From: Sinimarinibacterium arenosum
GTDB lineage: Bacteria > Pseudomonadota > Gammaproteobacteria > Nevskiales > Nevskiaceae
Direction of reading: 5' to 3'
DNA: 64,000 bases
Assembly: GCF_005047655.1 (NCBI RefSeq)
Contig: NZ_SUKF01000006.1
Coordinates: 223,388 to 287,387, forward strand
A program made the position numbers and the translations under genes. The first letter of the stretch is position 1; each line of letters opens with the position of its first letter. Below, piece after piece: positions 1-64,000 of this stretch. Below the pieces are notes generated by a model. The model was not told where the DNA came from. It searched no databases and worked only from the letters and a program-made list of their open reading frames with translations.

Positions 1-1
1 T

Positions 2-2131
2 CTCGGTGCGCGCGCCGAGCGCGCCTTCGACACCCGCCTCGACGCCCTCGATGTTCCGGAGCTCGACGCCGCGGGCGATGCGCTGCGCGTCGAAGTCGTC
101 AGCGCACTGCGCGCCCAGGGCGTTGCGGCGGACACAATTGCACTGAGTGTGCGTGCCCAGCTGCGTTACGACAGCGCGGAATCCACGATCGCCGTGCCGC
201 TCGCGGACGCTGGCACGATGCGCGAGACATTCGAGACCCTGCACCGCGCGCAGTTCGGCTTCACCGACCCGCAACGGCCGGTGATCCTGCAGTCACTGAG
301 CGTCGATGCCCGCGGCGGCGGTGCGGACATGCCGCAAGCCGAAGCCGCTGCACAGTACCCGGCCGAACCGATCGAACAGGTCCGCGTGTGGTTCGCCGGT
401 GCCGATGGCACGCCACAGCCCGTGACGACCCCGCTGTACCGTCGTGAAGCACTGGCGCCGGCGCAATGCATCGACGGACCGGCACTTCTGCTGGAACCGC
501 ATAGCTGTGTGGTGGTCGAGCCCGGCTGGCAGGCCGTGCGCAGCGCCGGCGCGCTGCTGCTGGAACGCCGCACGGCCTTGCCGCAACACCACGCCGTGTC
601 CACCGCACGCGATCCGGTCTATCTGGAAATCTTTCATAACCGCTTCATGGCGATCGCCGGGCAGATGGGCGAAGCGCTTCGACGCACCGCGCGTTCGGTC
701 AACGTGCGTGAGCGCCTGGATTTTTCCTGCGCAGTGTTCGATGCCCACGGCCGTTTGGTCGCCAATGCGCCGCATATTCCGGTGCACCTGGGCTCGATGG
801 GCGTTTCGGTGCAGTCGCTGCTGCGCGAACACGGACACGAACTCGCGCTTGGCGATGCCTGGCTGATCAACGATCCGTATCGGGGCGGCACCCACCTGCC
901 CGACCTCACCGTGATCGCACCGCGCTTCGATGATCAGGGACGTCTGCGCCAGCTGGTCGCGGCGCGCGCGCACCATGCCGACGTCGGCGGCATCTCCCCC
1001 GGGTCGATGCCGGCGGACAGCCATCGCATTGACGAGGAAGGCATCCGCTTTGCCGGGCTGCGCATCGTCGCCGGCGGACAGCTGCTGGAACCGGCGATCC
1101 GCGCCGCGTTCGGCACCGGCCCGTGGCCGGCGCGACAGATCGACCACAACCTCGCCGACCTGCAGGCGCAGCTCGCCGCCGTACGCAGCGGCATCAACGA
1201 ACTGACACGACTCGATGCCGAATTCGGCAGCGACGTCGTTGATGCCTACCTGCAGCACATCTTCGATCACGCCGAGGCGGCAGTGCGCGCGCTGTTGCCG
1301 ACGCTGCAGAACGGAAACTGCTGCATCGAGATGGACGGCGGCCGCACGATCGCCGTCCGCGTGGAGCCCGCGGAGAATCAGCTGACGATCGATTTCAGCG
1401 GCACCAGCGCGCAGGACGACGGCAACTTCAACACCCCGCTCGCCGTCTCCCGCGCCGCCGTGCTGTACGTGCTGCGCCTGCTGCTCGCCAGCGAGATTCC
1501 GCTGAACGACGGCTGCCTGGTCCCGGTCACGCTCAACATCCCTGCCGGCAGCCTGCTGAATCCGCAGGAACCCGCCGCCGTGGTGGCCGGCAATGTCGAA
1601 ACCTCGCAATGCATCGTCGACGCGCTGCTCGGCGCCTTCGGCGCGCAGGCGGCCAGCCAGGGCACGATGAACAATCTGAGTTTCGGCAACGCCACGCATC
1701 AGTACTACGAAACGATCTGCGGCGGCGCAGGCGCCGGACCGGGCTATGCCGGCGCCCACGCGGTGCACACGCACATGACCAACTCGCGCATCACCGATGT
1801 CGAAATCCTGGAATCGCGCTTCCTGGTGCGGCTCGAACGCTTCGCCCTTCGCCATGACAGTGGCGGACAAGGCGCATGGCCCGGCGGTGACGGTGCGGTG
1901 CGCGAGCTGACATTTCTGGCACCGATGCAGGTCGGCATCCTGTCGAACCGGCGCGAACACGGGGCTCCGGGCCTCGCCGGCGGCGGCGACGGACTGCCCG
2001 GATGCAATGTACTGATCCGCAACGGACAGGAAACTCGTCTTGCTGCGTGCGCTCGCTTCGATGCGCATTCCGGCGACCGCCTGCGGATCGAAACGCCCGG
2101 CGGGGGTGCCTACGGCAGGCACCAGAGCTGA
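2..2131 (+). CDS. 5-oxoprolinase / hydantoinase A-B fusion, C-terminal part (5'-truncated by window)
   Basis: The frame is open at the left edge, so this is the last 709 residues of a larger protein. The first ~190 residues resemble the end of a HyuA/oxoprolinase A domain (LRYDSAES, then [15 protein letters not shown]). From about base 600 a HyuB domain begins ([20 protein letters not shown], then [32 protein letters not shown]). Fused A-B enzymes of about 1,200 residues hydrolyse 5-oxoproline or related cyclic amides using ATP in the cytoplasm; the exact substrate cannot be read from sequence. It ends in a TGA at 2129-2131 and stands apart from the next gene by about 160 bp. Confidence 0.9.
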
Positions 2132-2289
2132 CACGCCGGCACGCGTGCGCCCGGAACAGCGGAAACCTCCTGTCGCGCAGGCACTGATTCATCTTTCGTT
2201 CAGTTTTCCCTCTGTTCTCGAAAGACTCGCCAACACGGCCTCAGGGCGTGTAAAAATCGGGCCATCAGGCAGCCGGAGGGTCCTGGCGC

Positions 2290-4410
2290 ATGGACGACAA
2301 GGTGTTCGCAGTCGACTCGGTGGATGCCCCCACCGAAGGTGGCGATTCGGTGGTTGTCCTGGTGGTCCACGAAGATCCCGGCATGCACACATGCATTCGC
2401 AATGCGATGGATCGCTCAGCCCCCCTGCCGGTTGACGTTCAACTGGTGTTCGCTACGCACCGACGCGCGGCCGCAGCGCAGCTGATCACGCATCCTCAGC
2501 CGGTGCTGATCCTCCTGAGCAATTCGGACGCGGAAAGCTTCGACCGAACCGGCCTGCTCGAACAGCTCCGCCGCACGCCCGAGCACGAACACGTGTTCAT
2601 CGCACTGTTCTGCACCGGCGTCGGCCGTAACACCCAGGCGAATACGCTGAATCTGATACAGCGATTCCGTATCAACGCGGTCATCGACTCATCGACCCTG
2701 TCCCCGGACTGCCTGACCGCCATCCTCACCACGGCGCTGCATAACCAGCACCTGTTGCGGCGATTGCAGGATTCCGAGCATCGGGCACGCCTCATCTTCG
2801 AAGGCGCAAACGATGGCATCTACGTGACCGACGAGGATTTCGTGATCCTCGACGCCAATCCCGCGGCAGCGGAAATCCTGGGGAGGTCGATCGACGAGCT
2901 GCGCGGAACCCACGTGCTGGCGCACCTCCCGACGACCCACGTCACCCGTCTGCCGGCCAAGATCCGCGCCTATCTTCGAGATGGCCATTTCGAGGAGGAT
3001 TTCCCGGTCGTGCGCAAGGACGGCAGTACACGTCTGTGTCGCATTTCGGGACGGCGCGTGACTTCAAAGGTTTTCGTCAACATCATGCATGACGTCACCC
3101 GCCAGCGTCGCGACGAAGCCATGATCCGGCGGATCGCCTTCACTGATCTGACCACCGGGCTCCCCAACTTCAGCGCGTTCGAACGGCACCTGGCCGACGC
3201 GATCGACGCTGCCCGCCGGCACTCACACACCGTCGCGGTACTGATCGTCCGGATCGGAAATTTTCGTGCGCTGAATGACACCGTCGGACACGACAACGGC
3301 AACCTGATGCTGCGTGCGATCGGGCAACGCATCCGTGATGCGCTGTTCAAAGACGATCTGGTCGCACGCCTGGGGGGCAGTCAGTTCGTCATCCTGATCC
3401 GGCGCCTGAATCATCCGGATGAAATCGAGAAAGTAACGAGCAAGCTTCAGGACGCGCTGCGCCAGCGATTCGAGATCGCTGAGCTGCCGATTTCCGCCCA
3501 GGCGTCGCTGGGATGCGCGTTGTTCCCTCAGGATGGCCTGTCACCCATGCCGCTGCTGCGCTGTGCCGACGTTGCACTCGGCCATGCGCGCCGGACACGT
3601 CAGGCTTATGTGAAATACAGCGCCGCAATCGATCCACACACACCGGAACGCCTGTCACTGGTACACGATCTCGAACGCGCACTGCACAACGGTGAGCTGC
3701 AGGTCTGGTATCAGCCCAAGATCGATCTGCGCGCGGATCGGGTCTTCGGCGCCGAGGCATTGCTACGCTGGACGCATCCGCGCAACGGCCCGATCGGCCC
3801 TGACGAATTCATCGCCGCTGCCGAGAACACGTCATTGATTGACGACATCACGGTCTGGGTCGCCGAGCAGGCGATTGCGCAGGTCCGGCAATGGCACAAC
3901 GCCGGACAGCGCCTGGAAGTCTGCATCAATCTCTCGCTGCACAACCTGCGCACGCCGGGCATGGCACACGAACTGGCGCAGCGCATCATCGCCGCCGGGC
4001 TGCCCGCAGGCAGCATCACCGTAGAGCTGACCGAATCGGCTGTGATGCAGGATCCGGAGCTGGTTCACCAGACATTGCGGAGGCTGCGGGACAACGGCGT
4101 CGGCGTCGCGCTGGATGATTTCGGCATCGGCCAGTCCTCCCTGGCCCATCTGATGCGGCTGCCGGTCAGTGAACTCAAGCTCGACAAGTCGTTCGTGATC
4201 GACCTGGCCTCGACGACCAACACCGTGATCGTACGCAACACCATCCGGCTCGCACACGATCTCGGGCTGCGCGTCACCGCGGAGGGCGTCGAAACCCGCG
4301 AAGCCCTGGCGCAACTGCGGCAGATGGGCTGCGATGCCGCACAAGGCTTTCTGTTCAGTCGCGCGATGCCGGCCGCCGAGTTCGATCGCTGGCTCGCGGC
4401 ACGCGACTGA
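2290..4410 (+). CDS. REC-like/PAS/degenerate GGDEF/EAL protein, probable c-di-GMP phosphodiesterase
   Basis: A 706-residue soluble signalling protein. Residues ~1-160 resemble a receiver fold. A PAS domain spans ~165-280 ([19 protein letters not shown]). A GGDEF domain (~285-445) carries LGGSQF instead of GG(D/E)EF, so cyclase activity is unlikely. The EAL domain (~455-700) keeps [31 protein letters not shown] and AEGVET, which are the metal and substrate residues, so c-di-GMP hydrolysis is the likely output. The degenerate GGDEF domain may bind GTP as a regulatory input. The start is supported by GGAGGG nine bases upstream. It is apparently monocistronic. Confidence 0.93.
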
Positions 4411-4497
4411 CGCGGACTCCGATGTCCGGCACTGCAGCGTACGGAAGAACACGGCCGCTGCAGTACACTGGGGTGCCATACCCGATGATTGCGCCGC

Positions 4498-6945
4498 ATG
4501 TCGAGCTCTACCCCGCCGCCGCCCGCCGCAACCGCCTGGGACCGTGTCTGGCCCTGGTTCGATGCCGCGTTGGAACAGCCCGCGGAGATTCGCGACGCAT
4601 GGATCGCACAACATGCCATCGACCCGGAGCTGCTGAATTCGCTGCATGAACTGCTGCGCGGGCACGAAGCCGCCGAACGCGCGGACCAGGAGCGCAGCGC
4701 CGACACCTCCGCAACTGATCCGCTGCTACCGCCTGGGACGCGCATCGACGCCTGGCGCGTTGAACGCCTGATCGGCAGCGGCGGCATGGGCGAGGTCTAC
4801 GCAGTTCAGCGCGACGATGGCGCCTATGCCCAGCGCGCGGCGCTGAAACTGCTGACCCGCATCGACAGCCGCGAGGACACACGCCGCTTTGAACGCGAGC
4901 GCGGGATTCTGGCGCGACTGGAACATCCCGGCATCGCGCGCCTGCTCGACGGTGGCGTGCATCAGCAGCGCCCGTACGCGGTGCTTGAATTCGTCGAAGG
5001 CGTCAGCATCACGCAATTCGCCGCGCATCTGGATCTGCAGGCGCGCATCGGCCTGTTGCTGCAAGTCTGCGACGCCGTCGCCGCCGCGCATCGCAGCTTC
5101 ATCGTTCATCGCGATCTGAAGCCCGGCAATGTGCTGGTCAACTCGCAAGGTCAGATCAAGCTGCTGGACTTCGGCATCGCCAAGCTCACCGGTGCCGTCG
5201 ACGTCCGCACCGATCTGACCCAGGTGCTGGCACTGTCGCCGGACTATTGCGCGCCGGAACAACTCGAAAACGGGCCTATCACCACCGCGACCGACGTCTA
5301 CGCGCTCGGCGTCATGCTGTTCGAACTGTTGACCGGCACGCGTCCGTGGCCGGCGACCGGCACTGCGGTGACGCGTGCGATCGAACGCTTGCGCCAACCC
5401 GATGCACCCGCGCCCAGCCGTGTCGCCCCGGCAGCGCAGAGCCGTGCACTACGCGGGGATCTGGACGCCATCGTGCTCAAGGCGATGCGGCCCGACCCGG
5501 CAGCGCGTTACCCAACCGTCGAAGCCTTGAGCGATGATCTGCAGAACTATCTCTGCGGCCGACCGGTGCGCGCGCGCGGCAATGCGCGCAGCTACGTCAT
5601 GCTGCGAACCCTGCGCCGCTATCGCTGGTGGGCCACCGCGGGTGGCGCCGTCTTCGCCAGCCTCGCACTCGGTCTGGCCGGCGTGACCTGGCAAGCCCGC
5701 GAGGCGCGGCTCGAACGCGATATCGCCCGCGCCGAGGCCGACCGCGCCGACGCCGTGCGCCAATATCTCGTGTACATGTTCCGCACCGCGGGTGAGTCCG
5801 AATCCGAACAGCCGGTCACGGCCAAGGCCGTGCTCGACGATGCGACCAAGCGCTTGCAAGCCGAATACGCTGACGCGCCCGCGCGCGCGGCCGACATGAT
5901 GCAGGCACTCGGCGAGTTGTACTTCCTGATGAACGACTACGAGGGCGGCATTCCGCTGTTGCAGCGCATGCTCGAACTCGCCGACGACCAGACCGATCCG
6001 AACGTGCTGGCGCGTGTGCGTCTCGATCTGGGCCAGATGTATTACCGCAGCGGCGACGCCGACGCGGCCGAACCCTTGTTGCAGCAAGCGCAGACTTTCT
6101 GGAACCAGAACCCGCAGCGCTACCGCGGCGAGCTCGCCTCCAGTTTTCAACTGCAGGCACAGCTGCAGCGCGCGCGCGGCGATCTGGAGGGTGCGATCGC
6201 CACGCTGGAGTCGGCCGCTCCGCAGGTCGATGCGACGCTGGGCCGCGATCACCTCGAATCCGGCGTACTGCACAACAACCTGGGCCTGCTGTACTTCCAT
6301 GCCGGACGTCTCGACGATGCCGATCGTGAGTTCGCATACGCCTGGTCGGTGTGGGAAGCGCGCCGCAATACGCGCGGCGGCGACGCGCTCAACACCCTGA
6401 ACAACTGGGCGGCGGTGGCCAGCCGGCGCGGCGAGCTGGACCATGCCGAGAGGCTCTACCGCCAGGCGCTGGAAACCCGCCGCATGCTGCTGGCGCCGTC
6501 GGCCGCGTTAGCGGCGCTGCTGAGCAACTACGGCAAACTGATGCTGCAGAAGGGCGATCCAGGTGCCGCGCTGCCACTGCTCGAAGAGGCCGTGGAGCTG
6601 GCGCAGCGCTATGCCGGCGACAAGAGCCCGCATCTGATCGCCGCACTGAGTGGCCTTGGCGATGCCTATACGCGTATCGGCCGGCTCGATCAGGCCAATG
6701 CCACGCTGAACCGGGCGCAGGAACTCGCGCTCTCGGCAACCGGCCCGGCACATCCCCTGGCGCTGATGGTCGGCGTCGCACAAGTGCGTCTCGACGCGGC
6801 GCGCGGCGACACCGCCGCCGCCGCGACGCGACTGGATCAGGTCGAACAGGGATTTACCGCACTGGGTCCGGCCGGCCGGCCGTATGTTCAGCAGGTCCAG
6901 CAGCTGCGTAGCAGTCTGAATCTGCCGGACGCCGCCGGCATCTGA
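4498..6945 (+). CDS. Transmembrane Ser/Thr protein kinase with TPR sensor domain
   Basis: An 815-residue Hanks-type kinase. The kinase domain (~75-350) has the glycine loop (GSGGMGEVY), the catalytic loop HRDLKPGNVL and LLDFGIAKL (DFG). One membrane helix follows at ~380-400 (WWATAGGAVFASLALGLAG). The remaining ~400 residues are TPR-like repeats. I chose ATG 4498; an in-frame TTG at 4489 would add three residues. The gene runs convergently into an ECF-like sigma gene only 12 bp away. This pairing of a kinase-TPR protein with this sigma subgroup is recurrent in gammaproteobacteria, so the kinase may act in that sigma's pathway (inference). Confidence 0.93.
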   Translation: MSSSTPPPPAATAWDRVWPWFDAALEQPAEIRDAWIAQHAIDPELLNSLHELLRGHEAAERADQERSADTSATDPLLPPGTRIDAWRVERLIGSGGMGEVYAVQRDDGAYAQRAALKLLTRIDSREDTRRFERERGILARLEHPGIARLLDGGVHQQRPYAVLEFVEGVSITQFAAHLDLQARIGLLLQVCDAVAAAHRSFIVHRDLKPGNVLVNSQGQIKLLDFGIAKLTGAVDVRTDLTQVLALSPDYCAPEQLENGPITTATDVYALGVMLFELLTGTRPWPATGTAVTRAIERLRQPDAPAPSRVAPAAQSRALRGDLDAIVLKAMRPDPAARYPTVEALSDDLQNYLCGRPVRARGNARSYVMLRTLRRYRWWATAGGAVFASLALGLAGVTWQAREARLERDIARAEADRADAVRQYLVYMFRTAGESESEQPVTAKAVLDDATKRLQAEYADAPARAADMMQALGELYFLMNDYEGGIPLLQRMLELADDQTDPNVLARVRLDLGQMYYRSGDADAAEPLLQQAQTFWNQNPQRYRGELASSFQLQAQLQRARGDLEGAIATLESAAPQVDATLGRDHLESGVLHNNLGLLYFHAGRLDDADREFAYAWSVWEARRNTRGGDALNTLNNWAAVASRRGELDHAERLYRQALETRRMLLAPSAALAALLSNYGKLMLQKGDPGAALPLLEEAVELAQRYAGDKSPHLIAALSGLGDAYTRIGRLDQANATLNRAQELALSATGPAHPLALMVGVAQVRLDAARGDTAAAATRLDQVEQGFTALGPAGRPYVQQVQQLRSSLNLPDAAGI

Positions 6946-6957
6946 GCCGCCGCCGAA

Positions 6958-7500
6958 CTAGATCGATCCACCCAGTTGCTGGTAAAGCCAGGCGCGGGCA
7001 CGCAGCCAGTCGCGCTGCACCGTGCGTGCGGTCACACCCAGCGCACCGGCAGTCTCGTCGTCGGTGTAACCACCGAAGTAGCGACACTCCACCACCTGCG
7101 CCAGGCGTGGATCGATCTGCGCCAGTTGCTGCAGGGCCTCGTCCAGAGCCAGCACCGAATCGTCGCTTTGCACCACACCCAGCTCGCCACCGTCGACATC
7201 GTCCAGCGACAGCATCGCCTGACCTTCACCGCGGCGCTGGGTCAGCCGTGAGCGCGCGTCATCGACCAGCACCTGACGCATCGCCAGCGCCGACGCCCGC
7301 AGGAAATGGGCGCGATCGTTCCAGCGCGGCGTCCGGCACAGCTTCAGGTAGGCCTCGTGAATCAGGGCGGTGGTCTGCAGCGTATCGTCCGCCGGAGCGC
7401 CAAAACGCACCCGCCGTGCCAGGCGATGCAGGTCGGCGTAATACAGCGGCACCAGATCGGCGGCAGCTGCGGCGTCGGATTCGATCGTTGCATCGCTCAT
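6958..7500 (-). CDS. ECF-like RNA polymerase sigma factor (Sigma70_ECF / TIGR02999 type)
   Basis: A 180-residue sigma factor. Region 2 is visible (LYYADLHRLARRVR, ALIHEAYLKL, DRAHFLRASALAMRQVLVDD), and region 4 as ECRYFGGYTDDETAGALGV followed by TVQRDWLRARAWL. The ALIHEAYLKL and VLVDDAR signatures are typical of the subgroup that sits next to Ser/Thr kinase genes rather than classical anti-sigma factors. No anti-sigma gene lies beside it. The promoter must lie between 7501 and 7619, a region shared with the divergent secreted-protein gene. Confidence 0.9.
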   Translation of the reverse strand: MSDATIESDAAAAADLVPLYYADLHRLARRVRFGAPADDTLQTTALIHEAYLKLCRTPRWNDRAHFLRASALAMRQVLVDDARSRLTQRRGEGQAMLSLDDVDGGELGVVQSDDSVLALDEALQQLAQIDPRLAQVVECRYFGGYTDDETAGALGVTARTVQRDWLRARAWLYQQLGGSI

Positions 7501-7619
7501 GTCGCGATTATCAACGCAATCCCGTTATAAGAGGAGTGAGCCAAGTCGCATCTGCACGCAAGCTTCTGCCTTAAAGTGTGCGCGATCCCGGTATTCAACA
7601 AATCCTAAGGAGAGTTGTC

Positions 7620-8507
7620 ATGCGCGCTGTGATTGGAATCCTGATGTTGTCGAGTCTGCCGCTGTCGGCCTGGGCCGGCGGTACCGCGGTGCTGCGCAGC
7701 AGTGCCGAGGGCCGCACCACGGAAATGCAGGTCGAGTATCTCGGTGATCGCACCCGTTTCAACGTCCAGGGCCAGGGCGACACCTATATGGTCATGCGTG
7801 ACGGCAAGGCCTACGCGGTCACTCAGGGCATGGTCATGGACCTGTCCGGCATGGCCAAGATGATGGGCAACCAGATGCAGGCCAACCCTGGCAGCATGGC
7901 GTCCAACGTCGACCGCTACATGGGCATGCACGCAACCGGCCGCAGCGAGACGGTCGCCGGCATCCGCGGCGATGTCTATGTCGTCGAATATGCCGACGAA
8001 AACGGGCAGAAACATGCCGACGAGGTCGTGCTGTCCACCGACAAGCGCGCCTGGGAGTTCAGCCAGGCGATGATGAAAATGGGCCGCAGCATGGCGCGTT
8101 CCGCGGGCGTGCAGGAACGTGCCGGCGAAGCCGAACTGTGGGAGACCTTCAACAACAAGCGCGCCGGCGTGCTGCGCTATGGCACGCAGATGCAGGTCGT
8201 CAGTCTCAGCGGCAGCGATCCGGCCAGTTCCCGCTTTGACCTGCCCTCGGCCCCGACGCAGATGCCGAACCTGGGCGCGCTGCTGGGCGGCGCCGGCGCG
8301 GGCGCCTCGGCATCCGGCAACGCGAATGCCGGAGGCGCGGCCGCCAATGGTGGCGGCACCGTCGATCTGGACGCTTTTCTCGGTGGCAAGGCGCAGCGCC
8401 AGCAGGATCGCGTCGAACAGCGCACCGACCAGGAAATCGACAACGCGACCGACAAGGCCGTCGACAAGGCGCTGGACAAGGCTTTGAACAAGCTGTTCGG
8501 CGGCTGA
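7620..8507 (+). CDS. Secreted protein of unknown function
   Basis: 295 residues with a clear signal peptide (RAVIGILMLSSLPLSAWAGG, cleaved after AWA). The mature part is beta-rich and methionine-rich (GMVMDLSGMAKMMGNQMQ), followed by a Gly/Ala linker near 215-245 and a charged C-terminal helix with repeated DKA units (DKAVDKALDKALNKL), probably amphipathic. The start at 7620 has an AAGGAGAG ribosome-binding site. It resembles periplasmic DUF4412-like proteins in general form, but I do not recognise it firmly. It is followed after 55 bp by another small secreted protein, possibly in the same transcript. Confidence 0.75.
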   Translation: MRAVIGILMLSSLPLSAWAGGTAVLRSSAEGRTTEMQVEYLGDRTRFNVQGQGDTYMVMRDGKAYAVTQGMVMDLSGMAKMMGNQMQANPGSMASNVDRYMGMHATGRSETVAGIRGDVYVVEYADENGQKHADEVVLSTDKRAWEFSQAMMKMGRSMARSAGVQERAGEAELWETFNNKRAGVLRYGTQMQVVSLSGSDPASSRFDLPSAPTQMPNLGALLGGAGAGASASGNANAGGAAANGGGTVDLDAFLGGKAQRQQDRVEQRTDQEIDNATDKAVDKALDKALNKLFGG

Positions 8508-8562
8508 TTTAGCGTGTAGCTTGCGCAGAGACTGACGCCGCCCCGGCACACGGAGTCCAAAA

Positions 8563-8838
8563 ATGTCCCGACAATTACAGATCGCAAGCCTGTTGCTGGT
8601 CGCCGTCTGGCTGCTTCCGGCGCAGGCCGCGGATGAGCCGGTTCTGGAAAAGGACGGGATCATCCATGCCGAGCCCGGTGAACGGCTCTATCTGGGCAGT
8701 GGCGGCGTCAGCCTCGAAGCCGGACAGACCGTGCGGATTCAGGATCCGCACAACGCCAGCGAATTCCGCATGGCCAAGGTGCTGCATACCGTCGGCAAGG
8801 ACAAGGTGATCGTCGAACTGCTGCCGACCACACCCTGA
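8563..8838 (+). CDS. Small secreted protein of unknown function
   Basis: 91 residues with a signal peptide (QIASLLLVAVWLLPAQAAD). The ~70-residue mature part is short and charged (LYLGSGGVSLEAGQTVRIQD). No motif is recognised. It ends 13 bp before the convergent thioredoxin-like gene. It probably follows the upstream secreted protein in one transcript, since the gap is 55 bp and no terminator is visible. Confidence 0.65.
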   Translation: MSRQLQIASLLLVAVWLLPAQAADEPVLEKDGIIHAEPGERLYLGSGGVSLEAGQTVRIQDPHNASEFRMAKVLHTVGKDKVIVELLPTTP

Positions 8839-8851
8839 TCGCTGAGGCCGC

Positions 8852-9436
8852 TCAGCCCGGCGTTTCCGCCAGCAACACTTCGAGATCACGTTCGACGGCC
8901 CGCGCCTGCGGGTCGTCGACGTGGGTTTCGCCGACGTATAGCGCGCGCACGCGGCCGCGTCGGTCGATAAGGTAGTACGCCGGCCAGTAGCGGTTGCCGA
9001 TCGCGTGCCAATAGACAAATCCATTGTCCAGCATGATCGGATGCTGCAGGCCGAACTCGGTCACCTTGGTGACGACGCGCTCACGATCCTTCTCGTGATC
9101 GAATTCTGGCGTATGGATGCCGACAATCTGCAGACCGCGATCGGCATAGCGCTGCTCGATCGACTTGAGCCACGGAAACGAGCGGTAGCAGTTCCAGCAA
9201 TCGAAGGTCCAGAAATCCAGCAGCACCACGCGACCGCGCAGATCTTCCCAACGCAGCGGGGCAGCGTTGATCCAGCCCGCTGCCGTGGTCTGCGTAAACG
9301 CCGGCGGACGGTAGCGCGTGCCCTGCGTGTCCAGTGCCAGCACCGTATCCGCGTATGCCGGCAGGGCGGCGGTGACAGCCCCCAGCACCAGCCCGCCAAG
9401 CACACGCCGTCGCTGCCGATCGGCCGTCTCAGGCAT
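8852..9436 (-). CDS. Periplasmic thioredoxin-like (redoxin/TlpA family) protein
   Basis: 194 residues. The N-terminus has a Tat-like leader (RQRRRVLGGLVLGAVTAALP) ending in PAYA. A thioredoxin fold follows, with WTFDCWNCYRSFPWL giving a CWNC active site and a cis-Pro region near NRYWPAYYLID. It likely reduces or exchanges disulfides in the periplasm. Its 5' end overlaps the 3' end of msrA by 8 bp, so the two are probably co-transcribed, which fits a shared role in repairing oxidised proteins. The GPSF/CWNC-type family also includes the C-terminal domain of DipZ proteins. Confidence 0.87.
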   Translation of the reverse strand: MPETADRQRRRVLGGLVLGAVTAALPAYADTVLALDTQGTRYRPPAFTQTTAAGWINAAPLRWEDLRGRVVLLDFWTFDCWNCYRSFPWLKSIEQRYADRGLQIVGIHTPEFDHEKDRERVVTKVTEFGLQHPIMLDNGFVYWHAIGNRYWPAYYLIDRRGRVRALYVGETHVDDPQARAVERDLEVLLAETPG

Positions 9437-10079
9437 CGGGCTTGAGCTGATCCGCGTAGTAGTGCTTCAGCTTCTCGACTTTGGGCGCAGCCACCGCCTG
9501 GATATATGGCTGGCCCGGATTGCGCTTGGCGTAGTCCTGGTGATACGCCTCGGCCTCGAAGAACGCATCCAGGGGTTCGAGTGCGGTCACGATCGGCGCG
9601 TTGTAGGCGCCCGCGGCATCGAGCTGGCGAATGTAGGCCTGGGCGACGGCCTTCTGCGCCTCATCGGCATAGAAGATCGCCGAGCGGTACTGACGGCCAC
9701 GGTCATTCCCCTGGCGGTCGAGCTGTGTCGGATCATGCGCCACCGAAAAGAACACTTTCAGGATGCGACCAAGACTGATGCGGCGCGCATCGTAGACCAC
9801 CTTGACCACTTCCGCGTGATTGGTGGCCCCGCTGCATACGGTTTCGTAGCGCGCCTTGTCGGCGCTGTCGCCGGCGTAGCCGGACACCACATCGCGCACC
9901 CCATCGAGCGCGCGGAACACCGCCTCGACGCACCAGAAACAGCCGCCGCCCAGAACCACACTCTGCTCGGAAGGATCGGCCCCGAGATCCTGCGCCGGAT
10001 CGGGAAACTCGGCCGGCGTCAGCGGATGATCCTGACCGCGTGATGAACTGAATAGATTCACAGCTGACTCCCAAATCAC
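9429..10079 (-). CDS. msrA: Peptide methionine (S)-S-oxide reductase MsrA
   Basis: 216 residues. The active-site motif GGGCFWCVEAVF and the signature GYAGDSADKARYETVCSG identify MsrA, as do NHAEVVKVVYD and HDPTQLDRQGNDRGRQYRS. It reduces methionine-S-sulfoxide in proteins using thioredoxin. The start at 10079 gives a ~35-residue extension before the catalytic motif without an obvious signal peptide, so it is probably cytoplasmic. It is the first gene of a two-gene unit with the downstream redoxin. Confidence 0.96.
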   Translation of the reverse strand: MIWESAVNLFSSSRGQDHPLTPAEFPDPAQDLGADPSEQSVVLGGGCFWCVEAVFRALDGVRDVVSGYAGDSADKARYETVCSGATNHAEVVKVVYDARRISLGRILKVFFSVAHDPTQLDRQGNDRGRQYRSAIFYADEAQKAVAQAYIRQLDAAGAYNAPIVTALEPLDAFFEAEAYHQDYAKRNPGQPYIQAVAAPKVEKLKHYYADQLKPDA

Positions 10080-10299
10080 TGAGATCGCGTCACCGTCCGG
10101 CGAAGATCGCGGGCGATGGTCCGAAACAGCTTACCGCAGCGCCGCACTGCGAGCGGCCCAATCCGTCGCTTCCAGTCGCTCCTCGATTACGCGAAACAGT
10201 GATGCACAGATGCTCTGCGGCGGTGTGCCGATACAATCCAGCCGACACTCCGGCCGCTGCGTTGGAGCACCCCAAGAATCCGAATGGCTTGCAACAGCA

Positions 10300-11511
10300 G
10301 TGATCTCGAACGCCCAACCCGACGCACCGCCATCGATGCGCCACGGCACCGCAGCCGAAGTCTTCGGGACATCGCTGCGCCTGGGACTGACGTCCTTTGG
10401 CGGACCCGTCGCGCACCTGGGTTATTTCGAACGCATCTATGTGCGCGAACGCCAATGGATCAGTGTCGATGCCTATACGCAGCTGGTCGCACTGTGCCAG
10501 CTGCTGCCTGGACCCGCGAGCAGCCAGCTTGGCTTTCTGATCGGATGGCGCCGTGCCGGCTGGCGCGGTGCGCTGGCCGCATGGCTCGGCTTTACCGCAC
10601 CGTCCGCGGTCCTGATGTACGCAGCCGCGATGGGGGCCGTATCAGCCGACAGTGCGACAGCGCTGGCCGTACTGCATGGACTCAAGCTGGTGGCCGTCGC
10701 GGTGGTGGCGCAGGCGGTCTGGAGCATGGCGCGACGGCTGTGCACCACCCGCGCAATGATCGCGATCGCCCTGCTTGGCGGAACACTGCAGCTGGTGGCC
10801 GGCGGCACCCTGACACAGATGCTGGTCTTGCTGCTTGGCGCCATAGGCGGCGTGATCTGGGGCCGCAGTGCACTTTCGCCGGTTGACGTCCCGCTCATGG
10901 GCATCAATGTACGAACTGCCGTGATCGCTCTGGGCGTGTTTGCACTGCTGCTCGTCAGCCTGCCGCTTCTGGCCCTGCAGAGCCCGCACGGACTATGGGC
11001 GTTGGCGGACGTGTTCTATCGCGCCGGCGCGCTGGTCTTTGGCGGCGGTCACGTGGTGTTGCCACTGCTCAGCGACGCACTGGTGCCGCCGCACTGGATT
11101 TCGGCGGACCGGTTCGTCGCCGGCTACGGTCTGGCGCAGGCAGTGCCGGGGCCGATGTTCAGCCTGTCGGCGTATCTGGGGGCCGCCAGCCTGCCGCAGA
11201 TGCCGATGACGGCGGCAGCCATCGCGCTGCTGGCGATCTTTCTGCCCGGACTGCTGATCGCGGTGGCCGGCGCCTCAATGTGGTCCCAACTGTCGCGTCA
11301 TTCCGGCATGCGCTCCGCGCTCCTTGGCATCAACGCCGCAGTCGTCGGCATCCTCGCCGCCGCCCTGGTCGACCCGGTCTGGGTCACCGCGATCCGCAGC
11401 GTGGCGGATATCGGCATCGCGGCCCTGGGTGCCGCACTTCTGGCCCACGGCAGGCTGCCTCCACTGGGCGTGCTGGTCCTGTGCACGGTGTTGGGCGCTA
11501 CCGCGGCCTGA
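10300..11511 (+). CDS. chrA: Chromate efflux transporter ChrA (two CHR domains)
   Basis: 403 residues from GTG 10300; ATG 10336 would give 391 residues and is an equally good start. Two homologous CHR halves are visible: LGLTSFGGPVAHLGYFE with QLLPGPASSQ in the first, and AGALVFGGGHVVLPLL with AQAVPGPMFSLSAYLG in the second. About ten hydrophobic segments fit an inner-membrane transporter. The family exports chromate. No chromate regulator or reductase lies beside it; the neighbours are msrA (divergent) and a hemerythrin gene. Confidence 0.93.
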   Translation: MISNAQPDAPPSMRHGTAAEVFGTSLRLGLTSFGGPVAHLGYFERIYVRERQWISVDAYTQLVALCQLLPGPASSQLGFLIGWRRAGWRGALAAWLGFTAPSAVLMYAAAMGAVSADSATALAVLHGLKLVAVAVVAQAVWSMARRLCTTRAMIAIALLGGTLQLVAGGTLTQMLVLLLGAIGGVIWGRSALSPVDVPLMGINVRTAVIALGVFALLLVSLPLLALQSPHGLWALADVFYRAGALVFGGGHVVLPLLSDALVPPHWISADRFVAGYGLAQAVPGPMFSLSAYLGAASLPQMPMTAAAIALLAIFLPGLLIAVAGASMWSQLSRHSGMRSALLGINAAVVGILAAALVDPVWVTAIRSVADIGIAALGAALLAHGRLPPLGVLVLCTVLGATAA

Positions 11512-11634
11512 TGCTTAGGCAAGATTTAGTGTTGTCTTAGCGAACATTTAGCAAGCGCGCGTTCCGGCTTCCCCTAGCATTCCTGGCGTCCACTCTTGCC
11601 CCTTACCGGGGCGCTTGAATCAGGAGCACCAGGC

Positions 11635-12306
11635 ATGCACACCCCCCATGAACGCTATGACATCTATGGCCAGATCCACCGCGCGCTGCGCGCTGCGATG
11701 TCGCAAACGCTGGTCGACCTCGGCCGTGTCGACGCCGCCAGCGACGTGTCGGTCGAAACCGCGATGCAGGATGTCGACAACCTGCTGAAATTCTGCCTCG
11801 GTCATCTGGAGCACGAGAACGTTTTCGTTCACGCAGCGATGGATGCGCGCCGTCCCGGTTCATCGCACAAGACCGCTTCGGATCACGACCAGCACCTGTC
11901 GGCGATCGACATGCTGACGCGCGACATCGGGCGTGTACGTTCCAGCAGCGGTGCCGAACGGCGCGCGCGACTGCTTGCGCTGTACCAGCACCTCAGCGGC
12001 TTCGTCGCGGAAAACTTCGAACACATGCTGATCGAAGAGTCGTACAACAATGCGGTGCTGTGGGATCTGTACACCGACGCCGAGATCGAGCAGATCGAGC
12101 GCAACCTGGTGGCATCGATCCCGCCGCCGCAGGCGGCCGAGGTCATGCGCCACATGCTGCCGGCAATCAGCCAGCCGGAACGTATCGAAAAGCTGGGGCA
12201 GATGCGCGCAGCGATGCCGGGTGAAGCGTTCCGCGGCCTGTTCGAGATGATCCTGCCGCTGGTGCCGCAGGCCGATCGCGTGCGCCTCGAAGCTGCCCTC
12301 GCCTGA
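11635..12306 (+). CDS. Hemerythrin-like (HHE) domain protein
   Basis: 223 residues. Histidines and glutamates in a four-helix pattern (FCLGHLEHENVFVHAAM, SDHDQHLSAID, ENFEHMLIEESYNN) are the expected diiron ligands. HHE proteins bind oxygen or nitric oxide or take part in iron-linked sensing. The start at 11635 is preceded by AGGAGC. The protein is cytoplasmic, with no signal peptide. It ends 7 bp before the convergent GAF-domain gene. Confidence 0.85.
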   Translation: MHTPHERYDIYGQIHRALRAAMSQTLVDLGRVDAASDVSVETAMQDVDNLLKFCLGHLEHENVFVHAAMDARRPGSSHKTASDHDQHLSAIDMLTRDIGRVRSSSGAERRARLLALYQHLSGFVAENFEHMLIEESYNNAVLWDLYTDAEIEQIERNLVASIPPPQAAEVMRHMLPAISQPERIEKLGQMRAAMPGEAFRGLFEMILPLVPQADRVRLEAALA

Positions 12307-12313
12307 TGGCGCC

Positions 12314-13654
12314 CTAGCGCTGTTCTTCCAGTCGCAATGGCCGGCCGACGCGCAGACGAAAACGCCCGCGGCCGGTTTTTTCGATCCTGATGAAATCGCA
12401 GCGCTCGGCCAGTCGCTTGGTCAGCAGGATCAGCCTTGCTTCGAGATTGTCGACGATGTCCGGCAGCCGCAGTGACGCATCAAGGCGCAGCTCGCGGTTG
12501 CTGAACTCGTCACGATGCTCGGCCTGATGCACGCTCAACAGCTTCCACAGGATCGCGCCGGCGACGCCCTTGATCAGGTAGTCGTCGCCGATGAAGATGC
12601 TGTTGTCCGCAACATAGCGTCGTACCGTCACCGTCGGCGCGTCCTGCGGCTGATCCGGTGCGGCACCCGCGAGCGGCTCGGCATCGGCGTCGGCGCAGGC
12701 GGCAATTCCCGCCATCGTCGTCCCGAGCTGACTCGCCAGCATCGCCAGCGCATCTTCCTCGTCGTAGCCGAAGCGCTGATCCTGTGCTGACTCGACATAG
12801 ATCACGCCGAGTACGGTGTCGTCCGCCACGATCGGCACGGCGAGCTGGCTGTGCGGTGAGGGAAGTCCCGGAAACGGAATCTCGGTCTCGATCGAATCGA
12901 TCACACCCTGCGCCAGCGCCGCGTCGCGCACCGCGAGGCTGTAGGCGTACTCATGGGTCATATATGAAATGCCGATCGGTGTGCGCTGCTGTGCGCTGAC
13001 ACCGATGACGCCGGCGCCAAACGGGATTTCCGCGCCGATACCGGAATCGCTGTAGCCGCGTGTGGCGACGGCATACAGTTTGTTGCCGGCCTGATCGCAC
13101 AGCAGCAGCATCGAATGCGTGATGCCGAATTCCCGATCGAGGTCGGCCAGGAAATCGTCAAGCAGCGGCTCCAGCGCGCGATGCCGCGCGATGTTGCCGC
13201 TGACGCGGCGCATCGCCGACAGCAGATTCACGCAGCCGCCCGGACGCGGCAGCGTCGGTCCCGGCACCGTATGGATTTCCAGCACACGGTAGATGTCCGA
13301 TCCGCGCAACATGAAGACGCCGGTCATTCCGGTCAGCGACGCGATGCCGGCCAGCTTCGCCTTCATGCTTTCGAACAGTGCGCCCTCGGATTCGGTGCGC
13401 TCGTAGCACACACTGAGGCGGTACTTGGCGCCGGTCTCCGGATCGATCACCTGCACCGTCGCCTGCGGATTTGCCAGGATGTTCTCGCGTGTCTTGTTGA
13501 AGAACTGGAACGACAACGCGATGTGATCGCGATCGACGCGATGCACCTGGGACACCAGCGTGATGTTCGGCACGCCATCGACCGCGCAGGTCGCAATCAC
13601 GCCCGGGATGCCGCCCTCCAGGCAACCGCGGATGTCGTCGACGTTCAGTGTCAC
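12314..13654 (-). CDS. PPOX (flavin split-barrel) - GAF - winged-helix-like fusion protein
   Basis: 446 residues. Residues 1-~130 resemble the pyridoxamine-phosphate-oxidase-like split barrel (IPGVIATCAVDGVPNITLVS, LSFQFFNKTRENI). A GAF domain follows (~150-320: LYAVATRGYSDSGIGAEIPF, LAVPIVADDTVLGVIYVES). The last ~110 residues resemble a winged-helix output (AILWKLLSVHQAEHRDEFSN, IVDNLEARLILLTKRLAERC). It starts with GTG, which overlaps the upstream stop as GTGA, so it is translationally coupled to the small split-barrel gene before it. A cytoplasmic redox or ligand-sensing regulator is plausible, not proven. Confidence 0.8.
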   Translation of the reverse strand: MTLNVDDIRGCLEGGIPGVIATCAVDGVPNITLVSQVHRVDRDHIALSFQFFNKTRENILANPQATVQVIDPETGAKYRLSVCYERTESEGALFESMKAKLAGIASLTGMTGVFMLRGSDIYRVLEIHTVPGPTLPRPGGCVNLLSAMRRVSGNIARHRALEPLLDDFLADLDREFGITHSMLLLCDQAGNKLYAVATRGYSDSGIGAEIPFGAGVIGVSAQQRTPIGISYMTHEYAYSLAVRDAALAQGVIDSIETEIPFPGLPSPHSQLAVPIVADDTVLGVIYVESAQDQRFGYDEEDALAMLASQLGTTMAGIAACADADAEPLAGAAPDQPQDAPTVTVRRYVADNSIFIGDDYLIKGVAGAILWKLLSVHQAEHRDEFSNRELRLDASLRLPDIVDNLEARLILLTKRLAERCDFIRIEKTGRGRFRLRVGRPLRLEEQR

Positions 13655-14154
13655 GCCGCGCTCCCGAGCCGCTGCCCGGCGCCGGGCCCGGGGGTCTGCA
13701 CGAACTGCGCTGACGGCCGCATCACCACGGCGACGAGATCGTTCTCGTCGATCCCCAGAAATATTTCGGTGAACTCCGGCGCATGCCCGATGGCATCGAG
13801 CGACGCGATGAATTTGCGCAGGTAGGTGCGCGCGGCCTCGATGTCGTCGACATCGGCATCAACCACGCGCGCGCCGCTGGCCTTGATCTGCAGCGTGCGG
13901 TGGCTGTCGACGTTGGAGAACACCGCGGCCACCTCGCCGCAGGCCTCGACGTCTGCGAGCAATGCGGCGGTCTGGGCCCGCACCAGCAGGACACGAATCT
14001 CGGCACGGTCAGCGCTGACGCGGGCGCCACAGCAGCGTGCGACCGACGGCCGCAGCTGGGCATCGCGCGAGGCGACATTGATCGATACGCCGGACGTGAC
14101 AAAGGTCGCCGTCGCCTCGTCAATGCCGGCTGCGGGGGGGTATTTCTGGACCAT
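13651..14154 (-). CDS. Stand-alone pyridoxamine 5'-phosphate oxidase-like flavin-binding protein
   Basis: 167 residues from ATG 14154. FVTSGVSINVASRDAQLRPS, RVLLVRAQTAALLADVEACG and VAAVFSNVDSHRTLQIKA fit the FMN split-barrel family. Function cannot be assigned beyond flavin (or F420/haem) binding. Longer in-frame extensions upstream look non-coding. It is the first gene of a two-gene unit with the PPOX-GAF fusion and is divergent from the quinohemoprotein dehydrogenase, with about 145 bp between the starts. Confidence 0.8.
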   Translation of the reverse strand: MVQKYPPAAGIDEATATFVTSGVSINVASRDAQLRPSVARCCGARVSADRAEIRVLLVRAQTAALLADVEACGEVAAVFSNVDSHRTLQIKASGARVVDADVDDIEAARTYLRKFIASLDAIGHAPEFTEIFLGIDENDLVAVVMRPSAQFVQTPGPGAGQRLGSAA

Positions 14155-14299
14155 GGCGCATCGTAATCTGGCCCTGTCCCCGACGGAAGCCAGACAGCGC
14201 CCGGTGCCGGAATACTGCATATGGCCGAAGGTGGTGCGCCGCAAAGCCCTCATAATCAAGCGGATAACAATCCAATCCGTGCACAAGCGGGGAGACAGC

Positions 14300-16462
14300 A
14301 TGCGCAACTCACACCAGGCTCGGCGGCGCCACCATGGCCGATCGCTCACCACCGTGGTACTCGGCTGCGGCCTGACTCTGTGCGCGAGTCTGGCGTCGGC
14401 CACGACCATCGACAATACCGCGCTGGGCAACGAGCAGGACGGCCGCAACTGGGCCGCATGGGGTCGCACCTTCAGCGAACAGCGCTTCAGCCCGCTGGAC
14501 CAGATCAACACCCAGACCATCGGCCGGCTCGGCCTGGCGTGGTCGATGGAAGTCCCGGACGTCTGGAACGTCTCGACCCAGCCGCTGGAAGTTGACGGCA
14601 CCATCTACTTCGCCGCCGGTTACAGCGTGATTCATGCCGTCGACGCACTCACCGGCAAGCTGCTGTGGAAATACGACCCCAAGGTCGATCCGCTGAAGAT
14701 GCGCATGGCCTGGGGCAGCCGTGGCATGGCTTACTGGAACGGCAAGGTCTACGCCGGCGTGCAGGATGGCCGTCTCTACGCGCTGGACGCCAAGACCGGC
14801 GCGCTGCTGTGGGAAACCTTGACCACCGAACCGGGCGACAACCGTTACATCACCGGCGCACCGCGGGTGTTCAACGGCAAGATCATCGTCGGTCACGGTG
14901 GCGCCGACTTCGGTCAGGTGCGCGGCTACGTCACCGTGTACGACGCAGAAACCGGCAAGCAGGACTGGCGCTGGTACGCCGTGCCGGGCAATCCCGCCGA
15001 CGGTTTCGAAAGTCCGGAACTGGAGATGGCGGCCAAGACCTGGACCGGCGAGTGGTGGAAGTTCGGCGGCGGCGGCACCGTCTGGAACGCGATGACCTAC
15101 GACCCAGAGTTCAATCGCATCTATCTGGGCACCGGCAACGGCTCGCCGTGGAATCACAAGCTGCGTTCGCCGGACGGCGGCGACAACCTGTTCCTGTGCT
15201 CGGTGGTCGCGCTCGACGCTGACACCGGCGCATACCTCTGGCATTACCAGACCACGCCGGGCGAGAGCTGGGACTTCAACTCGACCATGGACATGGTGCT
15301 GGCAACGCTCGAGATCGACGGCAAGCCGCGCAAGGTGCTGATGCATGCGCCGAAGAACGGTTTCTTCTACGTCATCGACCGTGAAACCGGCAGACTGATC
15401 TCGGCCGAGAAACTCGGCAAGGTCACCTGGGCCGATCACATCGACATGGCCACCGGCCGTCCGGTCGAAGTCCCCGGTGCGCGCTACGAGGACGGCGAAG
15501 CGCTGATCTGGCCGGGCTCCGGCGGCATGCACAACTGGCACCCGATGGCATTCAGCCCCGACACCGGGCTGGTCTACATTCCGACGCGCAATCTGGCCGG
15601 TTACTACAACGACGAAGGCCGCGACCCCAAGACCTGGAAGATGGTGCCGGGCGATGTTCTGGGACTGAAGGGCTTTTTCGACGACATCCCCAAGGAAGCC
15701 GGCTCCAGTGCGCTGCTGGCCTGGGATCCGGTACACCAGAAGAAGGTCTGGGAACAGCCCACGCCGGGCGCGACCAACGGTGGCGTCATCGTCACTCACG
15801 GCGGCCTGGTGTTCCAGGGCCGCGCCGACGGCCGCTTCGTCGTCAACGATGCCAAGACCGGCGACGAACTGTGGAGTCACGACATGGGCGTCGGCACCCA
15901 GGCGCCGCCGATGACCTTCGAAGTCGACGGCAAGCAGTACGTGTCGATCCTCGCCGGCTGGGGCGGCGCACCGTCGCTGCTCGGCTCGCTGTCGGCTCAG
16001 CACGGCTGGGTCGGCCGCCAGTATCCGCGGCGCCTGCTGACGTTCGCACTCGATGGTCATGAGCGCTTGCCGCCCTCGCCCGCACCGATCGCGAAGGTCG
16101 AGCCGATCGACGATCCGGCGTTCGTGGTCGATCCGAAGCGGGCCGAACAGGGCAAGCATCTCTACAGCCGCTGCGTGATCTGCCACGGCACCGCCGCCGT
16201 GGCCGGCGGTTACGCGCCGGACCTGCGCGCATCCGCCATCCCGCTGTCGGCCGACGCGTTCAAGGCGATCGTGCATGACGGCGGTCTGCTCTCACGCGGC
16301 ATGCCGGTATTCCCGGAACTCAGCGACGAGGATCTGGACAGCCTGCGCCACTACATCCGCGAACGTGCGCGCTACGAACCATCGGCCTGGGACCAGATCA
16401 AGGCGATCTGGAACTATGTGGTGCTGCTGATCAAGATGCAGCTGGCCAAGCACGGCTGGTAA
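14300..16462 (+). CDS. PQQ-dependent quinohemoprotein alcohol dehydrogenase
   Basis: 720 residues from ATG 14300 (GGGGAG upstream). The signal peptide is TVVLGCGLTLCASLASA. The eight-bladed propeller carries repeats such as YALDAKTGALLWE, GTGNGSPWNHK and HYQTTPGESWDFNS; the Asp after SW matches the catalytic base of the family. The C-terminal cytochrome c domain has CVICH (~residue 625) and a distal Met region (RGMPVFPEL). It oxidises an alcohol in the periplasm and passes electrons to haem c. The vicinal Cys-Cys pair of classical enzymes is replaced (see findings). The substrate is unknown. Confidence 0.93.
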   Translation: MRNSHQARRRHHGRSLTTVVLGCGLTLCASLASATTIDNTALGNEQDGRNWAAWGRTFSEQRFSPLDQINTQTIGRLGLAWSMEVPDVWNVSTQPLEVDGTIYFAAGYSVIHAVDALTGKLLWKYDPKVDPLKMRMAWGSRGMAYWNGKVYAGVQDGRLYALDAKTGALLWETLTTEPGDNRYITGAPRVFNGKIIVGHGGADFGQVRGYVTVYDAETGKQDWRWYAVPGNPADGFESPELEMAAKTWTGEWWKFGGGGTVWNAMTYDPEFNRIYLGTGNGSPWNHKLRSPDGGDNLFLCSVVALDADTGAYLWHYQTTPGESWDFNSTMDMVLATLEIDGKPRKVLMHAPKNGFFYVIDRETGRLISAEKLGKVTWADHIDMATGRPVEVPGARYEDGEALIWPGSGGMHNWHPMAFSPDTGLVYIPTRNLAGYYNDEGRDPKTWKMVPGDVLGLKGFFDDIPKEAGSSALLAWDPVHQKKVWEQPTPGATNGGVIVTHGGLVFQGRADGRFVVNDAKTGDELWSHDMGVGTQAPPMTFEVDGKQYVSILAGWGGAPSLLGSLSAQHGWVGRQYPRRLLTFALDGHERLPPSPAPIAKVEPIDDPAFVVDPKRAEQGKHLYSRCVICHGTAAVAGGYAPDLRASAIPLSADAFKAIVHDGGLLSRGMPVFPELSDEDLDSLRHYIRERARYEPSAWDQIKAIWNYVVLLIKMQLAKHGW

Positions 16463-16482
16463 GGCCGCTGTCCTGAATTGCG

Positions 16483-16517
16483 CGAGTCTTCCCCTGCCGC
16501 GCGCGGGGGAAGGCTCG
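16483..16517 (+). terminator. Stem-loop after the quinohemoprotein dehydrogenase gene
   Basis: A 12-bp stem (CGAGTCTTCCCC with a partner differing by one G-U pair) and a ~11-base GC-rich loop lie 20 bases after the stop codon. There is no T-run, so it may be an RNA 3'-end stabiliser or a weak terminator. Confidence 0.45.
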
Positions 16518-16697
16518 TACGGCGCGCATCCGCCTATACTTGCGCCTTCGCGGGTGTGGCAGCTGTTGTCCTGCCCCAAGCCACCCGCTCCGTTCCTGCC
16601 GGATCTGCCCCGCTTGGGGCACACCGCATTTCGGGAACTATTTCGGCATCCAGGCCTCTATCGCCTACGCCCACAACACGTTCGGAATTCAGAGTTG

Positions 16698-17696
16698 ATG
16701 GAAGACAGCCGCAGTCTTGATGTCGCCGCAGCCACGCTGCGCCCGGCCTTCGATGCGCTCAGCCGCTACCTCAATACGCAGATCCTCGGGCAGCCGCTGC
16801 TGGTGGAGCGCCTGCTGATCGCGCTGCTTGCCGACGGTCATCTTCTGGTCGAAGGCCCGCCCGGCCTGGCCAAGACCCGCGCGATCAAGGCGCTGGCGCA
16901 CGGACTCGAAGGCGATTTCCAGCGCGTGCAGTTCACGCCGGACATGCTGCCGTCCGACCTCACCGGCTCCGACATCTATCACCCTGAAGACGGCGCGTTC
17001 CGTTTTCAGCGCGGACCGCTGTTCCACAACCTGATCCTCGCCGACGAGATCAATCGCGCACCGGCCAAGGTGCAATCCGCGCTGCTCGAAGCGATGGCCG
17101 AGCATCAGATCAGCGTCGGCAATGCCAGCTATCGCCTGCCGCAGTTGTTCCTGGTGATGGCAACGCAGAATCCGATCGAACAGGAAGGCACCTATCCGCT
17201 GCCGGAAGCCCAGCTCGACCGCTTCATGCTGCACACGCTGGTCGACTATCCCGATCGCGCCACCACCTTGCAGATCATGGCGTTGTCGCGCCGCGAGGCC
17301 GCATCCGCCGTCGAGCTGCCGCCACCACCGCACCCGGTGTCGCAGGACTCGGTCTTCGCCGCACGCCGCGAAGTGCTGAATCTGACCCTGAGCGATGCGG
17401 TGGCCGAGTACATCGCCGCGCTGATCGAAGCCACGCACAAGCCCGCGCTGTACAGCGCAACCCTGGCCGAATGGCTGCGCTGGGGCGCGAGCCCGCGCGC
17501 GGCGATCGCGATCGAACGTTGCGCCCGCGCGCGCGCCTGGCTGCAGGGCCGCGACTACGTCAGCCCCGAAGACGTGCAAGCCATCGCCCCCGACGCCCTG
17601 CGTCACCGTCTGCTGCTCGACTACGGCGCCCAGGCACGCGGCGTCACCGCACAGGCCTGCGTCGAGGAACTGCTGAACCACGTTCCGGCACCGTGA
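16698..17696 (+). CDS. MoxR-family AAA+ ATPase
   Basis: 332 residues from ATG 16698. Walker A is GPPGLAKT, Walker B is LILADEINRAP, and the sensor region is LVMATQNPIEQEGTYPLPEA followed by QLDRF. MoxR ATPases act as chaperones that mature partner VWA-domain proteins. It heads a seven-gene run to 23978 in which most genes overlap by 1-4 bases, so it is almost certainly one operon for a membrane-associated VWA complex. Confidence 0.95.
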   Translation: MEDSRSLDVAAATLRPAFDALSRYLNTQILGQPLLVERLLIALLADGHLLVEGPPGLAKTRAIKALAHGLEGDFQRVQFTPDMLPSDLTGSDIYHPEDGAFRFQRGPLFHNLILADEINRAPAKVQSALLEAMAEHQISVGNASYRLPQLFLVMATQNPIEQEGTYPLPEAQLDRFMLHTLVDYPDRATTLQIMALSRREAASAVELPPPPHPVSQDSVFAARREVLNLTLSDAVAEYIAALIEATHKPALYSATLAEWLRWGASPRAAIAIERCARARAWLQGRDYVSPEDVQAIAPDALRHRLLLDYGAQARGVTAQACVEELLNHVPAP

Positions 17697-18622
17697 CCTC
17701 CACCGCGCTGCATCCCGATCTGAGCGAGCTGCTGGCGCTGCGCGGTGCCGCGCACGGCCTCAGCCTGCACGCGCATCGGCCGGCGCTGGCGCGACTGCAT
17801 GGCGGACATCGCAGTGCACAGCGCGGTCGCGGTCTGGAATTCGAAGAAGTGCGTCTGTACGCGCCCGGAGACGATGCCCGCACGATCGACTGGCGTGTCA
17901 CCGCGCGTCGCGGCAAGCCGCACACGAAATTGTTCCGAGAGGAACGCGAGCGCCCGGTGTGGATCGTTGCCGATCTGCATCCGGGCCTGTACTTCGGCAG
18001 CCGCCGCCAGCTCAAGTCCGCACTGCTGCTGCGCGCTGCTGCACTACTGGGCTGGGTTGCAAGCAGCGGCGGCGACCGCCTCGGCGGTGTCATCAGCGGC
18101 GGCGACCGACCCCGCATCCTGCCGCCACGTGCGCGCCAGGCCGGCGTGCTGCCCCTGCTTGAAGCACTGGTCGAAGCACAGCCGCGCGCGCCGGCGCTGC
18201 CGCAGCCGGGGGCACTGACCGATGCCCTGCTGGCGCTGCGTCCGCTGGTTCAGCCAGGCAGTCTGGTGCTGCTGCTCAGTGATTTTGCCGGCCTCGATAC
18301 GCAGAACGCTGATACCGGCGCAGCGGAAACCGCGCTGTCGATCATCGCCGCACGCAGCGACTGCCGCATGCTGTGGCTGACCGATCCGCTCGAATCGCAG
18401 GGCCTGCCGTCAGGACGCTACCGCGTCGGCGTACCCGGACGTCTGTGGTGGCTGGACGGCAGTCAGCAGCGTCGCGACTGGGACGCCGCATGGACGGCGC
18501 GCAGCGCGGCCATTCAAGCCGTCGCCCAGCGTCTGAACCTGCCGTTGACGCGCCTCGATACCGCGGACGCGGTCAGCGACTCGCTGCCCCCGCTGCTGCG
18601 CGAACCGCGCTGGGCTGCGTAG
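17693..18622 (+). CDS. DUF58 domain protein of the Bat operon
   Basis: 309 residues starting at GTG 17693, overlapping the MoxR stop as GTGA. GRGLEFEEVRLYAPGDDART with IDWRVTARRGKPHTKLFREE is the DUF58 signature. The C-terminal half is VWA-like (SLVLLLSDFAGLD). DUF58 proteins always travel with MoxR and are thought to be part of the same assembly; no enzymatic role is known. Confidence 0.93.
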   Translation: MTSTALHPDLSELLALRGAAHGLSLHAHRPALARLHGGHRSAQRGRGLEFEEVRLYAPGDDARTIDWRVTARRGKPHTKLFREERERPVWIVADLHPGLYFGSRRQLKSALLLRAAALLGWVASSGGDRLGGVISGGDRPRILPPRARQAGVLPLLEALVEAQPRAPALPQPGALTDALLALRPLVQPGSLVLLLSDFAGLDTQNADTGAAETALSIIAARSDCRMLWLTDPLESQGLPSGRYRVGVPGRLWWLDGSQQRRDWDAAWTARSAAIQAVAQRLNLPLTRLDTADAVSDSLPPLLREPRWAA

Positions 18623-18624
18623 TC

Positions 18625-19137
18625 ATGAGCACCCGTGCATCACCCGCCATGAATGGCGCCGCGAATCTGCTGCTGCAGCTGGCGCCGGATCACGCGCCGC
18701 CGCCGATCGGCTGGTGGCCGCCAGCGCCGGGCTGGTGGATTCTCGCTGCGCTGCTGATCGTCGCTGTCGTGCTGATCGTGTTGTGGCTGCGCAGCCCGCT
18801 GCGGCGCCTGCGCCGCGCGGCATTGCAGGAACTGCAGGCCATGCAATCCACCGACGACGACACTGCACTGGCGCAGGCGCTCGAACAGCTGGCGCGGCGC
18901 TATGCGGTTGCGCGCTACGGCCGCGCGCAGGTCGCGCGACTCAGTGGTCGGGCCTGGATCGACTTCGTCTGCGCACGCGGCGGCGACGCCTGGGCCGGCG
19001 CGCCGGGGCTGGCGTTGCTGCAGCACAGCTACGGTCATCGCGGCGACAGCCATCGCCAGCAGTGGCTGGCCGGTGTACGCGGCTTCGTGCGCCATCGCCG
19101 CCGCGACCCGCGCCGCCGTGCAGGGGGCGCGCCATGA
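18625..19137 (+). CDS. DUF4381 membrane protein
   Basis: 170 residues. One membrane helix near 40-65 (WWILAALLIVAVVLIVLWL) and a cytoplasmic Arg-rich tail. The position between DUF58 and the first VWA gene, and the IGWWPPAPGWW motif before the helix, match DUF4381 proteins of the Bat operon. It starts 2 bases after the DUF58 stop and overlaps the next gene by ATGA. Confidence 0.85.
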   Translation: MSTRASPAMNGAANLLLQLAPDHAPPPIGWWPPAPGWWILAALLIVAVVLIVLWLRSPLRRLRRAALQELQAMQSTDDDTALAQALEQLARRYAVARYGRAQVARLSGRAWIDFVCARGGDAWAGAPGLALLQHSYGHRGDSHRQQWLAGVRGFVRHRRRDPRRRAGGAP

Positions 19138-20093
19138 TCCAGCTGGCGTGGCCGTGGATCTGGTTGTGCCTGCCGCTGCCATGGCTGCTCGCACGCGTGC
19201 TGCCGCCGGCCAAGCCACAGGGCACGGCGCTCTTTCTGCCGTTCGCCACGCGGCTGTCCGCATCCGCTGCCGTCGGCACGCCAACTGCGCCGCGGCTGCG
19301 CACGCTCGCGCTCGTGCTGATCTGGGTCCTGCTGGTCGGCGCCGCCAGCCGTCCGCAGTGGCTCGGCGATCCGCAGCCGGTGCCGACCAGTGGCCGCCGT
19401 CTGTTGCTCGCGGTCGACGTCTCACGTTCGATGGCCGCCGAAGACATGGCCGGCGGCTACTCACGGCTGCAGGTGGTGCAAGCCGTTGCCGGTGAATTCA
19501 TCAAGGGCCGCCAGGGCGATCAGGTAGGGCTGATTCTGTTCGCCACGCAACCGTATCTGCAGGCGCCGCTGACCAATGACCTGAACACCGCCAGCACGTT
19601 CCTGCGCGAAGCGATGGTCGGCATGGCCGGCACTCAGACCGCGATCGGCGACGCCATCGGCCTTGCGCTCAAACGTCTGCGCGACAGCGACGCGAAGCCG
19701 GGCGAGACGGTATTGATCCTGCTCACCGACGGCAGCAACACCGCCGGCGCGATGCCGCCGCTGCAGGCGGCCAAGCTTGCCGCCGATGCCGGCCTGCGCA
19801 TTTACACCATCGGGGTGGGCGGCGCGCCGCAGCGCGGCTTCTTCGGTCTGGTCAGCGGCGGCAGCGATCTGGATGAAGACACGCTCAAGGCAATTGCGCA
19901 GACCACCGGCGGCGCCTACTTCCGCGCCACCGACGCGCAGGCGCTGCAACAAGTCTACGAAAGCATCGACAAGCTCGAACCCGCGGCCGGTCGCGATCAG
20001 TGGTATCGCCCGACCACGGAATGGTTCCGCTGGCCGCTGGGCCTGGCGCTGCTGCTGAGCGTGCCCGCGGTCGTGCTGAGGGCGCGCGCATGA
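19134..20093 (+). CDS. batA: VWA-domain membrane protein, BatA-like
   Basis: 319 residues. Two N-terminal membrane helices and one at the C-terminus (WPLGLALLLSVPAVVL) flank a von Willebrand A domain with an intact MIDAS: DVSRSM, the AGTQTAIGDA threonine and LLTDGSNT. In Bacteroides the Bat proteins were linked to aerotolerance; elsewhere they are envelope-stress related. ATGA overlaps on both sides indicate translational coupling. Confidence 0.92.
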   Translation: MIQLAWPWIWLCLPLPWLLARVLPPAKPQGTALFLPFATRLSASAAVGTPTAPRLRTLALVLIWVLLVGAASRPQWLGDPQPVPTSGRRLLLAVDVSRSMAAEDMAGGYSRLQVVQAVAGEFIKGRQGDQVGLILFATQPYLQAPLTNDLNTASTFLREAMVGMAGTQTAIGDAIGLALKRLRDSDAKPGETVLILLTDGSNTAGAMPPLQAAKLAADAGLRIYTIGVGGAPQRGFFGLVSGGSDLDEDTLKAIAQTTGGAYFRATDAQALQQVYESIDKLEPAAGRDQWYRPTTEWFRWPLGLALLLSVPAVVLRARA

Positions 20094-21103
20094 CGCTCGC
20101 CCAGACCCTGCAGGACATCGCGCACAACTTCCACTTCCTGCGCCCGCTGTGGCTGCTGGCACTGCTGCCGTTGTGGGCATTGGCGTTCTGGCTGCGTCAG
20201 CGCCGTTCCGGCGACAGCGGCTGGGCGCCCGTAATTGACGCCAGCCTGTTGCCGGCGCTGCGGCTCGACAGCGCACAGAGCGGCGGCAGCTCGCCGTGGC
20301 TGGCACTGGCGCTGTGCTGGACGCTCGCGGTGCTGGCACTCGCCGGGCCCAGTTGGCAGCAGGACAGCGCGCCTGCGGTACGTGGCAGTGCCGCCTGGGT
20401 CGTCGTGCTGGATCTGTCGCCGTCGATGGCTGCCAGCGACCTCAGCCCGGATCGCGTCACGCGTGCGCGCTATGCCATCGACGATCTGCTCAGTGCCGCG
20501 CACGACGCCCGCGTCGGACTGGTCGTCGCCGGCGCCGAAGCCTTCACGGTGACGCCGCTGACCGACGATGTCGAAACCGTGCGCAGTCTGCTGCCGCCAC
20601 TGGCGCCGGACATCCTGCCGACCTCCGGCAACAATCTTGCCCCTGCACTGCAGCAGGCCGGCACGCTGCTGCACGACGTTCCGGGCACACGCCGCATCAT
20701 CGTGTTCAGCGATGGCAGCGATGATCCCGCATCCTCACAGAAAGCGGCGTCAGCCCTGCGTAGCGATGGCATCAGCGTCGACATTGTCGCCGTCGGCACC
20801 CGCAGCGGCGCACCGATGCCCAGCAGCAATGGCAGCTTTGCCAAAGATGCCAGCGGCCGTCCGCAACTGGCTCAGCTGGATCTGGACGAGCTGCGCAGCC
20901 TCGCTCAAACCGGCGGCGGTCGCGCCGTAGAACTGTCTCAACTCAGCGGTCTCGTCGCGCAGCTGCAGGACGACGGCGGCGATCCCACGCAGGCCGCACG
21001 CAAGCAGGACGTCCAGCTCACGCACTGGCGTGACGCCGGCGCGTGGCTGTTGCCCGCACTATTGATGTTTGCCGCGTTGCTCGCACGCCGGGGGTGGCTG
21101 TGA
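20090..21103 (+). CDS. batB: VWA-domain membrane protein, BatB-like
   Basis: 337 residues. The N-terminal helices (LRPLWLLALLPLWALAFWL and LALALCWTLAVLALAG) precede a VWA domain with DLSPSM and VFSDGSDD. A C-terminal helix follows (WLLPALLMFAALLARRGWL). It is the paralogue of the preceding gene; such pairs probably form a hetero-complex in the inner membrane with the VWA domains outside. It overlaps the neighbours by 4 bases and 1 base. Confidence 0.92.
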   Translation: MTLAQTLQDIAHNFHFLRPLWLLALLPLWALAFWLRQRRSGDSGWAPVIDASLLPALRLDSAQSGGSSPWLALALCWTLAVLALAGPSWQQDSAPAVRGSAAWVVVLDLSPSMAASDLSPDRVTRARYAIDDLLSAAHDARVGLVVAGAEAFTVTPLTDDVETVRSLLPPLAPDILPTSGNNLAPALQQAGTLLHDVPGTRRIIVFSDGSDDPASSQKAASALRSDGISVDIVAVGTRSGAPMPSSNGSFAKDASGRPQLAQLDLDELRSLAQTGGGRAVELSQLSGLVAQLQDDGGDPTQAARKQDVQLTHWRDAGAWLLPALLMFAALLARRGWL

Positions 21104-22149
21104 TGCGCATCAGCAGCCCCGCGATTCTGTTGTTGGCGCTGGCCATAGCAGCACCGGTCCGTGCCGACACCGCAGCAAAGACACCCGTGCCAGCGATCGC
21201 CTCGCCGCCAACAGCGGGCCTGTGGTCGAAGCTGTGGCACACGCCGGACCAGCGCGCACAGACGCTGTTGCAGCAGGGTGATGCCGCATCCGCCGCCGCG
21301 GCCTTCAACGATCCGCGCCACAAGGCTTACGCGCAGGCACAGGCCGGTGACAACGCCGGAGCGGCCAAAGCCTGGAGCGCCTTTGACGACGCCGAGGCGC
21401 AGTACAACCGCGCCAATGCCCTCGCCCGCAGCGGCGATCTGCAGGCCGCGCTCGACGCCTACGATGCCGCGCTGAGCAAAGACCCGTCGCTCGAAGACGC
21501 ACAACGCAATCGCAAGCTGGTTGAACAGGCATTGCAGCAACAGAAGCAACAACAACAGCAACAGCAGTCGCAAAACGGCGACGGCAAGCCGCAAGACGAC
21601 CAACAATCAAAGGACGGTTCCGACAACTCGCAGCAAGGCGATCAGAACGCATCGCAGTCCGGCAGCGACCAGCAGGATCAATCCAAGGACGGATCGTCAC
21701 AGAACGACGCACAGAGCGCCGACTCGCAGCAACAACAATCGGGCGACAGCTCGAAGCAGGATGACGCGCAGCAGGCCGGCGACAAGAACCAGGCGCAAGC
21801 GCAGTCGGCCCAGGATCAGACGGGCACGCAGGACACCGAAGACAAGAGCAACGACGCCGAACAAGCCAAGCGTGACGCCAGCGCCGGCCTCGCCGCGCAA
21901 CAACAGGACAGCGACCAACATCCGCCTGCGGATTCACAACAGGCCGCCGCCCAGACGGATGAAACTGACGACACCCAGCCCCCGCAAAACGACGCTGCCT
22001 CCATCGCTGGCAACGGCGAGGCGCCCAGCGAAAAACAGCTCGCGCAGGATCAGTGGCTGCGCCGGATCCCGGATGATCCGGGCGGATTGCTGCGACGCAA
22101 GTTCATGATCGAGCACTTGATGAAACAACAGCAGGAAGCGCAGCCATGA
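21103..22149 (+). CDS. batC: TPR protein with long Gln/Asp/Ser-rich tail, BatC-like
   Basis: 348 residues. Signal peptide (SPAILLLALAIAAPVRAD), then TPR-like helices (QYNRANALARSGDLQAALDA). From about residue 145 the sequence is a low-complexity Q/D/S/N/A-rich stretch encoded partly by CAA/CAG runs near 21535-21570. The C-terminal 35 residues are ordered again (WLRRIPDDPGGLLRRKFM), a motif typical of the tetratricopeptide protein of Bat operons. It starts one base before the end of the previous gene. Confidence 0.88.
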   Translation: MRISSPAILLLALAIAAPVRADTAAKTPVPAIASPPTAGLWSKLWHTPDQRAQTLLQQGDAASAAAAFNDPRHKAYAQAQAGDNAGAAKAWSAFDDAEAQYNRANALARSGDLQAALDAYDAALSKDPSLEDAQRNRKLVEQALQQQKQQQQQQQSQNGDGKPQDDQQSKDGSDNSQQGDQNASQSGSDQQDQSKDGSSQNDAQSADSQQQQSGDSSKQDDAQQAGDKNQAQAQSAQDQTGTQDTEDKSNDAEQAKRDASAGLAAQQQDSDQHPPADSQQAAAQTDETDDTQPPQNDAASIAGNGEAPSEKQLAQDQWLRRIPDDPGGLLRRKFMIEHLMKQQQEAQP

Positions 22150-23978
22150 ACGCACTGCACCCGTCTCGCGTACCCATCAGGAAGCCGCTCGCGTCGACCG
22201 GCATCGTCGCCGCGCTGATGCTGTGCCTCAGCACCAGCGCCTTCGCCGACGTCAGCGCCGAGCTGGACCGCGATTACATCGGCCCCGGCGACACCGTGCA
22301 GCTGAACCTGACGCATGAAGGCCGCACCAGCGACGACCCCGACCTGAGTCCGCTGAAAAAGGACTTCGACATTCTCGGAACCAGCAGCGGCTCCAGCTTC
22401 CAGATCATTAACGGCTCGATCTCCGCACACAAACAGGTGCAGGTCACGCTGTCACCCAAGCACCAGGGCACGCTGCAGATTCCGGCACTGAGCTGGGCCG
22501 GTGAATCCTCGCAACCGCTGCAACTCACTGTGTCCGACAGTGGCGCCAGCAGTGGCGACGATGCCAACAGCAATACCTCGCAGCATGTGTTTCTGACCAG
22601 CACGCTCGACACACCGCGTCCGTACGTGCAGGCGCCGACCGTGCTGACGGTCAAGCTCTATACCGACCTCGCGTTGCAGCAAGCGTCGCTCGACCTGCCC
22701 ACCAGCGATGCCGTCGTCGTCGAACAGCTCGGCAAGGATGTGCAAACCACCGAAATGCGTAACGGCCACCGCTACCAGGTGGTCGAACGACGTTACGCGC
22801 TGTTCCCGCAGCACAGCGGCGCGATCCGCCTTGACGGTCCGGTGCTGGATGCTCAGGTACAGGACACACGCAGCCGCGATGGATTCAACGATCCGTTCTT
22901 CAACAACGTCTTCGGTCAATCTCCGTTCGGCGGCCTGAGCGCGCTGCGCCCCTTGCGCCTGCGCGGCGACGCCGTCGAACTGGACGTGCAGCCGCGCCCG
23001 GCGTCGGCCGGTGCCGACTGGCTGCCCGTGCGTACGCTGACGCTGAGCGGCAGCTGGCAGCCTGACAGCAAGCAGGTACATGCCGGCGAACCGCTGACCC
23101 TGAGCCTGAAGCTGGAAGCCACCGGCGTCACTGCAGAACAGCTGCCCGACCTCGGCCAGCGGCTGCAACTGCCGGACGGACTCAAGGCCTATCCAGACCA
23201 AGCGCAGCTGAACACCGAGGTGCCCAACGGCGAACTGCTCGCGACACGTACGCAGGACATCGCCGTGATCGCCAGCCACGCCGGCCGCTACACGCTGCCG
23301 TCGCTGCGCGTGACCTGGTGGGACACCGCCAGCGAGCAGCTCCGCGTTGCCGAGCTGCCGCAGCAGAGCATCGAGGTTCTGCCGGCCGTCGGCGGCAGCG
23401 CACCCGTTGCCGCGCCGCCAGCACTCGCTCCCGCATCGATACCCGCCGAGCCCTCAACCCAACCGTCATCCAGCAATGCCGACACACTCACGCCAGCGTC
23501 GCCGCTCGTCGCACAACCGACCCAGCGCACGCTGTGGTTCTGGACCAGCATTGCCCTCGCGCTCGCGTGGCTGATCACTCTCGCCGCCTGGGCGCTGTCG
23601 CGCCGTCGGCACGCGCCGATTCCGTCAGCGAAGCTCAACGACCCCGCCACTAAAGCCAACGCGCTCAACGCGCGTCAGGCTCGCAACGCGTTCCAGCAAG
23701 CCTGCCGTGACAACGACGCGCCCGCTGCACGTCGTCACCTGATGGAATGGGCCCGCGCGCACGATCCGGAACACGCACCGTCGGGCGTACTCGCGCTGGC
23801 CCAGCGTATGGGCGATGTGCGGACCCAGCAGCTGCTCGAGCAGCTTGATCGCGCCTGCTACGCTGGCGACAGCTGGCAAGGCGCCGCACTGGCGCAAGCG
23901 CTCAAGGATTTTCCCGACTTGAACCGGGCGAAAGCCAAGGGCAGCGCACTGCACAGTCTGTATCCGGCATCGACCTGA
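22146..23978 (+). CDS. batD: BatD-family protein (oxygen tolerance)
   Basis: 610 residues. Signal peptide ending SAFADVSAELDRDYIGPGD; the last part is the family's characteristic first strand. Several immunoglobulin-like beta domains fill ~25-450. One membrane helix lies near 465-490 (FWTSIALALAWLITLAAWAL), then a ~120-residue cytoplasmic helical tail. It overlaps the TPR gene by ATGA and closes the operon. The role is a periplasmic partner of the VWA proteins; the molecular activity is unknown. Confidence 0.92.
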   Translation: MNALHPSRVPIRKPLASTGIVAALMLCLSTSAFADVSAELDRDYIGPGDTVQLNLTHEGRTSDDPDLSPLKKDFDILGTSSGSSFQIINGSISAHKQVQVTLSPKHQGTLQIPALSWAGESSQPLQLTVSDSGASSGDDANSNTSQHVFLTSTLDTPRPYVQAPTVLTVKLYTDLALQQASLDLPTSDAVVVEQLGKDVQTTEMRNGHRYQVVERRYALFPQHSGAIRLDGPVLDAQVQDTRSRDGFNDPFFNNVFGQSPFGGLSALRPLRLRGDAVELDVQPRPASAGADWLPVRTLTLSGSWQPDSKQVHAGEPLTLSLKLEATGVTAEQLPDLGQRLQLPDGLKAYPDQAQLNTEVPNGELLATRTQDIAVIASHAGRYTLPSLRVTWWDTASEQLRVAELPQQSIEVLPAVGGSAPVAAPPALAPASIPAEPSTQPSSSNADTLTPASPLVAQPTQRTLWFWTSIALALAWLITLAAWALSRRRHAPIPSAKLNDPATKANALNARQARNAFQQACRDNDAPAARRHLMEWARAHDPEHAPSGVLALAQRMGDVRTQQLLEQLDRACYAGDSWQGAALAQALKDFPDLNRAKAKGSALHSLYPAST

Positions 23979-24286
23979 GCAGGCCGCGCTCGCGGCGGAA
24001 CCCTAACTCACCTCAAGCGCGTCGCGACGCGGCTCATTGGGCCGGGTCAGGTCAGGGGAGACGAATGGGTCTCAATAGAGTATTTTGCAGTGCAGCATTT
24101 GACCGCGAGCAGTACCTCGTTTGGTGCTGACCAGCGATCACTAGGTTCGGACTGCGTACATGAGCCATGCGCCGGGACTGCCATCGGCGTAGCCAATGGA
24201 AAACGCAAGAGCAGCACGGGGAAGTCTGTGAATTCAAAACCACAACCTCGGTCGGTCATGGGTGTGGATGGCGAGGTCAGGTCGTG
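23979..24286. other. Intergenic stretch without recognised gene
   Basis: After batD there is a short CCGC-GCTC-GCGG stem, then about 250 bases of lower GC than the neighbours. No convincing open frame, terminator or repeat is visible on either strand. It may hold the promoter of the next small secreted protein. Confidence 0.4.
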
Positions 24287-24667
24287 ATGGCCGGCCGCGT
24301 CCGGCGCCAACTGCGGATCGGCGGTTTCGCTCAGCTGCTTGCCGCCGTGTTGGCCACTGCCTCACTGACGACCCTCGCGTCCCCTGCCTCGCCCAGCCCC
24401 CGTGTTCCCGTCACCAATCCCTATGTGCTGATCAATCGCTGCAAACAGATTGCAGCGGTTGCGCATCCGTGGCGCGCCAGGCAGATCGACAGCGCCATCG
24501 TGCGCTACCAGCTGGCCATGTCCTATCGCTCGGTCATCCACGTCGGGTACAACCTGCGTGAGCTCGCGATGATGCGTGCCTCTGAAATCAGGGCGGCCGA
24601 CAACCTCGAAGAAACCTGCCGGATTGGCCCCAGTGCCGCCTCGGTCCCGCCCTTGCCTTCGCGCTGA
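24287..24667 (+). CDS. Small secreted protein of unknown function
   Basis: 126 residues from ATG 24287 (GTG 24284 is possible). Signal peptide-like start (IGGFAQLLAAVLATASLTTL followed by ASP). The mature part is helical with two cysteines (INRCKQIAA, EETCRIG) that could form a disulfide. No family recognised. Longer 5' extensions run into sequence that does not look coding. Confidence 0.5.
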   Translation: MAGRVRRQLRIGGFAQLLAAVLATASLTTLASPASPSPRVPVTNPYVLINRCKQIAAVAHPWRARQIDSAIVRYQLAMSYRSVIHVGYNLRELAMMRASEIRAADNLEETCRIGPSAASVPPLPSR

Positions 24668-24745
24668 ATTCAATCCCACCCACGCGGCATCAGCCCAGCT
24701 TCGGCCGTGCTCTCGGTGTCGTTTGAAAACGGCACACCGCCATGA

Positions 24746-24765
24746 ACCTGTCCGAACGGACAGGT
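24746..24765 (+). promoter_or_regulatory. lux-box-like 20-bp dyad upstream of a lipoprotein gene
   Basis: ACCTGTCCGAACGGACAGGT has 9-base arms around AA and the ACCTG/CAGGT ends of LuxR-type boxes. The identical 20-mer occurs at 34510-34529 before the LuxR-linked operon. It ends 98 bases before the lipoprotein start at 24864, similar to the 81-base spacing of the other copy. Confidence 0.75.
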
Positions 24766-24863
24766 AGTCCTGCACTCGGCATTGCGGCACCCTTCCGCTT
24801 GTTGAATCGTCCCCAGGTCACCGGGTGTCCAGCAGGATCCAAGCAGCTCGATGGCTCGTTAAC

Positions 24864-25334
24864 ATGCACGCGCGCAAATCCGTGATCACAAGCATTGCTC
24901 TGTTGGCGTGCCTGCCCTCTCTGGTGGGCTGCGCCGGACCGCACACGCACTCAGATACGGACGACGCCGAGAGCGTCTTCAAAACCATCTGCGTCAACAC
25001 GCCAACCGCCAGTGCGCTGACCAGCCACGACACGCTGGAAGGCCTGCCGCCCGATGCGGCGACGGCGCAACGGATTCAATCCGCTTTCGAGTCCAACATC
25101 TTGCGCTTCAAACGCGCTATCCGCGCCATTCGCTACGAGCATCAAGGCTACTTGCTGGTGCTCACCCTGCATCCCGACGGCACCGTAGCCGATGCCATCG
25201 TCTGGGCCCGCAATATTTCTACCGGCGACACCGAAAAGCGCCTCTTAGAGGTGACTCGGGACATCCGCTTTCCTCCGGAGGTCGTCGCCAGCTGCCCAAC
25301 GTTTTCCTATTCCATCCACCTGCGATGGAGATAA
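24864..25334 (+). CDS. Lipoprotein with AgmX/TonB-C-like domain, putative LuxR target
   Basis: 156 residues. Lipobox PSLVGCAGP, so the mature protein starts at Cys23. The C-terminal ~80 residues (LTLHPDGTVADAIVWARNIS and IRFPPEVVASCPTFSYSIHL) resemble the C-terminal domain of AgmX/PglI and energy-transducer-like proteins. A cell-envelope role is likely, but no specific function can be named. The lux-box-like dyad 98 bases upstream suggests control by the LuxR protein at 34779-35543. It is convergent with the DUF3617 gene. Confidence 0.7.
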   Translation: MHARKSVITSIALLACLPSLVGCAGPHTHSDTDDAESVFKTICVNTPTASALTSHDTLEGLPPDAATAQRIQSAFESNILRFKRAIRAIRYEHQGYLLVLTLHPDGTVADAIVWARNISTGDTEKRLLEVTRDIRFPPEVVASCPTFSYSIHLRWR

Positions 25335-25392
25335 TCGTTTGCCCTGTCAGAGCGAATGATTGACCCTGCGTTGCGAACGATTCATTCGGAAC

Positions 25393-25857
25393 TTAATCGT
25401 CCTCGGACTCGTTGACGTCTGCAAGATCGCCACAGTCCGCATCCAGCCACTTGCCCGTCGCCCGCAGATCAAAGTCGATCGGCACCGTATTGCCGGCCAC
25501 CGTCACTGCGCCGTTGAAGACGTAACGGAACGTGTACTGATCCGGGTTTGGTGCCTCCAGCTCGAAGTGGCCCTTGCCCTGCTGCGTCGGGCTGCTGCAG
25601 GCAATGTCGAACGCATACACCGTCGTCGTGCTGCGGACCGAACTGAGCGCACAATTCTCCGGCATCTCCTTGGCAAAGCTCTGCAGGTCAGCCGCCTCGG
25701 CAGCCGTTACACAGTCCTGATCCGTCTCCGTGTCTCCGCTCTCGGTCTGCGTGAACTCCCACAGTCCCGGTCGGATCGTCGGCGCAGCCCAGGCCGGCGC
25801 AGCGGCCAACGTACCGCAAGCCATCAACAACATCACACGCATCGAATGGAGGGACAT
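25393..25857 (-). CDS. DUF3617 domain periplasmic protein
   Basis: 154 residues. Signal peptide (VMLLMACGTLAAAPAWAA). The mature part begins IRPGLWEFTQ, the hallmark of DUF3617 proteins, and carries cysteines in DQDCVTAAE and ENCALS. The function of the family is unknown. The C-terminus is acidic (NESEDD). It is monocistronic as far as can be seen. Confidence 0.85.
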   Translation of the reverse strand: MSLHSMRVMLLMACGTLAAAPAWAAPTIRPGLWEFTQTESGDTETDQDCVTAAEAADLQSFAKEMPENCALSSVRSTTTVYAFDIACSSPTQQGKGHFELEAPNPDQYTFRYVFNGAVTVAGNTVPIDFDLRATGKWLDADCGDLADVNESEDD

Positions 25858-26229
25858 AAAGGCTCCGTGAAATCCTGAATCTTGAATGAGGACACCAAAA
25901 ACCCGCGCATCCTAGCCGAACAGGATAAAAAAAATCTGCGGCGCATTTCTCGTGACTGTTCGATCCGAACATTTGAAAACGAGCGCGTGCGCCGGCCGAA
26001 TTTCCACGAATCAAGGACAGGCATCTGATCGAACCCAAACATCGCCGCTCCGACGGATGACATCAGCCCAGTCACGACCCGCCCCGTCGCGCCGGCAAAC
26101 AGGGGAAGCCGCATTTCGATGCCAATGGCAACAAGCTCTTGTTGAGCGAACACCGGTTCCGCTTCGCTGAAGGACTGGATCAGCAGAAGGCCGCTGCGAC
26201 AGCCAACGGCCTTGTTTTGTTTCAGCACC
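25858..26229. other. Intergenic stretch with a possible gene remnant
   Basis: No complete gene. On the + strand from about 26090 one frame reads with protein-like composition (GKPHFDANGNKLLLSEHRF, then FAEGLDQQKAAA) before running antisense into the cytochrome gene. I cannot assign it to a family and it has no start or good ribosome-binding site. Upstream of it (25900-26000) the DNA is AT-richer and holds the DUF3617 promoter region. Confidence 0.3.
26187..26221 (+). terminator. Stem-loop followed by T-rich tract
   Basis: AAGGCCG pairs with CGGCCTT (26207-26213), with an inner GCTG-CGA-CAGC hairpin, followed by GTTTTGTTT. It has the form of a + strand intrinsic terminator just beyond the 3' end of the minus-strand cytochrome gene. 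No intact + strand gene precedes it. Confidence 0.4.
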
Positions 26230-27816
26230 TCACAGCGGACGCCCCTGCTCGTCAACCGCGTCGAGCTGCTCGTGGTCCGGCCCACCATCGCGCGGCGGGA
26301 TCCAGCGTGCCACGCAGCGGCGATCGCCCGCGCAGTCATCGGTGAGCGATTCAAGGAACGCGACAAGCTCAGCCACTTGGGTGTCGTTGATCTGAATGTT
26401 TGGAATCGTCAGCACACCGGCGTCGCGGTCAGCCTGCAGCTTGGCCAGTGCGGCCTGACTGTTGACGCGTGCGTCCGGATACAACGCCGCGCATTCGTCG
26501 TGCGGCAGATCGGCGAACTGCGGCAGCTGGCACCAGCGTTCCCGATCCAGATAGTTGCGAACCTCGCTATTGGGATTGCGGTAGTGCCGAACGACGTCGG
26601 ACAGCGTCGCGTAGGCGCCGTCGTGTCCGTAGGGCGCCGTCAACGCCACGTTGAGTAACGACGGCGTGCGGTAGGCGTAAAAGTCTGCCGGGTTTCCGCT
26701 CTCTCGCTCGCGACCGAAATCGTCCGTGCCATTGGGACCGTCACCCTTACCCGGCCCTATCTGCGGAAACGCGACGGTATGGAAGTTCTGGTCGCTCAGC
26801 AGATCGCCGCGATGGCATGCGCCGCAACCAGCACCCCCTTCGTCAGCACGCGTGAAGAACAACAGCGCGCCACGCTTGGCCGGGTCGGAGATCGCCGTCA
26901 GGTCACCACCGATGTAGCGGCTCCACGGCGTGTCGACGAACAGTTGCGAACGCTCATACGCCGCGATGGCCGTCGCGATGTTTGAATCAGTGACGAGCTG
27001 GTCCGCCGGCGCGGCAGTGTTGAATGCGGACTGGAACAGCGGCAGCCATTGATTGACCGGCAGTTTCCCCTGGCCTGCGCCGTAGTTGCCGATGCGCTGC
27101 GCCAGATGCACGCGAACTGCATCGTTGTCTGCGCCGGGCAGCAAGGCGCCGCGCATTTCGTCGGTGGATGTCACCGGGAAGCGTGCCTGTGCCGCTGTCA
27201 GGGTGTCACCGGCGTTGGGGTCGGGTGTGCCGAAGGCCGAATCCGGCGTGCGGATTGCGCCGCCTGCGCCGTTAGCGCCTGCAGTCGGAGTCAGGCTCTC
27301 CACCCGGCCGTCAACAAACAGCGCGCGGTCCATCAAGGCGACGTTGAAGCTTGACGGCGCGTTGCGCGGCACGCGGACGACGCCGTCAACAGGCGCGCGG
27401 CCCTGACCGAGCAGCGACGGATCAATCGCCGCCACGCCGACCGACAACGACAGTTCGTCCGCACCGCCAAGCGCGGGGTGATGGCAACTGACGCAGGCGC
27501 TGTCGAGATCACCGCCCAGACTCTGCGAGAAAAACAGGCGCATGCCCAGCTGGGGCAGCGCCGTGTCGATGTCCGGCACAACCACTCCGCTGGCGGGATT
27601 GGCGCTGAGATTGACGGCATCGATCCGCGCGCGCAGTTGTTGATCCAGCGGTGTCGCCGTAGCGGTAGGCGGCACGGTCGTTGGCGTCACACCGGGATCA
27701 CCGGGATCACCGGTATCGCTGGCACCGCCGCCGCAGGCGCTGAGCAGCAGTCCGCACATCAGTACCGGGAGCACAACAGAATGTGTCGCGCGTGAAGATT
27801 CGAGTGTTGTCCGCAT
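26230..27816 (-). CDS. Dihaem cytochrome c peroxidase/MauG-like lipoprotein
   Basis: 528 residues from ATG 27816; an upstream in-frame start adds only 15 residues. Lipobox LLLSACGGG followed by a Thr/Pro linker. Two haem c sites: CVSCHH (~residue 110) and CGACHRG (~340). RTPSLLNVALTAPYGHDGAY is the conserved segment before the distal region. The family reduces peroxide or oxidises partner proteins in the periplasm. The C-terminus carries extra cysteines (DDCAGDRRCVARW). There is no obvious electron-donor gene beside it. A related gene tail lies just upstream (27984-28073). Confidence 0.85.
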   Translation of the reverse strand: MRTTLESSRATHSVVLPVLMCGLLLSACGGGASDTGDPGDPGVTPTTVPPTATATPLDQQLRARIDAVNLSANPASGVVVPDIDTALPQLGMRLFFSQSLGGDLDSACVSCHHPALGGADELSLSVGVAAIDPSLLGQGRAPVDGVVRVPRNAPSSFNVALMDRALFVDGRVESLTPTAGANGAGGAIRTPDSAFGTPDPNAGDTLTAAQARFPVTSTDEMRGALLPGADNDAVRVHLAQRIGNYGAGQGKLPVNQWLPLFQSAFNTAAPADQLVTDSNIATAIAAYERSQLFVDTPWSRYIGGDLTAISDPAKRGALLFFTRADEGGAGCGACHRGDLLSDQNFHTVAFPQIGPGKGDGPNGTDDFGRERESGNPADFYAYRTPSLLNVALTAPYGHDGAYATLSDVVRHYRNPNSEVRNYLDRERWCQLPQFADLPHDECAALYPDARVNSQAALAKLQADRDAGVLTIPNIQINDTQVAELVAFLESLTDDCAGDRRCVARWIPPRDGGPDHEQLDAVDEQGRPL

Positions 27817-27983
27817 GGCCGTCCCCTCCGAGCTTGAGCGTCGGGGCAGCGTAGGCAGCAACTGTGGGGAAACTGTGGGAGAAGCGCGCGAATTGTTTGC
27901 GGCCAGCCCGAGCGCTGTGACCGGCGTCGCAGTGTACGAACCGTCACCGCGCGAACGCGCCAGTCGTGGAATCTTTGCGGACT

Positions 27984-28073
27984 TCAGTGTGCGTCGCGCG
28001 GATCAGTCGCGCAGTCGTCGGTGAGAAATCCGAGGAATGCGGCACTACCGAGGCGGTGACTGCTGGCATACCG
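27984..28073 (-). pseudogene. Remnant of a cytochrome-peroxidase-like gene 3' end
   Basis: Read on the minus strand, about 30 codons end in AAFLGFLTDDCATDPRDAH and a stop. This parallels the C-terminus of the neighbouring dihaem protein (VAFLESLTDDCAGDRRC), and the DNA is also similar (GCGCAGTC-TCGGTGAG). In-frame stops lie just beyond the segment, so no full gene exists. The rest of the 27817-28194 gap shows no other gene and holds the promoters of the flanking divergent genes. Confidence 0.45.
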
Positions 28074-28194
28074 GGCTATTCCCAACGGCAGTCAAATTCA
28101 ACTCCGCTGCTGACGTATGGTCGCGGAGAGGGGAATCACCCACAGATTTGCAGCGGGCTAACGTCTATCATCCCGATTGACGACGACCCCCCGT

Positions 28195-29028
28195 ATGGAT
28201 GATTCACTGCCCCCAATCGCTTTCGACACCGCTGCCGGACCGGCGCTGGCCGGTGCCGCGGGTATCGGCGGCTATCTGCGAATCAGCGTGCGACGGCAGC
28301 AGCGCATCGGCGCGGTGCACTTCAGCGATGCGTGCCTGATCCGCGTGGATGCCGGGCGCAAGACCCTCAGCAGTCACTATGGATCGCAGAGTTTCGGAGA
28401 CGACAGCTACATCATCGTCAACGCCGGAGAAACGCTGGACCTGGACAACACGCCGGCACCCGACTCGGGTGTCTATCGGGCCAGCTGCCTGAGTTTTGAT
28501 GCGGCACTGATCCGCGCATTGCCGAATTCGGCGCATGCCCCGACGCCCCCGCGCGCATTTGCGGGGCTACTCCCTGGGCGCGGCCTGGACGCGGCGGTCG
28601 AACATGCGATTCAGGGACTGCTGCAGCCGGAGCAGTTTTCCGAAGCGCTGCTGCGCCACCGGCTGGGCGAGGTGCTGCTGGCGATTGCAACGCAGGGATT
28701 TCAGCTGCGGGTTGGACGTCATGCTGCGGTCGACGAGCAGTTGCGCGGAATACTGTCCGCATCACCGGACCACTCGTGGACCTCTGCGCAGGCCGCCGAA
28801 GCCTTGCACATGAGTGAAGCCACCTTGCGCCGCAGGCTGCGCGCTGTCGGCAGCAGTTTCCGCAGTCAACTGGATCAGGTCCGCCTAGGGGTCGCACTCG
28901 CGCTGCTGCAAGGTAGCCGCGAACCCATCACCCAGATCGCCGCGCGCTGCGGCTATGCATCGGCTTCCAAGTTCAGCGCGCGCTTCCGGCATCACTACGG
29001 ACTGAGTCCCAGCGAACTGCGCGATTGA
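28195..29028 (+). CDS. AraC-family transcriptional regulator
   Basis: 277 residues from ATG 28195. The C-terminal ~100 residues hold two helix-turn-helix units: WTSAQAAEALHMSEATLRRR and ITQIAARCGYASASKFSARF followed by GLSPSELRD. The N-terminal ~150 residues are a ligand or dimerisation domain that I cannot assign to an effector. It is divergent from the dihaem peroxidase gene and followed by a PEBP gene 90 bp downstream; either could be a target. Confidence 0.9.
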   Translation: MDDSLPPIAFDTAAGPALAGAAGIGGYLRISVRRQQRIGAVHFSDACLIRVDAGRKTLSSHYGSQSFGDDSYIIVNAGETLDLDNTPAPDSGVYRASCLSFDAALIRALPNSAHAPTPPRAFAGLLPGRGLDAAVEHAIQGLLQPEQFSEALLRHRLGEVLLAIATQGFQLRVGRHAAVDEQLRGILSASPDHSWTSAQAAEALHMSEATLRRRLRAVGSSFRSQLDQVRLGVALALLQGSREPITQIAARCGYASASKFSARFRHHYGLSPSELRD

Positions 29029-29118
29029 TCGGTTCGGGCGCAGGATTGCGCGAATCGGGCGCGCATCCTCGCGGCGTGCGCGCGACAATAGCGCAGGACT
29101 CAACCCTGGAGACGATCC

Positions 29119-29670
29119 ATGCGCATTCTCGCCATTGGCCTGCTCGCAGTGCTAGCCCCGTTGGCACAAGCCCGTGCGGCTGAGTTTATGTTGGGCAGCA
29201 GCGACATCGATCCCGCAACCGCGTTGGCGCAGACCTTCGTGTATCAGGGATTCGGCTGTAGCGGCGACAATCGCTCACCGGCACTGCGCTGGAGCGGCGC
29301 TCCGTCGCAAACCCGGAGCTTTGCGCTGACGGTATACGACCCCGATGCGCCGACCGGCAGCGGCTGGTGGCACTGGGTCGTCGTTAATCTACCCGCGACC
29401 ACCCAAGCCCTGCCACAAGGCGCCGGTGACGCCGCCGGCACGGGACTGCCGGATGGCGCACTGCAGATCCGCACGGACTTTGGCGTGCCCGGCTATGGCG
29501 GCCCTTGCCCACCGCCGGGCGACACGGCGCACCGCTACATTGTCACCCTGTATGCCCTGAAGACAGAGCACCTCGACCTGACCGCTGATGTCAGCGCGGC
29601 GATGGCGGGTTTCATGATCAAGGCCAATGCCATTGCGCAGACCCAGTTCGAAGTCCGCTACGGACGCTGA
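29119..29670 (+). CDS. YbhB/YbcL (PEBP/Raf-kinase-inhibitor-like) secreted protein
   Basis: 183 residues. Signal peptide (ILAIGLLAVLAPLAQARAAE). The PEBP signature is clear: GFGCSGDNRSPALRWSGAP, then LTVYDPDAPTGSGWWHWVV and YGGPCPPPGDTAHRYIVTLY. Bacterial members bind small anions or phospholipid headgroups; the cellular role is unknown. GGAGA upstream supports the start. Only 3 bases separate it from the next gene, so the two are co-transcribed. Confidence 0.93.
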   Translation: MRILAIGLLAVLAPLAQARAAEFMLGSSDIDPATALAQTFVYQGFGCSGDNRSPALRWSGAPSQTRSFALTVYDPDAPTGSGWWHWVVVNLPATTQALPQGAGDAAGTGLPDGALQIRTDFGVPGYGGPCPPPGDTAHRYIVTLYALKTEHLDLTADVSAAMAGFMIKANAIAQTQFEVRYGR

Positions 29671-29673
29671 AGC

Positions 29674-30435
29674 ATGAACACTGCATCCCTGGAAGCGTTC
29701 TGCGATCTCTGGCTGGCAAGCTGGACCGGCAATCGGCCTGACACACTGCTGGCGTTCTATAGCGAAGACGCTTTCTATTGCGATCCGGCGTTCGCAGACG
29801 GACTGCGTGGACACACCCAGCTGCGGAGCTACTTCGAAAAGTTGCTGGCACGTCATCCGGATTGGATCTGGACCCGCGAACGCCTTCAACCGACGCCCAC
29901 AGGCTTCACGTTGAAATGGCGCGCCCGCCTGCCCGGTGGCTCGTCGTTCGCGGGGCTGGACATCGTCGAGACCGACGGCAGACAGATCACCCACAACGAG
30001 GTGTACTTCGATCCCACACCGCTACGCATGCAACGCGCGCGTTTTGCCAATCCGGCGGCGGCGACGGAATTCGCACACGCTTGGATTTCCGCATGGAACG
30101 CGCGAAATCTGGACGCGGTGCTGGCGATGTTTGCCGACGATGTCCGCTTCACCAGCCCCAAGGCCCAAGCACTCGTGGGCACACCGAGTCTGAGCGGCAA
30201 CGACGCGTTGCGCGGCTACTGGTCGCAGGCGTTGCAGCGCATCGAGAACCTTCAGTTCACGTTCGAGGACCGATGCTGGGATCCCGCAACGAATCTGCTG
30301 TCGGTGCGGTACGTCGCGCAACTAAATGCACAGCGACATCGCGCAGTCGAGACCTGGCGATTCGGCAGCGACGGACTAATCGCCGAAGGCGAAGCCTTTT
30401 ACGGCGCCGACAGAGGCACTGCGGAGCCCGTCTGA
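29674..30435 (+). CDS. Double NTF2-like (SnoaL-like) protein
   Basis: 253 residues made of two similar ~120-residue halves, each starting with a W-rich helix and a xxYxxDA/MFADDV motif: LWLASWTGNRPDTLLAFYSE (first) and AWISAWNARNLDAVLAMFAD (second). This is the SnoaL/NTF2-like cone fold in tandem. The family includes isomerases, hydrolases and small ligand binders; no catalytic residue allows a specific call. Its last 37 bases overlap the 3' end of the opposite-strand gene. Confidence 0.8.
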   Translation: MNTASLEAFCDLWLASWTGNRPDTLLAFYSEDAFYCDPAFADGLRGHTQLRSYFEKLLARHPDWIWTRERLQPTPTGFTLKWRARLPGGSSFAGLDIVETDGRQITHNEVYFDPTPLRMQRARFANPAAATEFAHAWISAWNARNLDAVLAMFADDVRFTSPKAQALVGTPSLSGNDALRGYWSQALQRIENLQFTFEDRCWDPATNLLSVRYVAQLNAQRHRAVETWRFGSDGLIAEGEAFYGADRGTAEPV

Positions 30436-30977
30436 GACATCATCGTCAGCAGGCGTTGTTCAATCAGCGTGGCTGTGGCGGCGTCGCGCCGCCTAGTCAG
30501 CAGTGCGCGCAGTTCTGGCAGCAGCGAATACACATGCCGCAGCGAAACGCACAACGACAGCCGCATGATGAAGCGCTGCGCATCACGCCCCATCATCTCG
30601 CGCGCAGTCTGTTCGAGAAACAGCGTGACCTGTTCAAGTGCAGCGCCACCAATGTCCGGAATCGCTTCCAGATCCGGCGCGAAATCTGCAGCCCTGAATT
30701 CCAGCGTCTGCGTGTGGTCCGGACGGACCGAAGCAACCGCCGCAGGCGCTACAGCAGCGGAGTTGCCGACCGGCTCGATCAGCCCGTGCTCCATCAGTGT
30801 CGAGCACGCCGCACCAATATCGCCAACGCGCGCATAGAGTGCGCCCAGTTCATCCATCCGTCGCACGCCGTCGGTCGCGATCAGCACGATCCGCAGCTGC
30901 GATGGCAGCCCCCGACTGCGCGTGCGCATTTCCTCACGCCCACGCTCCGTCTTTGCGAACACTGTCGCTCGATCCAT
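30399..30977 (-). CDS. Conserved protein with winged-helix-like N-terminus, unknown function
   Basis: 192 residues from ATG 30977. The N-terminal ~70 residues (FAKTERGREEMRTRSRGLPS, RIVLIATDGVRRMDELGALY) resemble small proteins common in betaproteobacteria that look like winged-helix or FHA-partner modules. An alanine-rich linker and a helical C-terminus follow. It is the last gene on the strand of the LuxR-linked operon, 90 bases after the hydrolase stop, so co-transcription is possible but less certain than for the other four. Confidence 0.6.
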   Translation of the reverse strand: MDRATVFAKTERGREEMRTRSRGLPSQLRIVLIATDGVRRMDELGALYARVGDIGAACSTLMEHGLIEPVGNSAAVAPAAVASVRPDHTQTLEFRAADFAPDLEAIPDIGGAALEQVTLFLEQTAREMMGRDAQRFIMRLSLCVSLRHVYSLLPELRALLTRRRDAATATLIEQRLLTMMSQTGSAVPLSAP

Positions 30978-31067
30978 GCTCGCTCCCCAAGCGATGACCA
31001 CGCTCCGGACTGGCCCGAAGCACCCAACGCCAGAGGAAACAGCAAATCCCGTGCCGCCAGACCCGGA

Positions 31068-31991
31068 TCAGGCTGCGCTGCGCCGAGTCTCCGCTTCGGC
31101 TCCGGTGCAGAACGCAACCACCTCGGTGACTACCTGCGGATCGCGCAGGATGCGGCGATGCCCCAGACCCTGCGTCGTCAGCAGACGCGCCCCGGCCAGT
31201 GCAGCACATGCGGTGACGCCGTCTGCGTGGGCAACAATCCGGTCATCGCGGTCATGCACGACCAGACCGCGCAGACGCAATCGGCGCAGCGCGGCGCGCG
31301 TGGAGCAATCCGCCAGCGGCCGCTGATAGTGCCGCTCCAGCCGGCGCCGCAGCGCCGCAGTCGCCGGCGGCGGCAGCCCCAGCATGGCAGCCACGCGGGA
31401 AACCTCGTCGCCCAGGTCGCCTCCAGGTGCGAGCAGCACCAGCGATTCGGTCAGGCCGCGCGGATCCGCGCCCAGGTGTTCCGACAGATACACCGCGCTG
31501 GCGGCCGCCCCCAGAGAGTGCGCAATGATCGCGACCGGCGCACCTAGACGCGCCGTGCAAGCCGCGATGGCGCGCGCCATGTCGTGAACATCGGTCTGCG
31601 TGCCAGGCGATGCGCCGTGCGCGGGCGCATCCAGTGCGACCGCGCGCATCCCCGCCGCGGTGAGCGGTGCGACGAATGCCGACATGTCTGCGCTGCGTCC
31701 TTCCCATCCATGCATCAGCAGGACCCATGGCCGTAAAGCTGCGCCCCAGCTCAGCGCATGCAACTGCCGGTCGCAGTCGGCGATGCTCAGGATCTCGGCA
31801 TTGCCAAGATCAACCGGCTTTGCGGCTCGATGCGCCGGCGTCAACATGCGACGCGCAACATAGTCACCGACCGCGGCCGGTGCCAGGCGCCCGCAGAGGC
31901 CGAAGATCAAGCGCAGCGGTAACGGCGCCGGATGCAGCGCGCTGGGCGCCGAGGTGTGGACAGCGGACTGACTGGACACTGCGCTCATCAA
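31068..31991 (-). CDS. Alpha/beta hydrolase of the LuxR-linked operon
   Basis: 307 residues. VLLMHGWEGR is the oxyanion strand. The nucleophile elbow is IIAHSLGAAAS, with Ala replacing the first Gly of GxSxG. The acid is likely in VVHDRDDRIV, and the catalytic His in TQGLGHRRIL. No lid or substrate can be assigned. In an operon with an acyltransferase and an AlkB-like hydroxylase, a thioesterase, deacylase or lipid esterase role is plausible (inference). Its start overlaps the hydroxylase stop by ATGA. Confidence 0.85.
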   Translation of the reverse strand: MMSAVSSQSAVHTSAPSALHPAPLPLRLIFGLCGRLAPAAVGDYVARRMLTPAHRAAKPVDLGNAEILSIADCDRQLHALSWGAALRPWVLLMHGWEGRSADMSAFVAPLTAAGMRAVALDAPAHGASPGTQTDVHDMARAIAACTARLGAPVAIIAHSLGAAASAVYLSEHLGADPRGLTESLVLLAPGGDLGDEVSRVAAMLGLPPPATAALRRRLERHYQRPLADCSTRAALRRLRLRGLVVHDRDDRIVAHADGVTACAALAGARLLTTQGLGHRRILRDPQVVTEVVAFCTGAEAETRRSAA

Positions 31992-33061
31992 ATCGCTCCT
32001 TGCTGTTGCAGGTGCGGTCGGTCGTGCTCGACCAACCGTGCGGCGTCACGGTTTGCGGCGTGCAGCGCACGCACTCGCGGGTCCATCAGCGTGTGCCACA
32101 GCGGCGGGACCAGCGCCAGAAACACCATCGAATAGAAACCCAACGGCAGCCGTGGAGCGCCCGGCGCCGGCACCAGCACAGCGGCCGGCAATGCCGGATT
32201 GCGGTGATGCCCGGCGTGGCGGCTGAGGTTGAACACCAGCAGCGCCGAAATTGGATCGCTGGCGTCCCAGGCATGATGCTCGGCCACTTTCTCGGGCCTG
32301 CCATCACGCATCGCTCTACGCAGGCCGTAGTGCTGCACGTAGTTGACCGCTTCGAGCAGATGCACCGCCATCAGGCACTGCGATACGAAGAACAGCGTCG
32401 CCAACGGCCCGAACACCGCCGCGATCGCTGCCAACAGCCCGATCTGGATCACGGCGTACTGCAACATGCGGTTATGCCGACTCCAGCGCGGCAGATGCCG
32501 GCGCTGCAGTCGCGCGCATTCGATGCGCCAGGCATCGTGCGGACCGCGCCACAGCATGCGACCGAAAAACGTCGGGAAGCTCTCGCCCAGCGCGGCGCTG
32601 CTCGGATCGGCGTCGGTCGCAACGTTACGGTGATGACCGTAGACGTGCTCGATGCGAAAGTGCATGTAGCCCGTCATTGCCAGCAGCGCCAGCCCCAGCG
32701 CGCGCTGTGCCGGATCGCGCCGGTGCACCAGTTCGTGCGCCGCCGTGATCCCGGCGGTGCCGGTCATGATGCCGGTCGACGACACCAGCGCAAAGAACTC
32801 CAGTGGGGTGACGCCAGCGGCCACACGCATGACCGCCAGCAGCACCGCAGCCTGAGCCAGGGCATAGACCCAGAATGTCCACGGCGCAAACAGATGCCGC
32901 AGGACCTTCGGATTCGCCCGCCAGCCCGGCGCCACCCGCGAAACCGTCCAATCGGCCAGCGGCACCAGCAACAGATTCAGCGCAACTGGCAACCACAGCC
33001 ATACGCCGCCCATATACAAGGCCAGCGCCGCGGTGGCGGGATAGATCAGCGCCGGCATCAC
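31988..33061 (-). CDS. AlkB-like membrane diiron hydroxylase of the LuxR-linked operon
   Basis: 357 residues with about six membrane helices. All histidine boxes are present: HELVHRR, EHVYGHHRN and LSRHAGHHRNP, plus NYVQHYG where classical AlkB has NYxEHYG. Such enzymes insert oxygen at C-H bonds of alkanes, fatty acyl chains or related lipids, using electrons from rubredoxin or ferredoxin. It is clearly different from the AlkB encoded at 36304-37473. Four-base overlaps with both neighbours make it translationally coupled to the acyltransferase and the hydrolase, so its substrate is probably the acyl product of the pathway (inference). Confidence 0.88.
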   Translation of the reverse strand: MMPALIYPATAALALYMGGVWLWLPVALNLLLVPLADWTVSRVAPGWRANPKVLRHLFAPWTFWVYALAQAAVLLAVMRVAAGVTPLEFFALVSSTGIMTGTAGITAAHELVHRRDPAQRALGLALLAMTGYMHFRIEHVYGHHRNVATDADPSSAALGESFPTFFGRMLWRGPHDAWRIECARLQRRHLPRWSRHNRMLQYAVIQIGLLAAIAAVFGPLATLFFVSQCLMAVHLLEAVNYVQHYGLRRAMRDGRPEKVAEHHAWDASDPISALLVFNLSRHAGHHRNPALPAAVLVPAPGAPRLPLGFYSMVFLALVPPLWHTLMDPRVRALHAANRDAARLVEHDRPHLQQQGAI

Positions 33062-33735
33062 GCTGCCCTCGCCGTGAGTCCGGTCTTGCGCTGCGGCCGC
33101 AGATACTTGTCCTGGATACAGCGCATCACGTACTGCTGATGGAACCAGCGACGCGCGCGCTCGTGCATGTAGGCAATCGATGTCGCGTCGCCAGTGTCGT
33201 AATAGATCACGAAATCCTGCAGCTCCGGCCGTCCGAGCAGGTGCAACGGCGCGTGGTCCACCGGCACCACACCGAAGTCGACGAAGAAACGCAGGGTCTG
33301 CGCTCGGGTCATGCCGACGATGTAGTCGTAACCCAGCGCGTGCGCTTCACGCGCTGCGGCATACAGCATCATCCCGAGCAGGATCGTGGCACGCATCGGC
33401 GTGGCGATGACGACATTGTTGACCTCCAGCAGCCGCGCCTGAGGTCGTTCGACCGCCGGCTCCAGACTGAAATACGGACTGCTGCGCTCGGTCACTTCAC
33501 TGAGCCGGAAGATGCCGACGATGGTGCCGTGATACTCGACGCCGAAGCAGCGCGACTGCTCGCCGGGAAGAATCTCGCGCGACAGAAAGCCCAGCGGCGC
33601 GTAGACCTGTTCGAGCAAGGCCAGATAGCGTTGCTGTTCGGCACGGCCATCCAGACGATGCACGCTGTAGGCCTGCGGACGCCACGCATCGATGCCGGGC
33701 ATCAGAGAGCTTGTTGGCAAGCGTTCGGTCTGCAT
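33058..33735 (-). CDS. GNAT/autoinducer-synthase-fold acyltransferase (LuxI/FeeM-like)
   Basis: 225 residues. CFGVEYHGTIVGIFRLSEV and LLEVNNVVIATPMR match the central strands of the LuxI/FeeM superfamily; the Arg in FRL and the Glu in LEV fall where LuxI has conserved Arg and Glu, but the second LuxI Arg (SRF) is Asn here. LMMLYAAAREAHALGYDYIV-like helix and VDFGVVPVD close the fold. It should transfer a fatty acyl group from ACP or CoA to a small amine. It is 3 bases from the diiron-enzyme gene and overlaps the hydroxylase gene by 4 bases. Confidence 0.7.
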   Translation of the reverse strand: MQTERLPTSSLMPGIDAWRPQAYSVHRLDGRAEQQRYLALLEQVYAPLGFLSREILPGEQSRCFGVEYHGTIVGIFRLSEVTERSSPYFSLEPAVERPQARLLEVNNVVIATPMRATILLGMMLYAAAREAHALGYDYIVGMTRAQTLRFFVDFGVVPVDHAPLHLLGRPELQDFVIYYDTGDATSIAYMHERARRWFHQQYVMRCIQDKYLRPQRKTGLTARAA

Positions 33736-33738
33736 CGT

Positions 33739-34428
33739 TTACGCCGCCCGCGCCAACGTCGGCAATGGCACCCGGCCCTCGGCAACGTCGCGGAACATCT
33801 GACCGTAGTGGTGATAGGTCATGCGCCGTGCGTGGACGACATCGTCGAAGTCGGCGTCACTGGTGACGAACTCCTCGATCGCGCGACGCGCCTCCACCAG
33901 ATGTTTCTGATCGAAGCCGGCATGGCTGCGCAGGAAGGTCACCGCGGCCTCGGGAATGCCATAGCGCTGCACCAGCATCTGGGCAAATCCGCCAGCGATC
34001 TCCGCACCCATGCCCTCGGTCGCGCTGGCGACGCCAAGGATCGCGACCGGGTTGCCGTAACTGGCGAGGAAGTAGTTTTGCGTGAACAAACCACTGGCGC
34101 CCGGCCCGGCCGGCGCCGCGACTGCGGCCTCAGCATCAACGCCCAGATTGCGCAGATCCTTCAGGCAGAACAGTTCGTGCCCGTGTTCCTCACCCGCCTG
34201 CTCGATGAACCAGGCGCGCAGCGCCCGCTTGCGGTCATCGCAGCGAGCGGCACCAAGTGCGAGGGTGCGCGAGGTGTGGCGCACCAGGTGAAAGGTCTGC
34301 ACCAGATACGCGGCATAGTGCTCGCGGCTGACGCGACCCTCGCCCAGCATCTGGATCAATGGATTGGTGGCGATGTGCCGGACATAGTCCTCACGGCATG
34401 CCTCCACCACCTGCTCGAATCGTCCCAT
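33739..34428 (-). CDS. Haem-oxygenase-like diiron oxidase/oxygenase (HDO), first gene of the LuxR-linked operon
   Basis: 229 residues from ATG 34428, with in-frame ATGs further upstream. An all-helical protein of the TenA/PqqC/haem-oxygenase-like type. Candidate metal ligands: YLVQTFHLVRHTSR, EQAGEEHGHELFC and RSHAGFDQKHLVEA, each giving a Glu/His/Asp pattern expected in HDOs such as UndA or BesC. Family members decarboxylate fatty acids, cleave amino acids or N-oxygenate amines; which applies here cannot be told. It is the first gene after the lux-box-like dyad at 34510-34529. Confidence 0.78.
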   Translation of the reverse strand: MGRFEQVVEACREDYVRHIATNPLIQMLGEGRVSREHYAAYLVQTFHLVRHTSRTLALGAARCDDRKRALRAWFIEQAGEEHGHELFCLKDLRNLGVDAEAAVAAPAGPGASGLFTQNYFLASYGNPVAILGVASATEGMGAEIAGGFAQMLVQRYGIPEAAVTFLRSHAGFDQKHLVEARRAIEEFVTSDADFDDVVHARRMTYHHYGQMFRDVAEGRVPLPTLARAA

Positions 34429-34509
34429 CGTCGTTCCCCGTGTTGCCATACCGACCGATGCGGTGCACCGGAATGACAACCATGATTCGAGCGATCAGCC
34501 GCGGTGTGT

Positions 34510-34529
34510 ACCTGTCCGAACGGACAGGT
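34510..34529 (-). promoter_or_regulatory. lux-box-like 20-bp dyad before the HDO-acyltransferase-hydroxylase operon
   Basis: The same 20 bases as at 24746-24765 (arms ACCTGTCCG/CGGACAGGT around AA). It lies 81 bases upstream of the HDO start. The LuxR gene ends about 250 bases further upstream, so the dyad sits in the gap between receptor and operon. The rest of 34429-34778 shows no gene. Confidence 0.8.
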
Positions 34530-34778
34530 TCTCCTCCCAGGCGATTCGGCATCTACTGGTGGATTTGCCAGCCGCGGGAAATTTGGGAATTTTGAGACTC
34601 AGCAGTTGTACGCGCGCTGTGTATTGGCAACCACACACACGCAGCGTTCGCAGTCGCTTACGAGGTCACCGGTCTCGCGCAAGGCGCATGGCCTCGACCT
34701 TGGGCACGGCGCTCCGGCCACTGCCACGTCGTTCGCACTCGCGCACGAGCCCACTGGACTCATGCACGCAGAGAGTGC

Positions 34779-35543
34779 TCATCCCCACTCAATCAGCCCC
34801 TGGGACAGAGCGACAGCGATGGCTTGCGAGCGGTTACTCGCGTTGAGCTTGCGCATCGCGTTGTGCAGATGGAATTTCACTGCGCGCTCGCTGCAGCTCA
34901 TTTGCAGCGAAATTTCCCAGTTGGTCTTGCCGAACTTGGCCCAGTTCAAGACTTCGACCTCGCGCTTGGTCAGATCGGGAGTCTGTTTCAGTAGTCCGAG
35001 ATGCACTTTGGACAGCGCGGCATTCAGGTGCGGCAACAGGTAGCGAATGATCAGGATGTGCCGTTGTTCGCTGGTCAGGTCGCGACCGGCACATGAAAAG
35101 AAGCTGCCGGAGGACGAGCGCAGAAAGCGCGCGCCGAACGAGAAGCCGTTGTCGAGACCGAATTCATGCGCCAGCCGATAGAACGCTTGATCTCCGCGCC
35201 GCTGATAGCGTTCGCGCAGGTCGGCCCAGATCAACGGTTTCTCGGTCTTGAACAGCAGGCGCGCCGCCGGGTCGATGTCCATCAGCCGTCGATCGCGGTA
35301 GGTCGTCAGCCAATCCATCGGGAAGTCGACGTTGATGCGTCGGGTCGTGCCGACGATCGCATCCTCACTGTCGAGCTCGGCGACACTGACATGCGCGTAC
35401 TCAATCGGCACCAGCTGAGCCGTGCTTTTGATCAGCTCGCGAAACTGCTCCTCGGTACCAACCGACAGCGCGGTGTCGATCAAAGCCAGCACCCCGATCA
35501 GATCCGCCTTCGACAGCAACCGGCGTAATTCAGCGGCGGTCAT
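34779..35543 (-). CDS. LuxR-family quorum-sensing receptor/regulator
   Basis: 254 residues. The N-terminal autoinducer-binding domain keeps the residues that are invariant in acyl-homoserine-lactone receptors: Trp and Tyr in DWLTTYRD, Asp-Pro in MDIDPAA, Trp in PLIWADL and Gly in GFSFGARF. The C-terminal helix-turn-helix is LTKREVEVLNWAKFGKTNWE and ERAVKFHLHNAMRKLNASNR. There is no canonical luxI in the window; the nearest candidate is the LuxI-fold acyltransferase in the operon it precedes. The ligand is unknown. Confidence 0.93.
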   Translation of the reverse strand: MTAAELRRLLSKADLIGVLALIDTALSVGTEEQFRELIKSTAQLVPIEYAHVSVAELDSEDAIVGTTRRINVDFPMDWLTTYRDRRLMDIDPAARLLFKTEKPLIWADLRERYQRRGDQAFYRLAHEFGLDNGFSFGARFLRSSSGSFFSCAGRDLTSEQRHILIIRYLLPHLNAALSKVHLGLLKQTPDLTKREVEVLNWAKFGKTNWEISLQMSCSERAVKFHLHNAMRKLNASNRSQAIAVALSQGLIEWG

Positions 35544-35737
35544 TGATGTCGGCCCCCACGCTCAGCGGCTTGCGGGCGCAGCATCCCGGTTGACTGCGTC
35601 GAGCCCCCTGGAACCTACCGCTTGAACGTTCATGCCGTCGCTTCAATGCACTGATCTCGCCCGCATTATCCACACCCTGCACCTGTCTGGGAGCATTCCT
35701 TAGCAAATTTCCCACCAGGGACAATTGCCTTTACTCA

Positions 35738-35756
35738 TGAGAATAATTATCGTTTA
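35738..35756 (+). promoter_or_regulatory. Possible Fur box
   Basis: TGAGAATAATTATCGTTTA resembles Fur sites (GAGAATAATTATCATT-like) and is the most AT-rich spot in the 35544-35850 gap. It lies 94 bases before the small membrane protein gene at 35851. Nothing else is recognisable in the gap apart from the shared promoter region of the divergent luxR gene. Confidence 0.5.
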
Positions 35757-35850
35757 AGTCCCAGTGTTGCCAGGTGTCAATTCCCCGCCCAGCCCGACAC
35801 GTCCACTCCACCGATCTGCTCAAGCGGAATCGACCAGGAAAGCACACGTC

Positions 35851-36165
35851 ATGGATGGACTCGCCAGCGCGCTGATGCTGCTCGCACTGATCTGCTGCCA
35901 CCTCGCGCAAACGCACGAGCGCGGTGACGGCGCGGCATTGGAATGGATGCTGGTTGCGCCCCTGTTCGCTGCCGCGGCTCTGATGATATGGCTACCGTCG
36001 CGCGGGACCGCCACATCCTTGTTGCTGTGGCTGTCACATATCGCGGCAAGCGGCGTCATTCTAATGGCACGGCGCCAGCCACGACGTTACGGGCTGATGC
36101 ATCGTCCTGTCTGGACGCTCGGCACATTGTCCCTGCTCGGCGTCGCTCTGGGGTGGCAGCTGTGA
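35851..36165 (+). CDS. Small membrane protein, DUF3325-like
   Basis: 104 residues with four predicted helices (GLASALMLLALICCHLAQTH, WMLVAPLFAAAALMIWL, SLLLWLSHIAASGVIL, TLGTLSLLGVALGWQL). Size, helix pattern and the His in the first helix resemble DUF3325 proteins found in iron-siderophore uptake operons next to PepSY proteins. Here no TonB receptor or PepSY gene accompanies it, so it is an orphan. AGGAAAG upstream fixes the start. The Fur-like site upstream would suit an iron link. Confidence 0.6.
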   Translation: MDGLASALMLLALICCHLAQTHERGDGAALEWMLVAPLFAAAALMIWLPSRGTATSLLLWLSHIAASGVILMARRQPRRYGLMHRPVWTLGTLSLLGVALGWQL

Positions 36166-36245
36166 GGCGGTGGTTAGTCCGACGCAGTGCTCTCAGAGAA
36201 GTCTGGTCGACGATAAGCGCACGATGCATTGGCCGTCCGCACGAC

Positions 36246-36279
36246 AAAAAAACCGGACAGTGCTTGCACACTGTCCGGT
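36246..36279 (-). terminator. Intrinsic terminator of the alkB gene
   Basis: An 11-bp perfect stem (ACCGGACAGTG at 36252-36262 with CACTGTCCGGT at 36269-36279) and a six-base loop. On the minus strand it is followed by seven Ts (A-run 36246-36252). It starts 25 bases after the alkB stop. Confidence 0.9.
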
Positions 36280-36303
36280 CGGGAGAACCTGATCTGGAAC
36301 CGA

Positions 36304-37473
36304 TCAGCTTTGCATCGCCACCCTCAGTCCCCGCATGCCGCTGCGAATCGACTGCTCACGTGCAAGCTCGCGTTCCTTCGGAGTTGCATGGCGGCTATCC
36401 CAGTCGTTGAGCAGGGGCACCATCGCACGCTTGAACAGCGGCGGCACCAGCGCGACCAGAATCATCGTCAGGTAGCCATGCGGCAGCATCGGGGCATCGG
36501 GCATCGCCTGCAGCTTCCAGAACTCGGCCTCAGCTTCGGCATGATGATGCGAATGACGGGTCAGGCTGAACAGCGTCATGCTGCTGAGCATCTTGTTGGA
36601 GTTCCAGGAGTGACGCGGCTGAACCGGCGTGCTCGGATCCCGCACCAGTCCGTAATGCTCGAAGTAGTTGGCAATTTCCAGAACCGCCTTGGCCCACGCC
36701 GACACCACCGCAAACAGACCGACACCTGCCCAGCCCGCAATGTAGTAGGCCCCGACAAAGGGAACCACGCACATCAGGTTGCCACGCATCAGGCGGCTGT
36801 GAATCGGATTCCAAACAGACTTTCCGGTCTTGGCCAGGCGCGCCTTCTCCATCTTCCAGGCGTGGGCATAGCTGCCGATGGTCGAGCGAACGATAAACGG
36901 GTACAGACTTTCGCCACGCTTGGCCGTTGCCGGATCGGTCATCGTTCCCACGTTGACGTGGTGACCATAGACATGCTCGATCGCGAACGACACGTCGCTG
37001 CTGAACACCAGCATCCAGCGTCCGAGGAACATATCGAGCGGCTTGGACGTGCGATGCGTCAACTCATGGCCGACATTGGTTCCTGCGACCGCATTGAACA
37101 GACCCACGCTGAGAACACCACCGATCCACATGATCCAGCTATCGGTCGCGGCGCGGCCCGCAAACATGTCTATGCCCATGTTCTGCTGTACCCATGCGCC
37201 CAGACCCATCGGGTCACCGGACCCGGCCATCCAGATGAATACGCCATCCATGACCACGAGCAACGGCAACACCGTATACAGCGTCAGGTTGAGCAACCAA
37301 GTCGCGCCGAAATCGGGCTCTGACAGATCTTCCGGAAGAATGGCATCCAAAACGACGAAGCCGATGACCACCGCAAGAATCCCGAACCACATCCACCACC
37401 CACCCAACATGAGGGTGTACGTTATCCCCACCACCATCGCTGGCATCGCTAGCGATCGAATGTATTTCATCAT
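36304..37473 (-). CDS. alkB: AlkB/XylM-family alkane or aromatic-methyl hydroxylase
   Basis: 389 residues from ATG 37473 (a second ATG at 37470; GGAGAAGGG upstream serves both). Six membrane helices and all histidine boxes: GHELTHRT, EHVYGHHVNV, TRHSHHHAEA and NYFEHYGL. The third box lacks the usual LQRHSDHHAHP of classical alkane hydroxylases, so alkane versus other terminal-methyl substrate is open. It is divergent from a MalT/AlkS-like regulator with a 24-bp palindrome between them, and a XylA-type reductase gene lies beyond the regulator. Ends in a strong terminator. Confidence 0.93.
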   Translation of the reverse strand: MMKYIRSLAMPAMVVGITYTLMLGGWWMWFGILAVVIGFVVLDAILPEDLSEPDFGATWLLNLTLYTVLPLLVVMDGVFIWMAGSGDPMGLGAWVQQNMGIDMFAGRAATDSWIMWIGGVLSVGLFNAVAGTNVGHELTHRTSKPLDMFLGRWMLVFSSDVSFAIEHVYGHHVNVGTMTDPATAKRGESLYPFIVRSTIGSYAHAWKMEKARLAKTGKSVWNPIHSRLMRGNLMCVVPFVGAYYIAGWAGVGLFAVVSAWAKAVLEIANYFEHYGLVRDPSTPVQPRHSWNSNKMLSSMTLFSLTRHSHHHAEAEAEFWKLQAMPDAPMLPHGYLTMILVALVPPLFKRAMVPLLNDWDSRHATPKERELAREQSIRSGMRGLRVAMQS

Positions 37474-37563
37474 GACCCTTCTCCTGCCTGGACTTATCTG
37501 ACGACTTGACGGAAAACAGTCGTTTCCGCCGACGTCGCTAGATTTATTCACGGCGACTTCGCC

Positions 37564-37587
37564 GTCTCCTACCGTTGGATAGGAAAC
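37564..37587. promoter_or_regulatory. Operator-like imperfect palindrome between alkB and its regulator
   Basis: A 24-base element of the form GTCTCCTA-N8-ATAGGAAAC, matching the perfect palindrome at 40289-40312 at 20 of 24 positions. It lies 90 bases before the alkB start and 29 before the regulator start. Confidence 0.7.
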
Positions 37588-37616
37588 TGCGATTTGTTTT
37601 CTGCGATGCTTAGGGC

Positions 37617-40202
37617 ATGGTCAGAATGGAACGAACCGAGGGCGATGCCTCAGCCGGCCTCTCGACGAGCGAGGGGGTGGTGTCGATCGTGCGCACGCGC
37701 CTGACGGATTCGGCGTGGCGCGAACCGATCCTGCTGATCGAAGCGCCTGCTGGCTATGGCAAGAGCACGCTTGCTCAGCAGATTTTCAAATCCTCGCCGC
37801 GCGGAACCAAAGCGATCGCACTGTCACTGAAGGCGGAGCACCGGAATCCCGGCGTGCTGCTGGCAGAACTCATTGATCTCCTGTCCCGCGGCAAGGGCAA
37901 ACCCACGGCGGCATCAAGCGACCCCGCAGACCTGTTCCTGCGCCTCACGAAGAAGATTGAGAATTCTTCTCAGCGCCTGCGCCTGATTTTCGACGACGTC
38001 CATCATCTGGCCGGCAGTCCGGCCATGGCTTATCTCAGTCGCCTGCTGGGTGGCGCAGGTCCCAATCTGCAATTTGTCATGACGTCGCGGGAGTTCCGCG
38101 ATCCGCAACTGGCGATCACCGACCTGTCTGCCAAAGGCATGGTGCGCTGGATCGGTCCCGAAGCACTGGCGATGACCGAGGGAGAAGCGCTGGATCTGGC
38201 CAAGATGCGCGCCGTACGGTGGCAACCTGAGCAGGTCCAGACGTTGGTGAAGACCATCCAGGGCTGGCCTGTCCTGCTGCAGCTGGCGTTATCGGGGGCG
38301 CCGTCCGCACTCGATCAAAGTCGGTTGGCGATGACCGATGCCGCGCCGGTCAGACGCTACATCGAGGACCGTTTTCTCTCCGGTCTGACCAGACCGCAGC
38401 ATCAACTGCTCGCGGTGATGTCATTTGACGACGCCATCCCGGTCGAGATGCTGAACACTCTGGACATCGTCGTTCCGAAGGATGCGCTGGACAGTCTGGA
38501 ACGGCTGGGCATCCTGCAACGGCTGCGCATGAACACCGGTCAAGAGGCGCTCAGCATTCACCCGGTGTTACGTGATTCGGTCCTGCGATCCGCGTCAGTC
38601 GAAACCCTGACGCAACTCAATCAACTGCGCCGCAGCGGCGCGCATTGGTGGCACGAGCACAACGATGTGCGCCGCGCCGTGCAATTGATGGTCGATGCCG
38701 GCGATGGCCTGCAAGCAGCCGAGTGGCTGCAGGAAATTTCGGAACGCATGGTGTTCCAGGCCGGATGGCACCAGACCTATCTCGATCTGCTGGAGTTGTG
38801 CCAGCCGCTGCCGCCCCATTTGAAAGACCACCTGGAAGAGCTTGCAGTCTGGGCGCTGATCTTTCAGCGCCGCCACGTGGAGGCCGAGCAGAGGCTCAAG
38901 CGCACCCGTTCGGTGACGGAAGCGGCCTCCGGTGTTGTTCTTCTGCAAAGGGGGGTGATCGCCGGCATGCGTGACGATCACCGCTCTGCCGCGGCATTCG
39001 CTGGCGAGTGGCTTCGCAACCACCACGGGGACGACTATCAGCAAGGCGTGGCCCGTGTGGTCGTAGCCTTCGAGCAGAAGTGTGAGTGTCAGTTCGATGA
39101 GGCAAGCCGCAATCTCTCGCTGGCGCGCGGCCTGTTCGCCAACATCCGCTCCGATTACGGCCTGGCCTGGGCGCACGTGGTATCGCTGCTGACCTTGCTG
39201 AAGGCGGGACGCCACCGCCAGGCCCGCGCGGAAATCTTTACCAGCCTCAAATCGATCTCCGGCGAGGACTGGGCTTCCAGCCAGCGCGCGATGCTCCTCG
39301 GCATTCAAGCGCTGCTGCATTACGAGCGCGACGAACTGGCCGAGGCGCGCGCAGCCCTGGAGGACTGTCTGCCGCTGCTGCCCGATCAAGGTCTCGCTGA
39401 TGCGGTGATCTGCGGCTACATCACCGCGGCGCGCCTGCGCTGCGCCGAGGGCGATCTCGGCACTGCACTGGATTTGCTGGCCGAAGGCGAACATATCGGC
39501 GCGCAGCGCGGTTTCCCGCGACTGTCCAAGGCCATCGCCTCGGAACGCGTGCTCAGTCTGCTGCGTGCCGGTGCCATCGACCAGGCCGAGTCCACGGCTC
39601 ACCTGGCGGACCTGCGTCCCGACAGCAACGCTCCGTTCGCAAAGGACCGTGGCGTTCGCCTGTTCACGCGTCTGGCACTGCTCCGGGGGGAGGCACGTCA
39701 GGCGGCAAGCCTGATAGCACCCATGGTCGCGCATGCCCGCAACTCGGCACAGCAGTTCAAGCTGTGCGAGTGCCTGCTGCTGAAGGCCGTCGCCAACTAC
39801 GATCTCGGCAACACACCGCGGGCGCTGGAGCAGATTCACGAGGCGCTCAAGCTGGGAGAACTGGAGGGTTACTTCCGGGTGTACTACGACGAATACACCC
39901 TGCTTGCTCCGCTGCTGGAAACATACCAGTCCGAATATCGCGGACGCTGCAGTCCGCTCGCGCAGAAAATCCGCGAAAAGGCATCCCCGAGCCATGCCGA
40001 AAACACGCTGGACGCGTTGAGCGAGCGCGAGCTGCAGATCATCAAGTTGCTGTCTGAGGGATTGAGTAACGCCGAGATCGCCAACCGCTGCTTTCTCGGC
40101 GAGGGCACCGTCAAATGGTATCTGCACAACATCTACGGCAAGCTGGATGTCGGCAGCCGCATGGCAGCGGTCCACGCCGCCCAGCGTGCAGGACTGATCT
40201 GA
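37617..40202 (+). CDS. MalT/AlkS-like ATP-dependent LuxR-HTH regulator
   Basis: 861 residues. Walker A EAPAGYGKSTLAQQ (~45) and Walker B LRLIFDDVHHLA (~123) define the STAND-type ATPase. A long TPR-like superhelix covers ~330-780. The C-terminal LuxR-type helix-turn-helix is LSERELQIIKLLSEGLSNAE and EGTVKWYLHNIYGKL. AlkS, the activator of alkane hydroxylase genes in Pseudomonas, has this architecture and size. The gene is divergent from alkB, so it is probably the alkane-responsive activator of alkB and of the reductase gene downstream; the inducer is not known. Confidence 0.9.
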   Translation: MVRMERTEGDASAGLSTSEGVVSIVRTRLTDSAWREPILLIEAPAGYGKSTLAQQIFKSSPRGTKAIALSLKAEHRNPGVLLAELIDLLSRGKGKPTAASSDPADLFLRLTKKIENSSQRLRLIFDDVHHLAGSPAMAYLSRLLGGAGPNLQFVMTSREFRDPQLAITDLSAKGMVRWIGPEALAMTEGEALDLAKMRAVRWQPEQVQTLVKTIQGWPVLLQLALSGAPSALDQSRLAMTDAAPVRRYIEDRFLSGLTRPQHQLLAVMSFDDAIPVEMLNTLDIVVPKDALDSLERLGILQRLRMNTGQEALSIHPVLRDSVLRSASVETLTQLNQLRRSGAHWWHEHNDVRRAVQLMVDAGDGLQAAEWLQEISERMVFQAGWHQTYLDLLELCQPLPPHLKDHLEELAVWALIFQRRHVEAEQRLKRTRSVTEAASGVVLLQRGVIAGMRDDHRSAAAFAGEWLRNHHGDDYQQGVARVVVAFEQKCECQFDEASRNLSLARGLFANIRSDYGLAWAHVVSLLTLLKAGRHRQARAEIFTSLKSISGEDWASSQRAMLLGIQALLHYERDELAEARAALEDCLPLLPDQGLADAVICGYITAARLRCAEGDLGTALDLLAEGEHIGAQRGFPRLSKAIASERVLSLLRAGAIDQAESTAHLADLRPDSNAPFAKDRGVRLFTRLALLRGEARQAASLIAPMVAHARNSAQQFKLCECLLLKAVANYDLGNTPRALEQIHEALKLGELEGYFRVYYDEYTLLAPLLETYQSEYRGRCSPLAQKIREKASPSHAENTLDALSERELQIIKLLSEGLSNAEIANRCFLGEGTVKWYLHNIYGKLDVGSRMAAVHAAQRAGLI

Positions 40203-40288
40203 CCGCCGCCGTGGCGGCAGCGCGCAGGACCCCTATCCCAGAGGCGTCTATACCCTGCATCGATACGCTGCGATAGAAATCTTCGCGT

Positions 40289-40312
40289 GTCTCCTATCGA
40301 TCGATAGGAGAC
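40289..40312. promoter_or_regulatory. Perfect 24-bp palindrome upstream of the hydroxylase reductase gene
   Basis: GTCTCCTATCGA followed directly by its reverse complement. It lies 103 bases before the reductase start, close to the 90-base spacing of the related element before alkB. Probable binding site of the MalT/AlkS-like regulator. The rest of the 40203-40415 gap holds partial CCTATC/GATAG half-sites only. Confidence 0.75.
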
Positions 40313-40415
40313 GCCTCGATCCACGATCGATACAGTGATTTCAGATCAACCTGACCGTCACGGCCAGCGGCACGGGCCGAAGCAGGTCGGGCCAATAAGT
40401 ACGAGAGGAGCCGTC

Positions 40416-41498
40416 ATGCTGTCACGCCTGTTTCGCCGCTCGGCGGTCGACTGCACGATGCGGATCGTGCCGGCGGGCCGCGAAGTGAAGGTCAATGCCA
40501 AATCGACGCTGCTGCAAGCGGCGCTCGATCAGTCCATTCCCTTTCCCCACGACTGCCGTGCGGGCGGCTGCGGAAAATGCAAATGCCGTCTGGTCAGTGG
40601 GAAAGTCCGCGAGTTGACCGACAAGAGCTACATCCTCAGTGCGGAAGAGCTCAAGCAGAACTACATCCTGGCATGCCAGAGCACGGCCCAGACGGACGTG
40701 ACCGTCGAGGTCGATATCGACGCCCGCGGTCGACCTGCGCACCCGGTGATCCATACGCGCGGGGAAATCACGGCACTTGACCCCCTGACTCACGACATCA
40801 TGCGGGTTCAGGCCAGGCTGGAAGATCCCGCCATCTACACCGCCGGCCAGTACGCCGAGATCTATGTCCCCGGCGTAATCAAGGACGGGGCACGAGAAGC
40901 GCGAAGCTATTCGTTTGCGAGTGCGCCGGGAACGGCGGGCACGGTCGGAACCGTGTCGTTCTTCATCCGGCGAGTTCCCGGCGGCGGTTTCACCGAATGG
41001 CTGTTCAACGAGGCCAAGGTCGGCACCGTGCTGGAGGGACATGGCCCGTACGGCGATTTCTGGCTGCGGCCAGGCGATGCGCCGCTGCTGTGCATCGCCG
41101 GCGGCAGTGGGCTGGCACCGATCCTCGCGCTGCTGGAGCAGGCCCAAATCGAAGGCGTCACGCGGGACGTCACCCTGTTCTTCGGCGCCAGAGCACAGCG
41201 TGATCTCTATGCACTGGATCGCATCGAAGCGCTCAAGGCGAACTGGCACGGGAAGTTCGCATTCGAGCCGGTGTTGTCGGCCGAGACGGATGACAGCGGC
41301 TGGACCGGGCGCCGCGGCTTCATTCCGGAACACTTTGAAGCCGTGCTCGGCACCCGCATCGGTCAACATCATGCCTACCTGTGCGGTCCACCGCCGATGA
41401 TCGACGCCTGCATCAAGGTCCTGAACGATGCGGGCATTGGAGAAGAAGGCATCTTCTTCGACAAGTTCCTGGATCGCAGTCACGTCGTCGAGGCCTAG
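40416..41498 (+). CDS. Fused 2Fe-2S ferredoxin / FAD-NAD(P)H reductase (XylA-type electron-transfer protein)
   Basis: 360 residues from ATG 40416 (GAGAGGAG upstream). N-terminal plant-type ferredoxin with cluster ligands in CRAGGCGKCKC and LACQS. The reductase half has the FAD motif RSYSFASAP, the NAD(P) motif LCIAGGSGLAPILALL and a C-terminal YLCGPPPMIDAC. Such proteins feed electrons to XylM-type membrane hydroxylases (XylA) or to oxygenases. Its position and the shared operator indicate it serves the alkB product; it could also serve the AlkB-like enzyme of the LuxR operon (inference). Confidence 0.92.
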   Translation: MLSRLFRRSAVDCTMRIVPAGREVKVNAKSTLLQAALDQSIPFPHDCRAGGCGKCKCRLVSGKVRELTDKSYILSAEELKQNYILACQSTAQTDVTVEVDIDARGRPAHPVIHTRGEITALDPLTHDIMRVQARLEDPAIYTAGQYAEIYVPGVIKDGAREARSYSFASAPGTAGTVGTVSFFIRRVPGGGFTEWLFNEAKVGTVLEGHGPYGDFWLRPGDAPLLCIAGGSGLAPILALLEQAQIEGVTRDVTLFFGARAQRDLYALDRIEALKANWHGKFAFEPVLSAETDDSGWTGRRGFIPEHFEAVLGTRIGQHHAYLCGPPPMIDACIKVLNDAGIGEEGIFFDKFLDRSHVVEA

Positions 41499-41761
41499 CC
41501 GCTCAAGCCGCTTTGCCCGGCTGATCCACAGGTTCCGGGAAACAGGCATCTTTTCATTCGAACCTTCGCCGCCTGCTCGACGCAGATGCGGCGGCTTGCT
41601 CTCTCTGTTTGGGAAAAATGCGGCGACCAACGGCACTTTCCGGTGCGGTGGGGTCTAACTGCAGCACTGACGCGGCTGCGACGTTTGCAAGCTGCGTATG
41701 CTGACGGACTCCGGCAGCACCGCATATTCAAAGCCCGACGACACCCCATCACGGACGCCCC

Positions 41762-42499
41762 ATGACCTTTGCAGATCAAACCGTCGCGCGCAGCGCGCGT
41801 GAACTCTACGCCAGCAGCCATCAGGGCATCCTGTCGACCCTTTCGCTGGAAGTCCCCGGCTACCCGTTCGGCTCGGTCATCACGTTCGCACCGGATCGTG
41901 GCGGACGCCCGATCATCCTGATCAGCGACATCGCGCAGCACACGCACAACATCAAGGCCGATGCGCGCGTGTCGTTGACGCTGACCGAGGGCGGCGACGA
42001 TGTGCAGTCCACCGGCCGCGTCACCATCGTCGGCAACGCACATCCGGTAGCGGACGGCGAAATCGACGATGTCGCCGCGCGCTACTACCGGCGTTTTCCG
42101 CATGCGTCCGACTATCACAAGGCGCACGATTTCTCGTTCTTCCGCATCGATCCGGTGCGCGTGCGCTACATCGGCGGCTTCGGCCGCATTCACTGGGTCA
42201 GCGCGAATGAACTGTGCCTGGCCAATCCGTTCGACGAGGACGTCGAGGCCGGTATGATTGCCCACATGAATGTCGATCACGTCGATGCAATGCACGACTA
42301 CTGCCGGCTGTTCGGCGTCGACCCGCAGAAGCAGCACCCGCGCATGACCGGTATCGATGCCGAAGGCTTCGACCTGATGCTCGGCAAGCGTCTTTTGCGC
42401 ATTCCATTCGAACAGCCGGTGACGTCCGCCATCGAAGTGCGTCAGGCCATGGTTGCACTGGTTCAGCGCGCACGCAGCGAGTCTGCGGACACTCCATGA
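41762..42499 (+). CDS. HugZ-like haem/flavin split-barrel protein (PPOX + DUF2470)
   Basis: 245 residues. The N-terminal split barrel (ASSHQGILSTLSLEVPGYPF, RPIILISDIAQHTHNIKADA) and the C-terminal DUF2470 (MIAHMNVDHVDAMHDYCRLF, IDAEGFDLMLG) match HugZ/HutZ-type proteins, which bind and sometimes degrade haem. No haem-uptake genes adjoin it. Its stop overlaps the start of a 47-residue membrane protein (ATGA). Confidence 0.88.
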   Translation: MTFADQTVARSARELYASSHQGILSTLSLEVPGYPFGSVITFAPDRGGRPIILISDIAQHTHNIKADARVSLTLTEGGDDVQSTGRVTIVGNAHPVADGEIDDVAARYYRRFPHASDYHKAHDFSFFRIDPVRVRYIGGFGRIHWVSANELCLANPFDEDVEAGMIAHMNVDHVDAMHDYCRLFGVDPQKQHPRMTGIDAEGFDLMLGKRLLRIPFEQPVTSAIEVRQAMVALVQRARSESADTP

Positions 42500-42639
42500 G
42501 TGAAGGCTGGACCCGCTTGCTGCGAGATCCGCGCCTGTCGCGGCTCGCTCAGCTGAGCTTCTGGTTCTTTCTGATCAAGGGCCTGCTGTGGCTGCTGGTG
42601 CCGGTCGCGTTGGTCTGGTTCGGCGGGATTACCGACTGA
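42496..42639 (+). CDS. 47-residue membrane protein coupled to the HugZ-like gene
   Basis: Starts in the ATGA overlap with the HugZ-like gene. Sequence begins MSEGWTRLLRDPRLSRLAQL, then one membrane helix (WFFLIKGLLWLLVPVALVWF) and ends GGITD. The overlap and the terminator right after it argue that it is real despite its size. It could anchor or modulate the partner; no family is recognised. Confidence 0.65.
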   Translation: MSEGWTRLLRDPRLSRLAQLSFWFFLIKGLLWLLVPVALVWFGGITD

Positions 42640-42674
42640 CACCAATCCCGACACCACAATCCATCGCAAAGGCT

Positions 42675-42717
42675 GAGGTCTGCAGACGCGCATCGGCATG
42701 CATGCAGACCTCTTTTT
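42675..42717 (+). terminator. Intrinsic terminator of the HugZ-like operon
   Basis: A 10-bp stem (GAGGTCTGCA at 42675-42684 with TGCAGACCTC at 42703-42712) followed by TTTTT. It lies 35 bases after the stop of the 47-residue gene. Confidence 0.88.
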
Positions 42718-42740
42718 GACACTGAGCTCCCCCGTAACGA

Positions 42741-45158
42741 TCAGAGCGTCTTCAGATATTCGATGATCGCTCTGCGCTCCTGATCCGTGAGGGCGTCCGT
42801 AAACGTGTGACCTCCGTTGTCCTGGCTGTAGAGCCGAGTGTTGTAGATCTTGCGATCCTCGACCTGTGCTTTGGTCAGTGGGGTCTGCAGCAGGTTAGGG
42901 ATGTTCCAGGCCAGCCCCCCGTTGGCGTAGATCACTGACAGGATCTGCTCCAGCAGGGGATTCTTCGTCGGGTCCGAGGGATCGCATTCCAGGTACGGCA
43001 TGGCACCGCCCGCACCGCAGGGTATCTCCTCGTACTTCCAGCCAAGATGCTGCTTGTCGTATGCGCGCTCAAAGCTGGGGTCGAAGCCCATGACGACGTC
43101 CAGGCCGGTGTCATTCGGCGCCGACTGCCTTCGCCAGAACAATTTGCGGTCTGAGGACTTCAGCACTTCCCACACGCTGGGCACCGAACCGTTGTGAAAA
43201 TACGGCGCAGTCGCCCAGACGCCATACAGCGGCGGCGCCAGATAGCCGTTCTCGCGATCGCCGCGGATGCGGTCCAGGTTCTGGTCGCCACAATCGTTCT
43301 CCGTGCCGCGCTGCTCGGGATAGCCGAACCAGTCGTTCTCGAAGGTCTGCGCCACTGCCTGGTCGTTGCCATCGACGCGGCGCGGATCAGTGCCGATCAG
43401 GTCGCGCGGGACGATGTATCCCGCGACCCCTTCCAGTTCCGCCGTCTCCAGGTAGGCAGTGTCATGCACATAGCGCGGCGAGTAAGCGCCGTGACAGCCG
43501 GCGCAGGAGCCGTTGCCGCCCTTGGGGCGCTCGCGCCCGGCATTCGCCGTCAGCGCGAACAGGTCCTTGGCATGGAACAGCACCGCCCCCTGCTCCGCAA
43601 GTGCCGTGTCCACCGGCTCCGGGTACGCCGGCGACCGTCGGTCCAGCACCCAGGCCGCCGCGTCCTGGTCATGCTGCTCGATCCACTCGAATGCGCCACT
43701 GATGTTGAAAGGGACCGGATTGGCAGACCCCGCCGGCGTGAAGGCGGAGATCAGGATGCGCTGCGCGTCGGAGGACATGCCGCCGTCGAAGAACTTCAGC
43801 GGACGGTGCCCGAAGTTCCACCAGACCGGCGGGTCCTCACTGCCGGTGCTGCCGGAGGTCTGCATCAGCAGATAGGGCAACAGGTTCCCGGGAGTGACCA
43901 AGGCCGAGATGGCGTTGAAGACCTGGAAATTGGTGATGTTGCCAAGACCGCGCACCTGCGTGAACGCCGTCAGCACTGGACCGACGGCATAGCCCGCGAA
44001 CAGGATGTCGCGTCCCATCACGCCAATGTCGCTGAGGCTGTTGGTGCCGTAGACGGCACCGGGCAGACCCGGCTCACCGGGCAGGCCAATCTGCCCGCTA
44101 TGGCACGCGTGGCAGGTGGTCGCCAGCTTGCCGCTCCAGCGCCCATCCGTCTCCCGTAGCTGGGTCATCGCCGTGGGCAACTGGCCCGAGCCGCCGTTGG
44201 TCAGGTTGGGATCTTCACCTGGCAACGGATACGGATTGCGCTCTGAGTCCAGCACCACGCCCCAGCGGGAAGACACCAGCTGGTCGTAGTTCTCCGGCCG
44301 CTTGCTCAGCCCCCAGGAGCGCCACATGCCGTTGTAGGCCTCCGCCGTGACGAAAAAGCCCGGCATCACCGTTTCCCCCGGGAAGTTGCCGATGAAGTTG
44401 CCGGCGGCACCCTGAACGCCATTGCCCTTCATGATCACGCCACCGCGCTCAATGCGCGCGCGCCACTCACCGCAGGTCGTGGGCGCCGCATCCTCGGGCG
44501 CCGCATCAACATGGCAGTTCTTGTAGTAGGCATTGAAGTACACCGCCTTGCCGGCGTTGACCCCGGGCTGGATCAAGGTGACGGGATTCGCCGGCAGCGC
44601 GGCGGAGTCGTCTTTGTCCTCGCAGTAGCGCGACCAGGCGTGGCCGCCACGATGGCCCTCCGCCAGCAGCGGCCACTCGCCGCTACCGTCCGCAATGCCA
44701 CCTGCCAGCAGATCCCGGCAGCGATCAGGATTCTCAAAGCATTCAAGAAGAATCTCGACGTTACGATAGGGAGCGCTCCCTTTTGTCCACGGCGCCCCGC
44801 CGCTATGCGGCGTCTCCTCGCCCGAGGCCATCAGCAGGATTCGCGACGTCGGATTGTTGCCTCCAAGCAGCTCCCAACTGGATCTCAGGTTCGCCAGATC
44901 CTCTGACTGTTGCGCCGACAGCATGAAATCCCGACCGTCGGCGACGTCCGCCACACCGCCAGGCACATGGCAGTTCCGGCAGAAGTCGAGTTGCGGCTGC
45001 ACTTTGCTCGCGAAGTGCTCTTCCATGCTCCGAGCCGTGGCGCTGGAACCACCGCCACTCCCCGAGATGGGTTGGCTCCCGCCGCTGTAGTCCCCGCAGC
45101 CAGCCAACAGCATTGCCGCGCACCCAACCGTGGCGGCCTTTTCTAGCCAAGAACCCAT
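42741..45158 (-). CDS. Large multihaem cytochrome c lipoprotein (RoxA/dihaem-peroxidase superfamily)
   Basis: 805 residues. Lipobox MLLAGCGDY. Three CXXCH motifs: CRNCHVPG (~60), CHACHSGQ (~350) and CAGCHGAY (~555). The C-terminal segment PPLYGVWATAPYFHNGSVPS and the final DALTDQERRAIIEYLKTL are typical of the dihaem peroxidase/RoxA-type superfamily. Latex-clearing RoxA proteins have two haems and ~680 residues, so this is longer with one more haem site; the function is uncertain. It is divergent from a TetR gene across a 97-bp gap containing a dyad. Confidence 0.75.
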   Translation of the reverse strand: MGSWLEKAATVGCAAMLLAGCGDYSGGSQPISGSGGGSSATARSMEEHFASKVQPQLDFCRNCHVPGGVADVADGRDFMLSAQQSEDLANLRSSWELLGGNNPTSRILLMASGEETPHSGGAPWTKGSAPYRNVEILLECFENPDRCRDLLAGGIADGSGEWPLLAEGHRGGHAWSRYCEDKDDSAALPANPVTLIQPGVNAGKAVYFNAYYKNCHVDAAPEDAAPTTCGEWRARIERGGVIMKGNGVQGAAGNFIGNFPGETVMPGFFVTAEAYNGMWRSWGLSKRPENYDQLVSSRWGVVLDSERNPYPLPGEDPNLTNGGSGQLPTAMTQLRETDGRWSGKLATTCHACHSGQIGLPGEPGLPGAVYGTNSLSDIGVMGRDILFAGYAVGPVLTAFTQVRGLGNITNFQVFNAISALVTPGNLLPYLLMQTSGSTGSEDPPVWWNFGHRPLKFFDGGMSSDAQRILISAFTPAGSANPVPFNISGAFEWIEQHDQDAAAWVLDRRSPAYPEPVDTALAEQGAVLFHAKDLFALTANAGRERPKGGNGSCAGCHGAYSPRYVHDTAYLETAELEGVAGYIVPRDLIGTDPRRVDGNDQAVAQTFENDWFGYPEQRGTENDCGDQNLDRIRGDRENGYLAPPLYGVWATAPYFHNGSVPSVWEVLKSSDRKLFWRRQSAPNDTGLDVVMGFDPSFERAYDKQHLGWKYEEIPCGAGGAMPYLECDPSDPTKNPLLEQILSVIYANGGLAWNIPNLLQTPLTKAQVEDRKIYNTRLYSQDNGGHTFTDALTDQERRAIIEYLKTL

Positions 45159-45202
45159 GTCACGCTCTCCTCACTGCGCCCGCCCTCTTTAAAAGGGGCA
45201 TT

Positions 45203-45225
45203 TGTTACTTTCCGAATAGGTAACA
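45203..45225. promoter_or_regulatory. Operator-like dyad between cytochrome and TetR genes
   Basis: TGTTAC-N11-GTAACA, in the 97-bp gap between the divergent starts at 45158 and 45256. Probable TetR binding site. Confidence 0.55.
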
Positions 45226-45255
45226 TTAGTTGCCAATTGAGGTCAAGCACAACCG

Positions 45256-45903
45256 ATGAGCCGATCTGCAAAACTGCTTCAGAATCAAGGGACACTTGCT
45301 CGCAAGCCCCAGCAGCAGCGCGCCAAGGATCGCGTCGATCAAGTTCTGGCCACAGCCGAGGGCATGCTGGTCGAATCCGGATTTGCCGGATTCTCGATCC
45401 CCGCACTGGCGGAGCGCCTGGGTTATCCGCGCGCAACGGTCTACAAGTTCTTTCCAACGCCGTATGCCGTGCTCAACGAACTCGCCGAGCGCCAGCTGGC
45501 CGCGCTTGAAGCCCATCTCGGGCGTTATGCGGAAAGTCTGATTGAAGCCGAGGACTGGCGAGTCATGGTCACGCGGATGGTTAACGCCGCCAGCGACTTC
45601 TATATCAGCAATCCCGCCGCCCAGGCCGTGCTGCTCGCGGGCCCGGTTTCAGATACCAGCTTTCGCGCGCTCGAGTACTCGATTGCGCGCCTCGGACGTC
45701 TGACGCGTGACCTTTTCGCCCAGCGCGGCATCGTGATTCCCGAAGGTCCGCCCGACGTCGCCGCGCTTGCCGTTGAATTCGGCACGGCCAGCTTTCGCAT
45801 GAGCTACTTCTTTCACGGAAAGATCACGCCGGAGTACACCAAGGCTTCGGCCGACGTGATGCTGGCGTTCCTGTCACAACGCCTGGGTCACGAGCTCGCG
45901 TAG
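45256..45903 (+). CDS. TetR-family regulator (of the multihaem cytochrome gene)
   Basis: 215 residues. The N-terminal DNA-binding domain is at ~25-70 (VDQVLATAEGMLVESGFAGF, LAERLGYPRATVYKFFPTPY). The C-terminal helical ligand domain is unassigned. It is divergent from the multihaem cytochrome gene, with a dyad in between, so it likely represses that gene and itself. Confidence 0.9.
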   Translation: MSRSAKLLQNQGTLARKPQQQRAKDRVDQVLATAEGMLVESGFAGFSIPALAERLGYPRATVYKFFPTPYAVLNELAERQLAALEAHLGRYAESLIEAEDWRVMVTRMVNAASDFYISNPAAQAVLLAGPVSDTSFRALEYSIARLGRLTRDLFAQRGIVIPEGPPDVAALAVEFGTASFRMSYFFHGKITPEYTKASADVMLAFLSQRLGHELA

Positions 45904-46020
45904 TACGCCAACGTGGCGCGGAACCGCGCCTCCTCGTGATCTGCCGCGGACCGCTCAGCACAATGAATCCGAACCGCCGGCGCAAACCGGGAAACGCCGG
46001 ATTCGCACGGTCTCGAATGG

Positions 46021-47100
46021 TTATCCTGCTTCACTCATCACAGGTTCGGCATGGATACGGTCGTGCTCGCGTGCCTTGAGCAGATCCAGTGCCACGTCGA
46101 TGATCATGTCCTCCTGACCACCGACCATCCGGCGCCGGCCCAGCTCGACCAGGATGTCGACCGTGCTGATGCCGTATTTGCGTGAAGCGGCTTCGGCATG
46201 GCGCAGGAAGCTGGAATACACCCCGGCATACCCCAGCGCCAGGGTCTCGCGATCCACCCGCACCGGCCGGTCCTGCAACGGACGCACGATGTCGTCGGCG
46301 GCATCCATCAGGGTGTACAGATCAGTGCCGTGATTCCAGCCCAGGCGTGCCGCTGCGGCGATGAAGACCTCCAACGGCGCATTGCCGGCACCCGCGCCCA
46401 TGCCGGCGAGACTGGCATCGATACGATCGCAGCCTTCCTCGACCGCGACGATGGAATTGGCGACGCCCAGGCTCAGGTTGTGGTGCGCGTGAATGCCGGT
46501 CTGTGTTTCCAGCCTGAGCACTGCCTTCATCGCGCGGAAGCGCGCACGGATGTCGTCCATGCCCATCGCACCGCCGGAGTCCACCACGTAGATGCACTGC
46601 GCGCCGTAGCTCTCCATCAGCTTGCCCTGCTGCGCCAGCGCCTCGGGTGTCGTCAGGTGACTCATCATCAGAAAGCCGACGGTATCCATGCCGAGCGTGC
46701 GGGCGTACTCGATGTGCTGCCGGGAGATGTCCGCCTCGGTACAGTGCGTCGCCACGCGCACGACCCGCGCGCCGGCATCGTAGGCTGCTTTCAGATCATG
46801 AATCGTGCCGATGCCGGGCAGCAGCAATGTCGCGATCCTGGCGTGCGTGACGACTTCGGCCACCGCCGCAATCCACTCCAGGTCAGTATGCGCGCCGAAG
46901 CCGTAGTTGAAGCTGGAGCCCTGCAGTCCGTCGCCGTGCGCGACTTCGATGCTGTCCACGCGCGCCGCGTCCAGCGCACGCGCGATGTCCTGCACGTTCC
47001 GGATCGAATACTGATGACGCACCGCATGACTGCCGTCGCGCAGCGTCACGTCGGAGATGTACAGTTTTCTCTGGGGCTTCCTGCCGGGTTCAACGCTCAT
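46021..47100 (-). CDS. mhpE: 4-hydroxy-2-oxovalerate aldolase (last step of meta-cleavage pathway)
   Basis: 359 residues. The HMGL-like TIM barrel shows [18 protein letters not shown] (metal Asp, catalytic His) and [15 protein letters not shown] (metal His pair). It splits 4-hydroxy-2-oxovalerate to pyruvate and acetaldehyde, which channels to the dehydrogenase encoded 11 bases upstream; the two form a complex in all known systems. Last gene of the six-gene operon. Confidence 0.96.
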
Positions 47101-47111
47101 GTCGGTCTCCC

Positions 47112-48053
47112 TCAGGCCGTCAGCAGACGGCGTGCGATCTGTTCGCCGGCGGCGAGCGCCGCCGACGTCATGATGTCGAGATTGCCGGCGTAGGCCGGCA
47201 GGTAGTGCGCAGCGCCCTCGATCTCCAGCAGCACGGTGGTCTTGAGACCCGCAAAGCGGCCGAGGCCGGGAATCCTGATCGGCGCATCGGCAGCAATACG
47301 TTCGAACTGCAGCTTCTGCTTGATCCGGTAACCGGGCACGTAGGCCCTGACCGCTGCGGCCATGGCCTGGATTGATGCTTCGACTGCCGCTTCATCCGCG
47401 GCTTCCGACAGCACATAGATCGTGTCGCGCATCAGCGGCGGCGGCTCGGCCGGATTCATCACGATGATCGCCCGACCTCTGGCCGCACCGCCGACGACTT
47501 CGATCGCACGCGCGGTGGTCTCGGTGAACTCGTCGATGTTGGCGCGGGTGCCGGGACCGGCGGAGCGACTCGAAATCGACGCGACGATTTCGGCATAGTG
47601 CACCTGCGCGACCTTCGACACCGCGGCCACCATCGGAATCGTCGCCTGGCCGCCGCAAGTCACCATGTTGACGTTCGGCGCATCCAGATGCGCCTCGAGA
47701 TTGACCACCGGCACGCAATACGGACCGATCGCCGCCGGCGTCAGATCGACGATGCGGATGCCGGGCTTGAGCGTGCGCAGGAATGCGTCATTCCGGACAT
47801 GGGCCCCGGCCGACGTTGCATCGAACACGATATCGATCTGGTCGAAGTCCGGCAGCCGCGTCAGTCCTTCAACGCCTTCATGCGTGGTCGTCACCTTCAT
47901 GCGCCGAGCGCGCGCCAGACCATCGGATTCCGCATCGATGCCGACCATCGCCGCCATCTCGATATGCTGGCCCTGGCGCAGGAGCTTGATCATCAGATCG
48001 GTGCCGATATTGCCGCTGCCAATGATCGCGGCCTTGATCTTGTTGTCCGTCAT
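47112..48053 (-). CDS. mhpF: Acetaldehyde dehydrogenase (acylating)
   Basis: 313 residues. NAD-binding motif [13 protein letters not shown], catalytic Cys in [12 protein letters not shown], and [14 protein letters not shown] typical of MhpF/DmpF. It converts acetaldehyde and CoA to acetyl-CoA, in complex with the aldolase. It is 11 bases upstream of the aldolase gene and 12 bases after the hydratase gene. Confidence 0.96.
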
Positions 48054-48065
48054 GCTGGGTCCTGC

Positions 48066-48857
48066 CTATTCCTGAACCATCCGGCAGGACACGCTGCCGA
48101 GTGCGCCGATGCGTGCCTGAACGCGGTCGCCGGCCTGTACCGCGGCCATCGGCCCCAGCGCGCCGGAGAGAATCACCTCACCCGCGCGCAGGCCTTCACC
48201 ACGCTGCCCCATGATCTGTGCCAGCCAGTAGGCCGCACGCAGCGGATGACCCAGGCAGGCAGCTCCGCTGCCGACCGACACCGTGCTGCCGTTGATGTCC
48301 ATCTGCAGACCGATGTCCGCCAGCGAGAAGTCGCCGATCGCCACCGGCTGATTGCCGAGCACGTACAGGCCGCAGGAGGCGTTGTCCGCGACGGTGTCCA
48401 CCAGCGTCAGCCTCCAGTGCTCGATCGCGCTGTCAACGATCTCGATCGCCGGCAATGCATAGGCCAGCGATGACAGAAACTCGCTGTAGCTCGGGCGCTC
48501 GCCAGACAGATCCCGCGCGACCACGAACGCGATCTCGGCTTCCGCCTTCGGCTGGATCAGTCGCGACATCGGCACGGCGCCACCGTCGAGATATTCCATG
48601 TCGTCGAACAACACGCCGAAGTCCGGTTGGTCCACGCCGAGCTGCTGCTGCACCGCCGTGGAGGTCAGACCGACTTTCTTGCCGACGATACGCGCGCCAT
48701 CGGCAAGGCGTGCCGCCGTGTTGATGGCCGCCACCGCATAGGCATGGTCGAGCCCGGCGATGCCGTGGGTTTCCGAGATGCGCGGAATCGGCTTGCGTTG
48801 CTGCCGCGCCGTGCGCAGGGCATCAGCCGCTGCGCGCTGGTGTTCCGGTGAAGACAT
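48066..48857 (-). CDS. mhpD: 2-oxopent-4-enoate (2-hydroxypentadienoate) hydratase
   Basis: 263 residues from ATG 48857 (GAGGGAG upstream); a longer frame upstream overlaps the hydroxylase gene and is not used. KVGLTSTAVQQQLGVDQPDF, IQPKAEAEIAFVV and ALPAIEIVDSAIEHW contain the metal-binding glutamates of the hydratase family. It adds water to 2-hydroxypenta-2,4-dienoate, giving 4-hydroxy-2-oxovalerate. Confidence 0.95.
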   Translation of the reverse strand: MSSPEHQRAAADALRTARQQRKPIPRISETHGIAGLDHAYAVAAINTAARLADGARIVGKKVGLTSTAVQQQLGVDQPDFGVLFDDMEYLDGGAVPMSRLIQPKAEAEIAFVVARDLSGERPSYSEFLSSLAYALPAIEIVDSAIEHWRLTLVDTVADNASCGLYVLGNQPVAIGDFSLADIGLQMDINGSTVSVGSGAACLGHPLRAAYWLAQIMGQRGEGLRAGEVILSGALGPMAAVQAGDRVQARIGALGSVSCRMVQE

Positions 48858-48867
48858 GTGCGCTCCC

Positions 48868-50574
48868 TCAGGCAGCCGGACAATGAAGCTGCGACAGCAG
48901 CGCGTCGACGACGCTGTCGATGCCGTCGGGTTTGACCAGCCCGAAGACGAAGCGGTCCGGCCGCAGCAGCGTGATGCCGTGTCTGGCAAACCCGGCGCGG
49001 GCGAACCAGCGCGTCATGTGCCCACTGACATCCTCGACTTCCATCAGATGTTCCGGGGAACTGCGCGACACACCACTGAGACCCTGCGGGCGACGGCCGT
49101 AGGGAAACAGCGTGATGTAGCGCACGCCCAGCGCCTCCAATCGCGCCCGCTGTGGCGCCGACAGGTGGGCGCGCGGATCCACGTTCAGACCGATCACCGC
49201 GAAGCCTTCGCCCAGTAGATCGTCGAGCAGCACGCGATGCCCGTCGATGCAGCGCACCTCCGGTTGCGGCGCCAGCGTGCCCTCCGCGCCACGGCGTCGC
49301 CGCGGCATGCCGATGTAACGTCCCTTCTTGTACACCGGCGTCGGCTTGAAGCCGCCGTCCTGCAGCCAGCGCCGGGTCACCGGCATCGCGGCGATGGTGT
49401 TCAATGCGATGTCGCGCAGTCGGGTGCCGATGGGATGCGTCATCGACACCACGTCCTTCATCATCACCGACACGTCGATCATCGCCTTGGCATGATCGTG
49501 GCGTTCGAGCCCGTAGCTCTCCAGAATCTGATCACCACAGTCGCCCTTGAGCACGGCCGACAGTTTCCAGCCCAGGTTGTAGGCGTCGCGGATGCCGGAG
49601 CTGGCGCCTTGCCCCATGAACTGAGGCGTCATGTGCGCGGCATCCCCCGCCAGCAGCACACGTCCTTCGCGCCACTTCTCGGCAATCAGCGCATTGAAGG
49701 TGTAGACCAGTTTGCGCTTGATCTCGAAGGCATCCGGATCGACCCACTTCGACAGCAGCATGCGTACGGTTTCGGGGCGCTCCAGATAGTCCCGGGTCTG
49801 CCCGTCCATCATCATGAACTCGAAGCGGTGGAACCCGTCCGGCTGCACGCAGCTGACCACCGGCAACTTCGGATCGACCACGAAGTTGAAGTACGGGATG
49901 TGGCGCAACGCGTCGTGGCCGTCCTTTTCCTTCAGGTCGACAACCAGCCAGTGCTCGGGAAAGCTCTTGCCGCTCATCCTGATGCCGAGGCGCTCACGCA
50001 CCGTGCTGCGTCCGCCGTCGGCGCCAACCAGATAACGCGCACGCAGCGACTGCACGTCGGCGTCGCCCTTGCACTCGACACGGGAGTCATCCTGGTCGCT
50101 GAAGCGGCAGGTCCTGGTGGCCTGGTGCGTGACGGTCACGCCCTCGGCATCCTGCTGAAACTCGATCAGCTCGCGTCCGCGCCGGATCTCGACACTCGGG
50201 TAACGGCCAAGCATCTCCGTCAGCGTCGTTTCCAGATACGGCTGATAGAAGAAGTTGACCACCGGCCAGCCATAGGGACGATCCAGCGGGAAGTACTGCC
50301 CGATGACGCTGCCGTCCGGGCGCACGAACTGCACCGGTGTTTCCTGCAGCATCTTCTTCTGCACTTCCTCCGCGGCACCGATGTGCTGCAGCGCCCGCAT
50401 GCATTCGTCGTCGGTGTAGACCGCACGGGCGTTGCCATAGAACACCGGCTCGCGCTCCAGCACGATCACCGTGTGCCCGCGCATGCCAAGCATGTGTGCC
50501 AGCACCAGGCCGGTCGGGCCCATCCCGGAAATGACGACGTCCGCGTCGCTCTGGGCAATATCGTTCTTGCTCAT
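48868..50574 (-). CDS. mhpA: Flavin aromatic hydroxylase, MhpA-type (3-(3-hydroxyphenyl)propionate hydroxylase family)
   Basis: 568 residues. N-terminal FAD motif VVISGMGPTGLVLAHMLG, the NAD(P)H/FAD region around LVGADGGRSTVRERLGI, and RVLLAGDAAHMTPQFMGQGA. These class A monooxygenases ortho-hydroxylate a phenol to a catechol. Together with an extradiol dioxygenase and the lower pathway this makes a substituted-phenol route. Whether the true substrate is 3-hydroxyphenylpropionate or another side-chain phenol is open. Confidence 0.9.
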   Translation of the reverse strand: MSKNDIAQSDADVVISGMGPTGLVLAHMLGMRGHTVIVLEREPVFYGNARAVYTDDECMRALQHIGAAEEVQKKMLQETPVQFVRPDGSVIGQYFPLDRPYGWPVVNFFYQPYLETTLTEMLGRYPSVEIRRGRELIEFQQDAEGVTVTHQATRTCRFSDQDDSRVECKGDADVQSLRARYLVGADGGRSTVRERLGIRMSGKSFPEHWLVVDLKEKDGHDALRHIPYFNFVVDPKLPVVSCVQPDGFHRFEFMMMDGQTRDYLERPETVRMLLSKWVDPDAFEIKRKLVYTFNALIAEKWREGRVLLAGDAAHMTPQFMGQGASSGIRDAYNLGWKLSAVLKGDCGDQILESYGLERHDHAKAMIDVSVMMKDVVSMTHPIGTRLRDIALNTIAAMPVTRRWLQDGGFKPTPVYKKGRYIGMPRRRRGAEGTLAPQPEVRCIDGHRVLLDDLLGEGFAVIGLNVDPRAHLSAPQRARLEALGVRYITLFPYGRRPQGLSGVSRSSPEHLMEVEDVSGHMTRWFARAGFARHGITLLRPDRFVFGLVKPDGIDSVVDALLSQLHCPAA

Positions 50575-50589
50575 CGAAGGCGCTCCGGA

Positions 50590-51591
50590 TCAGATCGGGG
50601 AATATTCGGGACGAGCCAGCGACCGCAGCCCGCGACGGAAATTGCCGAGGTTCAAGCGCAGCGAATTCAGCGCAGAATTCTTCGGCGGCTTGTGACCCCA
50701 GAGACTGATCGCGTTGTAGTGCGCGGTTTTCCAGTTCGCTTCGTTGACCTTCAGCGCATCCCAGCCGAATTCGACTTCGAAGCCCGAAGGCGACAGCACG
50801 TAGAACGACATCTCCTTGTCATTCGGGTGCTGCCCGATCTCGTGTGCCATCTCGAAGCCCAGATCGCGCAGGCGCTCGAAGGCCCCCACCAGATCCTCCA
50901 TGCGGTTCACCAGCAGGTTCACGTGCTGCACCCGGGTTCCGATCGGGTCGATGCGCAGACCGCGCACCGCGGCGATCGCCAGCGAGTGATGGCGTTCGTT
51001 GACGCGCAGGAAGCTGATATCCAGCATCACACCACCGAGCGGCTGCGAGATCCGGTCGGACAGGCGCGCATCGAAAATCTCCTGCCAGAAGCGCAGCATC
51101 TTTTCCGGCTTGCGCGAGGTGATCGCCGCATGCCCCATGCCGCTATCCCCGGTGACGAAACCACCGCTGGCGAGCATATTCAGCGGCGCGCCGGTGGTGA
51201 CCGCCTCGACGAACAGCTCGAGCTGCATGTCCTTGGGTCCGCGCAGGCGCCTGAAAGACTTCACGCCACGGCGTTCAGCTTCCTCCGGCGTGCCGTCCTC
51301 CACCGCGATGTCGCGGTCCGCGAGACGCTTGAGGATGATGTCCAGCGTGGCCGGATCGCGAACCTGCCATCCCATCGCAACGACGTCTTCTGCCGCGCCG
51401 TCCTCGACCATGAACCGGCGCTGGTGCGCGTCCATGCGAAACGCCAGTGCGGTGTCGCTCTCGGTTTCAAGGTGCAGCCCGAGGCCTTGCTTGAGGAAGC
51501 GTCGCCAGTCCCCCAGCTTGCTCGACTGGACCACGATGTAGCCCATCCGCACCGCGCCGAAGATGTCCACGGCGTTCATTGAATTACTCAT
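50590..51591 (-). CDS. Type I extradiol (catechol 2,3-) dioxygenase, VOC fold
   Basis: 333 residues from ATG 51591 (ATG 51579 possible). Two-domain vicinal-oxygen-chelate protein. The iron ligands are in GMGHAAITS, RVQHVNLLV and GFEVEFGWD, all in the C-terminal domain. It resembles BphC/HsaC-type enzymes rather than the LigB-type MhpB of E. coli. It cleaves the catechol made by the hydroxylase. The last ~40 residues (PPKNSALNSLRLNLGNF) extend beyond the family core. Confidence 0.93.
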   Translation of the reverse strand: MSNSMNAVDIFGAVRMGYIVVQSSKLGDWRRFLKQGLGLHLETESDTALAFRMDAHQRRFMVEDGAAEDVVAMGWQVRDPATLDIILKRLADRDIAVEDGTPEEAERRGVKSFRRLRGPKDMQLELFVEAVTTGAPLNMLASGGFVTGDSGMGHAAITSRKPEKMLRFWQEIFDARLSDRISQPLGGVMLDISFLRVNERHHSLAIAAVRGLRIDPIGTRVQHVNLLVNRMEDLVGAFERLRDLGFEMAHEIGQHPNDKEMSFYVLSPSGFEVEFGWDALKVNEANWKTAHYNAISLWGHKPPKNSALNSLRLNLGNFRRGLRSLARPEYSPI

Positions 51592-51605
51592 GGTGGACTC
51601 CGGAC

Positions 51606-52484
51606 TCAGCGACGCAGCGCGTCCGGGGTGTGCCGCGTGAGAAAGCCCGTGGTCGTGGCGTTGAACTCCTCCGCACGTTCCCACTGCACCCAGTGCCCGG
51701 TGTTCGCGAACAGATAGAGGTCGCAATGGGGCATCCGCTTCTGCAGCGTCGCGCCGCCGCTGGGACGGTTGACCTTGTCCCGCGTACCCCACAGCACCAG
51801 CGTCGGCGTCTGGCACCGGCTCAAACGCTTATCGCGCGTGAAGTCCATGCGCAGGGCGGCCTTGAGACTGTTCGGCCGGCGCAGCGGCGGTGCCGCGATG
51901 ACCTCCGGATCGATGCTGGCCTGGAAGCGCGCCTCAATCGTCGACTCCGGCACCTGGCTCCCGTCGGCCACCAGATACTCGCGAATGAACGTGCGCAGTT
52001 TCTCGATCGAAGGACCGCTGCCCTCGTAGTAGCTCAGCAGCTGCTTCAGTCCCGCGGTCGGCACGCCCCGCGTGGTGTTGATGCCGCCCGGCCCCATCAG
52101 CACCAGCGCGCTCACACGCCGCGGTTGATCCAGCGCCATGCGCAGGCCGCACCCACCACCGTAGGAATTGCCGACCACGTGCGCCGCGTCGATCTTCAGC
52201 GCATCCAGCAGGCCGAGCATCGACTCCGCCAGATCGCCGAAGGGATCGCTGCGATTGACGCCTTTGCTGGATTGCCCGTAGCCCGGCATGTCCGGCACCA
52301 GTACGCGAAAGTGCTGCGCCAGCGCCTCGACATTGCGATGGTAGTTGGACAGGCCGGAAGCGCCGGGTCCGCCGCCGTGCAGCATCAGCACCGGGTACCC
52401 CTGCCCCAGTTCACTCAGGTAGATCTGGCGGCGGCCGACGGTGACATGACGCGACGTCATCCCTTCGGGAACGGATGGCTTCAT
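51606..52484 (-). CDS. mhpC: Meta-cleavage product hydrolase (MhpC/BphD type)
   Basis: 292 residues. Oxyanion region MLHGGGPGASG, nucleophile GNSYGGGCG, acid GTRDKVNRPSGG, catalytic His NTGHWVQWE. It hydrolyses the ring-fission product to a carboxylic acid and 2-hydroxypentadienoate. It is the first gene of the operon; 250 bases upstream lies an operator-like dyad. Confidence 0.94.
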   Translation of the reverse strand: MKPSVPEGMTSRHVTVGRRQIYLSELGQGYPVLMLHGGGPGASGLSNYHRNVEALAQHFRVLVPDMPGYGQSSKGVNRSDPFGDLAESMLGLLDALKIDAAHVVGNSYGGGCGLRMALDQPRRVSALVLMGPGGINTTRGVPTAGLKQLLSYYEGSGPSIEKLRTFIREYLVADGSQVPESTIEARFQASIDPEVIAAPPLRRPNSLKAALRMDFTRDKRLSRCQTPTLVLWGTRDKVNRPSGGATLQKRMPHCDLYLFANTGHWVQWERAEEFNATTTGFLTRHTPDALRR

Positions 52485-52733
52485 GGTTTCTCCTCGAATT
52501 CGTTTGAACAGCAGTTACGCGCAGCCCGGCGCCCCGCGGCGCCACAGCAGATTTCCGTCCTAAGTGCGGTCTGGTTCGCGATCGGATCGCAGACGCGTGA
52601 TCTGTGCACGCGCGGCATCAGCCGCACGCACGAATGCCCGCCTCACCGCGTGGGAAACCGGCGTGACACTCGAAACCTCGGTCAGATCGATCGCGTCCAT
52701 GGACACAACCAAATAGAACGTCAATGACATTAA

Positions 52734-52751
52734 TTGAACATTATTGTTCAA
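52734..52751. promoter_or_regulatory. Operator-like dyad upstream of the meta-cleavage operon
   Basis: TTGAACA-TTAT-TGTTCAA, a perfect 7-base-arm dyad in an AT-rich part of the 52485-52874 gap. It has the same layout as the dyad at 52854-52873. Nothing else in the gap is clearly coding. Confidence 0.6.
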
Positions 52752-52853
52752 ATATGTCAACTTTCGTTCTGTTCTAGTCCGGCGCCCAAGTGATCTCCTT
52801 CGGCCGCCTCCCGACCCGCATTTCAAACGGAAGTCCTTGATATTTCGTCTCAA

Positions 52854-52873
52854 TTTGGACAAATATGTCCAAA
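52854..52873. promoter_or_regulatory. Operator-like dyad abutting the tetR start codon
   Basis: TTTGGACA-AATA-TGTCCAAA, a perfect 8-base-arm dyad ending one base before the ATG at 52875. It occupies the place of the ribosome-binding site. Half-sites match those at 52734-52751 except for one position per arm core. Confidence 0.65.
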
Positions 52874-52874
52874 T

Positions 52875-53519
52875 ATGATCAAAGCCAAGACGAACCCGAA
52901 GCGCTTGAGCGCTGCACAGCGGCGCATTCACGACGCCGCGCTGCGACTGTTCGCAGCCAAAGGCTCAACGGACATCAGCGTCAGCGAACTGGCCGCAGCC
53001 GCAGGCGTTGCGCGCGGCACGATCTACAACAATCTGGAGTCACCGGAGCGCCTGTTCCGGCAAGTGGCGGCGCAATTGGCGGAGGACATGGATGAGCGCG
53101 TCGCCGCCAGCTATGTCGGCATTGACGATCCCGCAGAACGGATCGCGATCGGTATGCGGCTGTATATCCGTCGCGCGCATGAGGAGCCGCACTGGGCCCG
53201 CTTTCTGTTGAACTTCAGCTACACCAACGATGCCCTGCGCAAACTCTGGGGCGGCCCGCCGATGCGGGATCTGATGCAGGGCGTTGAGTCCGGCCGATTC
53301 ACGATTCAGTCCGACCAGCTGCTGTCCGGACTGGGCGCGATCACCGGCATGACGCTGTCCGCAATCATGGGCGTTGTCGACGGCCTGCGGACCTGGCGCG
53401 ATGCCGGCGCGGATGCCGCCGAACTGACCCTGCGCGCACTGGGCGTCGCGGCCGATGACGCGCGCCAGATCGCCACACGTGAACTGCCCGCGCTGGCCGA
53501 CGCGCACGCCGGCACATAA
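52875..53519 (+). CDS. TetR-family regulator of the meta-cleavage operon
   Basis: 214 residues. DNA-binding domain: RIHDAALRLFAAKGSTDISV, ELAAAAGVARGTIYNNLESP. It is divergent from the six-gene operon, with two similar dyads in the gap. The ATG is immediately preceded by a dyad and no ribosome-binding site is visible, so either the mRNA is leaderless or a TTG near 52905 is used. A damaged copy of its 3' third is found at 58626-58813. Confidence 0.92.
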   Translation: MIKAKTNPKRLSAAQRRIHDAALRLFAAKGSTDISVSELAAAAGVARGTIYNNLESPERLFRQVAAQLAEDMDERVAASYVGIDDPAERIAIGMRLYIRRAHEEPHWARFLLNFSYTNDALRKLWGGPPMRDLMQGVESGRFTIQSDQLLSGLGAITGMTLSAIMGVVDGLRTWRDAGADAAELTLRALGVAADDARQIATRELPALADAHAGT

Positions 53520-53836
53520 CGACGCCCCCTGACTCAGCCGTGTTTGTTAAGCCACAGATCCATCGAGGCAGGCATAGGAACGGTCTACCCGTCGCGCCGT
53601 AATCAAACGGAAAGATTGCCCCCATCCGGCGCACGCGGTCAGGATGGGCACACGCGCAACCACCCGGTTTCAGTCAGATCGCGTCCCTATGCGAAACAGC
53701 CGGCAGTCACTATGGCGAGACTTGCGGCAGTAACGCGGATAACGTCCCGAGCTTCATACCGCCGCCGCTTAAGGTCGCCGACGCCACATTCCGTAAACCC
53801 CCGATGCAGGGCTCACCTCGACGGTGGTGTGAGTGC
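53520..53836. other. Intergenic stretch without recognised gene
   Basis: Between the tetR stop and the HD-GYP gene stop, no frame looks coding and no strong terminator is visible. The genes are convergent. Confidence 0.4.
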
Positions 53837-56491
53837 TCAATCCGGGATCTTGTAGCCGCGCTCCCTGAAAAGCTTGAGGCACACATCCGCGACCTCAGCG
53901 TCATACAGTGTGCCCCGACCTCTGTAAATTTCATCCAGTGCCACATCGATGCCCCTGGCTGGGCGATACGGTCGGTGTGAATTGATCGACTCAACCACAT
54001 CAGCGACGGCGAGAATCTTTGCTTCGAGCAATATCTGCTCGCCTTTGAGGCCCCGCGGATAGCCGCTGCCGTCCTCGCGCTCGTGGTGCTGGCGGATCAT
54101 CTCCGCGACCGGCCACGGAAAGTCGATGTCCTTCACGATCTCGAAGCCAGCTTCTGCGTGCCCCTGGACCAGGGCATATTCAATGGCAGTGAGCCTGCTG
54201 GGCTTGGACAATATCTCGGCGGGAATGCTGAGTTTGCCAATGTCATGGATCGTCGCCGCGAAATCGAGCCCCTGCAGCTGATGTTCCGGCAGTCCAAGCA
54301 GCGCTCCAATACTGACTGCAATCTCAGCCACCCGGCGTTGATGTCCGGCGGTATACGGATCGCGAATCTCGACCGTGCTGGCGAGTGCCGCCACCGTCGA
54401 CTCCATGCTGCGTCCAAGCTGCCGTAGATTCTCTGCGTGCAGCACCCCAGCCCTCAGGTTCAGCGCGCCATAGGCCAGATCGTCCGTCATCTCGTTCAAC
54501 AACGCGAGTTCATCGTCATCAAATGCCAACGTGTCGGTGGCATATATGGCCAGCGCGCCAAAGACCCGATCGCCGTCCTTCAATGGAAACGCCGCGGCTG
54601 CGGCAAACCCTGCCGCCAGCGCTTTGTCTCGCCACGGCGCCATGGCAGGATCAGAGTCGATATCCCGGCTCACAATCGGCTGACCTGAGCGCGCGCACTG
54701 CCCCATCGGACCTCCGCCGAGTAAGGAATCGCTCCAGCTGATCTGCATCGTGGGCACGTAGCCCGTATCGTCGCCGAACACTCCAACCGGTCGGATTGGA
54801 GAACCCTCGCCCGGCTCCAACAGGCCAACCCAGGCCATGCGGTAGCCTCCGCTCTCCACCACCGCGCGTACCATGTCCGCATAAAGCTGCTCTTCATTCT
54901 CCGCATGCACCAGAGCGCTGTTGCCTGCACTCAATGCCTTGAGCGCACGAACCTTGCGCGCCAATGCAATGCCCTGCTGTTTGCTCTCAGTGATGTCCAT
55001 ATAGGTACCGAGAACGCCAACAACCCGCCCCTGCTCGTCGCGGAGCGGTAACTTGCTTGTGAGCAGCGTGATGACCTCACCGCCCGGCGTCGTTTGCGGC
55101 TCCTCGATGAGATTCTTGGCAAGGCCACTTTCAATGACCGCCCGGTCATCATTGCGGTACAGCTCTGCCTGTTCGTGCCACCCCATCTGGTAGTCGTCCC
55201 TGCCAATGAGCTGTTGCGGATCGGCAAATACAGCATCTTGTGCAAACGGCGCGTTGCAGCCGAGGTATACAAGATTGCTGTCTTTCCAGAACACTCTCAC
55301 TGGAATGGCGTTCAATATCCCTTCGATGAGCCGCTTCGAATCGCGCAGCTCATCTTCCCACTGGTTGCGCAGCGTCACGTCACGGAGCGTGACGACGATA
55401 CCGTTGATGCCCGGCTCATTCGGCAGATAGCGCGCCAAACCTTCCATATCGATGGTGACACCGCTCTTGTGCCGGTGGCGCAACGCATATTGCACAGGCT
55501 CACCGGTGCTTTTCAGCAGCCTGTCCACCAGACTTTTGGCCGCGGGCAGATCACTGGCTTCAATAAAATCAGCAAAGCCGCGCCCGATGCATTCCGACGG
55601 CTCGAAGCCAGCAATCTGGCGGACCGACGGACTGATAAAGCGGATCGCGCCGTCAGGCGCCAGCACGGCAATGAGATCCGCCACATTCTCGATCAGCGCA
55701 CGAAAACGTGCCTCTGCCGCTCGGGTCGCACCTTCAAGCTGACAACGCGCAGTGATATCGCGGATGTTGCACTGATAAACGCGGACCCCGCCAACATCGT
55801 AGGCATTGCTGATGAACTCGACGTCCATCAAGCTGCCGTCCTTCCTGCGCAGCTGTAGATCTTCGTAGCGAATGTAGCCCTTACGTTCCAGCTCTGAGAA
55901 CGCGTTCTTGGCGGCTCCGATATCCACGAAGGCGCCAATCTGCCACAGCATTTTTCCGATCAATTCCTCGCGGCCATAGCCGATGCTGTCAGTCAAAAAC
56001 GGATTGGCATCGACAATCGCACCGGTCTTGCCATCCAGAATCAGGATGCCGTCCTGAGCCGCCTCAAACAACCGGCGGTAGCGCAGCTCCTGCGAAGCCA
56101 GAGCCTCTCTGAGCATGTATTGCTCAGTGATATCGCGGATGTTGCACTGGTAGACGCGGTCGCCGCCAACATCGTAGGCATTGCTGACGAACTCGACGTC
56201 CATCAAGCTGCCGTCCTTCCTGCGCAGCTGCAGATCCTCGTAGCGGATGTAACCCTGATGCTCCAATTCGACGAACGCTTTCTTGGCCGCCTCGATATCC
56301 ACAAAGGCGCCGATCTGCCACAGCATCTTTCCGAGCAATTCCTCGCGGCTGTAACCGATTTTTTCAGTCAAAAACGGATTGGCATCGACAATCGCGCCGG
56401 TCTTGCCGTCCAGAATCAGAATGCCGTCCTGCGCCGACTCGAACAGCCGCCGGTAGCGTAGCTCTGAAGCCTCTATAGAGGTTTGATTCAT
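53837..56491 (-). CDS. PAS(x4)-GAF-HD-GYP protein, probable c-di-GMP phosphodiesterase
   Basis: 884 residues from ATG 56491. Two near-identical PAS units (~8-132 and ~133-257; each with LRYRRLFE, GILILDGKTGAIVDANPF, YEDLQLRRKDGSLMDVEF) are followed by two divergent PAS domains, a GAF domain (~515-670; YRMAWVGLLEPGEGSP) and an HD-GYP domain. The latter has HDIGKLSIPAEIL, RQHHEREDGSGYPRGL and a conserved ALVQGHAEAG, so it should hydrolyse c-di-GMP. No membrane helix is present, so it is a cytoplasmic sensor. The start is ATG rather than an upstream GTG. Confidence 0.93.
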   Translation of the reverse strand: MNQTSIEASELRYRRLFESAQDGILILDGKTGAIVDANPFLTEKIGYSREELLGKMLWQIGAFVDIEAAKKAFVELEHQGYIRYEDLQLRRKDGSLMDVEFVSNAYDVGGDRVYQCNIRDITEQYMLREALASQELRYRRLFEAAQDGILILDGKTGAIVDANPFLTDSIGYGREELIGKMLWQIGAFVDIGAAKNAFSELERKGYIRYEDLQLRRKDGSLMDVEFISNAYDVGGVRVYQCNIRDITARCQLEGATRAAEARFRALIENVADLIAVLAPDGAIRFISPSVRQIAGFEPSECIGRGFADFIEASDLPAAKSLVDRLLKSTGEPVQYALRHRHKSGVTIDMEGLARYLPNEPGINGIVVTLRDVTLRNQWEDELRDSKRLIEGILNAIPVRVFWKDSNLVYLGCNAPFAQDAVFADPQQLIGRDDYQMGWHEQAELYRNDDRAVIESGLAKNLIEEPQTTPGGEVITLLTSKLPLRDEQGRVVGVLGTYMDITESKQQGIALARKVRALKALSAGNSALVHAENEEQLYADMVRAVVESGGYRMAWVGLLEPGEGSPIRPVGVFGDDTGYVPTMQISWSDSLLGGGPMGQCARSGQPIVSRDIDSDPAMAPWRDKALAAGFAAAAAFPLKDGDRVFGALAIYATDTLAFDDDELALLNEMTDDLAYGALNLRAGVLHAENLRQLGRSMESTVAALASTVEIRDPYTAGHQRRVAEIAVSIGALLGLPEHQLQGLDFAATIHDIGKLSIPAEILSKPSRLTAIEYALVQGHAEAGFEIVKDIDFPWPVAEMIRQHHEREDGSGYPRGLKGEQILLEAKILAVADVVESINSHRPYRPARGIDVALDEIYRGRGTLYDAEVADVCLKLFRERGYKIPD
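55751..56488 (-). repeat. Tandem DNA duplication encoding two PAS domains
   Basis: Two direct copies with a period of 375 bases (125 codons), for example beginning at 55751 and 56126 with AGTGATATCGCGGATGTTGC. They are close to 90 percent identical by eye, with mostly silent differences. Confidence 0.85.
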
Positions 56492-56672
56492 TGCGCTATC
56501 TGGCACTTCGATCCATTGGACACATCACCACTGGATAACCTGCTCGCGCAGGCCAAACGACGACAGTTCGGCAGCCAAACAGTCACCGGCGGCTTTTTCT
56601 ATTCATTGGGCCAAACCGATGAATGTCATGGATCGCGTCGATCATTGCGGCTGTTTCGAGAATGGCTTCAGA

Positions 56673-57236
56673 TCACCGCTTGATACGGGATACTTTCGTG
56701 CCTTCAATGCTCAGGCTCGCCATCAGACCTTGTTGATCGAAGATGAACGCGTAAGCATCATCTTTTAGCGTAGAGGTCGAAAGATTCTTGGCCATACCCT
56801 CATTGACCACGACGACCGTGGGTCCGACGCCCAGCTCCCAGCCATCCGACCTGTCGAGAAACTCGAGAGCCTTCGCACTCATGAGGAATACCGCGTAGCC
56901 ATAGGACTGTGCGCCAGCCTGAAGGCCCCAGGACGCCGATACCGAGTTGTAGTAGTTAACGGCGGTCGAGCCTTTCAGCAAGACACCCTCGCCATAAGCG
57001 CCACCGAAAATCAGTCCGGCCTTGACGATATTGGGGAACACCAGCACAGCCTTGGCACTCTTTGAAATGTCCTTCGCGATCGGACTCCCCGAATACAGGA
57101 CTTCCAGCGAATGCTGGGCATCCTTGTTCAGGTCTTCCGCCGTGGCAGCATTGACGGCGCCGGTGAACAGGGCTATGCACAGGGTGGCAGCGGTCACAAA
57201 GACTGCTCCGCCAACGCTATTTTTGAACTTGTTCAT
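56673..57236 (-). CDS. SYLF/YSC84-domain secreted protein
   Basis: 187 residues from ATG 57236 (GGAG upstream). Signal peptide (FVTAATLCIALFTGAVNAAT). AKAVLVFPNIVKAGLIFGGA, YGEGVLLKG and VSASWGLQAGAQSYGYAVFL are hallmarks of the SYLF (BPSL1445/YSC84) domain, which binds lipid. A periplasmic or outer-membrane stress function is likely. It is the first of three small envelope/stress genes on this strand. Confidence 0.9.
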   Translation of the reverse strand: MNKFKNSVGGAVFVTAATLCIALFTGAVNAATAEDLNKDAQHSLEVLYSGSPIAKDISKSAKAVLVFPNIVKAGLIFGGAYGEGVLLKGSTAVNYYNSVSASWGLQAGAQSYGYAVFLMSAKALEFLDRSDGWELGVGPTVVVVNEGMAKNLSTSTLKDDAYAFIFDQQGLMASLSIEGTKVSRIKR

Positions 57237-57322
57237 TACGTACTCCGTAAGATGACTTGAAGACGGGCCAATCGGTTGTGCGCGTGCACTTGAGGAATAG
57301 CCTGTCTGGATGGGTTCTGTTT

Positions 57323-57505
57323 TTATGTCTCGAGATCTTTCTTCATGCCTGCTTTGAGATCGCCGTAACCTTCCTGGATATTGCCGGTGGCGTTCTGAAT
57401 CCTGCCCTTGGTTTCCATCGTCTTGTCGCCGACGATCTTTCCGGCAGCTTCCTTGATCTTGCCTTTCGCTTGCTTGATCTGACCTTTGACCTTGTCTTTG
57501 TTCAT
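57323..57505 (-). CDS. CsbD-family stress protein
   Basis: 60 residues (MNKDKVKGQIKQAKGKIKEA, AAGKIVGDKTMETKGRIQN). The Lys/Gly-rich amphipathic pattern KVKGQIKQAKGKIKE is diagnostic of CsbD proteins, small general-stress proteins of unknown mechanism. It lies between the SYLF and glycine-zipper genes. Confidence 0.93.
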   Translation of the reverse strand: MNKDKVKGQIKQAKGKIKEAAGKIVGDKTMETKGRIQNATGNIQEGYGDLKAGMKKDLET

Positions 57506-57648
57506 GAGTGAATGCTCCGTCTCGATTGAATGCAGTGCAAAAGGAAACCGTTCTACTTCGTTGGATATTGAGGGCCGAATGGTTGGAACGCCTCAAGAGC
57601 ACGATTTTTGGTCGCTCCCTTGGGCCCTTCCTACTGGCCGCCAAAGGA

Positions 57649-58116
57649 TTACATCGGGGTGATTTGATCACCCGAGACACGCACGCGGCTTCCCGAACGC
57701 AATCCGCCTGTAGCCGCCACCGTCTGCGTCTGCAGGGTGCCGTTGTCCATGCGGATGACGATGTCGTAGACGGTTGAACTGTCAGTCTTGGAAACCTGGC
57801 TGCCGACAACGCCACCAACAACTGCACCGCCTGCCGTTGCAGCGGTGTTGCCGCGGCCCTTGCCGAACTGGTTACCCGCAACACCGCCAATGATCGCGCC
57901 TATCACTGCGCCAGCGATATTCGGCTGGCCTGCGACCTCGCGTGCCGTCACCGAATTGACCGTGCCGCAGTCCGCGCAGGTGTTACTGCGATACGCCGGC
58001 TGCTGATTGACCACATAGGGGCCGCTTTGCGAATTGCTCGTCGAAGCAGGATATCCGGCGCAGCCACCGAGACATGCGATGGCCGTGGCCACCATCATCA
58101 GTTTGATTTTTTTCAT
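57649..58116 (-). CDS. Glycine-zipper 2TM outer-membrane lipoprotein
   Basis: 155 residues from ATG 58116. Lipobox ACLGGCAGY. The glycine zipper is AGAVIGAIIGGVAGNQFGKG and AATAGGAVVGGVVGSQV. SlyB/17-kDa-antigen-like family, associated with envelope stress. The C-terminus (VYDIVIRMDNGTLQTQTVA) is a small beta module. NTCADCG may be an extra metal or disulfide site. Confidence 0.9.
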   Translation of the reverse strand: MKKIKLMMVATAIACLGGCAGYPASTSNSQSGPYVVNQQPAYRSNTCADCGTVNSVTAREVAGQPNIAGAVIGAIIGGVAGNQFGKGRGNTAATAGGAVVGGVVGSQVSKTDSSTVYDIVIRMDNGTLQTQTVAATGGLRSGSRVRVSGDQITPM

Positions 58117-58252
58117 GACCACTCCACTGTCAACCTCACAGTAGAGTCCTCTAGCTGCGGCAGACCGTCTGTTCGCTATCACACATTTCAAATCGACGAA
58201 CATCAACCTTGTCGCAGCAAAGCGTGAAAATCAGCATTGAGTTGGCCTTCAA

Positions 58253-58286
58253 AAAAGAAGACCCAGAAGAATCTGGGTCTTCTTTT
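58253..58286 (-). terminator. Strong hairpin terminator after the nrdB-tail copy
   Basis: A 15-bp perfect stem (AAAAGAAGACCCAGA with its complement at 58272-58286) and loop AGAA. The A/T ends allow termination on either strand. It lies 26 bases after the stop of the nrdB copy and differs from the region after the intact nrdB. Confidence 0.85.
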
Positions 58287-58311
58287 CCTACGACGACCGA
58301 CATCAGCAAGA

Positions 58312-58627
58312 TCAATCCCAGGTCGACGCACCGCCGGTCTGATATTCCGTGACGCGGGGTTCGAAAAAGTTCCTTTCCTTCTTCAGATCGATCAGCTCGC
58401 TCATCCACGGGAACGGCTTGCCCGCACCGGGATACGGCTCATCCAAACCGATCTGCGCACAGCGGCGGTTCGCGATGTAGCGCAGGTACTCTGAGAACAT
58501 CTCGGCGTTCAGGCCCAGCACGCCCGCGGCATCGTGTCGATCGCGTAGCGGTATTCCAGCTCCACCGCCTGTTCCATCAGGCTGCGAATCTCGGCCCGGA
58601 ACTCCGCTGTCCACAGATGCGGGTTCT
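58312..58627 (-). pseudogene. Partial, frameshifted copy of the nrdB 3' end
   Basis: It matches the last ~105 codons of nrdB (59945-60262) with many silent differences. Up to [20 protein letters not shown]... DTMPR it reads in one frame; a one-base deletion around 58525 (CACGCC-CGCGG against CACGCCACGCGG) then shifts to [20 protein letters not shown] in another frame, ending [14 protein letters not shown] and a TGA. It lacks every diiron ligand and the tyrosyl radical, so it is non-functional. It joins a tetR fragment at 58616-58627. Confidence 0.9.
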
Positions 58628-58813
58628 GATGCAGGGCGTTGAGTCCGGCCGATTCACGATTCAGTCCGACCAGCTGCTGTCCGGACCTGGCGCGATGCCG
58701 GCGCGGATGCCGCCGAACTGACCCTGCGCGCACTGGGCGTCGCGGCCGACGACGCGCGCCAGATCGCCACACGTGAACTACCCGCACTGGCCGACGCGCA
58801 CGCCGGCGCCTAG
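58626..58813 (+). pseudogene. Partial copy of the meta-cleavage tetR 3' end
   Basis: It matches tetR from base 53271 to the stop, with a few substitutions, but lacks 61 bases equivalent to 53331-53391. The loss is not a multiple of three and so breaks the frame. It ends in TAG at 58811-58813 where the parent has TAA. There is no start codon or promoter, so it is a dead fragment fused to the nrdB tail. Confidence 0.9.
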
Positions 58814-58948
58814 CGGCACTTGTCCTTCGCACGCTTGGGCATCGCATCAGACCGAACCCATCCCGCTGCGCCGCCATCAGCTTGAATCGAGGGCCAACCG
58901 CTCCCTCGACTCGACACAAGCCATCGCTCGATAAATCGGAGCATCGCC

Positions 58949-58982
58949 AGGTGCTCGATGATCGCTCTGCACTCCTGATCCG
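58949..58982 (-). pseudogene. Short remnant of a multihaem cytochrome gene 3' end
   Basis: On the minus strand it reads PDQECRAIIEHLAML, matching DQERRAIIEYLKTL at the C-terminus of the cytochrome encoded at 42741-45158. At DNA level 27 of 28 bases agree (TCGATGATCGCTCTGC, then CTCCTGATCCG). No haem motif or intact frame surrounds it. The rest of 58814-59044 shows no gene. Confidence 0.5.
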
Positions 58983-59044
58983 GCCATTGCGCAGCTCCCC
59001 AGAATTGGCACAGACTTATACGGACAATAAGGGAGGAGCCCGCT

Positions 59045-59743
59045 ATGCGGGTGTTGCGAATCATGAGACTGCAAAGAACAGATGGTGACTCCAGCCTCGG
59101 GTACGGGCGCTTCACTGAATGTGATTCGAAGCGATGGACGCGTGTGTTTCTGCTGTGCGCCGTGATTGGACTCGCCGCCTGCGAAGACGATACGCAGCGA
59201 GGAAAGGTGAGCGGATTACCTGTCTACTGCGATCCTCTGGGCGATGCGTCGGCGCAAATCGCCATCAGCTGCTTCGGCTGCAAGATCGACAATGTCGAAG
59301 CAGCAGCCGATGGTGATTTCCATAGCGCCGCGACGGTAACGGTCCTGGCATCGCCTGATGAGGGCGGAGCGACGATCCGCTCATCAACGGTGTTCTTCTA
59401 TGGTGGCGGGCCCGGCAGCAAACCTGGGGCCTTTATTCGCCTTCCCCAGGATCCGAGCGGCATCGTGAGTTGGACAACAGTGCGTATTCGCACCTACAGC
59501 TCATTCGCCCTGGTGGGCGATGAACGCGCGCAGATTGGCTCGGCACTTGGGCTGATCGAGGGCGACCTCAAACGTGCCGACATGCCGCCCAGCGACGATT
59601 CGTCGCTGCCCCAAACGTACGTTTACTTTGAAGCGACGCAACCGTTTGACAACGTGGAGATCGAGTTCGCTGCCCCAGGGCTGCGAACCGATCCTGCCGT
59701 CGTTGAGGTATTTGCGCTTTGCGAGAATGGCGGATTGCTTTGA
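59045..59743 (+). CDS. Lipoprotein of unknown function
   Basis: 232 residues. A ~30-residue N-terminal extension precedes a hydrophobic segment and lipobox GLAACEDD; a start nearer the signal is possible, but 59045 is the first ATG with GGAGGAGCC upstream. The mature part has four cysteines (YCDPLG, SCFGCKID, LCENG) and a beta-rich sandwich-like pattern. No family recognised. Confidence 0.6.
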   Translation: MRVLRIMRLQRTDGDSSLGYGRFTECDSKRWTRVFLLCAVIGLAACEDDTQRGKVSGLPVYCDPLGDASAQIAISCFGCKIDNVEAAADGDFHSAATVTVLASPDEGGATIRSSTVFFYGGGPGSKPGAFIRLPQDPSGIVSWTTVRIRTYSSFALVGDERAQIGSALGLIEGDLKRADMPPSDDSSLPQTYVYFEATQPFDNVEIEFAAPGLRTDPAVVEVFALCENGGLL

Positions 59744-59894
59744 TTGAACCTCGGCACTGGACACCGGCGTGACGCGATCCAGTTGTTCAAAGTGAGTGCC
59801 CTGGAGCGTCTGCAAACGGCGCACCTTATGCACTCGTCATCGCAGCCAAATCCTCCGGAACCACCGGGGCGGGCACATTGAGATCCGTTGAAGA

Positions 59895-59922
59895 CTCAGC
59901 CGCACTCAAGGCTGAGCGTTTT
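59895..59922 (+). terminator. Intrinsic terminator between lipoprotein gene and nrdB
   Basis: A 7-bp stem (CTCAGCC/GGCTGAG) with an 8-base loop and then CGTTTT on the + strand. It sits in the gap between the convergent lipoprotein and nrdB genes and may serve both. Confidence 0.6.
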
Positions 59923-59944
59923 CCCGCGATCCAATGTCGAAGCG

Positions 59945-60997
59945 CTAGTCCCAGCTGAGCGCCCCGCCGGTCTGGTATTCCGTGACGCGGGTTTCGAAGA
60001 AGTTCTTTTCCTTCTTCAGATCGATCAGCTCGCTCATCCACGGGAACGGATTGCCCGCGCCGGGATATGGCTCGTCCAGACCGATCTGCGCGCAGCGGCG
60101 GTTCGCGATGTAGCGCAGATATTCGGAGAACATCTCCGCATTTAGCCCCAACACGCCACGCGGCATCGTGTCGATCGCGTAGCGGTATTCCAGCTCCACC
60201 GCCTGTTCCATCAGGCTGCGAATCTCCGCGCGGAATTCCGGCGTCCACAGATGCGGGTTCTCCTGCTTGATCTGGTTGATCAGATCGACGCCGAAGTTCA
60301 GATGCATCGACTCGTCACGCAGGATGTACTGGTACTGCTCGGCAGCACCGACCATCTTGTTGCGCCGCCCCAGCGCCAGGATCTGCACGAAACCCACGTA
60401 GAAGAACAGGCCTTCCATGATGCAGGCGAACGCGATCAGCGAACGCAGCAACCGCTGGTCGTTCTCTGGCGTTCCGGTCTTGAAGGTCGGGTCCGTCAGC
60501 GTCTGGATGAACGGCAGCAGGAACGCCGCCTTGTCGTGAATGCTCGGAATCTCGTTGTACATGTTGAAGATCTCACCCTCGTCGAGGCTGAGACTTTCGA
60601 TGATGTACTGGTAGGCGTGCGTGTGCAGCGCTTCTTCAAACGCCTGCCGCAACAGATAGCGCCGGCATTCCGGACTGGTGATGTGGCGGTAGGTGCCGAG
60701 CACGATGTTGTTCGCCGCCAGCGAATCCGCCGTCGAGAAGAAACCCAGATTGCGCTTGACGATGCGACGCTCGTCCTCAGTCAGACCCTTGGGATCGTTC
60801 CACAGCGCGATGTCCGCCGCCATGTTGATCTCCTGCGGCATCCAGTGATTCGCGCAACCGTCCTGATACTTCTGCCACGCCCACTGGTGTCGCCCCAGAC
60901 TGCCGAGCCCCGCCTCGGCATTGGTCGTCGGCTCCGGCGCATTGATGACGCCCAAGGGAACATCGGAAAACGACAGCGCAGCTTCAGTCAGGGGCAT
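59945..60997 (-). CDS. nrdB: Class Ia ribonucleoside-diphosphate reductase, beta subunit
   Basis: 350 residues. Diiron and radical residues are visible: Asp in [23 protein letters not shown] (Glu, His and the radical Tyr), Glu in [11 protein letters not shown], and RDESMHLNF (Glu, His). The C-terminal tail ([14 protein letters not shown]) would dock into the alpha subunit. It generates the tyrosyl radical for dNTP synthesis. The nrdA gene is not in this window downstream; it is probably elsewhere. A broken copy of its last third is at 58312-58627. Confidence 0.96.
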
Positions 60998-61194
60998 TGA
61001 ACAAGGCTCGAATGGAATACGGAGAACTGACCGCCGCAGCGGTGAATCCTGAAGACCTTAGTCAATCCACCCCACAACACCGACTGATGCAGGTCAATGC
61101 ATCAACTGTCATTGCCCTTCTGGAGAGCTGGAGACGCCGCCTCCGGCACCACACCTGTTCATCCCGTTGTTCTTGCACAAGCCGGTAACGCCAT

Positions 61195-63195
61195 TTAATT
61201 CAGTGGACCTTTTCTGTGTTTGGGTCTTAACGCCGCGGCGAGTAGCATCAGTAATGAACCGATAGGGAATGCACCGCCCCCGGAACTACCTCCATCATCG
61301 TCAGCAATTTGCACATTGATGCCATCTTGGCTCCCGATTTCAGCTCCGTTTGAAGTTGACTCAAGGGCAACCGAGAAAGTTTCCGGCTGCTCGGTTTCCG
61401 AGTCATTGATGATTTGAACGGGAATAGCGAGCTGCATGACGCCGCTCGCAAACGTCACCGTCCCACTCCCAGAAAAATCAATGCCTGGCGTGGCATCAAT
61501 ACCTTTTGAGCTGTACGTGACACTCACTCCACCCAGGCAACCATTTGAACGAACAAGGTCGATCATCAACGGCGAGGTTGCTTCCGAAGCCGTCTGCGTC
61601 GGGCGCGCGAATTCTACCAAGCCCGGTTTGGCGACCAACGTTGAATCAGCAGCGCCGTTATTCGCCGTGTCTGTTTCGTATTGATCACTATCAACCACGG
61701 CACTCATTTCGACGTTGTCGCAAGCGAGATCGGGCCTGATGACATCAAAAGTCAGCTGCTGTGAGGCGCCAGCGGAGAGAGGCTCACTCAGACTACATGT
61801 GATTTCCTGCGTCCCCGAACATTGCCAACCTGTAGTTTGCGAGCTGAAAAGGGAGTGCCCATCAGGAAGCATCACGTTCGCAACAACACCAGCGGCTTGA
61901 CCTACTCCGCTACTGCTCACCGGATGTGCGTTTCTTACAGAAACCAGATAAGACGAACTATTGCCACCCAACGATTCAACGAGGTCATCTGAAACGGTCA
62001 TTCGGAGATCGACGCTCTCAGGGCCGACAGCCCGTCGAAAATATCCCTCACGCTGACCGCTGCCGCCGTCAAGCAGCGTGTATTGCCACACGAAAACCGG
62101 ATCGCCGTCAGAGTCCACTGCAACCTCTGGCGAGTCAACAACCTGCGTGCTCGACTCAGCAACAACAATTCCGGCTGCGCTCGGTGCTCCGTCTTGATCA
62201 AAGTACTGTGCAAAACACCTTGCGTAGTTGCCGGCTTCCCAAGCGATCACAGCATCACCATCATTGTCCAGCCCAATCGAAGGATTCCGTGAACTGCCCG
62301 CATAAACCTCAAATTCATCCTCCAACGGCGTCCCGTTTGGGCTGTAGCGCCTGCGCATGATGTGGTTGCTCGAATCTCCGGTCCAAGTGACGGTGTATCG
62401 GCCACTAGCATCGATATCGACATCGGGGCGATAGACCGCAGCCGTCTGATTGACTTGAACGATTGCACCCATTGCGCCATTTGCGCTGATGGTTCTGGAG
62501 AAAATATTGCCATCAACACCCCATGCAACGATCGCAGTGCCATCTGCGTTCATCGCAACTGAGGAATAAGAGATTCCGTCGGCGGGTGCGAGGACGGCGA
62601 CGTCAAACGGTGCGGTCGTAACGGCACCGTCCGCCTGTATCCTGACGGCACTGATATGCGCACTCGTTCCGGAGTTCGTCCAAACAACAAGCGCTTGCCC
62701 ATTCGGAGACACCGCGATCTTGATGCCAGAGGCATATGATTTTCCAAGATCGACGCTAATTTCCGGACCGAGCGACATCCCGTCTTTCGAATAACGACGG
62801 TACTGAATCCTAGTAAAGGAAACGTCGATTCCCGACTCCTGTATCCACACAGCAGTCGAAGTGCCTGTGTCATCGATGCCAACATCGACATCGGAGTAGT
62901 ACGCACCGGCCGCTGGGTAATAAAGCACTTGCTGATCCCCTCGAGGGGAGCCTCCCGGCGCATAAAAACGAATATACGCACCACTCAAGCCCGAAGCCCC
63001 ATTTCGGGGCAATTCGGACCAAACGACCGCGGCATCTCCGGTTGAGGACATCGCGACGTTTGGTCTTATAACGTCGTACTCCGTTTCAGCATGAAACCTC
63101 TTTGCCGGTCCAAGAAAGTTTCCCGGCGATAGAGCTACTGCTGTTCCGAGATGAAACAATCCCACTATTGCAAAGACAAATATTCCGGATCGCAT
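61195..63195 (-). CDS. Large secreted Calx-beta protein with GlyGly-CTERM-like anchor
   Basis: 666 residues. Signal peptide (IFVFAIVGLFHLGTAVALS). Repeated beta-propeller-like segments (AVVWSELPRNGASG, TVTWTGDSSNH, VFVWQYTLLDGG) fill the N-terminal ~400 residues. A DUF11/CARDB-like domain (~425-520) and a Calx-beta domain (~525-630: DLVRSNGCLGGVSVTYSS, SETEQPETFSVAL) follow. The C-terminus is Gly-rich (GGSSGGGAF), then a membrane helix and basic residues (RPKHRK), as in GlyGly-CTERM substrates of rhombosortase. Lower GC than its neighbours suggests transfer. Confidence 0.8.
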   Translation of the reverse strand: MRSGIFVFAIVGLFHLGTAVALSPGNFLGPAKRFHAETEYDVIRPNVAMSSTGDAAVVWSELPRNGASGLSGAYIRFYAPGGSPRGDQQVLYYPAAGAYYSDVDVGIDDTGTSTAVWIQESGIDVSFTRIQYRRYSKDGMSLGPEISVDLGKSYASGIKIAVSPNGQALVVWTNSGTSAHISAVRIQADGAVTTAPFDVAVLAPADGISYSSVAMNADGTAIVAWGVDGNIFSRTISANGAMGAIVQVNQTAAVYRPDVDIDASGRYTVTWTGDSSNHIMRRRYSPNGTPLEDEFEVYAGSSRNPSIGLDNDGDAVIAWEAGNYARCFAQYFDQDGAPSAAGIVVAESSTQVVDSPEVAVDSDGDPVFVWQYTLLDGGSGQREGYFRRAVGPESVDLRMTVSDDLVESLGGNSSSYLVSVRNAHPVSSSGVGQAAGVVANVMLPDGHSLFSSQTTGWQCSGTQEITCSLSEPLSAGASQQLTFDVIRPDLACDNVEMSAVVDSDQYETDTANNGAADSTLVAKPGLVEFARPTQTASEATSPLMIDLVRSNGCLGGVSVTYSSKGIDATPGIDFSGSGTVTFASGVMQLAIPVQIINDSETEQPETFSVALESTSNGAEIGSQDGINVQIADDDGGSSGGGAFPIGSLLMLLAAALRPKHRKGPLN

Positions 63196-63555
63196 CTCGA
63201 CCCTCCCTTTGTATTTATGTATTTGCGGTTGAAATTATAGGAATGTTAATCAGGGCTCGATATCGTCATTTTCCTACTCGTTCATCACCCCTCAGCTCGA
63301 AGACTTTTTCTGCAGAAAATGCTCTCTAGACATTCGACTTCCAGAAGAGAATTTGCGCTCTTTCGTAACGCCGCTCGCCAATTAAACGACGAAGCCAAGT
63401 GGCACGCTTCGATTTTGGCGTAACCGATTGATCGCTCCAGACTCATCGCTTTCCACTCCTTGAGGAGGCCGGCAGTTACATGTTGACGCCCCTCCCAGCA
63501 ATCCCCGATGCTGCACTCTCCGCCCTATTGATCTCCCCTCGCGCGTCATCCCGGC
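63196..63555. other. Intergenic stretch, AT-richer, no gene recognised
   Basis: Between the divergent surface protein and antiporter genes. It holds the promoters of both, but no clear motif, repeat or RNA gene is visible. Confidence 0.4.
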
Positions 63556-64000
63556 ATGCACTCGATTGAAGTCGTTCTGGCGATGCTGCTCGCCGTGGTG
63601 GTCAGCGGCTATCTGGTGCGGACCCTGCCGATGTCGATTCCGCTACCGTTGGTGCAGATCGGGCTCGGGGCAGTCATTGCCGGCGGGTTCAAACGCGGCG
63701 TTGCGCTGGACCCCGGCCTGTTCTTCCTGCTGTTTCTGCCGCCGCTGTTGTTCCTCGACGGCTGGCGCATTCCCAAGACCGGGTTGTTCCGCGACAGGAC
63801 GGTGATCCTGGAACTGGCACTGGGTCTGGTGCTGTTTACGGTGGTCTGTGCGGGCTTCCTGATTCACTGGCTGATTCCGGGCATGCCGCTGCCGGTGGCG
63901 TTTGCGCTGGCAGCGATCGTCTCGCCGACCGATCCGGTGGCGGTGAGTTCGATCGCGGCGCGCACACCGATCCCCAAGCGGATGATGCATATCCTCGAAG
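63556..64000 (+). CDS. Na+/H+ antiporter, CPA1 (NhaP) family, N-terminal part (truncated by window)
   Basis: Starts at ATG 63556 (MHSIEVVLAMLLAVVVSGYL) and runs open off the right edge; 148 residues are visible. LPPLLFLDGWRIP and ALAAIVSPTDPVAVSSIA are conserved CPA1 motifs, the latter carrying the ion-binding Asp. Four to five membrane helices are visible. It exchanges Na+ (or K+) for H+ across the inner membrane. Confidence 0.9.
   Translation, partial: MHSIEVVLAMLLAVVVSGYLVRTLPMSIPLPLVQIGLGAVIAGGFKRGVALDPGLFFLLFLPPLLFLDGWRIPKTGLFRDRTVILELALGLVLFTVVCAGFLIHWLIPGMPLPVAFALAAIVSPTDPVAVSSIAARTPIPKRMMHILE

Follow-up and report, generated by a model that had tools for sequence, protein, structure and literature searches.

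What would a LuxR receptor control when the genes beside it encode an oxidase and an acyltransferase, and what might it sense? In the window, by which we mean the whole 64,000-nucleotide stretch analysed here, such a receptor gene adjoins such an operon while the usual signal synthase is seemingly absent, and the combination suggests that the operon may make a novel signal or small molecule. The reading we favour, at a probability of roughly 0.6, is a LuxR-gated operon for an N-acylated, amino-acid-derived metabolite, possibly the receptor's own ligand, with a synthase that is not a LuxI. The argument is built on the following features:

34779..35543, minus strand: LuxR-type receptor/regulator, CviR-like (Pfam domains, CviR match, WYDPWG intact)
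34510..34529, no strand assigned: lux box ACCTGTCCGAACGGACAGGT, lying between the LuxR and HDO genes, with the HDO start 81 bp downstream
33739..34428, minus strand: HDO-type (haem-oxygenase-like dimetal) oxidase, from PF14518, fold and ligand set; alternative TTG start at 34479
33058..33735, minus strand: AT, a GNAT-superfamily N-acyltransferase of the FeeM/LuxI/OlsB kind by fold class, with no curated family above cut-off
31988..33058, minus strand: AlkB1, an AlkB-type membrane hydroxylase, lineage-specific; alternative GTG start at 33061
31068..31988, minus strand: alpha/beta-hydrolase (PF12697, 47.8 bits; AHSLG nucleophile elbow), lineage-specific; alternative TTG start at 31991

Next to the operon lie another gene of the AlkB/desaturase family and one for a MalT-type regulator, and no exporter or redox partner gene is evident within the operon.

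Both domains of an AHL-type receptor are present, GerE scoring 71.8 bits (Pfam cut-off 23.5) and Autoind_bind 63.2 (cut-off 23), and among solved chains the receptor is nearest to CviR of Chromobacterium (E 1e-32). All six residues of the WYDPWG motif, which the available text of PMC4414361 gives as contacting acyl-homoserine lactones (AHLs), could be placed by eye using the CviR alignment (W78, Y82, D91, P92, W106 and G133), just as the original prediction had it for every signal-contact residue checked, and the operon-linked LuxR retains the motif in four of four genomes. Identity as EpsA, the XrtB/PEP-CTERM-associated LuxR, is not supported, the TIGR03020 score being below the cut-off (74.9 vs 170 bits). 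No clear LuxI was found in the 11 Solimonas genomes with PF00765, a search for LuxI-type synthases only, and no cognate LuxI with which the receptor would form a LuxR-LuxI pair is apparent. Matches to PF00765 of 22-27 bits did occur in seven of the genomes, five of which nominally pass the cut-off of 24; we rejected them as LuxI synthases, as PF13444 fits far better (101-112 bits vs 22-26) in the five of the seven proteins that were scanned, L080 and L082 being outside the comparison. PF13444 is a different GNAT family, of OlsB-like proteins.

AT had been described as a LuxI-fold acyltransferase, a description that survives at the level of the superfamily and not as LuxI identity. It has no match to PF00765 and lacks the E-x-D-x-x-D motif (the LuxI acidic residues are E44, D46 and D49 in the available text of PMC5539150); judged by its sequence, it is not a LuxI. 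As modelled, AT has a GNAT fold of the FeeM/LuxI kind, and the mean pLDDT of 62 means that the structure supports the fold class only. Among the top structural alignments, that with FeeM (2g0b) is the longest (159 residues, rmsd 4.0, Z 11.1), but its score ties with those of LuxI proteins and further GNATs, and in the Foldseek ranking FeeM comes after GNATs such as KKT23 and NatD. The sole profile match is likewise to FeeM, PF21926, at 19.4 bits and under the cut-off of 27; it is seen in two of the four AT proteins, with E up to 1, and is unspecific, since OlsB-like proteins of the genus equal or beat it (20.8 bits for L001, 20.6 for L077). For all its likeness to FeeM in fold, AT differs from it in being linked to LuxR and HDO and in having a conserved C-terminal segment past the aligned part.

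HDO matches PF14518 at 75.5 bits (cut-off 28.9), and its predicted metal ligands form the pattern E81-x2-H84, E138, H169-x3-D173-x2-H176, invariant in all four genomes. The ligands were assigned from sequence spacing, without superposed coordinates, with the MboA set as reference (PMC13185094). The portion of that paper available to us calls the 3-His/3-carboxylate set canonical for HDOs and presents these enzymes as apparently specialised for amino-acid substrates. The nearest relative of the HDO model is 3dde (Z 25.7 over 225 residues, rmsd 2.4), a protein without known function; UndA scores Z 20.6. One of five models was confident (83, the remaining four 46-54). TenA and true haem oxygenases score near CADD in the structure comparison, so that the fold by itself is no proof of a diiron site. 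HDO has the fold of UndA and CADD and of the amino-acid-modifying enzymes MboA, PolF, AetD and HrmI, together with their ligand set by sequence; unlike them, it is nearest to the uncharacterised 3dde and adjoins an acyltransferase gene.

How much of this forms a unit can be seen from its distribution, for which the whole evidence base is one genus. LuxR, box, HDO and AT were found together in 3 of the 10 other Solimonas genomes (G004, G006 and G007). AT is present in 4 of the 100 genomes searched, the source genome counted; the same four hold HDO at 54% identity or more (next best 36%, same 100 genomes) and, of 61 genomes, LuxR at 47% or more (next best 33%), and the remaining relatives searched gave no AT or HDO orthologue. 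Further afield, AT was found in 4 of 85 genomes of the order, in 2 of 369 of the class and, as the source genome itself, in 1 of 398 of the phylum, with no matches on plasmids and viral contigs. The second hit in the class, a weak one in G207 (E 3.7e-4), was discarded: its 209-aa frame reads by eye as an exported protein of unrelated kind, and nothing beside it credibly matches LuxR or HDO. The contig scan yielded none with a single protein as query and three loci with an alignment as query; such scans require exact short peptide matches and can therefore miss distant AT relatives. HDO homologues of about 24-36% identity lie in 22 other places, and tblastn over up to 1.5 kb on each side of 16 of these (L014-L029) found no AT, LuxR or AlkB1. 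Between the source genome and G004, dN/dS is 0.15-0.21 for LuxR, HDO and AT; it is higher, 0.34-0.62, in comparisons with G006 and G007.

The co-occurrence check that came with the original prediction is passed by LuxR, HDO and AT in the three congeners and failed by the five-gene set as a whole: AlkB1 and the hydrolase adjoin AT at one of the three other loci only and are missing from the other two. The core is therefore LuxR, box, HDO and AT, and the earlier proposal that the operon as a whole gives a hydroxylated or decarboxylated product is unsupported, since the AlkB step is absent from two of the three.

The regulatory link rests on the box. As originally noted, the intergenic region holds a 20-bp dyad of lux-box form, ACCTG-N10-CAGGT, which also contains the 16-mer CTGNCCNNNNGGNCAG, the CviR binding consensus in the available text of PMC12114271. 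The window has two matches to the dyad (34510 and 24746), where shuffles expect 0.00 for the strict form and 0.02 for the loose one; whole-genome counts in the four genomes are 16, 7, 3 and 6, against 1, 1, 0 and 1 for the reversed pattern. The dyad stands in the LuxR-HDO gap of all four, 62-84 bp from the HDO start (84 bp in G004, 62 bp in both G006 and G007), with the full 16-mer in the source genome and G004 and ACCTG-N10-CAGGT only in G006 and G007. In the four-way alignment of the gaps, the first two boxes are in register and the latter two are not; the gap being shorter there, equivalence was judged by pattern and position. No sigma-70 consensus was found adjoining the box. From the presence of the dyad in every HDO promoter of the four genomes, LuxR control of the HDO-AT operon appears likely.

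The palindrome could instead be a repeat copy or the operator of another regulator, leaving the genes outside LuxR control, which we consider highly improbable. Its half-site does form the core of a dispersed repeat of about 130 bp, found by BLAST in seven places in the source genome and two in G004, and the exact 20-mer recurs at 24746 and elsewhere, largely within or resembling this repeat. When flanks were scored with a profile drawn from three repeat copies, with 20,000 random positions of the window as background, they were repeat-like at L085 and L086 (both p < 0.0001), at two sites of L087 (p = 0.0017 and 0.0006) and at 24746 (p = 0.006), borderline at L084 (p = 0.055), and similar at the HDO promoter too (p = 0.03). 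Against this, boxes at the equivalent place lack such flanks in G004 (p = 0.35) and in G006 and G007 (p = 0.86), and the latter two have no BLAST match to the repeat at all; the box pattern is kept in all three. The CviR-type 16-mer occurs 18 times in the source genome and 0-5 times in ten congeners (reversed control: 8, and 2-21 in the congeners), several sites lying in or near the repeat and often, by our own script's gene calls, downstream of genes. A genome-wide regulon drawn from the 16-mer was rejected, and none is claimed, because several of the sites are tied to the repeat.

If LuxR acts here, the remaining explanations differ in what it senses and what the enzymes make. In our preferred reading of an N-acyl metabolite operon, LuxR with an N-acyl signal would bind the box and switch on HDO-AT (HDO-AT-AlkB1-hydrolase in this lineage); AT would acylate an amine, in all likelihood an amino acid, with a fatty-acyl group drawn from acyl-ACP or acyl-CoA, and HDO would oxidise the amino-acid moiety, whether ahead of this acylation or following it. 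The additional enzymes of this lineage would act on the acyl chain, which AlkB1 may hydroxylate, and on the product, which the hydrolase may trim or release. An N-acyl amino-acid-like metabolite, which may double as the LuxR ligand, would be the most natural outcome of this enzyme set. That the core is a self-contained quorum circuit, in which a classical AHL-type receptor answers to an N-acylated, HDO-oxidised amino-acid derivative, not an AHL, made by a non-LuxI enzyme of the LuxI superfamily, we regard as rather unlikely. Less likely, and overlapping with our preferred reading in all but the ligand, is a LuxR solo that eavesdrops on the AHLs of other species and turns on production of some other N-acyl compound, bioactive or surface-active, which is not itself the signal. 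The lack of a clear LuxI in the 11 Solimonas genomes favours this, but in four genomes the receptor gene has only HDO and AT linked to it, ordered like a lux pair and with one box, as a receptor-synthase pair would be, and eavesdropping offers no reason for an AT of the LuxI superfamily. It is improbable that the genes form a catabolic (fatty-acid or alkane) or envelope operon, with an acyl metabolite as the cue for LuxR, acyl chains remodelled by AT and the hydrolase and hydroxylated by AlkB, and a UndA-like decarboxylation of fatty acids by HDO. The fit of HDO to the UndA fold (TM 0.76), the neighbouring AlkB/desaturase-family and MalT-type genes and the finding that all 11 Solimonas genomes have homologues of AlkB1 speak for it; yet HDO is nearer to 3dde than to UndA, AlkB1 and the hydrolase are absent from the locus in two congeners, and catabolism under LuxR/lux-box control would be unusual.

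The general arrangement, a LuxR solo beside biosynthetic genes, is already known. In the available text of PMC4414361, Photorhabdus PauR/DarABC and PluR/PpyS are likewise solos without LuxI that sense products of the cell's own non-LuxI enzymes, dialkylresorcinols or pyrones, as is proposed here; their WYDPWG motif is altered, whereas here it is intact and HDO and GNAT acyltransferase genes stand directly downstream of the lux box. Chromobacterium CviR/CviI shares the nearest solved receptor and the 16-bp consensus, but we found no cviI/LuxI, and another acyltransferase with HDO takes the synthase's place. The lipothrenin cluster (N-acyl threonine, diiron N-oxygenase) was rejected as a match, its oxygenase being AurF-like and its genes different in the part of PMC10616846 available. 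The main text of the LuxR-solo survey PMC10134790 mentions neither Solimonas nor Nevskia. If the product is the ligand, the signals known for LuxR would gain a new class, an AHL-type receptor would be shown to take a different acyltransferase of the superfamily as its partner, and how the synthases of N-acyl amino acids and of AHLs are related in evolution could be tested in one small locus. Even if the operon eavesdrops on AHLs, it pairs HDO with a free-standing N-acyltransferase, a pairing found in none of the literature matches listed, which points to new chemistry.

The enzyme classes originally proposed were confirmed, by PF14518 for HDO, PF12697 for the hydrolase, the GNAT fold for AT and, for AlkB1, 8f6t (E 1.3e-55, 192 bits) and four His motifs (HELVH, EHVYGHH, NYVQHYG, RHAGHH), which we take to be those of AlkB hydroxylases. 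AlkB1 thereby resembles alkane 1-monooxygenase, but its gene lies in a probably LuxR-controlled acyltransferase operon, and two of the four loci lack it. The range first given began at 30399 and took in a doubtful ORF (30399-31001), which we set aside from the operon: it has no Pfam or NCBIfam match, a weak coding score and no tblastn counterpart at the three related loci. The gaps of -4 and -4 reported between the last genes hold only with the GTG and TTG starts; with ATG starts the genes overlap by 1 base, and the AlkB1 ATG start is kept in G004.

The window's host genome is a Solimonas (order Nevskiales), and the locus is also carried by S. variicoloris DSM 15731 (G007), S. flava DSM 18980 (G006) and a Nevskiales MAG (G004), all three assigned to the same genus as the host. 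It comprises a LuxR gene, a lux box and genes for a haem-oxygenase-like diiron oxidase (HDO), a GNAT-superfamily acyltransferase (AT), an AlkB-type hydroxylase (AlkB1) and an alpha/beta-hydrolase, in this order on the minus strand; given ATG starts, the four enzyme genes are spaced by a 3-base gap and thereafter by 1-base overlaps:

34779-35543, minus strand, LuxR receptor
34510-34529, lux box, between LuxR and HDO
33739-34428, minus strand, HDO
33058-33735, minus strand, acyltransferase AT
31988-33058, minus strand, AlkB1
31068-31988, minus strand, alpha/beta-hydrolase

AT was found in 4 of 100 relatives, own genome counted, and in 4 of 85 genomes of the order, with nothing credible beyond the own genome among 369 genomes of the class and 398 of the phylum. 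HDO at a minimum of 54% identity was confined to the same four of the 100, an HDO homologue of any sort occurring in 23, and LuxR at a minimum of 47% identity was seen only in those four (4/61). Of the other loci, only that of the MAG has AlkB1 (62%) and the hydrolase (51%) next to AT; the AlkB homologues of S. flava and S. variicoloris lie elsewhere in the genome, at 39% identity or less, the hydrolase comparison covering the loci only. LuxR, box, HDO and AT form the conserved unit. For LuxR, HDO and AT, dN/dS is 0.15–0.21 between the own genome and the MAG and 0.34–0.62 in comparisons with the other two.

The window's box, ACCTGTCCGAACGGACAGGT, matches ACCTG-N10-CAGGT as well as the CviR-type 16-mer consensus of PMC12114271. 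ACCTG-N10-CAGGT is present in all four HDO promoters, 81 (own), 84 (G004), 62 (G006) and 62 bp (G007) from the HDO start, the last two counting as one observation as their LuxR–HDO gap is identical, and whole genomes hold only 16, 7, 3 and 6 copies, respectively. The sequence next to the box showed no sigma-70-type consensus. An identical 20-mer stands at 24746-24765, a site of a dispersed repeat of ~130 bp, whose longest copies are centred on the palindrome ACCTGTCC-N4-GGACAGGT or a near variant and share a half-site with the HDO box; other sites include C22:2487-2618, C22:138080-138214 and C23:168959-169129 on own-genome contigs. The repeat occurs at seven places in the own genome, some partial, and at two in the MAG, and had no match in G006/G007. 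Repeat-like flanks are weak around the window's HDO box (p = 0.03) and lacking around its counterparts (p = 0.35 in G004, 0.86 in G006/G007); given these counterparts and the missing repeat match in G006/G007, we accept the box as a predicted lux box. The 16-mer is commoner in the own genome than in its congeners (18 vs. 0–5), and since much of this excess lies within, or resembles, the repeat, we claim no genome-wide LuxR regulon.

Of 11 Solimonas genomes, seven gave a match to PF00765, the LuxI profile, at 22–27 bits, five nominally above the cut-off of 24. The PF13444 scan covered five of these seven proteins; all five matched at 101–112 bits and are therefore better read as OlsB-like. In this search, which addressed LuxI-type synthases, the window LuxR thus has no evident LuxI partner. 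AT itself reached the cut-off of no curated family, and the LuxI acidic motif was absent from its sequence. Its match to the FeeM profile is weak (19.4 bits) and no better than that of the same-genus OlsB-like proteins (up to 20.8); a profile comparison with the latter revealed a common RLLEV-like segment (E 3e-4, 44 columns, probability only 40%). The AT model (pLDDT 62) has a GNAT fold; Foldseek placed KKT23 and NatD on top and FeeM fifth, while realignment ranked SACOL1063 (Z 11.2) and FeeM 2g0b (Z 11.1, 159 residues) highest, with LasI, RpaI, TofI and BjaI at 10.0–10.3, values so close that the GNAT subfamilies are tied.

HDO scored 75.5 bits against PF14518. The best of five structure models had a pLDDT of 83, the remaining four 46–54, and its top match was 3dde (Z 25.7, 225 residues, 2.4 Å), followed by TenA and CADD (22.9 each), haem oxygenases (21–22) and UndA (20.6). 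Residues E81, H84, E138, H169, D173 and H176 are invariant, reproducing the 3-His/3-carboxylate set that PMC13185094 describes for MboA and most other HDOs, a class that, according to this paper, seems specialised in amino-acid substrates. AlkB1 and the hydrolase retain their respective catalytic motifs.

The LuxR ligand would be either a foreign AHL or a cell-made compound, AT being the obvious candidate source for the latter. CviR is the nearest solved chain to the window LuxR (E 1e-32), with a closely similar DNA-recognition segment, and the contact residues W78, Y82, D91, P92, W106 and G133 are all present. They make up WYDPWG, the motif of AHL sensors according to PMC4414361, and it is intact in the operon-linked receptor of all four genomes. 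In the proposed mechanism, ligand-bound LuxR would switch on HDO and AT, AT would acylate an amine, HDO, given the leaning of its class, could oxidise the amino-acid part (PMC13185094), and in the window lineage AlkB1 and the hydrolase may tailor the acyl chain. PauR/DarABC provides a precedent for a LuxR solo that senses what non-LuxI enzymes of its own cell make (PMC4414361). Contact motifs are altered in receptors of that type, however, whereas that of the window LuxR is unaltered, and eavesdropping on AHLs thus stays a serious rival to a cell-made ligand. Among the matches listed from open-licence literature (titles and abstract openings), none described the gene set of this locus.

The next gene upstream of the operon (36304-37551, minus strand) is a second AlkB/desaturase-family gene, with a MalT-type LuxR regulator (37617-40202, plus strand) divergent from it. 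By eye, the genes flanking the MAG's operon (L006:11726-17388 and 2463-3203) seem to reappear in the window at ~6958-14154 and 41762-42499; their position on both sides of the operon, many kilobases off, suggests an old chromosomal site around which local insertions took place.

A further LuxR gene lies close to the core in both S. variicoloris and S. flava (L007:12833-13603 and L008:12976-13749), and each copy has Phe in place of the first Trp of WYDPWG. These extra copies share just 65% identity (dS 1.28), while the HDO genes of the two species are identical in DNA. Between the two LuxR genes of L007 lies an ORF of 190 amino acids without a Pfam match (L007:11322-11894); next to it are a 16-mer of the CviR type and a gene judged TetR-like by eye.
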